Of a stretch of 44,979 nucleotides of DNA, positions 1 to 44,979 are shown one piece after another (positions within the stretch are counted from its first letter, which is position 1; the number at the start of each line of letters is the position of its first letter). The position numbers were made by a program, and so were the translations under genes. A model generated the notes under the pieces. It saw only the letters and a program-made list of their open reading frames with translations, was not told the origin of the DNA and made no database searches. Origin of the DNA: Gammaproteobacteria bacterium (GTDB lineage: Bacteria > Pseudomonadota > Gammaproteobacteria > Steroidobacterales > Steroidobacteraceae); contig PLEC01000011.1 of NCBI GenBank assembly GCA_003136935.1, forward strand, positions 22,599-67,577, in the 5' to 3' direction.

Positions 1-1089
1 GCGCAAGCGCCGGAGAGTTGCGGTGCCGTCATGGCGCATACGGTGACCGTTGCGGTGGCGCCGGTCCCCGGGGAACTCTCACGGCGCCACTCCCATGCGA
101 CCGAGTGGGTGTTGCTGACGTCCGGCACGACGGGCGCCCCGAAGCTGGTTCTCCACACCCTCGCGAGCCTCACGAGTGTGCTGGCGCAATGCGCTCCCGC
201 GCCCGGCAGCGCCCTGTGGAGCACGTTTTACGACATCCGCCGTTACGGCGGGCTGCAGGTGTTCCTGCGCGCCATGTATATCGGCTCGCTGCTGCTGTCA
301 GCGCCGGACGAGCCGGTGGGGGATTTCTTCGCGCGCGCACGCACTGCAGGGGTGACGCATATTTCCGGCACGCCATCACACTGGCGCCGGGCGCTGATGA
401 GCGGCACGACCGCCGCGCTGGCGCCAGCGTACGTGCGCCTGTCCGGAGAGATCGCCGACCAGGCGATCCTGGACAGCCTGCGCGCCGCCTACCCGCGCGC
501 GCGCATCGCGCACGCGTTCGCCTCCACCGAGGCGGGCGTTGCGTTCGAAGTCGACGACGGCCTGGCCGGCTTTCCGGCGGACCTGCTGCGTACGGCGGAC
601 GGAGAAATGCAGTTGCGGGTGATGGCCGATACGCTGCAGATCCGCTCGCCCGGAAATGCGGTGCGGTACCTTGGCGAGGAGGCGGGTGCACTGCGGCGCG
701 CCGATGGCTTCGTCGACACCGGCGACCGCGTCGAACTGCGCGGCGAGCGCTATCATTTCGTCGGCCGCGCCGGCGGAGTCATTAACGTCGGTGGCCTTAA
801 AGTACATCCGGAGGAGGTCGAAGCGGTGATCAACTCTCATCCGTGGGTGCGCATGTCGCTCGCCAGGGCGCGGCGTAGCCCGATCACCGGAGCGGTGGTG
901 ACGGCGGAGGTCGTGCTGGCGGAGCACGTCAGCGGTGCACGCGAGCGGCCGGCTGACGAGGCTCTGACGCAGGAAATTCTCGCGGCCTGCCGGCGTGCCC
1001 TGCCCGCACACAAGGTTCCTACCGTGATCCGCATCGTGCCGGCGCTCGAAGTCTCAGTTGCCGGAAAGCTGGTGCGTCCGAATGCGTAA
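1..1089 (+). CDS. AMP-forming acyl/aryl-CoA ligase (ANL superfamily), 5'-truncated by window edge
   Basis: The reading frame is open from the first base, so this is the C-terminal ~362 residues of a longer enzyme; the ATG at 31 is internal. The P-loop of adenylate-forming enzymes, LLTSGTTGAPK, lies near visible residue 40, whereas in complete family members it is around residue 150-190, so roughly 110-150 residues are missing upstream. Further ANL motifs follow in order: FASTEAG (A5-like), DTGDRVE (A7) and FVGRAGGVINVGGLKVHP (A8 hinge). The enzyme should activate a carboxylate as acyl-AMP and pass it to CoA or a carrier-protein thiol; the substrate cannot be read. Its stop overlaps the SDR start by 8 bp, so the two are translationally coupled. 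Family call is firm, substrate unknown. Confidence 0.9.
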   Translation, partial: AQAPESCGAVMAHTVTVAVAPVPGELSRRHSHATEWVLLTSGTTGAPKLVLHTLASLTSVLAQCAPAPGSALWSTFYDIRRYGGLQVFLRAMYIGSLLLSAPDEPVGDFFARARTAGVTHISGTPSHWRRALMSGTTAALAPAYVRLSGEIADQAILDSLRAAYPRARIAHAFASTEAGVAFEVDDGLAGFPADLLRTADGEMQLRVMADTLQIRSPGNAVRYLGEEAGALRRADGFVDTGDRVELRGERYHFVGRAGGVINVGGLKVHPEEVEAVINSHPWVRMSLARARRSPITGAVVTAEVVLAEHVSGARERPADEALTQEILAACRRALPAHKVPTVIRIVPALEVSVAGKLVRPNA

Positions 1090-1816
1090 CATCATCGTGA
1101 CCGGGGCCAGCCGGGGCCTGGGGCTTGCGATCGCCTCCACGCTCGCCGCCGGCGGCGACTGCGTGATCGCCGTGGCGCGCAATGCGACCCCGGAGCTTAC
1201 CGCTGCGACTGCGGCCGCAACACGCGCCGGCAGCGGCGCGGTCGAGTTCCGCTCATTCGACCTCACCGACACTCCCGCAATTGCTGGCTTCGTCTCCGGG
1301 GTGCGCAAGGAGTTTGGGCCCCTCTACGGACTCGTAAACAATGCGGGTCTTGGCACGGCCGGGGTGCTCGCCATCATGCGCGAGGCTGACATCGAGCAGC
1401 TCACGCGCCTGAACGTCATCGCACCGCTGGTGCTGACCAAGCACGTCGTGCGTGCAATGATGCTCGAACGCGCCGGGCGTATCGTCAACATCAGCTCCAT
1501 CATAGGGTCAACCGGCTACCCGGGCCTGTCGGCGTATGCCGCCACCAAGGCGGCCCTGCAGGGGTTCACGCGCTCGCTGGCGCGCGAAGTGGGCTCGCTG
1601 GGTATAACCGTCAACGCGGTGGCCCCGGGGTTCATCAGCACCGAGATGACGGCCGACCTGGGGGAGGAGCAGCGCGAGCAGATCGTGCGCCGCAGCGCGC
1701 TTAAGCGCATGGCTGTTCCGCAAGACGTGGCCGCCGCAGTGGAGTTCCTCATGAGCGAGAAGGCGAAGAACATTACCGGCATCACGCTGACCGTGGATGC
1801 GGGGAACACCGCATGA
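1082..1816 (+). CDS. Short-chain dehydrogenase/reductase, FabG-like
   Basis: A 244-residue classical SDR. It shows the nucleotide-binding TGASRGLG (residues 7-14), NNAG (86-89), the catalytic Ser in NISS (138/139) and YAATK (Tyr152, Lys156). Length matches 3-oxoacyl-ACP reductases, which reduce a beta-keto group on a carrier-protein-bound acyl chain with NADPH. The ATG at 1082 puts the Rossmann motif at its usual distance from the N-terminus; an upstream in-frame start at 1058 lies well inside the ligase gene. It overlaps the ligase by 8 bp and the next gene by ATGA, so all three are one transcript. With two carrier proteins nearby, the substrate may be carrier-bound; this is inference. Confidence 0.92.
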   Translation: MRNIIVTGASRGLGLAIASTLAAGGDCVIAVARNATPELTAATAAATRAGSGAVEFRSFDLTDTPAIAGFVSGVRKEFGPLYGLVNNAGLGTAGVLAIMREADIEQLTRLNVIAPLVLTKHVVRAMMLERAGRIVNISSIIGSTGYPGLSAYAATKAALQGFTRSLAREVGSLGITVNAVAPGFISTEMTADLGEEQREQIVRRSALKRMAVPQDVAAAVEFLMSEKAKNITGITLTVDAGNTA

Positions 1817-3093
1817 AGCCAGAGACGATTGCCCTGCACGGCGGGTTCGATTCGGATCCTACGACCAAGGCTGTCGCGGTGCCGATCTACCAGACGGTCG
1901 CGTACTCCTTCGACAGCGCGGCCCACGGCGCGGCATTATTCAACCTCGAGACGGAGGGTTACCGCTACAGCCGCATTTCCAACCCGACCAACGCGGTGCT
2001 GGAAGCGCGCGTGGCGCAGCTCGAGGGCGGCGCGGATGCATTGAGCGTGAGCTCCGGTCAGGCGGCGCTCTACTACTCGGTCCTGACGGTGACGCGCGCG
2101 GGGCTCAACATCGTTTCCCCGCCGCAGCTCTACGGCACTACCCATACCCTGTTTGCCCACGTGCTGCCGCAGCTCGGCATCCAGGTGCGTCTCGCGCAAT
2201 CTGATGAACCCGCAGCGCTCGCAGCCCTGATTGATGAGAACACGCGGGCGGTGTTCTGCGAGACCGTCGGCAACCCGGCGGGCAACGTCAGTGATCTCGC
2301 CGGGCTCGCCGCGGTCGCGCACGCGGCCGGGGTGCCTCTGATCGTGGACAACACCGTGCCGACACCCATACTCGTGCGCCCGATTGATCATGGCGCGGAC
2401 GTCGTGATCCACTCGCTCACCAAGTTCCTGGGCGGCCACGGCACCACGCTCGGCGGCATCATTATCGACAGCGGCAAGTTCCCCTGGAAACAACACGCGG
2501 CGCGCTTCCCGATGCTGACCGAACCAGATGAGTCCTACCATGGGCTCGTCTACACCGATCACTACGGCGCCTGCGCCTACATCGGACGCTGCCGTAGTGT
2601 CTTCCAGCGCACCATAGGCGCGGTGCTTGCGCCCATCAGCGCATTCCTGCTGCTGCAGGGTGTAGAAACCGTGGCGCTGCGGGTCGAGCGGCACGTCGAG
2701 AATGCGCGCCGCGTGGCTGAATTCCTGCGAGGTGATTCCCGTGTTGCTGCAGTAAGTTACGCGGGTTTCCCAGAAAGTCCCTACTATCCCCTGGTGCAGA
2801 AGTACCTGGGGGGTCGTGCCTGTTCGCTGCTGACGTTTGCAATCAAGGGGGGCTTTGAGGGTGGCGTACGCTTCTACGACGCGCTGCGCCTGTTCAAGCG
2901 GCTCGTGAACCTCGGGGATGCGAAGTCGCTGGCCTGCCATCCGGCGTCCACCACACATCGTCAAATGTCGCGCGAGGAACAGCGGCTCGCCGGCATCGGC
3001 CCCGAAACCATCCGCCTTAGTGTTGGTATCGAGCACATCGATGATATCATCGCCGATCTCGATCAGGCGCTGGCCGCAGCCACGGGTCCCTGA
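1813..3093 (+). CDS. Cys/Met metabolism PLP enzyme, O-acylhomoserine sulfhydrylase-like (MetY type)
   Basis: A 426-residue fold-type I PLP enzyme of the Cys/Met metabolism family. IALHGGF near the N-terminus, YQTVAYSF, YRYSRISNPT, SSGQAA, the cofactor-binding Asp in VDNT (Asp179) and the PLP lysine in SLTKFLGGHG (Lys204) are all present, and length fits MetY (~430 residues) better than MetB/MetC (~390). The family performs gamma-replacement on O-acetyl- or O-succinylhomoserine, normally with sulfide to give homocysteine. The start overlaps the SDR stop as ATGA. A MetA-clade acyltransferase lies at 6741-7757, so an activated homoserine route to a gamma-substituted amino acid is possible inside the cluster. 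Whether it serves methionine synthesis or a secondary product cannot be decided here. Confidence 0.9.
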   Translation: MKPETIALHGGFDSDPTTKAVAVPIYQTVAYSFDSAAHGAALFNLETEGYRYSRISNPTNAVLEARVAQLEGGADALSVSSGQAALYYSVLTVTRAGLNIVSPPQLYGTTHTLFAHVLPQLGIQVRLAQSDEPAALAALIDENTRAVFCETVGNPAGNVSDLAGLAAVAHAAGVPLIVDNTVPTPILVRPIDHGADVVIHSLTKFLGGHGTTLGGIIIDSGKFPWKQHAARFPMLTEPDESYHGLVYTDHYGACAYIGRCRSVFQRTIGAVLAPISAFLLLQGVETVALRVERHVENARRVAEFLRGDSRVAAVSYAGFPESPYYPLVQKYLGGRACSLLTFAIKGGFEGGVRFYDALRLFKRLVNLGDAKSLACHPASTTHRQMSREEQRLAGIGPETIRLSVGIEHIDDIIADLDQALAAATGP

Positions 3094-3113
3094 GCCTCGT
3101 GGATCGCCAGCCA

Positions 3114-4148
3114 ATGAGCGCCGAACCCATCACCGACCCGCAACCTGCCTTCCCCGTCGAGCGGTTGCCGACGGTTGCGATACTGGTGCCGTGCCTGAAC
3201 GAGGCCGCGGCGATTGCCAAGGTGGTGGACGATTTCAGGACCAGCGTGCCGCAGGCGCGGATCTTCGTTTACGACAACGGCTCCACGGACGACACCGTGT
3301 CCATAGCCCGCGCCGCCGGCGCGGTGGTGCGGGCCGAGCCCATGCGCGGCAAGGGCAACGTGGTGCGCCGCATGTTCGCCGACGTTGAGGCGGACGTGTT
3401 CGTGCTGGTCGATGGCGATGACACCTACGACGCCGCTGCGGCCCCCGAACTCATCGACAAGCTGCTGCGCGAATCCCTCGATATGGTCAACGCCGCGCGC
3501 CGCACCAGTGCGGCGGCGGCATACCGGACCGGTCACCGCTTCGGCAACTGGCTGCTGAGCACCCTGGTCGCCGCCCTGTTCGGCAACCGCCTCACCGACC
3601 TGCTGTCCGGGTACCGCGTGTTCTCCAGGCGATTCGTGAAGAGCTTCCCGGCACTCGCAGCGGGCTTCGAGACCGAGACCGAGCTGTCGGTGCATGCACT
3701 GCAGATGCGCCTGCCGGTGGCCGAGGTCGTGACTGCCTACCGCGAGCGGCCGCCGGGCTCAGCCAGCAAGCTGAATACCTACAAGGACGGAGTGCGGATA
3801 CTGCGCACCATCATGCAGCTGGTGAAGGAGGAGAAGCCGCTCGCGTTCTTCTCCGTGATCTCGGCGCTCCTCGCCGCGACCTCCCTGCTGCTGGGGGTTC
3901 CCGTCACCATCGAGTTCATGCATACGGGGCTCGTGCCGCGGCTTCCGACCGCACTGCTGGCGGCCTCCATCGCCATCCTGAGCTTCCTTGGCTTTGCCTG
4001 CGGGCTGATCCTGGACACCGTCAGCCGCGGCCGGATGGAGGCCAAGCGGCTTGCATACCTTTCGGTGCCGGTGCGATTCAGCTCGGCAGCGCGGGCCGAA
4101 AACGGTTTCGGCACCAGCGATAGGACAGCATCATCGCCGCGAGCGTAA
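3114..4148 (+). CDS. Glycosyltransferase family 2, polyprenyl-phosphate type with C-terminal membrane helices
   Basis: GT2 fold: ILVPCLNEAAAI at the N-terminus, YDNGSTDDT, and the metal-binding LVDGDDTYD. The C-terminal part has two hydrophobic stretches (about residues 245-270 and 280-305), as in dolichyl-/undecaprenyl-phosphate sugar transferases. It likely transfers a sugar from a nucleotide sugar to a polyprenyl phosphate at the inner membrane. I chose the ATG at 3114; a GTG at 3099 in the same frame is also possible. The stop lies only 20 bp after the preceding gene's stop to the start, so it may belong to the same operon. Its last ~23 codons overlap the antisense gene relic at 4078, and this tail looks off-family, which suggests the original 3' end was replaced. 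Confidence 0.88.
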   Translation: MSAEPITDPQPAFPVERLPTVAILVPCLNEAAAIAKVVDDFRTSVPQARIFVYDNGSTDDTVSIARAAGAVVRAEPMRGKGNVVRRMFADVEADVFVLVDGDDTYDAAAAPELIDKLLRESLDMVNAARRTSAAAAYRTGHRFGNWLLSTLVAALFGNRLTDLLSGYRVFSRRFVKSFPALAAGFETETELSVHALQMRLPVAEVVTAYRERPPGSASKLNTYKDGVRILRTIMQLVKEEKPLAFFSVISALLAATSLLLGVPVTIEFMHTGLVPRLPTALLAASIAILSFLGFACGLILDTVSRGRMEAKRLAYLSVPVRFSSAARAENGFGTSDRTASSPRA

Positions 4149-4510
4149 GCAGACACGTGACGCGACTCTGGTAGCGGTCATGGACCGACGACAGAGCGCC
4201 CGTCACCAGGGCGTTGGCGGCGATGGCGGCGAGCAGCGTCCCCGAGACGGCGGCGAGCCTCGGGCCGGTGGAATCGGCAAAGAGCAGCGCCATGGCTGCG
4301 CTGCTGACGCTGGCGGCGTAGGTCGCGACCGTCTCGTATCCGCCCGCGGCAGTCATTGGCGGTCCCCAGAGCACGAAATCCGCCGTCGATTCAAAGCGCT
4401 CCTGCTCCGGCGTCAGGTGATCCCGGTAGGCGCGTATGAGCGGCAGCTGCGGACAGATGGAATAGCCACGCTGCGGGCAGGCAGTCTCGAGATAATCAAG
4501 CGCCACACCG
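4078..4510 (-). pseudogene. C-terminal relic of a polytopic membrane protein (HDRYQSRV family)
   Basis: From about 4510 down to 4078 the minus strand encodes a coherent tail: an ectodomain piece with YLETACPQRGYSICPQLP and FVLWGPP, two hydrophobic helices and the segment HDRYQSRV. I recognise this arrangement from the C-terminus of a widespread uncharacterised family of large membrane proteins with many helices. Only ~140 residues remain, there is no credible start, and upstream the same frame runs into the GtrA gene out of frame. The 3' end overlaps the convergent GT2 by 71 bp. The most likely reading is a deletion that removed the N-terminal helices. A short functional protein starting at a GTG inside is possible but less likely. 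Confidence 0.6.
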
Positions 4511-4517
4511 TCATCGA

Positions 4518-4916
4518 TCAGACCGATGGGCGCCGGAACACGAAGCGCCGCGCCACGAAGTAGTTGATTGCCAGCCCGGCGAGTGATCCGGCGGCGACGC
4601 CAAGGACCGGATGGCGGGTGACGCGCGCACTGCCCTGGATCAGCGCGTAGTACACCCCGAGGTTGGCTGTGGCGCCCGCCAGCTGCGAGACGCCGTAGCG
4701 GGCCCACTCCGCGAACAGCTTCGGACTGGATGCGTCGCTGAAAGTCAGCCGCCGGTTCAGCGCCCAGGTGGCGGTCATGGCCGTCAGGTAGGAGAACACG
4801 CGCCCGAGCCGCAGTCCCGCGCCCAGCGCGATACCAAGGTACAGCGTGCAGCTGTCGACGACGAAGCCGGCGACGCCCACGATCGCGAAGCTCAGCAGGC
4901 GGCGGGGCTCGCTCAT
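4518..4916 (-). CDS. GtrA-like four-helix membrane protein
   Basis: A 132-residue protein with four hydrophobic helices and the GtrA signatures: FAIVGVAGFVVDS in helix 1, TWALNRRLTF between helices 2 and 3, RYGVSQLAG, and the C-terminal NYFVARRFVF. GtrA proteins are thought to help flip or move lipid-linked sugars made by a partner GT2, and a polyprenyl-phosphate-type GT2 lies next door at 3114. The ATG at 4916 gives the usual length; an in-frame ATG at 4937 would add seven residues. It faces away from the PLP decarboxylase, so a divergent promoter may sit between 4937 and 5062. Confidence 0.85.
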   Translation of the reverse strand: MSEPRRLLSFAIVGVAGFVVDSCTLYLGIALGAGLRLGRVFSYLTAMTATWALNRRLTFSDASSPKLFAEWARYGVSQLAGATANLGVYYALIQGSARVTRHPVLGVAAGSLAGLAINYFVARRFVFRRPSV

Positions 4917-5061
4917 CGATCGTGGCTGGCCGGTCATGTCTGTTTGTAGCCGCGGCGGGTTCCCGTCATGATACGTGAACACCGTTTGCGGGCATGCCGA
5001 ATCACGTGCAACACATAATCGCCAGCGCCGCTGCGCTGCCGACGACGGGCACGAGGCGTTG

Positions 5062-6468
5062 ATGGCGCTGCGTGCTCCGGCAGCGGCGCTCTTCCCATCG
5101 CGCGCCCAGCGCGAGCGCCTGGATGATCTGCTGACGCGTACTCTGGCGGCGGCGGCCGAGCGCGTCGCGCGCGGTCCGGTCATGCCGGACCTGGACATGG
5201 TGCAGTTTCGCGCGGAGCTGGCACGTTTCGATTTCGCGGCCCCGCAAGACCTGCAGCGGCTCATTGGCTGGATCACGACGCAGCTCGAGCACGGTGCCGT
5301 GCATATGGGCAATCCGCGCTACTTCGGTCTCTTCAACCCGGCAGCCAACTTCCCTTCGCAGTGCGCCGATCGCATCAGCGGCGCATTTAACCCGCAGCTG
5401 GCGAGTTCCGGCTCCTCCCCGGCGCCGGTGGAGATCGAGGCGCACGTGGTGCGCGCGATCGCGCGGCGTGCGGGACTGCCCGACGAATCCGCCGGGCACT
5501 TCACCACTGCCGGATCCGAAGCCAACTACACCGCACTCCTGTGCGCCCTGACGCGTGCGGCGCCGGCCTTTGCGAGCGAGGGCGTGCGCGCGTTTTCAGG
5601 TCCGGTCGCGATGTACACCTCGCGCGAGTGCCAGCCAGCCTGGTTCAAGATCGCGCACCAGGCCGGAATCGGACGCGCCGCCCTGAAGCTGATCGCGACC
5701 ACCGCGCGCGGCGAAATGGACGGCGACGCGCTGACGCAGGCCATCGAGAGCGATCGGCGGGCGGGGGTTGTGCCGGTGCTGATCTCTGCCACCGCCGGCA
5801 CCACCGGTGGCGGCATGGTTGACCCGCTGGCGCACTGCGCAGACGTCGCGCGCAGCTACGGACTCTGGTACCACGTTGACGCGGCCTGGGGGGGCGCGGC
5901 GCTGTGCTCAGCGCGCCTGCGCGGTGTGCTCGCCGGCATCGAGCGGGCCGACTCGCTCACCATCGACGCTCACAAGTGGTTTGCCACCACCATGGGCTGC
6001 GGGATGTTCGTCACGCGCCACCCGGCGCTGCTGAGCGAGACGTTCCGGGCGGCGACGGACTTCATGCCTTCGACGGTTTCGGCGCTCGACCCGTACCTGA
6101 ACAGCGCGCAATGGTCGCGCCGCTTCATGGGACTGAAGCTGTTCCTGTCGCTGGCCACTGCCGGTTGGGACGGGTACGCCGTGCACGTGGAGCGGGCCGT
6201 GGAGGTGATCGCGCTGATTAGGGCGCGCCTGCTTGCCGCGGGCTGGTCAGCGCGTAACGACTCGCAACTCGCGGTGCTGTGCGTGGTGCCCCCGGACGGG
6301 TTTCCGAGCATTCGCGAGATCGTCCGCCGGGTACTCGCCTCGGGTCGCGCCTGGGTGGCGGCGACGAGCTTTGCCGGTCAGGAGGTGGTGCGGATCTGCG
6401 CAACCCACGGGGAGATCTCAGCCGCGGACATCGACGAACTGGTCGCGTCCTTAAACGCCGCGCGCTGA
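5062..6468 (+). CDS. Group II pyridoxal-dependent amino acid decarboxylase
   Basis: A 468-residue fold-type I PLP enzyme of the group II decarboxylases (aromatic amino acid, glutamate, cysteine-sulfinate and diaminobutyrate decarboxylases). Visible are the N-terminal H-x-GNPRYFG substrate region (81-89), TTAGSEANYTALL (148-160), SATAGTTGGG, the cofactor Asp in HVDAAWGG (Asp273) and the PLP lysine in IDAHKWF (Lys305). It should decarboxylate a free amino acid to an amine. I start it at the ATG at 5062, after a G-rich stretch; upstream in-frame codons look non-coding. Its 3' end overlaps the convergent carrier-protein gene by 18 bp. Substrate cannot be predicted from these motifs. It differs from the LysA-like decarboxylase usual in XrtA loci. 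Confidence 0.9.
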   Translation: MALRAPAAALFPSRAQRERLDDLLTRTLAAAAERVARGPVMPDLDMVQFRAELARFDFAAPQDLQRLIGWITTQLEHGAVHMGNPRYFGLFNPAANFPSQCADRISGAFNPQLASSGSSPAPVEIEAHVVRAIARRAGLPDESAGHFTTAGSEANYTALLCALTRAAPAFASEGVRAFSGPVAMYTSRECQPAWFKIAHQAGIGRAALKLIATTARGEMDGDALTQAIESDRRAGVVPVLISATAGTTGGGMVDPLAHCADVARSYGLWYHVDAAWGGAALCSARLRGVLAGIERADSLTIDAHKWFATTMGCGMFVTRHPALLSETFRAATDFMPSTVSALDPYLNSAQWSRRFMGLKLFLSLATAGWDGYAVHVERAVEVIALIRARLLAAGWSARNDSQLAVLCVVPPDGFPSIREIVRRVLASGRAWVAATSFAGQEVVRICATHGEISAADIDELVASLNAAR

Positions 6469-6735
6469 CTCGCCCAGCCTGTTCAGCATCGCTTCGACCG
6501 AAGCGATGGACTCGAAATTTTCCGGCGTGATGTCGGTCTGGGGAATCGCAAGGTTGAATTCCACCTCGATGGCGAGCATCAGTTTCACCATCTTGATGGA
6601 GCTCATGCCGAGATCGCTTAAGCGCGCATCGATCGGCATGGGGCGCGCGCCACCCGCCTGGCCCAGGATCTGACGGATCAGGCCGATAAGGCGTTCGCGC
6701 GTGGTGGCCTGCGGCTGGGATTTCACGTCGTTCAT
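6451..6735 (-). CDS. Stand-alone acyl/aminoacyl carrier protein, candidate partner of the aa:CP ligase
   Basis: A 94-residue carrier protein. The 4'-phosphopantetheine attachment serine is Ser46 in DLGMSSIKM, where the usual D-S-L reads S-S-I. Downstream, MLAIEVEF and IPQTDITPENFESIASV resemble the small carrier proteins that pair with amino acid:[carrier protein] ligases, rather than fatty-acid ACP. The start lies 5 bp after the MetA-clade stop, so the two form one operon, divergent from the dehydrogenase/aa:CP-ligase operon. That arrangement makes it the first candidate acceptor of the aminoacyl group. The assignment of partner is inference from position and motif. Confidence 0.9.
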   Translation of the reverse strand: MNDVKSQPQATTRERLIGLIRQILGQAGGARPMPIDARLSDLGMSSIKMVKLMLAIEVEFNLAIPQTDITPENFESIASVEAMLNRLGESARGV

Positions 6736-6740
6736 GGACT

Positions 6741-7757
6741 TCAGTGCACCGCTGTTGTGAGTGCGAGGGGTCGATGCGCGCTGGCATCGGGGCGTACCGC
6801 CCCCGCGAGCAACGCGAGCCAGTTGCCGTAGATGGTTGCCGCAGCGTCGGTCCAGGGATTGCCCAGGTCCAGCGCGGCCGCCGCAGTCGGAAAGTCCGCC
6901 AGCAGTTCCGGCCGCGGGCCCCGCAGCGCCCGCTGGCGGAACTCGTCCAGCACGGCGGATGCGGCGGGGGAGAAGTAATCGCGTGGCTGCAGCGGGTAGG
7001 CCGCCTGCTCGCCGCGCAGAAAGCGGCCGACATCGCGGCGATACTCCCTCAGGAGCGTGACATTCTCGTACTCGGGATGCCCCTGGAAGCACAGGAACAG
7101 GCTGCGCCGCTGGCGGATGAAGGTGTCCGCGCCGGTGGCGCCCGAGGAGCTGAGGATCGTGTATCCCGACTCGCGCAGCGCCACGATGGGTAAGTCGTTC
7201 CAACGGGAGTGCGGCAGCCTCAGCGGCGCCCCGATCCCGGCTGTGAGTGGATGCGCCGCCAGAATATCGTGGCGGAATACGCCGCAGAGCTTTTGCGCAA
7301 GGCGCTGCCGCTGCACACCGTCGAAGTGCAGTACGGCTGCGTGCGCGGCGAGGCACGAGCAGATGCTGGAGGCGGTATGGGCGTCCGCCCATTCCAGTAC
7401 CTCAACGAATCTTGGCCAGTACGGCTCCTCGGGCAGCGGGCGACCGCTGGCTTCCATGCCGGTGACGATCAGGGCATCCGGTGGATCGGATTGCAGCTCA
7501 TCGACGTGCCAGTAGCCGCGCGTGGCAATATGCTCGCGGGCCGCCGGCGTGCGCGCCACCTCAGGGAGGGTGAAAAACCGCAATTTCACGGGGTCGGAGC
7601 CGGCGGCGGTCTCGAGAAGCCGTGTGAACTGCGTCTCAGTGGATTCCAATGCCGAATCGGGCATGTTGTTCACCAGCCCCACCACGACGCCGCGCGCGCG
7701 CTCCGACGCTCTGGCGGCGGGCGTCCGGCGGGGGCTGGATTCGATTTCAAGCGGCAT
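6741..7757 (-). CDS. MetA-clade homoserine O-acyltransferase-like protein
   Basis: A 338-residue member of the MetA family (class I glutamine-amidotransferase-like fold). LVNNMPDSALE, LIVTGMEAS, the nucleophile region SCLAAHAAVLHFDG (catalytic Cys; MetA has SCWGAQA), PHSRWNDLP, QGHPEYE and LLREYRRD are present. MetA moves succinyl or acetyl from CoA to the homoserine hydroxyl. Here the TGAPVE substrate loop is TGMEAS, and Trp/Gln next to the Cys are Leu/His, so acyl donor or acceptor may differ. It is coupled to the carrier protein 5 bp downstream. Together with the MetY-like enzyme at 1813 it could make a gamma-substituted amino acid; alternatively its acyl donor or acceptor could be carrier-bound. 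A housekeeping methionine role is less likely given the neighbours. Confidence 0.85.
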   Translation of the reverse strand: MPLEIESSPRRTPAARASERARGVVVGLVNNMPDSALESTETQFTRLLETAAGSDPVKLRFFTLPEVARTPAAREHIATRGYWHVDELQSDPPDALIVTGMEASGRPLPEEPYWPRFVEVLEWADAHTASSICSCLAAHAAVLHFDGVQRQRLAQKLCGVFRHDILAAHPLTAGIGAPLRLPHSRWNDLPIVALRESGYTILSSSGATGADTFIRQRRSLFLCFQGHPEYENVTLLREYRRDVGRFLRGEQAAYPLQPRDYFSPAASAVLDEFRQRALRGPRPELLADFPTAAAALDLGNPWTDAAATIYGNWLALLAGAVRPDASAHRPLALTTAVH

Positions 7758-7871
7758 CGGGCTTTACTTAAATATAATGTTCAATGGCTTGAGGCCGTCG
7801 ACAGATCCGTCAAGTCCCTACTGGTAGCTTAGCGGTCAAGTACGACGAAAACATAGATAAAGGTCACTAAC
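7758..7871. promoter_or_regulatory. Divergent promoter region between the MetA/carrier operon and the dehydrogenase/aa:CP-ligase operon
   Basis: This 114-bp gap is the AT-richest patch of region A. It holds AATATAAT at 7771-7778, which read on the minus strand gives a -10-like TATATT for the MetA gene. An AAAGG ribosome-binding site at 7859-7863 stands 8 nt before the GTG at 7872. No clear -35 boxes are visible, so promoter calls are tentative, but the divergent layout means the two operons are probably co-regulated from here. Confidence 0.35.
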
Positions 7872-9080
7872 GTGGAAGCGTCGCCGACGACTGCGGCGGG
7901 TGCGCGGGGCACCGATGCCCAGCCCGCCGATTTAAGAACCCGGGCCCGCGCGGTCGCGGCGATCGCCGCGCAGCACGCGCCTGACGTAGACAGCGCCGCA
8001 CGCTTTCCGGCCGAGGCGTTCGCCGCGGTCAAGGCGCAGCGACTGCTCGGCATCGCGGTGCCGAAAGCCGCTGGCGGCGAGGGCGCCTCCATCGCCGACG
8101 TGGCCGATGTCTGCTACCAGCTCGGTCAGTCATGCGCCTCGACCGGCATGATCTACGCGATGCACCAGATCAAGATCGCCTGCATCCAGCGCCACATGCG
8201 CGGCAGCGCGACCCTGGCGGAGACCTTGCGTCGCGTGTGCGCGGAGCAGCTGCTGCTGGCGTCTTCGACCACGGAGGGGCAGGGCGGCGGCAATGTGCGC
8301 TCCAGCGAGGCGCCGATCGAGTACCAGGAAGGACGCATCACGCTCGAGCGTGCAGCGAGCGTCATATCCTACGGCGCGTACGCGGATGGCATCGTCACGA
8401 CGGCACGCCGCACCAGCACCTCATTGCCGTCGGATCAGGTGCTGATCGCGTTTCTGAAAGCCGACTACACGCTGACGCGACTACAGGGATGGAACACGCT
8501 CGGCATGCGTGGCACCTGCAGCGAGGGGTACACCCTGCGTGCCTCGGGGGTTCCCGGGCAGATCATGCCCGACGCGTACGAGATCATTCACGCCCAGACC
8601 ATGGTGCCCACGGCGCACCTCTTGTGGGGTTCGGTGTGGACGGGCATCGCCGCCGGCGCCGTGACGCGCGCCCAGGCCTTTATCCGCCAGGCGGTGCGTG
8701 CGAGCGGCGGCAACATGCCGCCCGGTGCGCCGCAGTTCACCAAGGCGCTGGGCACGCTGCGGACGTTACGCGGGATGCTCGCGACCTCGCTGCGCACTTA
8801 CGAGCGCAGCATGGGCGATCCCAAGGCGCTCGCCTCGCTGGAATTTCAGTCCATGATCACGCTCACCAAGGTCGAGGCGTCGGAACTCGCGGTGGCAACC
8901 GTCATGAGCGCCCTGCGTGCGTGCGGACTGTCCGGCTATCGCAGTGACAGCGAGTTCAGCATCGAGCGCCACCTGCGCGACGTACTGTCCTCGCCGATCA
9001 TGATCAACAACGACCGCATTCTGGCGAACCTCGCCAATTCGGCGCTGCTGACACCGATTCCGGGCTCGGTGCGCGACTGA
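7872..9080 (+). CDS. Acyl-CoA dehydrogenase-fold flavoenzyme
   Basis: A 402-residue protein with the three-part acyl-CoA dehydrogenase layout: helical N-domain with a LGQSCASTGMIYAMHQ stretch, a middle beta-domain with GWNTLGMRGTCSEGYTL (the family's conserved G-x-R-T/G-S-like turn), and a C-terminal four-helix domain. The family uses FAD to oxidise thioester-bound substrates at the alpha-beta position, or is recruited as a hydroxylase. The start is GTG with AAAGG 8 nt upstream. It sits 5 bp ahead of the aa:CP ligase, so its substrate may be an aminoacyl thioester on the carrier protein, as with prolyl-carrier oxidases in pyrrole biosynthesis. The catalytic base was not assigned with confidence. 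Confidence 0.88.
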   Translation: MEASPTTAAGARGTDAQPADLRTRARAVAAIAAQHAPDVDSAARFPAEAFAAVKAQRLLGIAVPKAAGGEGASIADVADVCYQLGQSCASTGMIYAMHQIKIACIQRHMRGSATLAETLRRVCAEQLLLASSTTEGQGGGNVRSSEAPIEYQEGRITLERAASVISYGAYADGIVTTARRTSTSLPSDQVLIAFLKADYTLTRLQGWNTLGMRGTCSEGYTLRASGVPGQIMPDAYEIIHAQTMVPTAHLLWGSVWTGIAAGAVTRAQAFIRQAVRASGGNMPPGAPQFTKALGTLRTLRGMLATSLRTYERSMGDPKALASLEFQSMITLTKVEASELAVATVMSALRACGLSGYRSDSEFSIERHLRDVLSSPIMINNDRILANLANSALLTPIPGSVRD

Positions 9081-9085
9081 CCGCC

Positions 9086-9997
9086 GTGGCGGCCGTTTCC
9101 AGCAACCAGGATCCGCTCGCCCCGGTGGCGGCGGCGCTGTTTCATCCGCTGGGCGTGGACGGCGTGTACGCGCGCACGGCCCTCTACGAGGGCATGATCG
9201 AACGGTTGACGGCCTGGATTTCCCGGCAGCGCGATCCGCGCGCGGAGGTGCTGCGCTTCCCGCCGGTCATGAGCCGCAGCCAGGTGGAAAAATCCGGCTA
9301 CCTGAAGAGTTTCCCCAACCTGCTCGGGTGCGTGTGCGCGCTGCATGGCTCGGAGGCGCAGATCCGCACCGCCGCCCAGGAACACGAGACCGGCGGCGAC
9401 TGGACCCGCGCGCTCACCCCATCCGACCTCGTGCTGTCCCCGGCTGCGTGCTATCCGGTCTATCCGCTCGCGGCGGCCCGCGGGCCGGTGCCCGCCGGCG
9501 GGCTGCTGTTCGATGTCGCGGCGGACTGTTTTCGTCACGAGCCGTCGCGGGCCCTGAATCGTCTGCAATCCTTTCGCATGCGTGAGTTCGTGCGCATTGC
9601 CACGCCGGAGGAAATCACGACATTTGGCGAGTACTGGATGGCGCGCGCGCCGCAACTGGCCGCTGAGCTGGCGTTGCCGTGCAAACTCGACGTGGCGAGC
9701 GATCCGTTTTTCGGCCGCGTGGGGCAGATCATGGCGGTTAGCCAGCGGCAGCAGGCGCTGAAGTTTGAGCTGCTGATTCCCTATCATGAAGGCGCGGTGC
9801 CTACGGCCTGCATGAGCCTTAACTATCACCGTGACCACTTCGGCGGTGTCTGGCAGCTGGCGAATGCCGCCGGCGAGCGCTCGCACACCAGCTGCTTCGC
9901 GTTTGGCGTGGACCGGCTGACTATCGCGCTGTTCTGCGTGCACGGCGTGGACGTGCCGGGCTGGCCGCAGGGAGTCCGGCGCGCGCTCGCGATCTAG
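9086..9997 (+). CDS. Amino acid:[carrier protein] ligase (SerRS-like class II synthetase catalytic core)
   Basis: A 303-residue stand-alone class II aminoacyl-tRNA-synthetase core with no tRNA-binding arm. Motif 2 is FRHE (149-152) followed by RLQSFRMREFVRI; motif 3 is FGVDRL (273-278). Cys122 (AACYPVYP), Glu167 (MREF) and Cys270 (TSCFAFG) match the three zinc ligands I recall for the characterised Bradyrhizobium enzyme Bll0957 (Cys131, Glu176, Cys279) with a constant offset of nine. Such enzymes adenylate a small free amino acid (Gly or Ala in studied cases) and transfer it to the phosphopantetheine of a small carrier protein, not to tRNA. The start is GTG, 5 bp after the dehydrogenase. Likely acceptors are the carrier proteins at 6451 and 11353. 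Family firm, amino acid unknown. Confidence 0.93.
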   Translation: MAAVSSNQDPLAPVAAALFHPLGVDGVYARTALYEGMIERLTAWISRQRDPRAEVLRFPPVMSRSQVEKSGYLKSFPNLLGCVCALHGSEAQIRTAAQEHETGGDWTRALTPSDLVLSPAACYPVYPLAAARGPVPAGGLLFDVAADCFRHEPSRALNRLQSFRMREFVRIATPEEITTFGEYWMARAPQLAAELALPCKLDVASDPFFGRVGQIMAVSQRQQALKFELLIPYHEGAVPTACMSLNYHRDHFGGVWQLANAAGERSHTSCFAFGVDRLTIALFCVHGVDVPGWPQGVRRALAI

Positions 9998-10010
9998 AGG
10001 CCGCCCATGC

Positions 10011-10943
10011 ATGCCGCTCGATCCCTACGCCAAGAGGTTTCTTGACCGTCTCGTCGCACTGAACCCGCCGAGCGCCTTGTCCTTGTCCGTCGCCGAGCGC
10101 CGTGAGGCGCTTGCCAACCTTCTCAGCCTGTCCGCCGACGGCGCGCCCGACGCCACGGTGGAGGATCGCGTCATCCCGGGGCCTGGCGGGGCGCTCCCCG
10201 TGCGCATCTACACGCCTGCCGGGCAGCCTCACGGCCGTCTGCCCGCGCTCGTGTATTTTCACGGCGGCGGCCTGGTCGCGGGCACTCTCGATTCCTATGA
10301 CGGCATCGCACGCGAACTCGCCCATGCGAGCGGTTGCCGGCTCATTGCGGTCGGCTACCGGCTCGCTCCGGAAGCGCCATTCCCGGCGGCGGTCGAGGAT
10401 GCCTGCGCGGCGACGGCCTGGATCGCGGCGCACACGGAGGACTTCGCGGTCGATCCTGAGCGCCTGTGCGTCGCCGGCGATTCGGCCGGCGCGACCCTCG
10501 CCGCGGTGGTGTGTCAGAGAGCGGCTGGCAGCGGACTGCATCTGGCGCTGCAGTTTCTCTTGTGCCCGATCCTGGATCATGCGGGGGTGACGCCTTCGCG
10601 GCGCGCCTTCGACGCGGGGTACCTGGTGGATGCGGCCACGCTCGCGCACGACCTCAGGCACTACCTCGGAGCGGCGGGCGATGTGCACGACCCGCGCGTC
10701 TCGCCTTTGCGTGGTGCCGGGCTGCGCGGGCTGCCACCGGCCTGCATCCATACCGCGGAATTTGATCCGCTGCGCGATGAGGGCCGGGACTACGCGGCAG
10801 CTCTGCAGGACGCGGGCGTGAGGACGCTATATCGCTGTCACTTAGGTATGATCCACCTGTTCTACGGTATGGGGGTCGTCATTCCGTACGCGGCGGTCGC
10901 GTATCGGGAGATGGGCGCCGATATTCGTTCGCTGCTGAGCTGA
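10011..10943 (+). CDS. Alpha/beta hydrolase, hormone-sensitive lipase (HSL) family
   Basis: A 310-residue alpha/beta-hydrolase fold-3 protein. The oxyanion HGGG is at 84-87, the nucleophile is Ser158 in GDSAG, and the acid and base are Asp252 (FDPLRDEG) and His282 (GMIHLFYG), so the triad is complete. Family members cleave short-chain esters or act as thioesterases. No signal peptide is visible, so it is cytoplasmic. It lies 13 bp behind the aa:CP ligase in the same direction; release of a carrier-bound intermediate is an attractive role but only inferred. The ATG at 10011 is in frame with all motifs. Confidence 0.9.
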   Translation: MPLDPYAKRFLDRLVALNPPSALSLSVAERREALANLLSLSADGAPDATVEDRVIPGPGGALPVRIYTPAGQPHGRLPALVYFHGGGLVAGTLDSYDGIARELAHASGCRLIAVGYRLAPEAPFPAAVEDACAATAWIAAHTEDFAVDPERLCVAGDSAGATLAAVVCQRAAGSGLHLALQFLLCPILDHAGVTPSRRAFDAGYLVDAATLAHDLRHYLGAAGDVHDPRVSPLRGAGLRGLPPACIHTAEFDPLRDEGRDYAAALQDAGVRTLYRCHLGMIHLFYGMGVVIPYAAVAYREMGADIRSLLS

Positions 10944-10957
10944 GACGAGGTAAGTGC

Positions 10958-11341
10958 GTGACGGATCGCCGCGATACCGACCAGTTGTTGCGCGAGTTGC
11001 ACGCAGCACGAGTCGCAGGGCAACTAGAGAGGCTGTGCGCTGTATTTGCCGGGGATGCAGTATTCCGCATCGCCGGCACGAGTGAGGGCAAGCCGATTGC
11101 GATCGCCGCAACCGGCATCGAGGAAATCCGGACGTGGCTCGCGATGCTGGTCAAGACGTTCAGACTTACCGGATATGAAGCGTCCCCGAGTGTGATCGAG
11201 GGTCACCGGGCAATGATCAACTGGCGCGCCCAGATCCATTCCAAGATCACCGGTGCTGTCGTGTCCACCGAGCTGGTGGATCTGGTCGAAGTGCGAAATG
11301 GCCGCATCGGCTCGTACTTCGAGCTGTTCGTGCCGCGTTAG
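10958..11341 (+). CDS. SnoaL-like / NTF2-fold small protein
   Basis: A 127-residue protein with the pattern of the NTF2-like superfamily: an N-terminal helix pair (LLRELHAARVAGQLERL), then GDAVFRIAG, a central WRAQIHSK strand and a C-terminal ELVDLVEVRNGRIGSYFELF. In this fold the cavity can host cyclisation, isomerisation or hydrolysis, or simply bind a ligand. A specific reaction cannot be read. The start is GTG, 14 bp after the hydrolase stop, and the stop is 11 bp before the next carrier protein, so it belongs to the same operon. Confidence 0.75.
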   Translation: MTDRRDTDQLLRELHAARVAGQLERLCAVFAGDAVFRIAGTSEGKPIAIAATGIEEIRTWLAMLVKTFRLTGYEASPSVIEGHRAMINWRAQIHSKITGAVVSTELVDLVEVRNGRIGSYFELFVPR

Positions 11342-11352
11342 GGGTCAGGAAG

Positions 11353-11592
11353 ATGTCGGTGAGGTCCACGATCACGTCCCTTTTTGAGCAGGTCGCACGC
11401 GAGCAGCAACGAACGCTTGCGCCGCTGTCCGATGATCTGAAGCTCCTGAAGTCGGGCCTGGACTCGTTGAGCTTCGCGCTCATTGTCGCGCGTCTGGAAG
11501 ATACGCTCGGCTACGACCCGTTCGAGACCGCCGAGAGTTTCCCGGTGACCTTCGGCGATTTCGTCAAACTATACGAAAGCCGGCCCAAGTAG
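11353..11592 (+). CDS. Acyl/peptidyl carrier protein (second carrier)
   Basis: A 79-residue carrier protein with the attachment serine at Ser38 in SGLDSLSFAL and the tail LGYDPFETAESFPVTFGDFV. This subtype typically sits beside AMP-dependent ligases in small clusters, and a FATP-type ligase lies convergently at 11677. It differs clearly from the carrier at 6451 (DSL versus SSI motif, different helix III), so the two are probably charged by different enzymes. Last gene of the plus-strand operon, followed directly by a hairpin. Confidence 0.92.
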   Translation: MSVRSTITSLFEQVAREQQRTLAPLSDDLKLLKSGLDSLSFALIVARLEDTLGYDPFETAESFPVTFGDFVKLYESRPK

Positions 11593-11599
11593 TTCATCG

Positions 11600-11626
11600 G
11601 CCGAAATCGCAGGAAGCGATTTCGGC
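11600..11626. terminator. 11-bp perfect hairpin between convergent genes
   Basis: An 11-bp perfect inverted repeat (11600-11610 with 11616-11626) around a 5-nt AGGAA loop, 7 bp after the carrier-protein stop and 50 bp from the stop of the convergent ligase. No T-run follows on either strand, so it is a bidirectional terminator or RNA-stabilising hairpin rather than a textbook intrinsic terminator. Confidence 0.6.
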
Positions 11627-11676
11627 GGACAGTAGTTCCGTTTCCGGCGGTGACCGCAGTGCGGGCGCGCCGCTCA

Positions 11677-13449
11677 CTACAGCCGCAGGGTGCCGGCGCG
11701 GATGTGCTCGTGCAGGGTGGCATCCATTTTCACGTAGGCCGCAGCGCGACGGTCGTCGAAGTAGAGCGGATCGCTCACCTGCGCCGGATCGAACCCCTGT
11801 TGGGCGAGTTTCCGGCTTCTGTGTCTGAATGTTCCGGTCAGCTCGAGCGACGCCACCAGCCGCACGAACAGCGGCCGCGCATAGGCCGGCAGCTTCTCCG
11901 CCACGTAAAGCCGGAAGTCGTCGAGGTCGAAGCGCGCATCGACGACTAACGCGACCATGCCGGCGCGACCTTCGTGATGTGGCACGGTGACGCCGTACAC
12001 GGCGGCGTCGGCGACTCCGTGAAAGGCGCTGATCACGGACAATACCTCGGTCGTGGAGACGTTTTCTCCCTTCCAGCGGAAGGTGTCGCCGGCGCGATCC
12101 ACGAAGTAAAAAAATCCGTCGCCGTCCTGGCGCATCAGGTCGCCGGTCCGGTACCAGGCGTCGCCTGGCTCGAAAACGTCCTGCAGCACTTTCTTTTTCG
12201 AGGCCTGGGTATCCGCGTAGCCCTCGAAGTGTCCGCCGGCCGCGTCGTCGCGGCTGGAGAGCCTGCCGATCGCCTCGCCGACTTCCCCCGGCGCGCAGCG
12301 TTCACACCATCCGGCCGCGTTGCGCAGTGGTGCGCCGCTGTCCGCATCGACTTTCGCCAGCACGACGGCGGCGCGCTGCGCGAGAAAAGCTGGAATTTTC
12401 CCGATGGCGCCGCGGCGGCCCTCGCAGTTGTAGAGCGAGAAGCTGCCCTCGGTCGCCGCGTAGTACTCGAGGATCTGCGGAATGCGGAAGCGTTCCTGGA
12501 ATTGCTCCCAGACATCCGCGCGCAGTCCGTTGCCGCAGCACAGGCGCAGCGTGTGATGGGTTTCCGCCTCCTGGTGCGGACTCGCCACGAGGTAGCGGCA
12601 CAGTTCACCGATGTACTGGAACAACGTACAGCGCTCTGCAACGACGTCGGGCCAGAAGTCGCTCGCTGAAAACCGTTCGAGCAGCACCACCGTGGCGCCA
12701 CCCACGAGCGGCGCGCCGGCCGCCACCACGCCACCGATGCTGTGGTACATCGGCAGGCAGTTGTACATCCGGTCACCCGGGTGGATCGCCATCATGCCGG
12801 CGAACCAGTGCGTCCACTGGACTATGCGGTAATGGCTGACGTTGGCAGCCTTGGGTGCGCCCGTCGTTCCGGAAGTGTAGATGCACAGTGCGCGGTCGGT
12901 GAGCGCCGGCAGCGCGCGCTCCGCAGCCGTCAGCGAGCGCGCCGACTCGCGCTCCACGGTGCGCTCCAGGCGTGGCAGCTGACCATCGTCGCCGCCGTGG
13001 ACCCAGCAGCGCACGCTATCCGCAAATCCCGCGCGCGCGGACGCCAGGGCGGCAGCCAGGGTTGCCGAAGTGATCAGGTGTCGGGGTGCGGCGGAACGGA
13101 TGGCGTGCGCGAGCAGCTCGCCGCTCAGATAGGTATTAAGAAGCGCAGCCGTGACGCCGATCCTGGTGAGTCCCAGCCAGATGGCCAGATACTCCGGACA
13201 ATTGGTCATGAGCAGGCACACCGAGTCGCCCGGGGACAGACCCTGGGACAGCCCCCAGCGCGCGTAGCGTGCTGCGGATTCGGCGAGCGTGCGGTAGGTT
13301 AGAGTCAGGCCTGAGAACTCAAGTGCAGGCGTTGAGTCAAAGCGTTCCGCCAGGTCTTCGATAATGATTGGAAAGATGGCCGACTGGCCTCGTTCGACGG
13401 GCGCTGTCGCTTGCAGCGCGCGCAGCCAAGCTTTCGCCGGTGAACTCAC
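11677..13449 (-). CDS. FATP-type (very-long-chain) acyl-CoA synthetase
   Basis: A 590-residue full-length ANL enzyme of the fatty-acid-transport-protein subgroup. The P-loop is YTSGTTGAPK (191-200); then LPMYHSIGG, EYYAATEGSF (FATP-style), YRTGDLMRQDGDG, FVDRAGDTFRWKGENVSTTEV and a C-terminal domain. It should convert a fatty or hydrophobic carboxylate to acyl-AMP and then to CoA or carrier thioester. The GTG at 13449 gives a normal N-terminus. It is monocistronic on the minus strand and converges with the aa:CP operon, so it could charge the second carrier protein (11353) with an acyl chain to be joined to the amino acid. This last step is inference. Confidence 0.92.
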   Translation of the reverse strand: MSSPAKAWLRALQATAPVERGQSAIFPIIIEDLAERFDSTPALEFSGLTLTYRTLAESAARYARWGLSQGLSPGDSVCLLMTNCPEYLAIWLGLTRIGVTAALLNTYLSGELLAHAIRSAAPRHLITSATLAAALASARAGFADSVRCWVHGGDDGQLPRLERTVERESARSLTAAERALPALTDRALCIYTSGTTGAPKAANVSHYRIVQWTHWFAGMMAIHPGDRMYNCLPMYHSIGGVVAAGAPLVGGATVVLLERFSASDFWPDVVAERCTLFQYIGELCRYLVASPHQEAETHHTLRLCCGNGLRADVWEQFQERFRIPQILEYYAATEGSFSLYNCEGRRGAIGKIPAFLAQRAAVVLAKVDADSGAPLRNAAGWCERCAPGEVGEAIGRLSSRDDAAGGHFEGYADTQASKKKVLQDVFEPGDAWYRTGDLMRQDGDGFFYFVDRAGDTFRWKGENVSTTEVLSVISAFHGVADAAVYGVTVPHHEGRAGMVALVVDARFDLDDFRLYVAEKLPAYARPLFVRLVASLELTGTFRHRSRKLAQQGFDPAQVSDPLYFDDRRAAAYVKMDATLHEHIRAGTLRL

Positions 13450-13580
13450 GGCGCCATCATACCTGCAGCCGTGGCAGCCCCCGCACTGTAGCGCCCGCCG
13501 CCACCGTCACTGCTTTGTTAATTGTTGGGCGATGCGGTTTGTGCGTTAATGCGTGCATGATCGAAGCGGCGGAAACAGCC

Positions 13581-14312
13581 GCGGTGAGTTTGCCCGCGTC
13601 GTGAGCGCCAACCCTGTTGACCATGTGCTGCCCGGCGGGCCGCTGTATTTCCCCGCCGAGTCACCGCTGGGCGCGGCACGGTTACACGGTGCTGCGCATG
13701 GACCTCGCTGGCATCGGCGACAGCGACACGCGTGCCGGACGCCCCGACGATGAGGTCTTCCCGCCGGCGGCGCTCGCTGACATCCGTGCGGCGATGGAAT
13801 TTGTTCAGGCGCGCTACGGGATTCGCGACATCACGCTCGCGGGCCCGTGCTCAGGGGCCTATCACGCGCTGCGCGCAGCCGTGGCCGGACTGCCGGTGAA
13901 TTGTCTGCTGATGGTGAACCCGGAAAATTTCTTCTCGGAGGAGGGGGCTTCGGTGCGCGAGCTGCAACTCGCAGAGGTAGTGCGCAATCCGAGCCTCTAC
14001 CGCGAGCGGGCGTTCTCCCCCGAGGCGTGGAAGCGGCTTCTCAGCGGCCAGGTGAGTCGAAGGCGCGTGAGCTGGCGAGATTCCTCCATATCCAACTGCC
14101 CCGCGATCTGGGCCGTGAGCTTGAAGTGCTCGGCGCGCGCAACGTGCGTCTGGTGTTCGTTTTGCCAGGGGTGAAGCGGGAATAGACCTGCTGAAGATCC
14201 AGGCAGGCTCAACCATCCGGCGGCTCGGTGAACGCTGTCACCTGCACATCATCGGCGGCGGAGACCATACCTTCAGCCGCAGCGCGCGAGAAGCCTCGCC
14301 TTAGTCACACGG
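13581..14312 (+). pseudogene. Frameshifted alpha/beta-hydrolase relic
   Basis: Coherent hydrolase sequence runs through three frames. Frame 1 (about 13660-14060) gives GYTVLRMDLAGIGDSD, DIRAAMEFVQARYGI and GPCSGAYHALRAAV (nucleophile elbow, here Pro-Cys-Ser), then MVNPENFF and AWKRLLSGQV. Frame 2 (about 14065-14165) gives ARFLHIQLPRDLGRELEVL. Frame 3 (about 14161-14310) gives GIDLLKIQAGSTIRRLGERC and GGGDHTFS, which contains the catalytic His. No frame carries a complete protein, and the N-terminus also shifts near 13660. The parent resembles hydrolases found with AMP-ligases and carrier proteins, and hydrolases are normal partners in XrtA loci. It is dead unless the shifts are sequencing errors. 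Confidence 0.75.
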
Positions 14313-14756
14313 GGGCGCTGCCCGCGCACCTGACAATAATTGATTTCCTCGTGAGCGCCGTCGCAGTTTTGCGCTCGCGACTTCCGGCAAAGCGCGCACA
14401 CGCAACGCACGCGTCCGCGTGCCCGGGTACTTGGCGGATAAGTGACGCAGCGGATAACTCCGTGTCGTTACCCGGCAACGCGATGCGACGCGTCATGTTG
14501 GCTGCGCGGTCAACGGCTTACGCGCGGGGTGTGCGTTACAGCACACGGGGTTTGTCGGCGCACGCCGACCCTCAGAGTGTCATAAAGCGCGCGATAACGA
14601 CGCCGTTACTCTCAACACAATGACGCACAAGGAAAAGATCGCGATGGCATAGCGCTTGCTTCTCTGAATTCCCGACCTGCGGTCTCGAGCTTGGTCGCTT
14701 GGACTGCGTAAAGGCGAATTGTGAACCCGCGCGCTTGCGTGTGGGGAGGAGTGGCT
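14313..14756. other. Intergenic region without a recognisable gene
   Basis: About 440 bp between the hydrolase relic and the lipoprotein. An apparent reading frame covers part of it but has no recognisable motif. It holds an 18-bp inverted repeat at 14529-14546 and a GGGGAGGA ribosome-binding site at 14743-14750. Confidence 0.5.
14529..14546. promoter_or_regulatory. CRP-like inverted repeat (variant half-sites)
   Basis: GTGTGC-N6-GCACAC, perfect 6-bp arms with a 6-bp spacer. The TGTGC/GCACA half-sites differ by one base from the CRP consensus TGTGA/TCACA. It lies ~210 bp before the lipoprotein, rather far for direct control, but shares arm length and spacing with the sites at 15170 and 25139. 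Confidence 0.35.
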
Positions 14757-15152
14757 TTGCCTAGAATCAAGAGCATTGTTGTGGCGCTGGGACTATTGAG
14801 CCTGGCCGGATGTAATTTCGACAACGCCACGCCCGCCGGCGTGCAGGGAGGCACCAGTCAATCCAGCACCGGCGGGGGCACCAGCGCCAGCGCAGGCACT
14901 GCACAGCTGGCATGGCAGATACCAACGGAAAATACCAACGGCACGCCGCTCACGGATCTGGCCGGATATACGATCGTCTACGGCACGAGCCCGGGTGTCC
15001 TGGACCACTCGGCGCAGGTCACGGACATCGAAACTACAAGTTATGTCGTGACGGGTCTCAGCCAGGGAACCTGGTACTTCGCCATCCTGTCCAATACTTC
15101 GTCGGGCGAGAGCAGCGCGCTTTCGGACATCGCGAGCACGACCATCTCCTGA
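14757..15152 (+). CDS. Lipoprotein with fibronectin type III domain
   Basis: The N-terminus MPRIKSIVVALGLLSLAGC is a lipoprotein signal peptide with lipobox LAGC, so the mature protein starts at that Cys and is lipid-anchored. A Gly/Ser/Thr-rich linker follows, then one FN3 domain (LAWQIPTENTN, GYTIVYGTSPG, TSYVVTGLSQGTWYFAI). FN3 lipoproteins of this kind occur beside XrtA exopolysaccharide genes. I chose the TTG at 14757 because GGGGAGGA ends 6 nt before it and the signal peptide then begins correctly; GTG codons at 14751 and 14721 in the same frame are alternatives. The role is unknown; a matrix or carbohydrate contact at the cell surface is plausible. Confidence 0.8.
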   Translation: MPRIKSIVVALGLLSLAGCNFDNATPAGVQGGTSQSSTGGGTSASAGTAQLAWQIPTENTNGTPLTDLAGYTIVYGTSPGVLDHSAQVTDIETTSYVVTGLSQGTWYFAILSNTSSGESSALSDIASTTIS

Positions 15153-15169
15153 GGGTCGCTAACAGGCGA

Positions 15170-15187
15170 GTGTGACGTGGGTCACAC
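15170..15187. promoter_or_regulatory. CRP/FNR-family operator upstream of the exosortase operon
   Basis: GTGTGACGTGGGTCACAC contains a perfect TGTGA-N6-TCACA palindrome, the consensus of CRP and of relatives such as Xanthomonas Clp. The -10-like TATACT at 15191-15196 begins four bases after it, so the operator covers the expected -35 region. Occupancy would then block this promoter unless another promoter is used. Regulator identity is inference. Confidence 0.7.
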
Positions 15188-15190
15188 CGG

Positions 15191-15196
15191 TATACT
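15191..15196 (+). promoter_or_regulatory. Candidate -10 box of the XrtA operon
   Basis: TATACT, 5 of 6 matches to TATAAT, about 140 bp before the exosortase start and just behind the CRP-like palindrome. No good -35 hexamer is seen because the palindrome occupies that place. Confidence 0.4.
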
Positions 15197-15336
15197 AAAG
15201 CTGGGCGGTGCGCGGCGCCAACCAGCGAACATAGCCGCATGTGGCCGAAGAGCTTGTGGCCACCGTACAAGAACCATTAAAAACTGCCGGTGAGGATGTG
15301 CCGGCGAGGCGCATGAGGCTCAAGGGGAATCACTCG

Positions 15337-16806
15337 ATGCCATATACACGCGCGCTGTCACTGCGCGTTGGGGCGCCGCCCATGCTGCTGCTCACGGCGC
15401 TGGTGGCTGTGCTCTACTGGCCGAGCCTCGCCGCGCTCCTCAGGGTATGGGGACGTGATCGGGGGGCCGGGGCCTACTCCCAGGGCTACCTGATCGCCGC
15501 CGTGTCCGTGTGGATGCTGGTCATGCGCGGGCGCGAGACTGCGGCGCGTCTGCAACCGAGTCTACCGATGCTACCCGCGGTTCTCGGCCTCGGGTTCCTG
15601 TGGCTGATCTGCGCGCGCGCCGGCATTCAGACCGCGGAGGCACTGCTGTTGCCGCTCATCCTGTGGGTGGCTATCCGCGCGGCGTTCGGCGCCCAGCTCG
15701 CGCGCGCCAGCCTGTTTCCGTGCGCGTTCCTGCTATTCGCGATCCCCGTCTGGGACGTGTTGCTCGCCCCCTTGCAGGCCGTTACCACGCAGGCGGCGGC
15801 GCGCATCCTCTGGCTCGTGCGGGTACCCACGGCTGTCACCGGAAATTTCATCCACATCAATGCCGGCACGTTCGAAATCGCCCCCGGATGCAGCGGCCTC
15901 GGCATGCTGCTTGTCGGGCTTGCGACCGCAGCGCTATACGGCGAGATGCAGCGCCAGCCCGTGAGCCGTCGTCTGGTCCTATTCGCACTCGCGGCGGCCT
16001 TAAGCCTGCTGGCGAACTGGATTCGCGTCGCCGCCATCGTCTACGCCGGCTATCTCAAGGGCATGAACACCTCCCTGGTACGGGATCATTACGGGTTTGG
16101 CTGGGTCGTGTTCGCCGTCATACTGCTTGCCTTTTTCCCGCTCGCGAGACGCCTCGCGAACGCGCCTGAGGCACCCGGTTTGCAGGCGACGGCGGGCGGG
16201 GTCACGGGGCACTTCGGAGTCGCCGCGGCGTTGATTCTCGCCTGTCTTGCGATCGGTCCGGCGTGGCAACTCGCGGCAGACTGGCGCGAGCCGCCGCACG
16301 TGACGGCCGATCTGCCGCGGGACCCGAGCGCGAACTGGACCGGGCCGCACGCGGCGCCTCAGGGTTGGGCGCCGCAGTTTCCGGGAGCGGATGCGCAGCG
16401 CATCGGCGTGTACCTGCGTGGTGAACAGCGCATCACCGCCTTCACCGCGGCGTATGCCGTGCAACGGCATGCCAAAAAACTCGTCGGCTACGGCGTTGAG
16501 ATTCTCGATGAGGATGAGAGGCTGCTGTCAGACAAACGGATTGATGTCGGGGGGCAGTCCGTTTCGGAAATCGAGGCCGAGTCACCCGGGGACGGGCATG
16601 CCCTCGTGTGGCTCAGATACACCGTCGGCGCGCGCCGTTTCACCTCCGGCTGGTGGGCGCAGCTTGGTTACGGTTGGGCCTCCCTGTTCAAGTCGCCGGG
16701 CTCCAGCGTTATGTTGCTCCGCGCACAGTGCGATGGGGACTGCGCGGCTGCCCGCACCAGCCTTACGCAGTTCGTTACGGACACAGGGGTTCTCGCGGGC
16801 ACCTGA
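15337..16806 (+). CDS. xrtA: Exosortase A fused to EpsI domain (XrtA)
   Basis: A 489-residue membrane protein with about eight helices. Exosortase catalytic residues are visible: Cys185 in APGCSGLGM, Arg230 in NWIRVAAIVY and His251 in RDHYGFGWVVF. The helical part ends near residue 275. After one more helix comes a periplasmic EpsI/DUF3485 domain (about 310-489). Exosortases cut PEP-CTERM sorting signals and transfer the proteins to a new anchor; the XrtA type lives in exopolysaccharide loci. I use the ATG at 15337, with AAGGGG nine bases upstream; an in-frame extension to GTG 15241 adds hydrophilic residues unlike the family. First gene of the EPS operon. No PEP-CTERM substrate is encoded in the window. 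Confidence 0.92.
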   Translation: MPYTRALSLRVGAPPMLLLTALVAVLYWPSLAALLRVWGRDRGAGAYSQGYLIAAVSVWMLVMRGRETAARLQPSLPMLPAVLGLGFLWLICARAGIQTAEALLLPLILWVAIRAAFGAQLARASLFPCAFLLFAIPVWDVLLAPLQAVTTQAAARILWLVRVPTAVTGNFIHINAGTFEIAPGCSGLGMLLVGLATAALYGEMQRQPVSRRLVLFALAAALSLLANWIRVAAIVYAGYLKGMNTSLVRDHYGFGWVVFAVILLAFFPLARRLANAPEAPGLQATAGGVTGHFGVAAALILACLAIGPAWQLAADWREPPHVTADLPRDPSANWTGPHAAPQGWAPQFPGADAQRIGVYLRGEQRITAFTAAYAVQRHAKKLVGYGVEILDEDERLLSDKRIDVGGQSVSEIEAESPGDGHALVWLRYTVGARRFTSGWWAQLGYGWASLFKSPGSSVMLLRAQCDGDCAAARTSLTQFVTDTGVLAGT

Positions 16807-16900
16807 AAATTCGCTTAACGGAGGGCATCGCATGGCACCGACGTTAGAGGAGGTTTGGTGACGTAATCCCAGGTAGGCGTCCCGGGAACCGGCTAAGATT

Positions 16901-17539
16901 ATGGAGATGGATCAAAAGATTTTGAACGGTCGCCCACGGATTGCGGCGCTCGGGATGCTCGTGCTTGCCAGCGCGCTGGGACAGGGAATCGCTGTTGCCT
17001 GGGGGGCGCCACCGGCGCCGGCCCCGAGCACGGTCTCCCCGGATTACGTGATCGGCCCGGGGGACAGCCTGCAGATTTTCGTGTGGCGTAACCCGGAACT
17101 CACGATCAACGTGCCGGTGCGACCGGACGGCAAGATCTCGACGCCGCTCGTCGAGGACATGCCGGCGGTCGGCAAGACACCCACTCAACTGGCGCGGGAC
17201 ATCGAGAAAGTCCTGGCGGTTTACGTGAAGCAGCCCCAGGTGAACGTCATCGTGACGCAGCCGGCGAGTGCCTTCAGCCAGGTCAAGGTCATCGGACAGG
17301 TGCAGCACGCCTTCGGCGTGCCCTATCGCGAGGGCATGACGGTCATGGATGCCGTGCTCGCCGTGGGCGGATTGACGCCCTTCGCCGCGGGCAACCGCGC
17401 GCAGCTGGTGCGCACCATCGACGGCAAGGAGTACCAGATTCCCGTGAGACTTGATGCGTTGTTAAACCACGGCGACATGAGCCAGAACCTGCCCGTACGG
17501 CCCGGCGATGTACTCGTCGTGCCGGAAAGCCGCTTCTAA
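16901..17539 (+). CDS. XrtA-associated polysaccharide export outer-membrane protein (Wza/EpsE family)
   Basis: 212 residues: an N-terminal signal segment (about 12-36), then the poly-export domain with YVIGPGDSLQIFVWRNPEL and VPVRPDGKISTPLVEDM, then a SLBB-like domain with VKVIGQVQHAFGVPYREGMTVMDAV and VRPGDVLVVPESRF. These proteins form the periplasmic/outer-membrane channel for exopolysaccharide. It is short, like other exosortase-system versions. ATG codons at 16901 and 16907 are both possible and neither has a strong ribosome-binding site. It sits 94 bp after the exosortase and 14 bp before the chain-length gene. Confidence 0.92.
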   Translation: MEMDQKILNGRPRIAALGMLVLASALGQGIAVAWGAPPAPAPSTVSPDYVIGPGDSLQIFVWRNPELTINVPVRPDGKISTPLVEDMPAVGKTPTQLARDIEKVLAVYVKQPQVNVIVTQPASAFSQVKVIGQVQHAFGVPYREGMTVMDAVLAVGGLTPFAAGNRAQLVRTIDGKEYQIPVRLDALLNHGDMSQNLPVRPGDVLVVPESRF

Positions 17540-17553
17540 AGTAAGGAGACTGC

Positions 17554-19143
17554 GTGAGTCCGGCGCTGGAAAGACTAATGGATGAGGTGCACGGCGCCTG
17601 GCGCTACCGCTGGGCGGGGCTGGCCGCGGCGTGGCTGGTGGCGGTGCTCGGCTGGCTTTACGTGTTCGCGCTCCCGGACAACTATGAGGCCAGTTCGCGC
17701 GTATTCGTTGACACGCGCACGGTGCTGCGCCCCGCGTTGCAGGGACTCGCCCTGAACGAGGATCTCAACGCGGAGCTTAACTACGTGCGCCAGGCGCTGC
17801 TCGCAGGTCCCCAGCTGCAGAAGATCGCCGAGGAGGCGGGCATGCTGCCGGCGGGGGCGAGCCGGGAGCGCAAGCAGGGGGTGCTGACGAACCTGGTCAG
17901 AGGCACGCAGATTGCCGTGCGCAGCGCGAGCGAGCGTGAAGATGACCGCACCGCGGGCAACATATACCGCATCAGCTACCAGGACCCCAGTCGCGCCCGG
18001 AGCCTGAAGGTGGTGTCGATTCTGACCCGTGACCTCGTATCGGGGACCCTGGGCAGCACGCACGCGGAATCCGAGAGCGCGCAGAGATTCCTGGAGACGC
18101 AGCTGCACGACTACGAGGGGCGCCTGAACGGTTCCGAAGCGAAGCTCGCTGCATTCAAATCAGCGCACCTGGGCGTCATGCCGACGGAGGCCGGTGGCTA
18201 CTTTGCGCAGCTGCAGAAAGAGAACGAACTCGTCGAGGACACGCAGAACAAGCTGCGCACCGCGGAGAGCCGCCGTACTACGCTCGAGCGGCAGCTGCGT
18301 GGTGACGCGGTGGTCTCGGCAGTGGGAACCAGCTCGCTCTCCGGCGGCGGCGGCGGCGACACACTGTCGCGAATCGCGGAGACCCAGGCGCACCTGGATG
18401 ATCTGCTGCTGCGCTACACGGACAAGCATCCGGACGTCATCGCCACCCGGGCGACACTGGAAGAGTTGAAGAGGCGCCGCGCGGCCGAGATCGACAGCCT
18501 CCGGCGCGGCGACGCAGGAGCCGCCGCCACCAGCAGGGCGAGCGCGAGCCCCGTCTACCAGGGCATTGCACTCGCGCTGAATCAGGCGGAAGTGGACATC
18601 TCGGACCTGAGCAGCGAGCTGACGGATCACCGGGCGAAGGCGCAGGAGCTGCGCAAGATGCTCAACACCGCGCCGGAGGTGGAGGCGCAGTACGCGCAGC
18701 TCGCACGTGACTACGAAGTCAACCGACAGCAGTACACGGCGCTGCTCGAGAACTACGACAAGACCAAGCTTGGACAGCGGGCTAACGATGCGGGCTCAGT
18801 ACGCTTCACGCTGGTGCAGCCACCGTCCGTGGACTCCAATCCGGTGTCGCCCGATCGGCCGTTGCTGCTCATTGGAGTCCTGCTCGCGGCGCTCGCGGCG
18901 GGGGTGGGTGCGGCGTACGGCCTGAATCTGCTGCAGCCGGTGGCCGGCTCGGCGCGCGCGCTCGCGACGCTCACCGGGGTGACGGTATTGGGGGTGGTCG
19001 GCAACGCCTTCCCGGTGCGCACCGCCCGGACGGCCCGGCACGACGCGCGCCGGGTTTACCTGGCTACCGCGTGTCTCGTGGCAACTTTTGCAGCCATCCT
19101 GGTGCTCAGCAACGCCGGCTGGCGCATGAACCTGTCATTTTAA
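17554..19143 (+). CDS. XrtA-associated chain-length determinant (Wzz/GumC-like)
   Basis: 529 residues with a Wzz layout: an N-terminal helix (YRWAGLAAAWLVAVLGWLY, about 16-36), a long periplasmic coiled-coil region (about 160-430), the DYEVNRQQYTALLENYDKTKL segment just before the second helix, and helices at about 430-455 and 505-525. It controls polymer length and couples export to the cytoplasmic tyrosine kinase encoded next. The start is GTG with AAGGAG 5 bp upstream. It has no kinase domain of its own, so it belongs to the split adaptor/BY-kinase type. Confidence 0.92.
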   Translation: MSPALERLMDEVHGAWRYRWAGLAAAWLVAVLGWLYVFALPDNYEASSRVFVDTRTVLRPALQGLALNEDLNAELNYVRQALLAGPQLQKIAEEAGMLPAGASRERKQGVLTNLVRGTQIAVRSASEREDDRTAGNIYRISYQDPSRARSLKVVSILTRDLVSGTLGSTHAESESAQRFLETQLHDYEGRLNGSEAKLAAFKSAHLGVMPTEAGGYFAQLQKENELVEDTQNKLRTAESRRTTLERQLRGDAVVSAVGTSSLSGGGGGDTLSRIAETQAHLDDLLLRYTDKHPDVIATRATLEELKRRRAAEIDSLRRGDAGAAATSRASASPVYQGIALALNQAEVDISDLSSELTDHRAKAQELRKMLNTAPEVEAQYAQLARDYEVNRQQYTALLENYDKTKLGQRANDAGSVRFTLVQPPSVDSNPVSPDRPLLLIGVLLAALAAGVGAAYGLNLLQPVAGSARALATLTGVTVLGVVGNAFPVRTARTARHDARRVYLATACLVATFAAILVLSNAGWRMNLSF

Positions 19144-19170
19144 CCTCTGGTAAGACCCCTGGTGAACTAA

Positions 19171-20067
19171 GTGAGCCTCATCGAAAACACCCTCGGGAAA
19201 GTGCGGCGCGCCGCCGCCGCCGCCGCCGCCGCCAAACCGGAACCGCTGGCGCCGCGCGCCGTCGGGGTGCCCGTGCCCTCCGAGGCGCTGGCTGATTCCT
19301 CCACGCTGCCGGATTACGACTACCGTCGTGTGGCGGTTGATCTCGCTGCGCTGCGCGCGGCGGGACACGTGCCGGATGCCAGCGAGGATCAGCGCTTCGC
19401 GGAGCACTTCCGCCGCATCAAGCGCTCGGTCGTTGCCAAGGCCACGGGCACTGGCGCTGTTGCCGACTCGCGGCTAGTCGCAGTCACGAGCCCGCTGCCA
19501 GGTGATGGCAAGACCTTCACCAGTGTCAACCTCGCGTTCAGCCTGGCCCGCGAGCGGGATCTGTCCGTGCTGCTGGTGGACGCGGACCTGCACAAGTCGC
19601 AGATCACGCAGGATCTCGGCCTTGAGGATCAGCCGGGACTGGTGGATGCGCTCCTGGATGAGTCGTGCGACGCGGAGTCCCTCGTCCTGCGCACGGATAT
19701 TCCTGGTCTCGACATCCTGCCCGCCGGCCGTTCGGTCGAAGATGCTCCGGAACTCGCCGCCAGCGCGCGCATGGCGCAGATCGTGGCGCGGCTCGCCGCG
19801 CGCAACCCGCGCCGGCTGGTGTTGCTCGACTGCGCGCCGGTGCTGGCCGCGAGCGAGGTCCGGGGCCTCATGCAGCTTTCCGGACAGGTACTGCTCGTCG
19901 TGCGGGCCGGTCAGACACCGCAGCAGGCGGTCGTGGATGCCATCGCGCAGCTTGATCCGAAACGCTTGCTGGGCCTGGTCCTGAATGACGCGCGGCACGG
20001 TGCGGCGACCTACTACGGCTATAGCGGTTACTACGGAGCGCTGGACGATGCTGCGCGCGCCGGTTAG
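19171..20067 (+). CDS. XrtA-associated tyrosine autokinase (BY-kinase)
   Basis: 298 residues, cytoplasmic ATPase of the CpsD/Wzc-C type. Walker A SPLPGDGKT is at 107-115 and Walker A' VLLVDADLHK at about 133-142. A tyrosine cluster near the C-terminus (YYGYSGYYG, about residues 282-290) is the expected autophosphorylation site. It cycles with the chain-length protein upstream to drive polymerisation and export. GTG start, 27 bp after the upstream stop. Residues 14-21 are eight alanines coded by an uninterrupted GCC tract. The 3' end overlaps the next gene by 20 bp. Confidence 0.93.
   Translation: MSLIENTLGKVRRAAAAAAAAKPEPLAPRAVGVPVPSEALADSSTLPDYDYRRVAVDLAALRAAGHVPDASEDQRFAEHFRRIKRSVVAKATGTGAVADSRLVAVTSPLPGDGKTFTSVNLAFSLARERDLSVLLVDADLHKSQITQDLGLEDQPGLVDALLDESCDAESLVLRTDIPGLDILPAGRSVEDAPELAASARMAQIVARLAARNPRRLVLLDCAPVLAASEVRGLMQLSGQVLLVVRAGQTPQQAVVDAIAQLDPKRLLGLVLNDARHGAATYYGYSGYYGALDDAARAG
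19210..19233 (+). repeat. (GCC)8 trinucleotide tract
   Basis: Eight perfect GCC units coding Ala14-Ala21 of the tyrosine autokinase. Gains or losses of whole units keep the frame. Confidence 0.85.
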
Positions 20068-21487
20068 CCGCGCGCTTGCAGCCTGCGCCCTCACCGCCGG
20101 CGCCCTTGCTCCGGCGGCTGCCTGGGCGCAGAGCTTACCAGGCACCCAGCCGAGCATACTGGGCACCCAGCCGAGCGTACTGGGCACGCCGCCGGCGGAC
20201 ACGACCAACATTTTCCTGACCGCAGGCATCGGGGAGACCGATAACGTCGGACTCACCGCGACCGGGGCCGAGTCGCAGACCATCGCGAACGTCGGGTTAC
20301 TCGTCGACGTCGAGCGCAACGACCCGCTCCTGCAGGGGAGCCTCAAGGGCGATGTTGCCTATATCGACTACCTCGAGCACGCCTTCCCGGGCCAGGTGGT
20401 CGGCCGCCTCGACGGCATCGGATCCTTCACGCTGGTTCCGGACAACATCAAGTGGGTGCTGCAGGACGCCTACGGCACGGCGCAGGTGGATCCGCTGGCA
20501 CCAGTCGATCGCAACAACGTGCAGAGCGTGAACGTGCTGTCCACCGGCCCCGACTTTGTCATGCGCCCGAGCGACAGCGTGTTCCTGCGCCTGGGTGCCC
20601 GTTATGCGCTAGTGGACTACGAGACGAGCCCCTTCAACAGCCACCAGGTGTTGGGCATGGCCGCCATCGGTGATGAGCTGTCGTTAGCGTCGAACATCTC
20701 GCTCAACGCCGACATTTCCCAAATCCGCTTCCAGGACACGTTTGTCAACCCCGACTACGATCGCAGGAAGTTCTACCTGCGCTATGACACGCGTGGATCG
20801 CGCACCAGCCTCTCGCTGGATCTGGGCGTGGCGCAGGTGGACGACGCCGGGCCGTGGACTTCGGCGCTGCTTGCGCAGCTGACTCTCGCACGGGACCTGA
20901 CGCCGTTCCAGTCGGTGACCATCTCCGGAGGCCGGCAGTTCACGGACGCCTCGGACAGCTTCAGCGGGCTGACGAGCGGCGCTGCGGCGGCCGCGGTGAT
21001 CGCACCGGGATTCGGTAGCGCCGGCAACTATCTGGATACCTATGGCTCGCTGGGATGGCAGTTCAAGGAGGGCCGTACGACCATCGGCGTGTCGGGCAGA
21101 TGGGAGCGCGACACCTACACCATCGAGCCGACGCCGCTGCAGCTCGCGGAATTCATCGCGGAGGGGATTTATGCCGCGGGGCTGGACGTCACGCGTGCGA
21201 GCGCCGAAGCGCGCATGCAGCGCGATGTCGCGCCGAACCTGACGGCCGAAGTCCACGCCGGGTACACGCACGAGAACTACGAGACCATCGGATTCATCGA
21301 CCATATCGTGCTCGCCGGGGTCGGCCTTACGTTCAAGCCGAGCCGCCGCCTGCAGTATCGACTGAGTTTTGACCACAACGCGCGGACGGCGGAGAACGTT
21401 CCGACACTCGTCGCAACGCAGGGGCTGGGTACAGGCTACACGCAGAACGAGATATTCCTGACGGCCGTGTACCGGCTAAGCGAGTAG
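20048..21487 (+). CDS. XrtA-associated outer-membrane beta-barrel protein
   Basis: 479 residues. The signal peptide MLRAPVSRALAACALTAGAL continues to AAAWAQS with a clear cleavage site. A Pro/Gly/Gln linker with a duplicated unit follows, then many alternating amphipathic strands with aromatic girdles (RRKFYLRYDTRGSRTSL, YRLSFDHNARTAEN) ending with the C-terminal strand EIFLTAVYRLSE. This matches the TIGR03016-type outer-membrane protein that follows the BY-kinase in XrtA loci; it probably assists export or anchors the polymer. The ATG at 20048 overlaps the kinase gene by 20 bp and gives the proper signal peptide. It is the last intact gene before the IS relics. Confidence 0.87.
   Translation: MLRAPVSRALAACALTAGALAPAAAWAQSLPGTQPSILGTQPSVLGTPPADTTNIFLTAGIGETDNVGLTATGAESQTIANVGLLVDVERNDPLLQGSLKGDVAYIDYLEHAFPGQVVGRLDGIGSFTLVPDNIKWVLQDAYGTAQVDPLAPVDRNNVQSVNVLSTGPDFVMRPSDSVFLRLGARYALVDYETSPFNSHQVLGMAAIGDELSLASNISLNADISQIRFQDTFVNPDYDRRKFYLRYDTRGSRTSLSLDLGVAQVDDAGPWTSALLAQLTLARDLTPFQSVTISGGRQFTDASDSFSGLTSGAAAAAVIAPGFGSAGNYLDTYGSLGWQFKEGRTTIGVSGRWERDTYTIEPTPLQLAEFIAEGIYAAGLDVTRASAEARMQRDVAPNLTAEVHAGYTHENYETIGFIDHIVLAGVGLTFKPSRRLQYRLSFDHNARTAENVPTLVATQGLGTGYTQNEIFLTAVYRLSE
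20142..20183 (+). repeat. Two 21-bp tandem repeats in the barrel protein linker
   Basis: Two copies of a 21-bp unit (20142-20162 and 20163-20183) differing at one base, with the first four bases of a third. They encode GTQPSIL / GTQPSVL directly after the signal peptide. Confidence 0.85.
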
Positions 21488-21616
21488 ACCGCGGCAGCGG
21501 CTCACTCGCGCGGTTCCGTGATTACAGTCCCCGACAAGTAGAGGCTGCCCGGCGCTGCTGTGGCGCGCCTCTCCAGCGATACGTTCTGGATGGAGCGCTC
21601 CGGAGACTCGACCTAG

Positions 21617-21975
21617 TCAAAATGGAATGACCGGCTCCCGATTTGCAGCATTGCAGATTACGCTGTGAATCGGGAAAGATCGCGGCGCAGAGCCGCATAC
21701 AAATGGAAGCCGGCGCTGGATTAGCATCGTTCTCAAGTACACATCGCCGAGTTGGTAATGCCGGCGAGGGCTACTTCCCCACCGCTGGAGCGCTGTCGAG
21801 GCGTCAATCCCGCCCATGCCACAAATTGTCGTCCGTTCTTAAATTGACCGGGATCCGCCACTTCCGCAACCAGCGTCGTCGCCACTATCGGACCCACTCC
21901 GGGGATGGAGGCCAGCAACTACTGCTGAAGCTACTTTGAGCGATGGTTGCGCCGTAATCGGTAATTACGCGGCGT
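21617..21975 (-). pseudogene. IS110-family transposase relic (C-terminal part)
   Basis: The minus strand encodes LASIPGVGPIVATTLVAEV, GRQFVAWAGLTPRQRSSGGE and VALAGIT, the typical C-terminal IS116/IS110/IS902 domain. It then shifts frame and continues as GDVYLRTMLIQ. The N-terminal RuvC-like DEDD domain is absent and no terminal structures are seen. A decayed fragment, not mobile. Confidence 0.8.
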
Positions 21976-21981
21976 GATTGA

Positions 21982-22510
21982 TTAGCTCGGAAAGTCGTGC
22001 AAGTCGGAGCGCAAAGGGTTGGCAGCGAAGTGCTGCTTCCACAGGCGCGGGGTGAGTTCGGCGACACGGCTGGCGGGGTGTTCACTGATTCGCTGCAGCA
22101 CATCGACCAGGCAGGTGTACGGGTCGATGCCGTGTAGTCGGCAGGTGACGATCAAGCTGTGGATGATGCCGACGTGTTTGGCACCCAGTTCAGTCCAGCA
22201 GAAGAGCCAGGATCTTCGACCCATCGGAACGACGCGCAACGCCCGCTCCAGATGATTCGTGTCGATGGGGACGTCCGGGTCAGTGAGAAAGACTTCGAGG
22301 CCGACACGCCGTTCGCGCACATAGTTCACGGCCTGGATGAACGGGTTGCTCGGGGTGAAGCCTTGGCGCTGAAGTTGAGGCAAGTACGGAGACTGCCGGT
22401 TGTTGCTGGTTGGAGACGCGGCAGAACGCGTCCAGGGCGGCTTCGCTCGGTAGTCGCCTACTGCGCGCTCTGTCGTAGCGGATCTTCGCGTGCGCGAGCT
22501 CGCTCAGCAC
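21982..22510 (-). pseudogene. IS66-family transposase (TnpC) relic, C-terminal part
   Basis: Between 22383 and 21982 the minus strand reads NHLERALRVVPMGRRSWLFC, WTELGAKHVGIIHSLIVTC, DPYTCLVDVLQRI, HPASRVAELTPRLWKQHFA and NPLRSDL, the C-terminus of an IS66 transposase. The upstream part (to about 22510) is frameshifted and eroded, and the rest of TnpC and tnpA/tnpB are missing. It abuts the IS110 relic and the end of the flavoprotein gene. Confidence 0.85.
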
Positions 22511-22552
22511 CCGTTAGGCCGGCTTGATGTCGTTGAGGCGCCTTGCAGCTGC

Positions 22553-23734
22553 CTACAGCTGTCGCGAGAGCAACGGCGCAACGTGCTTGGCACCGTACAT
22601 GAACCGCATGATCGGTCCGAATACCGGCGCACTCGCTATGCCGACGATAAACAGCCCCGCAACAGAGCATTCGAAGCGCGAACTTAATGCAGGGATGCCC
22701 GCGGCTTCCCGCTCGATTTTCGCTCTCAGCGACGGCTCGAGATAGTCGAGGCGGTCTACGTCGACTTTGAACCCAGTCGCGGCGATGACATGGTCCGCGT
22801 AAGTCTCCGCTGTGCCCCGAGGTCCCGCAACAGTGAGGCGCACCCCGTTGCTTTCACGCACTACCTCCCGTACCTGCGAATTCAGTAGTAACTCCACGCG
22901 TGCTTCGATGCGGTCGCGAAGCCACCAGGCGCCGCTTGGACCATAGGAGCCGAGCAGAAACCTGTGGCGCTTCGCTGCTGGAAAGTACCATCGAAATACA
23001 CCGGGCAGCTCCGAAACAGCGGCGCTCTTCCACCCCGCTCCCACTCCGGCGTCCGGCGCAATCAAGCGCTGCAACAGCGGACGCACTCTCGAGGGCAGGT
23101 TCCATGAGATCTGAGGCCTCCGTACGAACACACGAACGCGAGCCCCGTTTTCGTGCAGCAACGCGGCGGTTTCCAATGCGGATTGACCAGCGCCGATGAT
23201 GCAGACGTCACGCCCCGCATATCCCTTCACATCGCCAATGCAGGTACTGTGCATGGCCAGTGGCTCCGGCAGCGCCGCCAGCTCCGGCGGCCCGACACGA
23301 AAGGCCATGTGCCCGGTAGCGAGGACTACGCGGCGCGTGGTGAATCTTGCGCCATCGGTCAGCTGGATCTCGAAGCCGGTGGGAATGCCGCGTACCTGTG
23401 TCACTTTGACATCGCGCGGCTCACCCACCGCGTGTTCGAGAAACCATTGCGCGTAGTCCAGAAAGAGCGCGAGGCTAAGTGGGCTTCCCACCGGCTGATA
23501 GGACAGTCCCCGGGCTTGACAGTATCGTTGCAGCGTGTAGCGGCGCTGCGGATCCCAGAGGCTGGAAGCGAAGCGCTCCGACTTCAGCACCATCCCTTGC
23601 GGCATGAAGCTGCGCCAGCTCTCCAGGGACGTCCCCAGTAATTCAAAAGATCTTCCTCGCGCTCGCAAATGAGCGGCGATCGACAACCCGTACGGACCTG
23701 CCCCGACGATCGTAGTTTCTACGTCCAAGATCAC
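22553..23734 (-). CDS. FAD/NAD(P)-binding flavoprotein monooxygenase-like oxidoreductase
   Basis: 393 residues with two dinucleotide folds: VGAGPYGLS (10-18) for FAD and IIGAGQSALETAALL (about 194-208) for NAD(P)H, plus VVLATGHMAF and the C-terminal HVIAATGFKVDVDRL. This is the layout of flavin monooxygenases and L-lysine/L-ornithine N-hydroxylase relatives, which hydroxylate amines or oxidise soft nucleophiles. The substrate is unknown. The gene begins 3 bp after the ATP-grasp gene, so the two are one operon. GTG at 23734 is the listed start; TTG at 23728 is spaced better from the GAGGAG box. The 3' end runs up to the IS66 relic but the protein looks complete. Confidence 0.85.
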   Translation of the reverse strand: MILDVETTIVGAGPYGLSIAAHLRARGRSFELLGTSLESWRSFMPQGMVLKSERFASSLWDPQRRYTLQRYCQARGLSYQPVGSPLSLALFLDYAQWFLEHAVGEPRDVKVTQVRGIPTGFEIQLTDGARFTTRRVVLATGHMAFRVGPPELAALPEPLAMHSTCIGDVKGYAGRDVCIIGAGQSALETAALLHENGARVRVFVRRPQISWNLPSRVRPLLQRLIAPDAGVGAGWKSAAVSELPGVFRWYFPAAKRHRFLLGSYGPSGAWWLRDRIEARVELLLNSQVREVVRESNGVRLTVAGPRGTAETYADHVIAATGFKVDVDRLDYLEPSLRAKIEREAAGIPALSSRFECSVAGLFIVGIASAPVFGPIMRFMYGAKHVAPLLSRQL

Positions 23735-23737
23735 TCC

Positions 23738-24928
23738 TCATAGCGGCGCAGTGCGATTCGTGAGCGCACGAACAACGCGCTGAATGCGCTCAACCCAACG
23801 TTCGTACACGTAGTAGTACAGTGCAGGCAACGGATCTGACCATCTAAAATAGCCATCGACGGCGCGCATTCCGGCGGCGAGCGGAGTGCGAAACCCGACA
23901 GATGAACGCCAGGCGAGCCGTGGAGACGCCGCAGCAATAGGTGGCGAGTGGCATTCCAGCTCGCTCATGTACGTCCTTAACGGAAGATTTACGCCGCACA
24001 ATGTGGCGATTTCCTCCTGCCAATCCGTCCGCCCCACGGTGGGCTCGATGATGACAAAGCGCCCGCTGCGTCGGTCGCGCTTGAATTCAAGGCTGCCCAA
24101 TCCCCGGTATTCAACGCGCGTGATGAACTGCATGGTCGGAGCGAGGAGCTCGCGGGCCACTTCAGGCGCCGCGACGCAGACGGCCGTACTGCCGATGCCG
24201 GGCGGAGTGCAGAGAAGCTTTCGACCGGTAAACAAACCGAGTAGGTTACTGGAACGATCGCAACTGAAGAGCGTAAAGAATAGTTCCGTATCGGGTCCGT
24301 CGACCCATTCCTGGACGACGACGCTCGGCGCGCATGAGAGCATCTGCGTCCCGACGCGCTGCGCCTCGTGGAGGGTCTCAACTCGTACCGCGCGCTCAAC
24401 GATACCCTTCAACACGAGAGTCTTATCGGCCGGCTTGATTATCAGAGGGGGTCGCAGGTTACGGAGCAGTTCCAAGTTGGCGACATGATTGACACATACC
24501 GCCCGCGGCACGACGAAGCGTTCGCGCTCCGCGAGCGCCTGGAACATCGCCTTGTCGGCGAGCGCCCGCACAACCGCCTCGGAGGGCAAACTAATGCGGT
24601 AATGCGCTTCGATCTCACGCCGGTAAGCGGATACACAATTGACGCACTCATCACTGGTCAGAATCAGCACCGGTCGGCATGTAAGGAGTTCGGCGAGCGC
24701 TATGAGGGAGTCGATCAGGCCGCGACCCTCCAGTGCAGGAACGGCGACATACTTGCAGTACCGCGACCAACTGGCCGCACAGAGGCGCGTGGTCTCAAGC
24801 AGATAGATCGGCATTCGGCCGTGTGCAAGGCTGCGGACCACACCCAAAGCGTTCAAGGTCCCGCCCATGACCACAACAGGGACTTGCGCTGAATCTCCAG
24901 AACCGACACTACGCCGGCGGCTTTTCAT
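23738..24928 (-). CDS. ATP-grasp ligase-like protein
   Basis: 396 residues with an ATP-grasp layout. It has a pre-ATP-grasp Rossmann-like domain (VVVMGGTLNALGVVRSL), then LPSEAVVRALADKAMFQ, the nucleotide lysine stretch PPLIIKPADKTL, VVVQEWVDGPDTELFF, and the metal-binding LGSLEFKRDRRSGRFVIIEPTVGR (Glu/Asn region, here EPTVG). Such enzymes join a carboxylate to an amine or other nucleophile through an acyl phosphate. The closest type is the carboxylate-amine ligase group seen in glycan loci. Coupled with the flavoprotein, it suggests an amine or amide modification of the polymer or of a carrier; substrate unknown. ATG at 24928, no strong ribosome-binding site. Confidence 0.82.
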   Translation of the reverse strand: MKSRRRSVGSGDSAQVPVVVMGGTLNALGVVRSLAHGRMPIYLLETTRLCAASWSRYCKYVAVPALEGRGLIDSLIALAELLTCRPVLILTSDECVNCVSAYRREIEAHYRISLPSEAVVRALADKAMFQALAERERFVVPRAVCVNHVANLELLRNLRPPLIIKPADKTLVLKGIVERAVRVETLHEAQRVGTQMLSCAPSVVVQEWVDGPDTELFFTLFSCDRSSNLLGLFTGRKLLCTPPGIGSTAVCVAAPEVARELLAPTMQFITRVEYRGLGSLEFKRDRRSGRFVIIEPTVGRTDWQEEIATLCGVNLPLRTYMSELECHSPPIAAASPRLAWRSSVGFRTPLAAGMRAVDGYFRWSDPLPALYYYVYERWVERIQRVVRALTNRTAPL

Positions 24929-24970
24929 TCTGGGATTCTAACGGCGTTAGACGGTTCCTTGAGCCATCCT

Positions 24971-24992
24971 CGGCCATCACGGCCGTCTTTTT
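24971..24992 (+). terminator. Intrinsic terminator-like hairpin with T-run
   Basis: CGGCC-ATCAC-GGCCG stem-loop followed by TCTTTTT on the plus strand. No plus-strand gene ends nearby, so it may be an orphan terminator left after a deletion, or it may insulate the ATP-grasp promoter. Confidence 0.5.
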
Positions 24993-25138
24993 GTGACGAA
25001 TTTCTAAGTTGAGCGAATCGCCGCCTCTGTGCCGGCTCCGTTCGAAGGCGGCATGTCAGCTCACACGACCGGGCGAGGCATCTCGTAGCTGCCAGGCCTG
25101 CCGGCGTGCCGTCCAGCCCGTTACTTGAAATGCGGCGC

Positions 25139-25156
25139 GTGTGACGCGTTTCACAT
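25139..25156. promoter_or_regulatory. Second CRP/FNR-family operator
   Basis: A perfect TGTGA-N6-TCACA site (25140-25155), the same consensus as at 15170. A -10-like TACGCT at 25186 would put it near -50 for a plus-strand promoter, an activator position. The plus-strand gene behind it is now truncated. Confidence 0.65.
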
Positions 25157-25193
25157 CGCCTGGGTACCCTCGAGTGTTTTGCAGGTACGCTAA

Positions 25194-25208
25194 GCACTGT
25201 CACAGTGC
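25194..25208. promoter_or_regulatory. 15-bp palindrome near the presumed transcription start
   Basis: GCACTGT-C-ACAGTGC, perfect 7-bp arms around one base, directly after the -10-like TACGCT. Could be a repressor operator. Confidence 0.4.
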
Positions 25209-25236
25209 AGCGTATGGGCGCCAACGAGGTAGGTGA

Positions 25237-25554
25237 ATGCTAAGCCCGGCCACAATCATCTTTTGGACCTGCAGCGCTCTACTGCTCTATTTGTATGTCG
25301 TGTATCCGCCCCTCGTACGACTGCTCGCGATCAGGTTCGGCAGGCCGATCGTCCGCGGCAACGCTCTGCCTACGGTCACGGTCATCGTCACCGCGTACAA
25401 CGAAGAAAAGAGCATCGTGGCGAAGCTTTCGAATCTGGCAAGCTTGGACTACCCCGCGTCATTGCTCAACGTACTGGTTGCCTCAGCGCCCTGGGTGCGC
25501 CCAGGCCGGAACCAACCACCACCGCCGGTATGGTCACGGACGCAGGCAATTTAG
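25237..25554 (+). pseudogene. N-terminal fragment of a membrane-linked GT2 glycosyltransferase
   Basis: The first ~83 residues are a proper GT2 start: a membrane helix (IIFWTCSALLLYLYVVYPP), a cytoplasmic segment, and TVTVIVTAYNEEKSIVAKL followed by LDYPASLLNVLVAS. At about 25485, where the conserved S-D-G/DxD region should follow, the sequence changes to Pro/Arg-rich non-family residues and stops at 25554. The catalytic part is lost. GAGGTAGGTGA precedes the ATG, so the start signals are intact. Confidence 0.8.
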
Positions 25555-25639
25555 CCATTGTGCCGGCGCATAGTGACGTACTCCAGATACTCGGCTCGGT
25601 ACCGGTGCGTTCCGTGCAGCGACACGAACTACCTCAATA

Positions 25640-27277
25640 CTATCTGCCAAGCCAGACCCTTTCCCCGGCTGCGGTAAATGTAACGGTATCGCTCTTAAAT
25701 GGCAGGAACACCCTTTGAATCTCAAGTGGACTTGGCGATGGATACTCCTTGAAACTCCAGCCGTCACGGGCGGATTCGTCAGTTCCGAAGAGAGAATCCC
25801 CCAGAAAGACTCGGCCACCGTGCCGCATCGTTTCTTGAATATTGCGCAATTCCGCAGCTTCCCAGCCGGTTCCACGCATCACGATCTCATTCGAAAGATT
25901 GTCGATCTTCGGCATGTTAGGGTCATGCGGGTTGGAAATGACCGACTTACGCTGACCAAGCACTATTACTAAATCTTTACCGGAGGTAGCTTTGTGCAGT
26001 TCGCGCAACCATTCTTGCCGGTAGGAATCCGTGCTGAAAGCCTTAGCGAATGCCCCTTCCCAGTTCACCGATGCGATACCGCACAAGGCGATCGCGATTA
26101 CCACATTAGCCATGCCGCCACGGGCATGCGCCTTCGTCTTCGCGGCCAGAGCCAATAGCAACAACTGAAAGGGCAAGGACGGGAAATAGCGTTCTAAGTC
26201 CGAACCCTGCCACGTTACCGCGAACAGCAGATTTGCGCAGATGGCAACCAGACTCGCGACAATTAGACCTCTTTCAAAGTTGGAGTGCGTCGCGAAACGC
26301 TTCAGCAGGACGTAGCTGCTGTACATGGCACCTGCGTACACGACGATAGGTGTCAGCATCCACGGTGACCAGGGAAAACCCCGTTCGTGGAGACCCCACA
26401 AACGCAGCTTTTGACCGAGGTCGGATATCGACAGTATGGATTGAGGCCATCCAATCAGAACCCGGGCTAGTTGCGATACACCAAGATGTGCAGGAATGCC
26501 GTGATTTGTTGATGAAAGCCACAGATGTAAGCTGCGCGCCGGGGGGCGCCCGCCCGATTCGAAGGCGTGCGTCGCTTGAACGTTCCATGCAGCGAGCAGC
26601 GGCACGACAAACGTGAGCACACACCCAGTCATCATGGCTATTGAATTTCTCAGGTGGTCGCGCCGCAATGCGCGATCCCAGCGAGGCGTCAAAACCAGAA
26701 TCAGAAGCACGGCTGGAATGGAGAGGCACTGAATCGCCCAGGTTGCTGCCGAGGCGCCTGCGAACCCACCCGCCAGGACCGCAGAACACAATGATGCCGG
26801 CGCATCGCGCTTCGCCACTGCAAAAATCATCGCGATGATAAGCAGGAAAATACTCAGGCTATAGCTACAGCCTGAAAATGAATAAGTCCAGAAGCCGTTC
26901 GATACAACCAGCAGTGCGGCAGTCGCACTTGTGATGAATCGGTTGCACCCTACTTTCAAGAGAAAAAACGACATTCCAACGACAGCCAGCGCGCTCGACA
27001 TCAGCGAAAGCCACTGTAACGTCCACAGAGCATCGGAGACTGATCGAAGACCACCAACGGAGGCTGCCACGAGATAGGCAAGCGGACGCCACAATAGGTG
27101 TCCAGGCTCGATCAGATTGCCGGCCCGAATATCGCTTACGTAGGTCGTGGCGTCCCCGTACCAAACGGAGTTGGACAAACCAAAGAGAAGCAAGCTCCCG
27201 AGCGCGATGACGGTGATCAACATCCAATCCGAACGATCGAGTGAGCCCCTCTCCAGCACAGTAGTAGACATGCTCAT
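25640..27277 (-). CDS. Polytopic membrane protein, GT-C-like
   Basis: 545 residues with about eleven hydrophobic helices in the first ~430 residues and a ~110-residue soluble C-terminal tail. The first periplasmic loop contains SVWYGDATTYV and GHLLWRPLAYL, where an acidic pair after helix 1 recalls GT-C glycosyltransferases and DUF2723-type proteins. These use polyprenyl-phosphate sugars at the periplasmic side. The family assignment is tentative. Base composition is clearly lower in GC than in region A, and the gene stands alone, so it may have been acquired separately. ATG at 27277 or 27271. Confidence 0.6.
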   Translation of the reverse strand: MSMSTTVLERGSLDRSDWMLITVIALGSLLLFGLSNSVWYGDATTYVSDIRAGNLIEPGHLLWRPLAYLVAASVGGLRSVSDALWTLQWLSLMSSALAVVGMSFFLLKVGCNRFITSATAALLVVSNGFWTYSFSGCSYSLSIFLLIIAMIFAVAKRDAPASLCSAVLAGGFAGASAATWAIQCLSIPAVLLILVLTPRWDRALRRDHLRNSIAMMTGCVLTFVVPLLAAWNVQATHAFESGGRPPARSLHLWLSSTNHGIPAHLGVSQLARVLIGWPQSILSISDLGQKLRLWGLHERGFPWSPWMLTPIVVYAGAMYSSYVLLKRFATHSNFERGLIVASLVAICANLLFAVTWQGSDLERYFPSLPFQLLLLALAAKTKAHARGGMANVVIAIALCGIASVNWEGAFAKAFSTDSYRQEWLRELHKATSGKDLVIVLGQRKSVISNPHDPNMPKIDNLSNEIVMRGTGWEAAELRNIQETMRHGGRVFLGDSLFGTDESARDGWSFKEYPSPSPLEIQRVFLPFKSDTVTFTAAGERVWLGR

Positions 27278-28136
27278 AGAGATTGTTTCGCCCCGTCCCG
27301 AGTACTTATTGGCCGCGAAAAACGAATGCTTTGAGGCGACAAGTTTAACAGAAGGCCTGCGAGCACCTGCGGCGAGCGTAAGAACCGGGCGATCGTGGGC
27401 GGCGGTGCTTACGGGGCGACCTGACGCCCGAGGAGTATGCCGAAAGAGGTTTAGCGAGAGAGCAAGAACGGGTATCTAACCCGGGTGTCAGGTCATATCG
27501 GCTCAGTTTGGCTTAACAGCGGCAGCATAGTGTCGATAGATGTCTTTGGCGATAACGGCGGGCCTCCTCCGGGGTCCCTTTAGTTTCTGACGTCTTGATG
27601 GGCCGCCGCCTGCCTCTCCAGGAGTTCCTTACGCTTCAGCTCCGAGACGCTCACTCCGCCGGACTTCGTTCGCCGCATACCCGTTCCGGGAGGGTCTATT
27701 ATCCACTGTGTCCGGAACTGGGGGACACCTACGGCGCTTCTTGAGGGGCCTCAGAACTGTTTACAGAACATCCCGCAGCATGACCTTGTCCAGAGGACGT
27801 GACGTTCTCGCTGTATAATTTCCGGCGTAAGTATCGATCGGTGTCCGACACCTGCCCACTCGAGCGGTACGTTTCCGAACGCTTCTTGCCGGAGTCGGTC
27901 GAGCACGAACTATGGGTCACGACGAGAGGAAAACGTGCGGGCGTGCCTTTGTATTGCCGAGGCGAAGGCCGGTGCGCGAGAGAAGCTCCCGTTGGCCTCG
28001 GTCGCACCCATCGAGTCGACATGGGGGCACCTGATGCCGACGCCCGGATGCGAGCTGAGTACGCCGCTCAGCGCGCCTTCATCTGCAGTGAGGGTGTGAT
28101 GACGTCGCGGCATTCGGTCAACGCTGAGCCGCCGCG
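27278..28136. other. Long intergenic region (859 bp) without a recognised gene
   Basis: No reading frame here carries a family motif. A frame ending as ATGA on the flippase start (27799-28140) has shadow-like composition. GTGTCC-N9-GGACAC at 27708-27728 resembles an IS end, and a short minus-strand frame around 27675-27580 (MRRTKSGGVSVSELKRK) looks like a gene remnant of unknown family. TATAAT at 27814-27819 might be a -10 box. Confidence 0.45.
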
Positions 28137-29633
28137 ATGAGCGACGATCAGCTGAAGCTGCGTGCGCTGTCCGGGGTCCGTTGGACGGTCTCTGCCCGCG
28201 CAATCGTGCAACTCATCACCTGGCCCGTGACTATCGTCGTCATGCGACTGTTACATCCGCACGACTACGGCGTCGTCGCGATGTCGACCATCGTCATCGG
28301 ATTCGTCGCCCTGTTCGGCGAGCCGGGACTGGCTGCGGGACTGGTGCAGACGCAGGTTCTGCGCGAGGACACGAGCCGGGTCGCAAGCGGCGTCATCCTG
28401 CTGCTCAATCTCGCTTTGCTGACGGCGCTGATGCTGGCCGCCCCGGCGATTGCCACCTGGTACGGCGAGCCACAACTCACGCTTGTGATCCGCGTTGCTT
28501 CGCTTTCGCTGCTTTCCACCGCCATAGCGACGGTCCCGCAGGCGCTGCTGCAGCGCAATCTGCGCTTCCGGGAGCTGGCTCTGGCGCTGATCGCGGGAAA
28601 TCTTGCGGGATGCCTGGCGACCGTGACTCTCGCCTTTCTTGACTTCGGGGTGTGGGCCCTGGTCATCGGAAGCCTGGTCATCTCGTTCGTGACCTCGGTC
28701 GTCATCATCTATTACCACGGCGCGGTAGTCTGGCCCGACTTCTCCAGGGGCCTGGCGCCGGTGCGCCACCTGGTGCACTTCAGCGCCCACGTCGTGGGCA
28801 GCCGCATTCTGTGGTATTGGTCGTTCAGCCTGGACCTGATCATCCTGGGCCGGCTGGTGCCAGCTTCCGCGGTTGGCAGCTACAGCGTCGGCTCGAACCT
28901 CGCCGCAATTCCCGGCGACAAGGTTATGGACGCGTTGAACCGCGTGTCCTTTCCAACGCTGAGCCGCATGCGCACCGATCCGGTGCGCTTCAATTCGACC
29001 GCTGAGCGGCTGCTGCGTTTGCTGGCGCTTTTTGGGTTCTCCATCGCCTGGGGCATTGCCGCCGTCGCCCCGGAATTTGTCCACGTCGTCCTGTCAGACA
29101 AGTGGCGGCTGGCGGTGATTCCGCTCGTCATGGTGTCGATTGCCGCTCCGATCCGAATGCTGTGGGCATTCCATAACACCGTGAATGTTGCCGTGGGCTT
29201 CCCGGCGGTAAGCACCAGGGTCCTGACGGTGAGCGGCGTCCTGCTGCCCATCGGCATTCTGGTCGGCGCCCGTGCGGACGGCATCAACGGCGCCGCCATC
29301 AGCTTGGTGGTGGTTTACCCGATCGTGTTCCTGGTCTCGACGTTTCTCAACTGCCGGGCAACGGGGCGCGCCGTGCGCGACAGTCTGCGCCAGCTGCTCG
29401 TTCCCTTTGCCGGCGGTATCTGCATGCTGAGCGCAGTATCCGTGACGCGAGCGCTCTTGTCCGCTCGCCTGCCGTCGAGCGCCCTGCTGTGCATCGAAAC
29501 GCTCATCGGTGCGACCGTCTTCCTTGGAGTGGTGAGACTCATCGGACCAGCGGTGCTCGCCGACGCGCGCGCCCTGCTGCGCGACCTGCTGCGGCCTGAC
29601 GACCGGGCAGCCGCGGGCCTTGTGAACCCATGA
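28137..29633 (+). CDS. Wzx-type lipid-linked oligosaccharide flippase
   Basis: 498 residues with 12-14 hydrophobic helices and the N-terminal pattern of the polysaccharide synthase/MATE-like flippases: GVRWTVSARAIVQLITWPVT, RLLHPHDYGVVAMSTIVIGF and EPGLAAGLVQ. It flips undecaprenyl-diphosphate-linked repeat units across the inner membrane. The stop overlaps the start of the GT2 gene by 4 bp (ATGA), so they are coupled. A second flippase, reduced to its N-terminus, lies at 34934. Confidence 0.92.
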   Translation: MSDDQLKLRALSGVRWTVSARAIVQLITWPVTIVVMRLLHPHDYGVVAMSTIVIGFVALFGEPGLAAGLVQTQVLREDTSRVASGVILLLNLALLTALMLAAPAIATWYGEPQLTLVIRVASLSLLSTAIATVPQALLQRNLRFRELALALIAGNLAGCLATVTLAFLDFGVWALVIGSLVISFVTSVVIIYYHGAVVWPDFSRGLAPVRHLVHFSAHVVGSRILWYWSFSLDLIILGRLVPASAVGSYSVGSNLAAIPGDKVMDALNRVSFPTLSRMRTDPVRFNSTAERLLRLLALFGFSIAWGIAAVAPEFVHVVLSDKWRLAVIPLVMVSIAAPIRMLWAFHNTVNVAVGFPAVSTRVLTVSGVLLPIGILVGARADGINGAAISLVVVYPIVFLVSTFLNCRATGRAVRDSLRQLLVPFAGGICMLSAVSVTRALLSARLPSSALLCIETLIGATVFLGVVRLIGPAVLADARALLRDLLRPDDRAAAGLVNP

Positions 29634-30601
29634 GTTCCGAGCGCCCCACGGCGGGTCGCGGCGCTCCTGCCCCCGGCGTGAGCGTGATCATCCCAGCCTA
29701 CGGCGTGGCGCAGTACATAGCCGAGACACTGGATTCCGTGTTCGCGCAGACCTACCGGGACTTCGAGATCATCGTGGTCAACGACGGTTGCCCGGACAGC
29801 GCGGCGCTGGAAGCGGCTCTGCGCCCCTATCGTGAGCGCATCGTCTACATAAGGAAGGAAAACGGGGGAGTCTCCTCGGCTCGCAATGCCGGGATGCGCG
29901 CCGCGCGTGCGCCGTTGATTGCCTTCCTGGACGGCGACGATGCATGGCTGCCGGATTTTCTCGCCGTCCAGACCGACTATCTGCGCGCCCATCCGCACAC
30001 CGCCATTGTCTACTGCGACGGCAGGATATTCGGCGATACGCCGCTCGCGGGTCGCAGCGGGATGGAGTTCTCGCCGTCGCGTGGCGAGGTGAGCTTCGAG
30101 AGCCTGGCGTTGTCCCGGTGCTCCGTAGCCCTGATCGCAGTCGTGGCGCGCAAGGCGTCGATCCTCGCCGTTGGCGGTTTTGACGAGAGCCTGCGGCGGG
30201 CGGAAGACTTCGATCTGTGGCTCCGTGTGGCTCACGCGGGCGCCAGGATTTCCTATCACCGACGGCTGCTGTTTCGTTATCGCCGGCGCGCCACCGGCCT
30301 GTCCGCTGATGATATTGCCATGGCAGAGGCCGCCCTGCGCATGTTCGACAAGCTGGAGCGGACCCTGCAGTTGTCCGCGTCCGAGCAAGCGGCCCTCGCG
30401 ACCGGCAGGCAAGCATACCGCGCCGACGTCAGTTACTTCCGCATGAAGGATGCCATGCGTCGAGGTGAGGCGCGGATGGCGCTGGGCGCAGTGCGTGATT
30501 TGCTGCCCCTGCGCCGCACGATGAAATTTGCCCTACTGGCCTTCGCACTGCGGTGGGCACCGCTTCTCACGCTGCGCATCGCTCGCTGGCGCCAGCGCTA
30601 G
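29630..30601 (+). CDS. GT2 family glycosyltransferase
   Basis: 323 residues. GT-A fold signals: VSVIIPAYGVAQYIAETLDS, IIVVNDGCPD, KENGGVSSARNAGM, FLDGDDAWLPDF (DxD) and the ED-W base motif RAEDFDLWLRVA. The C-terminal ~80 residues form a helical tail (RMKDAMRRGEARMALGAVRD, then MKFALLAFALRWAP) without clear membrane helices. It should transfer a sugar from an NDP-sugar to the lipid-linked repeat unit in the cytoplasm. It overlaps the flippase gene as ATGA. The gene at 38164 and the relic at 41581 are paralogues. Confidence 0.92.
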   Translation: MSSERPTAGRGAPAPGVSVIIPAYGVAQYIAETLDSVFAQTYRDFEIIVVNDGCPDSAALEAALRPYRERIVYIRKENGGVSSARNAGMRAARAPLIAFLDGDDAWLPDFLAVQTDYLRAHPHTAIVYCDGRIFGDTPLAGRSGMEFSPSRGEVSFESLALSRCSVALIAVVARKASILAVGGFDESLRRAEDFDLWLRVAHAGARISYHRRLLFRYRRRATGLSADDIAMAEAALRMFDKLERTLQLSASEQAALATGRQAYRADVSYFRMKDAMRRGEARMALGAVRDLLPLRRTMKFALLAFALRWAPLLTLRIARWRQR

Positions 30602-30699
30602 TCAGCAGGAAACGGCCGGCGGTCATCGCCGAGGCCGCCTCCAGAAGAAACATTTTGCTGGCGCCGAAAATCGTCGACCGCCTTGCGGCAATAAGGCCA

Positions 30700-31012
30700 G
30701 GAGCGCGCGCCTTGAGCATGGCGCGCATGAAGATCGTGGCACAGCACGCCACACGCCCGCTTCGATAAGGTCGCCCGGAATTTCCGCAGCCAGTACCTCA
30801 GCGATGCAGGATTGCAGGTTGTTGAACCGTGCCAGCGGCAGCATGGAAACGGCCGGTCCTTTGATGTAGTGCTCGATGAATCCATGCACGAACCGCATCT
30901 CATTCTCTTGGCTCGTGTCCGGTTCGATCAGGTGCAGCGTGTTAGTCAGCGATTTCTTCAGCACATCGAGGTAGAGCTCGACCGCATTGGCATCCTTCGC
31001 TTGGCCGTCCAT
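30700..31012 (-). pseudogene. N-terminal relic of a TylF/MycF-like O-methyltransferase
   Basis: From the ATG at 31012 the minus strand encodes VELYLDVLKKSLTNTL, RFVHGFIEHYIKGPAVSMLP and IPGDLIEAGVWR, the N-terminus of macrocin-O-methyltransferase-like proteins. It then shifts frame and continues as ATIFMRAMLKA before losing similarity near 30700. The SAM-binding core is absent. It faces the GT2 gene tail to tail. Confidence 0.75.
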
Positions 31013-31026
31013 CTTTGTCCTCCTCG

Positions 31027-31380
31027 TCAATCCGCCAATTCCGGATGAGCATCTGCCCAGCTTATCGCCGCGTTGCGCGGCCACATGGCAAGCCCGTACC
31101 GGTACCGCAGTCTACCTGCCAGATAATCTACCTTGCGCTGCGCGTTCCCCTCGAGTACCCCGGAGGATACGGGAGCGACGCTCAGCAATACGGTCAGGCC
31201 ACCGTGGTTCACATAGGGCTCGTTCAGGACCTCGAGATGAGGATGATCGCGCACGGCAGCCGAGTCGTGAAACCAGGCATGACCCACTATCGCGCGTACC
31301 GACGGTTGCAGCTGCAGACACCGAGCAGCGCGATAGTAGGCCCGCAGTACCTCTTTCGGCACGCTCAGTGCCCGGTTGCG
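31027..31380 (-). pseudogene. C-terminal fragment of an unidentified protein
   Basis: A coherent frame on the minus strand contains AYYRAARCLQLQPSVRAIVG, HAWFHDSAAVRDHPHLEVLN, YLAGRLRYRYGLAMWPRNAA and ISWADAHPELAD before the stop. The conserved-looking Trp/His residues and ordinary codon use suggest a real C-terminus, but I cannot name the family. No start or N-terminal domain is present; upstream (above 31380) the strand carries a glycosyltransferase tail in the opposite direction. Confidence 0.5.
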
Positions 31381-31382
31381 GG

Positions 31383-31478
31383 AAGATCCTGTCCAAGTAT
31401 CATCTCGGACGGAACGTTGAAAGTCTCGCGCAAGAGTTCCGCAAGCGCGTTGCCGAGGGGCGCGCGGCAACCGAATGA
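31383..31478 (+). pseudogene. C-terminal tail of a GT4 glycosyltransferase
   Basis: The last 31 codons of a group 1 glycosyltransferase: KILSKYHLGRNVESLAQEF and a basic tail. It closely parallels the end of the complete GT4 at 42639 (HKVLAKYHLGRNVERLAEEF) but is not identical, so it is what remains of a paralogue deleted upstream. Confidence 0.75.
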
Positions 31479-31497
31479 GCAAGGGAATCAGCATCAT

Positions 31498-32556
31498 ATG
31501 GAGCCAACGATGTCTTTGCTACGACACACCAAGCTCGCGGTACTGAGCGCTAGCCGTGCTTTGGGTCTCGATCACATTGTCCTGAACTCGTCGTGGCGCC
31601 AGCAGCGCCTCCTCATCGTCTGCTGGCACAATATCTCGATCGACGATGAACACATTTGGGATCCGGCGTTGTGCGTCTCCCCGGATACGTTCAGATCCCG
31701 GCTCGATCTCCTACGCTCGATGCACTGCAATGTGCTGCCGTTTGGGCAGGCGCTTACGCGGCTGCGAGAGGGCACGCTTCCCCCCCGCGCCGTAGCCCTT
31801 ACCATCGACGATGGAGACAGCAGTGTCTATCTTCGAGCGTGGCCGATGCTTCGCGAGTTCGGATTCGCGGCGACTTTGTATTGGACTACGTATTACTCGA
31901 CCCACCCTTACGCGGTATTTGATCCTATGGTTTCCTATCTACTGTGGAAGGGTCGCGGGAGGTTCTTGCAGCTCAGGGAGCCATTGGTCCGTCGCAGTCT
32001 CAAGAGTTCCACTGATCGTGCTCACGCATTTCGCGCGATTTACGATTTCGCCCGAATGAACGCCTGGTCGGCGGAAAGGAAAGAGGCTTTCTTAGCCGAT
32101 CTGTCACAAACTCTCGAAATTGACTATCCGGAGATCAAGACCAAGCGCATTCTGCACCTCATCAGTCCAGCGGAGGCCCATGCGATGGTGGCGGAGGGGC
32201 TCGATCTGCAACTGCATACTCACCGACATCGTGTTCCACGAGACGTGGCGCTGTTCTCAAAGGAATTGGCGGACAACGCTCGCGTAATCCGCGAAGTCGG
32301 TGCCAATAATCCTTCACATTTCTGTTATCCGAGCGGGTCCTTCTTGCCGGAGTTTGCGGGTTGGCTACGGAACGACGGCGTCGTGTCGGCGACTACATGC
32401 CAACCGGGATTCGTTCGGCGGGAGTCGGACGACTATTTTCTTCCGCGCCTGTTGGATAAGGACGGTATGAGTTTGGTCGAATTCGCGGGCTGGATCAGTG
32501 GCGTCGCGGCCAAAATGTTTCGACAGCAACCGATTGATGACCACAGTTTTCGATAA
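31498..32556 (+). CDS. Polysaccharide deacetylase (NodB homology domain)
   Basis: 352 residues. The NodB signatures are ALTIDDGDSSVY (metal/catalytic Asp pair, usually TFDDG), LHTHRHRVP (H-x3-H metal ligands as HTHRH) and CYPSGSFLPEF. Family members remove N- or O-acetyl groups from sugars in a growing or finished polymer. The N-terminal part has no signal peptide, only a weak hydrophobic stretch, so action is probably cytoplasmic or on lipid-linked units. It is unlike the TIGR03006-type deacetylase of XrtA loci, which starts with a short LTVDVEDYF-type motif. ATG at 31498; ATG at 31510 is possible. It follows a GT4 remnant. Confidence 0.88.
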   Translation: MEPTMSLLRHTKLAVLSASRALGLDHIVLNSSWRQQRLLIVCWHNISIDDEHIWDPALCVSPDTFRSRLDLLRSMHCNVLPFGQALTRLREGTLPPRAVALTIDDGDSSVYLRAWPMLREFGFAATLYWTTYYSTHPYAVFDPMVSYLLWKGRGRFLQLREPLVRRSLKSSTDRAHAFRAIYDFARMNAWSAERKEAFLADLSQTLEIDYPEIKTKRILHLISPAEAHAMVAEGLDLQLHTHRHRVPRDVALFSKELADNARVIREVGANNPSHFCYPSGSFLPEFAGWLRNDGVVSATTCQPGFVRRESDDYFLPRLLDKDGMSLVEFAGWISGVAAKMFRQQPIDDHSFR

Positions 32557-33205
32557 TAGCCGCTGAGGACATTTGGCGGTAATACCTCCGTGACGGGGGC
32601 CGCAACGGCCATGAATTGCGGCTAAATGCAACGGTTCGGTGTCAGGCAGATCTTCAGCATTATCGAGCCTGTCGCCGGGTACTCGCTCGTGACGCCTGGA
32701 GGTGACAGGTGCCTTGGTGACCCAGCGGTCCCCATCGCAAAGGCGGACAAGATACGGCGGGTGCCCGGCGGGACCCCGCGTTACCAGGACCTGGATCTGA
32801 TTGTCCCCACAGCCTATGAGTGGGATAGACGCAGTTAGACGCCGAATGTCGAGATGAAGACAAACGATGTTGCCCAAGGTCCTGCTATCCTACGAGGCCG
32901 AATTAATGTTTCTCAGGTTGGCAGAATGCCATACCTCATCGAGGCGCCTGCCTGGTAGCAAATCACGCCAATAATCAGCGCATGGCAAACCATAGAAGCG
33001 CGTCACGAAGGTGGCGCAGGGCAACGTCTTTGTTGATTTCCCAGCCGTGCGTGACCAAGACAACCGCTTCGTCTGCCTTGCGAAGGAGTCACGAATTTGC
33101 TGATGACGCAGTCTGAAGCGAATTGGACGCGCCACGTGCGTAGTCGCATGCCGCGCTGGCGAAGTAAGCCGGGCCGCTGACTTGAATCCGAACTCCACAC
33201 AGGAA
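32557..33205. other. Intergenic region of 649 bp with a possible gene remnant
   Basis: No intact gene. On the minus strand, between about 33095 and 32985, a stop-bounded frame reads EAVVLVTHGWEINKDVALRH and ends with LLWFAMR, which looks like a real C-terminus of an unidentified protein. The rest shows no motif, repeat or hairpin I could support. Confidence 0.4.
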
Positions 33206-34837
33206 ATGTCACGCGTACCGCCAGCGTGGTTGGCTTTGCTCCCGCCAGTTCCTGAATGCCGGGTTCTCGATCTGTCCCCGCCGTGTCACGCAGCCGCTGC
33301 GTTGAAGAGCTACTGGGCAGCTATCGGTGCCTTTCCGACACGGTGGATCCCAGAGAACGCGACCGCACGCCCGTCGGCTGCGATTCCTGTTCTGCCGTTT
33401 TCTGCAGGCTCGATGGATTTCGTCCACCTCGGACATCTTGCTGCCCTGCTTCAGGGCCACGACAGCCGTTGGCTTGCAGAGTTGCTTCGAGCCGTACGTC
33501 GCATCCTGGAGCCTCGGGGAATATTGGTGGTTTACGCGTCGAACGCGCGCTGGGTCCGTATGCAGCGATGCACGCTAAGTGCGCCGCCCGACAAGCACCA
33601 CCAGTTTCGCTGCAGCGAACCGCAGCTGCGTCGCATGTTGATGGGCGCTGGCTTCAGGTCTCTGGAGTCGTATTGGTGCGATCCGAGCGTCGAAGAGCCG
33701 ACCTCGCTGGTGCCTCTCACGCGTGCCTGCCTGCTCAACCACATTCAGCGGTCCGCGATTGAAGGCTGGGCAAACCCGCCGCGACAGCACCGAATTCAAG
33801 CGAAGAGCCTCTTGGCATGGATTGGCATGTTCCCCACTTTCGCACCCGACTTTCTCTTCGTCGCAACCCCGTCATCGACGCCTCCAGCTCAGCTGAGCTT
33901 CGACGCTTTGCGCAGAGCAGGCCTCGCTCTGCCCGATTCAAGGCCAACGCAGCTCGTAGTCACTGGCAGCGGAATCTTCGAAAAGCTAGTGGTTGCCATC
34001 CGGTATGCCGGGGGCGGGCCTTACCTCTCCACATTCGTCCGGACTGACCGCGGCATCGCTAGAGCCGGGCGCGCAATCGAACGGGAGCAGGAAATCACCA
34101 ACCGCGTCGGCACAGTGCTGTCTAGCGGCACCGTCTCCTTGCCGCAGCCACTCGGGGTCACGAAAGTCGGCTCGGTTACTTACTCAGCCGAGACCGGCCT
34201 ACGCGGCTCAAGCCTCGCCAGCGTGCTCATGACGACACCCGCGTGGCTAAGAGTCTCCTTGGCGCGCCGGCATCTCATCGCCGCGGCTCGCATCTCAATC
34301 GTAATCACCCAGCGTCTCAGAGCTGACGAAACCGTTTGCCAACTAGCGCGGCTGAACAACGCTAACCCGATGACGACAGACTGTCGCGACGAGCTCGGTC
34401 TATGGGTCCAGCACGGCGACTTTACAATCGAAAACCTGTATCTCGTCAGCGATCGCTCGTACGGGCTGATTGATTGGGAACACCTTTCAGTCCACTCTGT
34501 GCCACTATACGACGCTGTCAGCTTACTTCTATCTGCGATTCCACTGCTTCGCGGACGGCGCACTGATAACTGGACAGCTGTGGACGGGTTCAGGACCGCC
34601 TTTCTCGGTGACGGCGCCTGGGCCTACCTGTTTCGGTCGATTCTTTCGTTTACAGCAAAGGAACTCGGTGTACCCCAACACGAGGTCCGAGATGCGTTTG
34701 TATTCTGTTTGCGCGAACGCGTTAGCTATCACCGGGAGCGAGCCTCGATTCTGGCTTCAGTGCACGAGGCCTTCGTACGGCTTGCCGTCGAGTACTATCC
34801 GGCTCACGAAGAAAAACCTGACCTGGTCCGCTCGTGA
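33206..34837 (+). CDS. Fusion of degenerate methyltransferase-like domain and APH-family kinase
   Basis: About 543 residues in two parts. Residues ~10-190 follow a class I methyltransferase outline (VLDLSPPCHAAAA at motif I, LLRAVRRILEPRGILVVYAS at post-II), but the glycine-rich SAM loop is missing. Residues ~240-530 follow the aminoglycoside phosphotransferase fold, with the catalytic loop VQHGDFTIENLYL (HGD-x4-N) and the metal site YGLIDWEHLS. It should phosphorylate a small hydroxyl compound or sugar. It stands in a stretch of truncated genes but is complete itself. I use ATG 33206; TTG 33182 is an in-frame alternative. The kinase call is firm, the N-domain call moderate. Confidence 0.75.
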   Translation: MSRVPPAWLALLPPVPECRVLDLSPPCHAAAALKSYWAAIGAFPTRWIPENATARPSAAIPVLPFSAGSMDFVHLGHLAALLQGHDSRWLAELLRAVRRILEPRGILVVYASNARWVRMQRCTLSAPPDKHHQFRCSEPQLRRMLMGAGFRSLESYWCDPSVEEPTSLVPLTRACLLNHIQRSAIEGWANPPRQHRIQAKSLLAWIGMFPTFAPDFLFVATPSSTPPAQLSFDALRRAGLALPDSRPTQLVVTGSGIFEKLVVAIRYAGGGPYLSTFVRTDRGIARAGRAIEREQEITNRVGTVLSSGTVSLPQPLGVTKVGSVTYSAETGLRGSSLASVLMTTPAWLRVSLARRHLIAAARISIVITQRLRADETVCQLARLNNANPMTTDCRDELGLWVQHGDFTIENLYLVSDRSYGLIDWEHLSVHSVPLYDAVSLLLSAIPLLRGRRTDNWTAVDGFRTAFLGDGAWAYLFRSILSFTAKELGVPQHEVRDAFVFCLRERVSYHRERASILASVHEAFVRLAVEYYPAHEEKPDLVRS

Positions 34838-34933
34838 ATGATGCGCCGTGCGACCGTAACTCAACTTCTCCGATTGTCGCTTCATGGCCCCCGTCGTGAT
34901 CGCGCGCACGTCGGTTAACCCTCAGGACTTCTC

Positions 34934-35128
34934 GTGAGGAGATCTCTTGCAGTAAACGTGGCTGCAAACTGGGCGGCACTGACTACGACGCTCATCTTCG
35001 GGTTCTTTCTGACTCCATTCATGCTCCATCGACTGGGCGACGCGGCGTTTGGTCTTTGGGTTCTGATGGCCTCGCTCGGTGGCTACACACCCGGAGGGAT
35101 AAGGCTTGACTTCGCACAATTCTCGTAA
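34934..35128 (+). pseudogene. N-terminal fragment of a second Wzx-like flippase
   Basis: GTG-started frame whose first ~50 residues are a flippase N-terminus: VNVAANWAALTTTLIFGFFL, TPFMLHRLGDAAFGLWVLMA and SLGGY. Similarity ends near 35085 and the frame stops at 35128 inside the next gene. Eleven or more helices are missing. Confidence 0.8.
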
Positions 35129-35888
35129 CGATGATCCCGCGCACACGCCGCCCCTTTCTGTCTCTGATGCAACGGCCGACTATCGCGATTCTCACAAGGG
35201 CCGTGGGCGTGACTACGATCTCGCGCTCAACCAAGACCCATGGGATAGGTACATGGCTCGCCGTGAGCGTGGCATCGTTGAGAAGCTACTTGATCAGCAC
35301 TTTCCAAATGGAGTCGGAACCTATCTTGATTTTGCTTGCGGGACTGGCCGACTTACGTCCGTGGTCGAGCTTCGCTCCAAGACCGCGGTCGGCATCGACA
35401 TCTCGGACAGCATGCTGGCTGTAGCCGCTAGCACGTGTCTGCGAGCGAATTTCCTCAAGCGCGACATCACGCGAGAACCGGTGCCGGTCAAGGATGTCGA
35501 CTTGGTCACGTCCTTTCGGTTTTTCGGCAACGCACAGCAGGAACTTCGCCGAGAGGTACTTGCGGCCCTATCCGCCCTTCTGCGGCCCGGAGGCCTGCTT
35601 ATACTGAACAATCACCGCAATTCAGCTGCACCTTTGATCCGGCTCGCTAGGTGGCGTGGTAACCCCGATCCGGCGGACCTATCTTCTAGTGTGCTGAACG
35701 CTTTAGTCAGGGACGCTGGCCTGACGGTTGAGTCGATTCACGGCATCGGACTCTGGTACGTGCATCATCGGTTGGCGAAGGAATGGATTGTCGGCACGCG
35801 GCTCGGCCCATGGTTAGACAAGCCTTCCGCATTACTTGGGCTTTATCGCATCTGTCCGGATTATGTCATGGTCTGCAGAAAGCGCTGA
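35106..35888 (+). CDS. Class I SAM-dependent methyltransferase
   Basis: 260 residues. After a hydrophilic N-terminus (DPWDRYMARRERGIVEKLL), motif I is YLDFACGTGRLT, followed by VGIDISDSML (acidic ribose-binding residue), DVDLVTSFRFFGNAQQ and LLRPGGLLILNNH. This is a Methyltransf_11/25-type enzyme, probably modifying a sugar or lipid-linked unit, with unknown position. The start is TTG at 35106 behind GGAGGGATAAGG and overlaps the flippase relic. Confidence 0.85.
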   Translation: MTSHNSRNDDPAHTPPLSVSDATADYRDSHKGRGRDYDLALNQDPWDRYMARRERGIVEKLLDQHFPNGVGTYLDFACGTGRLTSVVELRSKTAVGIDISDSMLAVAASTCLRANFLKRDITREPVPVKDVDLVTSFRFFGNAQQELRREVLAALSALLRPGGLLILNNHRNSAAPLIRLARWRGNPDPADLSSSVLNALVRDAGLTVESIHGIGLWYVHHRLAKEWIVGTRLGPWLDKPSALLGLYRICPDYVMVCRKR

Positions 35889-36079
35889 CGTGTGCACGAC
35901 GCTCGGAGCTTGTCGCAGATCCATCAACGCGGAGCCGAGAACGAGGTCGGGCGATTGTCAGTTTCGAGATCTGAACCGCTCGGTCGATCATTGGCTCGAC
36001 TTAATCCGAGTTGCGAAGCTCGTAGGGCGGAATTTCGGCTCCGACGCCTTCGCGCAGTGCTCCGAACCCCGCTCGCTGT

Positions 36080-36190
36080 TGCAGCGTGGTCATTATGAGC
36101 ACTTTGATGATCCCGAGAGTGTTCTCCGGCAGTTCCGGCGACTCATCAAGGACGATGGGGAGGTGATCGTCGAGTCTGGTCCGACCTGGC
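36080..36190 (+). pseudogene. Internal fragment of a methyltransferase
   Basis: One coherent stretch, HYEHFDDPESVLRQFRRL followed by IKDDGEVIVESGPTW, matches the middle of SAM methyltransferases that carry FEHFDDP and GPTW. Sequence on both sides is unrelated in that frame, so it is a small internal relic. Confidence 0.4.
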
Positions 36191-36837
36191 AAACGATGCA
36201 GGATCCAGAGCAACCAGCGCCAAGCAACGGCGCGGTAGGCCACCTCAAGGCTGCTCACCCAGTTGATGCCGAGGCGCGGTGGATTTTCGGCGAGCACGCG
36301 AAGGAGGACGGGCAGCGTGTGGCTAAGTCGGCCGGCTTCTCGCTGCGCCGGGGTGGCGGCCGAGGAGCAGCAACGCTCGAAGCTCGAGCGACTGCGCCGC
36401 TATATCAAGTTCAACGTCACTACCCGCCACTATACAGAGACGCAGATACGCGCCATTGCACAGAGCCAGCAAGCATGGCTCGCAGCGTTTCGAATGGCTG
36501 ACCGGATGGGTAGCTCCGGCAGAAATCCACTTATACCCGTGTCCGAAAAACCGAGGCCACCTCTTTCTATGAGCGGACATTCACGTCCGCCCAATTAACA
36601 ACAGGCTCGCCGGCGCCAATGAAGCGCAGCGGTATCGCCGTCCGGTGCAGGCCTTGTTAGACGGATTCTAGTCCTTTCGCGATCTTCCTGTCCGAAAAAC
36701 CGGAGCCACCTCTGGCTTTCGGCGAGTCGATGAAAGCACCGATGAGGTGCGTTATGAATTGGACGTGCCGGCGACACCCGTCGTTACCGCGACCCACATT
36801 CGCAACGTGGCGACCTGCAGCGCCAAGAGCTGATGAA
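36191..36837. other. Gene-poor rearranged stretch
   Basis: No intact gene. A minus-strand frame (EVAYRAVAWRWLLWILHRLP, near 36260-36190) and a plus-strand frame (LERLRRYIKFNVTTRHYTET, near 36380-36440) look partly coding but are unassigned. It contains the 24-bp direct repeats listed separately. Confidence 0.4.
36541..36713 (+). repeat. Pair of 24-bp direct repeats (36541-36564 and 36690-36713)
   Basis: Two copies in the same orientation, 149 bp apart, identical at 22 of 24 positions. They read GTCCGAAAAACCG, then AG or GA, then GCCACCTCT. The sequence resembles ends of IS3-type elements, and an IS3 transposase relic lies 125 bp further on. Likely remnant IS ends. Confidence 0.6.
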
Positions 36838-36909
36838 GGGCACGCCAACCCCAAAGCGTTACGCCTGGACAACGGCAGCGAGCTGACCTCGATCGTTTTC
36901 ACCGAGTAG
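36838..36909 (+). pseudogene. IS3-family transposase (OrfB) fragment
   Basis: A short frame GHANPKALRLDNGSELTS contains the R-x-DNG-x-E-x-TS signature around the second catalytic Asp of DDE integrase-type transposases, and stops at 36909. Only ~24 codons remain. Confidence 0.55.
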
Positions 36910-37044
36910 GGTGCGAGCCATGCTTCAGCTGAGACTCTCAGGTGCGAGGGCGCCAGACGAGCTAGCCAGGAGGACTAGCGGGCGATCGCATTCGCACGGG
37001 GCTCCGTGTTTCCCAATTTGGCGTCTCTAATTGGTCAACAACAG

Positions 37045-38154
37045 TCACCCGCTGCGAACCCGCAGCGAAACTGAGTCCCAACACGCCATTCCTCTTGTTT
37101 GCGCAACGGCTCCGGATTTCAGCGCTCCTTTCAACAGCGCCGTCAACTCCGCAAGATTTGCCAACGTATCAGGAGTGATCAGGTCGGTGACGTTAAGCGC
37201 TCGCGCCGCCTCGCTTACCTTGTAATCGTAGGGCATGATGGCGCACGGCCGGCCGCAGGCGACGGCAAGGATAGCGGCATGCAACCTCATTGCAATCACG
37301 CACGCTGCTCCTGCGATATATTGGGTGACCTCGGCGAGGTTGCCACTCCATTCTCGAATCAACACTCGCGATTGTTCGCGCATCCGCTTCGCAACTTCCA
37401 CGTGGATATCATTATCGTTCTCCCCCTGCGTAGCCTGAAAAGGAAGGAAGACAACATCCAGCCCGTTTTGAACGGCCAAATAGTCTAGAGCGTTTGCGAG
37501 ATTGCGCAGTCTGATTTCGTCCAATTTGTACTGGCCGAAAGCGTCGGAGGTGGTGCGCAAGCACACCGCGATATAAGCCCGCGTCCGATCCAGTTTATTT
37601 CGCCAGCCTTCCAGCCAATCCGGAAGATGCATAACGATGTCGGGAATAAAGGACACCTCCGCGCCAGCCTCCCGGCAAACCTCGAGAGAGCGCACGTCCC
37701 GAACCACAATCTGCCGACAGCGCCTGAGAGCCCAGGGCAGGAGCCAGCGCCCGTACCAGGTCGCAGGCCTTCCGATTCCTACGTTCAACAGAAAGACAGG
37801 CCTGCGCATGAAAAAGGCGAGAAGAATCTTTTCCATTGTGTACGTGAAAACTCGCCATCCACGGTCGTCCCGAACCAAATCTCCGCCACCTACAATCAAG
37901 CCGTCTGCTTTCCGGAACTCGTTAAGCAGCCTAAAGGCCTTGCCTCGCAACCAGACGTCGCGCCACGCCCACTCGAACAGAAGCGGCAAGTTCTCCGCCG
38001 CCGGCATCTGAAACCGCTCCCCGGCTTCGCGAGAACCCTCGCAGAGCAGCTTGATCCCGACGTCTTGCTTTTCCAACCATCGGCGCAAACAGAAGAGCAT
38101 CATCTCGTCGCCGAGGTTGTGGGCGCCATAATAGCCCATCAGAAGCATGGTCAT
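37045..38154 (-). CDS. Polysaccharide pyruvyl transferase (CsaB/WcaK-like)
   Basis: 369 residues with the family's N-terminal LLMGYYGAHNLGDEMML, the acceptor-side LIVGGGDLVRD, and the C-terminal CVIAMRLHAAILAVACGRP followed by PYDYKVSEAAR, where the nucleotide/PEP-binding Arg, His and Lys residues sit. It should add a pyruvate ketal from phosphoenolpyruvate to a hexose of the repeat unit, which gives the polymer negative charge. It lies 9 bp after a GT2 gene on the minus strand and forms an operon with it and probably with the GtrA gene. Confidence 0.88.
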   Translation of the reverse strand: MTMLLMGYYGAHNLGDEMMLFCLRRWLEKQDVGIKLLCEGSREAGERFQMPAAENLPLLFEWAWRDVWLRGKAFRLLNEFRKADGLIVGGGDLVRDDRGWRVFTYTMEKILLAFFMRRPVFLLNVGIGRPATWYGRWLLPWALRRCRQIVVRDVRSLEVCREAGAEVSFIPDIVMHLPDWLEGWRNKLDRTRAYIAVCLRTTSDAFGQYKLDEIRLRNLANALDYLAVQNGLDVVFLPFQATQGENDNDIHVEVAKRMREQSRVLIREWSGNLAEVTQYIAGAACVIAMRLHAAILAVACGRPCAIMPYDYKVSEAARALNVTDLITPDTLANLAELTALLKGALKSGAVAQTRGMACWDSVSLRVRSG

Positions 38155-38163
38155 AGGTTGGTT

Positions 38164-39162
38164 CTAGTGCAAATTTAAGGTGCTTCCCAGGAGAATACGC
38201 CTGCTACTTTTCCACAGGAATCTGGACAGAGCCCGCATCCGCACTAGAAAAATAAAGAGGCTCGGAACGTATCTAAGACCGAGAAGCACGAGCCGTAACT
38301 TCAGATTCGGCAAGACCTCATTCGCCTTCTTCAAGGAAGCGAGCGCACCTGAAGTATTACCAGAAGCGAGGAAGAGCTTACCCCGCTCGAGATCGTGCAA
38401 GGCGCATGCGCGCATTAGAGTGGCCTTTAACAGCGCTCGTGATTGGTCTGTGAGATGAAGAGTCCGGTCAAGTTTCTTCAGAACGTGCATCCAGGCAATC
38501 AACATTTTGGACTCAATGGAAGAGAGTGCCGCAGAGTGTATCCAGCGTATTCCCAGGATTTTGCGCTGGTATCCGATCTTCTTGCCCAGATGCGCCAGGC
38601 GCAGCCACAGGTCGTAGTCTTCAGCTCGAAAGAGGCTTTCATCAAACAACCCTGCGTCCAAGAGGGCCTGTTTTCGCGCCATTACAGCGGAAGTAGGAAT
38701 TTGGCACTTCTCAGTCAGCACCGCATCAAACGTTGCCTCACCCATGGAAGGGGCGGTCTCCATGAACGTCTTGCCCGATAGTTGAGAGTCGCCTTTCAGG
38801 AGCAAGTCGGAATAAACCAAGTCCAACGAGTGGTCTTTTTTAAAGAGTGCTAATTGAGTTTCGAGACATTCAGGCAACATAGAATCATCGCTATCCAAAA
38901 AAGCTACATATTTCCCTTGCGCACAGCGGATTCCGTTATTTCGGGCCTTTCCCGGCCCTCCATTCTCCTGTTTGAGGTAAACGATCCGCTTACGATACGG
39001 CTCCAGGACAATTTCTAGCTCCTCCGTGTCCGGCGAACCATCATTGATGATGATTACCTCGTAGTCGGGAAAAGTCTGAGCGAAAACGGAGTCCAGAGCC
39101 CGTGCAATAAATTTCGCTGAGTCATATGCTGGAACGATTACACTTACTGTAAATGCATCCAT
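38164..39162 (-). CDS. GT2 family glycosyltransferase
   Basis: 332 residues. VSVIVPAYDSAKFIARALDS, IIINDGSPDTEE, QENGGPGKARNNGI, FLDSDDSMLPE (DxD) and RAEDYDLWLRLAHLG define the GT-A fold. The C-terminal tail LLLKATL...GALASLKKANEVLP is related to the GT2 at 29630. I take ATG 39162 as start because the GT2 motif then begins at residue 5; upstream in-frame codons read as non-coding. GC is low compared with region A. Operon with the pyruvyltransferase. Confidence 0.9.
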   Translation of the reverse strand: MDAFTVSVIVPAYDSAKFIARALDSVFAQTFPDYEVIIINDGSPDTEELEIVLEPYRKRIVYLKQENGGPGKARNNGIRCAQGKYVAFLDSDDSMLPECLETQLALFKKDHSLDLVYSDLLLKGDSQLSGKTFMETAPSMGEATFDAVLTEKCQIPTSAVMARKQALLDAGLFDESLFRAEDYDLWLRLAHLGKKIGYQRKILGIRWIHSAALSSIESKMLIAWMHVLKKLDRTLHLTDQSRALLKATLMRACALHDLERGKLFLASGNTSGALASLKKANEVLPNLKLRLVLLGLRYVPSLFIFLVRMRALSRFLWKSSRRILLGSTLNLH

Positions 39163-39279
39163 ATCATCTATATCCCAAATAAAATTTGGGTCACCGTGTC
39201 GAAGTGCCAGAACAGGACCAAGCTGATCGGGAGTGCCCTCAATCCGTCCAGAGAGGGACGCCGGGCCGCAGCCACCCAC

Positions 39280-39648
39280 TCACGCCTGCGAGAAAACCCA
39301 CAGCCGCGCGACCGTATAGTTCACCAACAACACCAACGCGGTGGTGACGACCTGACAGATTAAGTAAGCATGGGTCGCGGCCGTCAGCACTTTCATCAAC
39401 ACTGCGGTGAGTGCGAGACCGCTGGCAGCCATCACCGCGAAGCGCATCCCCGACACCAGATGGCGCTCGCGCGAGCGAAAGGTAACAAGGTAGTTCAGCA
39501 AATAGTTAAGCACTGAGCTGGCGGCAAACCCTATGCTAGAAGCCAGCCACGGCACGACCGCAAAACAGGCTGTCAGGACAATCAGGATCAGATACTGGAT
39601 GCCCGTTGCGAGGGCACCGATGAGTAAGAATTTCGCCAATCGTGACAC
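39280..39648 (-). CDS. GtrA-like membrane protein
   Basis: 122 residues with four hydrophobic helices and GtrA features: FLLIGALATGIQYLILIVL, SSVLNYLLNYLVTFRS between helices 2 and 3, and the C-terminal LVNYTVARLWVF. GTG start at 39648. It is divergent from a GtrB-like GT2 at 39881. The two are the usual partners: the GT2 makes an undecaprenyl-phosphate sugar and GtrA is thought to help it across the membrane. Confidence 0.88.
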   Translation of the reverse strand: MSRLAKFLLIGALATGIQYLILIVLTACFAVVPWLASSIGFAASSVLNYLLNYLVTFRSRERHLVSGMRFAVMAASGLALTAVLMKVLTAATHAYLICQVVTTALVLLVNYTVARLWVFSQA

Positions 39649-39880
39649 GCCGATGTCTTTGCTCCGGGGCAGAGCGCTACGAGGACGAGTGTATCATTGG
39701 GAGCACGGGCGGTGGCTTGTCAGCTCACAGCGGCACGCGCCGCAGGGCGCTACGGTGCTGGCCCGCGCCGGTGGCGCCCGAGCGCGGCAGCGCGGCGCGA
39801 CGCGGCCGCTGCGTCAGCCGATTCACCATGCGTCGTGGCGTTCGGACAGTCGACGCGCCGCCGACCAATAGGAAACCGCC

Positions 39881-40813
39881 ATGCAGATCAGCATCGTCGT
39901 GCCGTGCTTCAACGAGCAGGAGGTTCTGCCCGAAACCATCGCGCGACTGACCCAGCTGCTCAGCTCGCTCGCCGCCAGCCACGGCGCCTCCGGCCACAGT
40001 GCGCTCTATTTTGTCGATGACGGCAGTTCCGACAGCACCTGGGCGATCATCGAGGCTGCCGCGGCGCAGGACCCACGCGTGCACGGCATCAAGCTGTCGC
40101 GTAACCGCGGACACCAACTGGCCCTGCTCGCCGGCCTATTGACGGTGCCTGGAGATGCGGTGGTCAGCGTTGACGCCGACCTGCAGGATGATCTGGCGGC
40201 CATCCCGGCCATGGTCAGCGACTTTCGCGCCGGCACGGACATCGTGTTCGGCGTCCGCCGTAAGCGCACCGTGGATACGCTGTTCAAGCGGCTGAGCGCC
40301 GAGGGCTACTACCGGATCCTGAAGTGGCTCGGCGTCGAGGTTGTGTTCAATCACGCGGACTACCGGCTCCTCAGCCGGCGCGCCCTGGAGGCGCTCGGCG
40401 AATACCCGGAAGTCAACATGTTCCTGCGGGGCGTCATCTCGCAGCTCGGCTTCCGCACCTCGATCGTCTACTACGAGCGCCAGGAGCGCTTCGCCGGCGA
40501 ATCGAAATATCCGCTGCGTAAGATGCTCGCGCTGGCGTGGAATGGCGTGACCTCCTTCTCCGCAGCCCCGCTGCGTGCCATCACCTCGCTCGGCTTTTTG
40601 GTCTCGCTCGCCAGCATCGGCGTGACGTTGTGGGCGCTCACCGTCAGGATCTTCACCGACCGCGCCGTGCCCGGCTGGGCTTCCACGGTCGTGCCCATCT
40701 ATTTTCTCGGCGGCGTGCAGCTGCTCTCGATCGGCATGGTCGGGGAGTACGTGGCGAAGATCTATGCCGAGTCCAAGCGTCGACCGCGTTATTTCATCGA
40801 CCGGACGATCTGA
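39881..40813 (+). CDS. GtrB/DPM-like polyprenyl-phosphate glycosyltransferase
   Basis: 310 residues. The GT2 domain has ISIVVPCFNEQEVLPETI, FVDDGSSDST, LSRNRGHQLALLAG, SVDADLQDDL (DxD) and FGVRRKRTVDTLFKRL. Two C-terminal helices (about 232-255 and 270-292) and the tail GEYVAKIYAESKRRPRYFI are typical of GtrB and related undecaprenyl-phosphate glucosyltransferases. It makes a lipid-linked monosaccharide for transfer on the periplasmic side. ATG start; divergent from GtrA, 232 bp apart. Confidence 0.92.
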   Translation: MQISIVVPCFNEQEVLPETIARLTQLLSSLAASHGASGHSALYFVDDGSSDSTWAIIEAAAAQDPRVHGIKLSRNRGHQLALLAGLLTVPGDAVVSVDADLQDDLAAIPAMVSDFRAGTDIVFGVRRKRTVDTLFKRLSAEGYYRILKWLGVEVVFNHADYRLLSRRALEALGEYPEVNMFLRGVISQLGFRTSIVYYERQERFAGESKYPLRKMLALAWNGVTSFSAAPLRAITSLGFLVSLASIGVTLWALTVRIFTDRAVPGWASTVVPIYFLGGVQLLSIGMVGEYVAKIYAESKRRPRYFIDRTI

Positions 40814-40888
40814 TCGGCGGGGGCACGCACGGAGGTCTGAAAGTTTCCACGCAAGTTGTCGCGAAGCCGGGAATACTCTCGCCCCTGA

Positions 40889-41578
40889 GCACCATCGTCC
40901 TTGTGGCTGGCCTATGCGACGTTCGCGCACGACATCCTCGCACAGTGGCGCTATGCGCTGATCCTGGCCTGCGTGCTTACCGTGTTCGTCTCGGCAGGGA
41001 CGGATACGGTGCTGGCGCGCATCTCCTGGGCACGGACCCGTCAAGTGCTTGCCGTGGGCGTGGTGGCGGCGTTCGCCACGCAGTTGTTGATCACTTACGC
41101 AGCGATGCGCAATGGCGGCGCGCTCGGGCGGCAGCTCGGGCAGTTGTCACCGATCAGGCCCGACCAGTTTTCCTCGCGTGCTCTGCTCAGCTGGGTCGAG
41201 CAATCGGTCCCGCAGAACGAGCACATCCTCGTCACCGCGCACACTCTCGACCACGCCTACCTCGCGATGCGCCGCGAGCAGTATGAGCGCGACCGGCGAC
41301 TCATCACGCAGTCGTATTACCTGCCTCACAGCCAGCTGGTGCACACCCGTGCATCTCTCCAGGCCGAGCTGGTCGCCAAGCTGCGCGACGCGCAATTCCT
41401 GGCGACCAGCACATCGCAGCGTGAACTCGGCCTGCGCGACGGACTGACGCGCGAGATTGTGAACCCGGTGTGTAACGGCGCCCAGCGCGACGCGTGCCAG
41501 TGGCAGGGTTTCCAGCTGACCCGCCTGCACCGCTGTGGCGACATCGTCGTGTGGCGCGTTGGCCCGGCGGCGGGCTGA
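40889..41578 (+). pseudogene. 3' remnant of a polytopic membrane protein
   Basis: The frame opens right after a TGA at 40886, has no ATG or good start (first candidate TTG 40901), and begins in the middle of a hydrophobic helix (WLAYATFAHDILAQWRYALI), followed by a second helix (VLAVGVVAAFATQLLITYA). A ~130-residue soluble tail comes next (ILVTAHTLDHAYLAMRREQY). This resembles the C-terminal part of a GT-C-like protein. Loss of the N-terminal helices makes function unlikely, although a short protein cannot be ruled out. Confidence 0.6.
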
Positions 41579-41580
41579 GG

Positions 41581-41805
41581 CTGCGGGCGGGAGAACGACT
41601 CCGGCGACGCGCGACGCTGAAGGCTTACGACGCCAGTCTGGTCCGCATGAAGGGTGCCATGCGCGGACGTGACGCGCAGATGGCGCTGGCCGCAGCGGGC
41701 GATTTGCTGCGGCTTCGCTGGCGGGTGAAGTTTGGCTTGTTGGCCCTCGCCCTGCCGTGGGCGCCGCGTCTGACAATGAGTGTTGTACACTGGCGCGGGC
41801 AATAG
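41581..41805 (+). pseudogene. C-terminal remnant of a GT2 glycosyltransferase
   Basis: The last ~75 codons read LRRRATLKAYDASLVRMKGA, MRGRDAQMALAAAGDLLRL and VKFGLLALALPWAPRLTMSV. This parallels the C-terminus of the GT2 at 29630 (YFRMKDAMRRGEARMALGAV, MKFALLAFALRWAPLLTLRI) block by block. The catalytic domain is missing; the fragment follows directly on the membrane-protein remnant. Confidence 0.78.
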
Positions 41806-41820
41806 CTCAGAGGTGGCGAC

Positions 41821-42636
41821 TTGGTAGCGCGTGAGGAAGTCCAGGCAAAGCGCTGGGACGAAGAGCGCGCGTTCTTCGACGCGCAGGCTCTCGCGGCAGG
41901 GGATTTCAACCTCGCCAGAGTGGCTCAGCGGTACGAGGGCGCTTTGGGTCACGCGCTCTGGCCGCTGGAAGTCTGCTACGAGATGCTGGGCGACATCAGG
42001 GGCAAGCGGTTGCTGGATGTCGGCTGCGGGCTCGGGGAGAATTCCCTGTTGTTCGCGAAGTGGGGCGCCCAGGTAACGGGAGTCGATGTTTCCGGTGGAT
42101 CGATTGCCGTGGCGCGCCAGCGTGCCGCGACGTTTGGGCTGACCGAGCGCGTTACATTCCTGGAGACGCCCTTTGAACTGGTCGACACGGCGGCGGGCAC
42201 CTTCGACATCGTCTGGTGCGCTGCCTTCCTTCATCACGTATTGGACCGGCTCGATGATGTTTGCGGCGTGCTGAAGAGACTGGTCTCGCCGCAGGGTTTT
42301 GTGTTGTTTTCAGAGCCGGTCCGGATGTCGAATGCGGTCAAACGAATCCGCAAGCTGATTCCAATTCCCGTGGCGGGGACACCCGATGAGCGGCCGCTCG
42401 AGCCACCGGACCTGGCCGTCATAAGATCTGCGTTCGATGTCGAGGAGTCCCGGCTCTTCGGCCCGGTTTCCAGGTTGGAGAGGATCGTCATCATTGGCCC
42501 ATACGAGGATGCGGGTCGGGCCAGGCGTTGGTGCGCTGACACGCTCTACCGTCTGGACCGACGGTTGATGAGTCTGCCACCGCTGCACCCAGCGGCGATG
42601 ATCATGGTGGCGAAACTGCGGCCCAGCGCTGCCTGA
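41821..42636 (+). CDS. Class I SAM-dependent methyltransferase
   Basis: 271 residues. N-terminal helix with RWDEERAFFDAQA, motif I LLDVGCGLGENSLLFAKWG, VTGVDVSGGSIAVARQRA, motif post-II FDIVWCAAFLHHVLDRLD and LVSPQGFVLFSEPV. UbiE/Methyltransf_11-like; the acceptor is probably a sugar or lipid-linked intermediate. TTG start at 41821, 15 bp after the GT2 remnant, with AGAGG upstream. It converges with the GT4 gene and the stops are 3 bp apart. Confidence 0.87.
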   Translation: MVAREEVQAKRWDEERAFFDAQALAAGDFNLARVAQRYEGALGHALWPLEVCYEMLGDIRGKRLLDVGCGLGENSLLFAKWGAQVTGVDVSGGSIAVARQRAATFGLTERVTFLETPFELVDTAAGTFDIVWCAAFLHHVLDRLDDVCGVLKRLVSPQGFVLFSEPVRMSNAVKRIRKLIPIPVAGTPDERPLEPPDLAVIRSAFDVEESRLFGPVSRLERIVIIGPYEDAGRARRWCADTLYRLDRRLMSLPPLHPAAMIMVAKLRPSAA

Positions 42637-42638
42637 GT

Positions 42639-43889
42639 TCAGGCCTCCCGGGCCGCCGCTGCCGGTGCGCGCCGGGCATCGGTTGCCAGTCGCGCGCGAA
42701 ACTCCTCTGCGAGTCGCTCGACGTTACGCCCCAAGTGATATTTGGCCAGCACCTTGTGACGCGCCGCCACACCGAGTTGCCGCGCGCGCTCCGGATCATC
42801 GATCAAGCTCTCCACGGCGTCGGCGATCGCGCCCGCGCTCGCCGGCGGAACCAGCAGGCCGTCGACGCCCGACTCGATGATCTCCGGAACGCCGGTGATC
42901 CAGGTCGCCACGCATGGCAGTTCCATCGCCATCGCCTCCATCAGCACGACTGGAACACCTTCCAGGAAGCTGGACAGCACGAACGCGTCGCTCGCCGCAT
43001 AGTAGTCGGCAACCCGCTCGTGATTGCAGGCCCCGACGAGGCGCACACAGTTGCCAAGGCCGCGACTCGCGATCAGCGGCTCAATGGTGGCGCGCTCCGG
43101 GCCTTCTCCCACGAGAGTCAATTCGACGTTGCGCTCCTGCGCCCGCAACAGCGCCACGGCCTCTATCAGGACGGGGAAGCCTTTCGGCGGCGACAGCCGG
43201 CCGACCGAGATGAGCCTGAACGGCTCACCGGAGGCCCGCGCGACACTCTTCCGCGGCGCAAATGCATCCGCATCCACCCCCAGAGGCAGGGCGATCACCT
43301 TGTGCCAGTGCCTCGGATCGGAAGCGTTCATGACCTGACTCATGCCGTACTGCCCGACCGTGGCGACAAACGTCGCTCCCCTGACTTTTTCGGCGAGATG
43401 GAAGCCGACCACGTCGACGAATTCCCCCGACCCATGTGCAGTCAGCGAGTAACGAATTGGAAGGATGCGCGCGAGAATCAACAGCACCGTGGACGAGAAG
43501 TGGGTGTGAATGTCCGTAACCCGTTGCCGTTCGAAGTAGTCCCCGGCGACCACGGCCTCGAAGAAATAGAAGGTGTACATCGCCACGAGTCGCGGCGTGC
43601 CCCGGGTCAGCGACCATGCGTACGTGAGGCCGCGCAGGTAGCCGAGCGGGTGGCGTAACAGCACGCGCACATTGGCGATCAGCGCGTGCAGGTAGCCGGC
43701 ACCCATTACGGAGAAGGTCCGCTGCGCCTCCCGCGCTTCATCGGCACTGAGATCCCCAGGCGGCCGGTCGCAGCGGCGCACCGACACCACACACACGTCG
43801 ACTCCCTGGCCGCGCAGCGACAGCACCTCACGCAGCACGAAGGTATGGCTCAGCGCCGGATACTGGCTGACGAGGTAGCCGAGCTTCAT
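42639..43889 (-). CDS. GT4 (group 1) glycosyltransferase
   Basis: 416 residues, GT-B fold. The N-domain begins LGYLVSQYPALSHTFVLREV, typical of colanic-acid-type GT4 enzymes; TAHGSGEFVDV and PLGVDADAFAP follow. The C-domain carries LISVGRLSPPKGFPVLIEA, LVGEGPER and SSFLEGVPVVLMEAMAMELP (E-x7-E nucleotide-sugar site). The tail is HKVLAKYHLGRNVERLAEEF. It retains anomeric configuration and adds a sugar in the cytoplasm. I use ATG 43889, where the fold starts. Operon with the dehydrogenase 4 bp upstream. A paralogue's tail remains at 31383. Confidence 0.92.
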   Translation of the reverse strand: MKLGYLVSQYPALSHTFVLREVLSLRGQGVDVCVVSVRRCDRPPGDLSADEAREAQRTFSVMGAGYLHALIANVRVLLRHPLGYLRGLTYAWSLTRGTPRLVAMYTFYFFEAVVAGDYFERQRVTDIHTHFSSTVLLILARILPIRYSLTAHGSGEFVDVVGFHLAEKVRGATFVATVGQYGMSQVMNASDPRHWHKVIALPLGVDADAFAPRKSVARASGEPFRLISVGRLSPPKGFPVLIEAVALLRAQERNVELTLVGEGPERATIEPLIASRGLGNCVRLVGACNHERVADYYAASDAFVLSSFLEGVPVVLMEAMAMELPCVATWITGVPEIIESGVDGLLVPPASAGAIADAVESLIDDPERARQLGVAARHKVLAKYHLGRNVERLAEEFRARLATDARRAPAAAAREA

Positions 43890-43893
43890 TGAG

Positions 43894-44979
43894 CTACCAG
43901 CACATCCCCTGGTAGCCTGCGCCACTGGTGCGGCCGCTCACGGCACGCGCCAGATCGATGATGAAACGCCCGTCGAGCGCTTTTCCGAGGTCGCGATACT
44001 CGCGCGAGCCGTTGCCAATTACGATGATCTCGCTCGCCTCAATCACCTCGTTGGTCGTCTGGCGCATCAACGACCACAGGTGCGGGATCTCGCGCTCGAC
44101 GTATTCGCGGTTGGCACCGATTATGTTCGCGCGGGATACGTCGCGGTCGTGGATGGTGATCTGACATCCCTTGCCGAGCAGCATCTCCACCAGTGAAACG
44201 GTTGGTGACTCGCGCAGGTCGTCGGTGCCCGCCTTGAACGCCAGACCGAGAATTCCAACGCGTTTCGAGCCGCCCGCCATGACCATCTGGAAGGCGCGCT
44301 CGATCTGCCGGCGATTGCTGTCGAGCACCGCCTCGAGAATCGGCATCGGAACATCTTCCAGCCGCCCGCGATGCACGATGGCGCGCAGGTCCTTGGGCAG
44401 GCAGGAGCCGCCGAAGGCGAAGCCCGGCCGCAGATAGGCCGTCGAGATATTGAGTTTCTTGTCCTCGCAGAACAGCCGCATCACCTCGTGGCTGTCCACG
44501 CCCATGACCTTGCACAGATTGCCGATCTCGTTGGCGAACCCGACCTTCAATCCGTGGAAGCAGTTGCAGGCGTACTTCACCATCTCCGCGACCTGCAGCG
44601 CCACGATGTGACAGGACGCGGTAAGGTTCGCATACAGCGCTGCGACCGGCACGGCATGGGCCGGATCGATGGCTCCGATCAGCGTGAACGGGGGCTCGCG
44701 GAAATCCTTGATCGAGGTGCCCTCCCTCAGGAACTCAGGATTCGAGCACACGGCAAAACCCTTACCGTGTGTGAGCCCGGACGCGGCCTCGATCGCTGGT
44801 ATGACGTGCGCATCGATCGTGCCGGGCAGCACGGTGCTGCGGATCACCACCGTGTGCCAGCGTCCCTTGTCGCGCAGCGCCGCGCCGATCTGCTGCGCGA
44901 CGCGCACGACGTACGCCAGGTCGATGCTGCCGTTCGGACGGCTCGGTGTGCCGACACAGACGAGCGAGATGTTGCTGCC
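43894..44979 (-). CDS. Nucleotide-sugar dehydrogenase, GDP-mannose 6-dehydrogenase (AlgD)-like, 5'-truncated by window edge
   Basis: The minus-strand frame is open to the last base, so the N-terminal NAD-binding part is outside. Visible: SLVCVGTPSRPNGSIDLAYV, STVLPGTI, CSNPEFLREGTSIKDF, KYACNCFHGLKVGFANEIGN, the catalytic cysteine in FAFGGSCLPKDLRA, and the C-terminal domain with GLAFKAGTDDLRESP. The enzyme oxidises an NDP-sugar at C6 twice with NAD to a uronic acid. C-x-NCFH and GGSCLPKD are AlgD-like, which suggests GDP-mannuronate; UDP-sugar specificity cannot be excluded. Followed 4 bp later by the GT4. Confidence 0.9.
   Translation of the reverse strand, partial: GSNISLVCVGTPSRPNGSIDLAYVVRVAQQIGAALRDKGRWHTVVIRSTVLPGTIDAHVIPAIEAASGLTHGKGFAVCSNPEFLREGTSIKDFREPPFTLIGAIDPAHAVPVAALYANLTASCHIVALQVAEMVKYACNCFHGLKVGFANEIGNLCKVMGVDSHEVMRLFCEDKKLNISTAYLRPGFAFGGSCLPKDLRAIVHRGRLEDVPMPILEAVLDSNRRQIERAFQMVMAGGSKRVGILGLAFKAGTDDLRESPTVSLVEMLLGKGCQITIHDRDVSRANIIGANREYVEREIPHLWSLMRQTTNEVIEASEIIVIGNGSREYRDLGKALDGRFIIDLARAVSGRTSGAGYQGMCW

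Follow-up and report, generated by a model that had tools for sequence, protein, structure and literature searches.

The MetA-like homoserine O-acyltransferase gene (HTS) and the neighboring carrier protein gene of the window, by which we mean the whole 44,979-nucleotide stretch of DNA analyzed here, probably belong not to methionine synthesis but to a biosynthetic cluster of 12 to 13 genes that is accessory and distributed horizontally, with the HTS serving a MetY-like enzyme and the carrier serving an amino acid:[carrier protein] (aa:CP) ligase. The initial annotation had described a MetA-like gene followed after five bases by a stand-alone carrier, and both genes were confirmed at their positions on the minus strand (Table 1). 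In its usual role, MetA catalyzes the opening step of methionine synthesis. The enzyme families involved are all known, and what is of interest is the cluster more than the two-gene pair.

The conserved cluster occupies positions 1 to 13449 of the window and holds the full gammaproteobacterial gene set, with the 5' end of one AMP ligase just outside. It comprises two AMP ligases, a short-chain dehydrogenase/reductase (SDR), MetY, a PLP decarboxylase, the carrier, the HTS, a dehydrogenase, the aa:CP ligase, an esterase, a SnoaL-like protein and a second carrier, and clusters of this kind are common to many soil bacteria. The MetY enzyme is the sole copy above the TIGR01326 cut-off in its own genome. 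At about 3099 to 4707, between MetY and the decarboxylase, lie a GT2 glycosyltransferase and a small second ORF without a Pfam match; this glycosyltransferase/membrane segment looks like a lineage-specific insertion, because MetY and the decarboxylase are adjacent in the nearest relative (locus L002). An exosortase A/PEP-CTERM exopolysaccharide locus (13617 to 21487; XrtA, export protein, chain-length determinant and outer-membrane protein) starts directly past the cluster, and exosortase-A-type hydrolases are also found just upstream, in locus L130.

Table 1. Genes of the conserved cluster, with positions in the window unless a locus is named
Feature	Position	Strand	Evidence or remark
AMP-dependent ligase (AMPL)	1..1089	+	PF00501, PF13193 over cut-off; 405 bits vs cluster AMPL
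AMPL, full ORF, 405 aa	L130:10471-11688		Start precedes window
SDR/FabG-like reductase	1058..1816	+	PF00106 2e-53; cluster member
MetY-like O-acetylhomoserine sulfhydrylase family enzyme (gamma-replacement)	1813..3093	+	TIGR01326 585 bits, cut-off 495
PLP-dependent group II decarboxylase	4975..6468	+	PF00282 1.2e-56; PDB relatives are amino acid decarboxylases
Aminoacyl carrier protein, 94 aa	6451..6735	-	PF00550 over cut-off; best PDB match 4h2s_C 1.1e-15
MetA/HTS-like homoserine O-acyltransferase (HTS), 338 aa	6741..7757	-	PF04204, NF003776
Acyl-CoA-dehydrogenase-fold flavoenzyme (ACAD)	7872..9080	+	PF02771 3.2e-10
Amino acid:[carrier protein] ligase, seryl-tRNA-synthetase-like, 303 aa	9086..9997	+	NF005479 429.8 bits, cut-off 357
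Alpha/beta hydrolase, hormone-sensitive-lipase type	10011..10943	+	LipP1 family 309 bits, under cut-off 350; cluster member
SnoaL-like protein	10958..11341	+	170 bits vs L004:5219-5623 (PF12680 over cut-off)
Second carrier protein (CP2)	11353..11592	+	81 bits vs L009:1805-2188 (PF00550 over cut-off)
FATP-type long-chain acyl-CoA synthetase (FADD)	11677..13449	-	NF006134 715.8 bits, cut-off 625; cluster member

The HTS matches PF04204 with an E value of 4.6e-58 (197 bits against a gathering score of 27) and passes the gammaproteobacterial MetA equivalog model NF003776 (PRK05368.1-3) with 380.2 bits against a cut-off of 358, whereas the main group of that model scores about 420 to 543 bits; it falls far short of the NCBIfam models for E. 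coli-type succinyl- and acetyltransferases. Its predicted structure has a pLDDT of 91.6, and the top seven PDB matches are all HTS enzymes. It shares with the MetA enzymes of E. coli (7cbe), B. cereus (2ghr) and T. maritima (2h2w) the fold, the Cys-His-Glu triad and the Lys/Ser/Arg residues that bind homoserine, but at about 25% identity, with a different substrate loop (TG-x-E-P in its family instead of TGAP-[LV]-[GE]), a C-terminal extension, an accessory distribution and a cluster context. For E. coli MetA we take the triad to be C142, H235 and E237 and the homoserine-binding residues K163, S192 and R249. In an alignment of 81 cluster-family HTS rows, C135, H227, E229, K156 and R241 never vary; S184 is kept in 78 of the 81. 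By sequence and predicted structure, the window HTS is a MetA-fold enzyme with an intact active site. Its differences from the HTS at L002:9001-10017 are spread nearly evenly over the three codon positions (37/33/47), which hints at either weak constraint or adaptive change.

The initial annotation had also pointed to altered residues around the active site, and all of these are real. The E. coli segment T106-G-A-P-L-G111 aligns with T99-G-M-E-A-S104, and C142/W143/Q146 align with C135/L136/H139. However, when 30 NF003776 proteins of ordinary Gammaproteobacteria were added to the alignment, L136 was present in all 111 proteins (81/81 and 30/30) and H139 in 109 (79/81 and 30/30). The Leu and His are therefore not special and say nothing about carrier use, and we dropped them as a sign of it. 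By this alignment the TG-x-E-P loop is the only one of the changes that is particular to the cluster HTS family, with E102 in 79 of 81 rows and P103 in 80, whereas the 30 NF003776 proteins carry TGANV. The window HTS itself departs from its family loop, with Ala instead of Pro at position 103. Compared with NF003776 MetA, it has the same SCLAxHA motif and a similar overall length, but it differs in the loop and falls in a separate, fully supported clade.

We then compared the occurrence of the cluster genes among genomes. Of the 25 genomes of the genus, 7 carry both the HTS and the aa:CP ligase, and the other 18, some of them 98% complete, carry neither; the chance of two identical sets is 1/C(25,7) = 2.1e-6. 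Cluster-type MetY is found in those 7 and in one partial genome (G332) and is missing from 17. A MetX homologue is close to universal in the genus. As judged from gene presence, gains and losses of the cluster genes coincide. In a wider comparison, the ligase exceeds its cut-off in 33 of 50 HTS-bearing genomes versus 4 of 276 in the class, and in 35 of the 50 a separate MetX scores 290 bits or more. The partial genome G332 (L206, G332:C196) carries CP2-AMPL-SDR-MetY-decarboxylase without HTS, carrier or ligase, which suggests either that the cluster is modular or that the remaining half lies at another place or is not in the assembly.

Because 18 of the 25 genus genomes lack this HTS while most genus members have a MetX homologue, the HTS at 6741 to 7757 is, on the evidence of gene content, not the housekeeping methionine enzyme, and both HTS and MetY are accessory; the earlier proposal that this is no housekeeping enzyme and that its pathway includes a carrier was thus borne out. 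A plain methionine pathway that merely happens to lie beside the cluster is unlikely, although HTS and MetY would make a complete route from homoserine to homocysteine, the genome has a single HTS, and the NCBIfam name of this protein is MetA. The own-genome MetX homologue was considered as plain proof of a separate housekeeping route, but its neighbor is cysK, so it could be a serine O-succinyltransferase, which would leave the housekeeping homoserine acyltransferase without an assigned gene. For this reason our argument rests on the congeners without this HTS. Also against a methionine role, the own genome contains a cystathionine gamma-synthase-like gene, no genome of the genus has the HTS without the ligase, and an Rfam search of the window and five related loci found no SAM/SAH riboswitch and only one tRNA.

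Phylogeny and gene-neighbor statistics, which the initial annotation had suggested as a check, set the cluster HTS apart from NF003776 but moved the emphasis from the carrier to MetY. A tree built from 78 HTS proteins places every cluster HTS in one clade, sister to the NF003776 main group (support, 100), and traces direct HTS-carrier adjacency to one event, within a single gammaproteobacterial clade of 9 rows (SH-aLRT, 99). In the window, the HTS stop codon TGA (6741 to 6743) and the carrier ATG at 6735 lie on the same strand with five bases between them, and across the clade the coupling is kept, most members having either a 4-base ATGA overlap or a short gap. This conserved coupling, often as an ATGA overlap, is the reason why HTS and carrier seem to be co-expressed in the clade and why the two may interact directly there.

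The 80 HTS relatives collected come from Gammaproteobacteria, Alphaproteobacteria, Acidobacteriota, Rokuibacteriota and Gemmatimonadota, plus one record labeled Mycobacteriaceae. In these loci, which were gathered by an HTS query and so favor HTS-centered statistics (the genus and whole-genome counts are independent of it), a MetY-like gene lies directly upstream of the HTS on the same strand in 65 of the 80 and somewhere in the locus in 74. The gene set recurs in several phyla in varying order: CP2 with AMPL, SDR, FATP-type ligase, MetY, HTS and a PLP decarboxylase, which is replaced by a class-IV aminotransferase in many Alphaproteobacteria, together with the carrier, dehydrogenase, aa:CP ligase, esterase and a SnoaL-like or tandem-GNAT protein. 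A conserved cluster protein of 283 to 306 aa without a Pfam match (L079:4530-5447 and 16 other alphaproteobacterial proteins) is absent from the window; its predicted structure resembles tandem-GNAT acyltransferases of the Eis and N-myristoyltransferase types. Acidobacterial and rokubacterial clusters (L009, L012, L014, L020, L031, L037, L069) have a haem-oxygenase-like protein (weak PF14518) beside CP2/AMPL. Where the genomes of such hosts were searched, the aa:CP ligase was absent, so HTS and ligase are not obligate partners everywhere.

The carrier probably has a partner of its own. Its motif GMSS contains the probable phosphopantetheine site Ser46, and among PDB entries it comes closest to "Aminoacyl carrier protein 1" (4h2s_C), with which the Bradyrhizobium ligase Bll0957 is paired. 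The window ligase matches Bll0957 at 2.4e-129 with 63% identity, keeps the reference Zn ligands C131/E176/C279 as C122/E167/C270, and shows a SerRS-like catalytic core without a tRNA-binding domain. Like the Bll0957 system (3mey, 4h2s-4h2v), it has its cognate carrier and an ACAD close by, but here the ligase sits inside a cluster with HTS, MetY, PLP decarboxylase and FADD. The ACAD, located between carrier and ligase, adjoins the ligase in 31 of 31 loci measured and lies beside the carrier in nearly all, usually a few hundred bases off and divergent; in the window clade this gap is about 1 kb and is occupied by the HTS. Plasmids of Azospirillum, Rhizobium and Mycetohabitans (L214, L215, L217) carry the same trio without metA or metY, in operons that also contain DUF1839, GH2 glycoside hydrolase and alpha/beta hydrolase genes. 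A search for HTS among plasmids gave no match. The matches of the carrier assign it to the aa:CP-ligase type, and since the trio also occurs without HTS, it most likely serves the ligase rather than the HTS. The contig of the window also encodes another, divergent aa:CP ligase (L131:8422-9333; G000:C34:84427-85323), which comes with a carrier of its own, is surrounded by exopolysaccharide genes (O-antigen ligase, glycosyltransferases, sugar transferase, alpha/beta hydrolase) and has no HTS or MetY nearby.

These results bear on the earlier suggestion that the acyl donor or the acceptor of the HTS is carrier-bound, that is, an acyl-carrier or a homoserinyl-carrier. The five-base spacing, the ATGA overlaps conserved in the clade and the loop altered at the acyl-specificity site all speak for it, but we regard it as quite improbable: the adjacency arose once and is absent from most family members that have the same HTS, the carrier type fits the ligase, the residues for binding free homoserine are kept, the trio exists where HTS does not, and the HTS itself is paired with MetY in most loci. 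Very improbable, too, is loading of O-acylhomoserine or the MetY product onto the carrier by the ligase, for which the gathering of all enzymes in one cluster and the relaxed specificity of aa:CP ligases that Mocibob reportedly described in 2010 can be cited, but which sits poorly with the resemblance to a glycine-loading ligase and with the trio's occurrence where HTS and MetY are absent. Of the earlier idea that an O-acylhomoserine-like amino acid is made for loading, the making is likely, whereas MetY is the more likely destination.

Our preferred reading, in which the HTS feeds MetY and the carrier serves the ligase, allows a pathway to be proposed from the family assignments, which the profile matches establish, with putative substrates and product. 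The HTS would acylate homoserine from a CoA donor, and the O-acylhomoserine so formed would, we infer, be used by MetY in a pathway not described before. MetY would then swap the acyloxy group for a nucleophile, and the resulting amino acid would be processed by the PLP decarboxylase or, in many Alphaproteobacteria, by the class-IV aminotransferase. O-acylhomoserine and a MetY-like enzyme work together outside methionine synthesis in gamma-replacement pathways of the rhizobitoxine type. The window cluster has the same pairing, but no RtxA-type fusion was seen in it, and the carrier/ligase trio and the fatty-acyl ligase are extra.

In a separate branch, the ligase would load a small amino acid, glycine or another, onto the carrier. 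Bll0957 is a glycine-loading ligase, and glycine is suggested as the substrate of the window ligase by its similarity to that enzyme. The ACAD would oxidize the amino acid while carrier-bound. In standing beside an aminoacyl carrier this enzyme resembles the prolyl-S-carrier dehydrogenases RedW and PigA, whose models it matches weakly; however, the similarity is far under the equivalog cut-offs, and loading would be by an aaRS-like ligase and likely of glycine, not proline. FADD, AMPL, the second carrier and the SDR could supply an acyl part. Tentatively, then, and with less confidence than we place in the cluster assignment, the product may join a carrier-loaded, ACAD-oxidized small amino acid with a MetY-made, decarboxylated or transaminated homoserine-derived amino acid and a fatty acyl group, which would represent a widespread undescribed pathway.

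A 2022 review (PMC9437257) gives the role of the characterized aa:CP ligases as unknown. Our search of the open literature, which leaves many subscription papers outside it, found no report of aa:CP ligase clusters with MetY or MetA. With its defined set of partner genes from several phyla and with hosts in culture, among them Bradyrhizobium aeschynomenes, Bauldia and Prosthecomicrobium, the cluster allows the role of these ligases to be tested. A MetA annotation in such clusters does not imply methionine synthesis. If the proposed pathway is true, it would give aa:CP ligases their first biological role and would place a MetA enzyme outside methionine synthesis.
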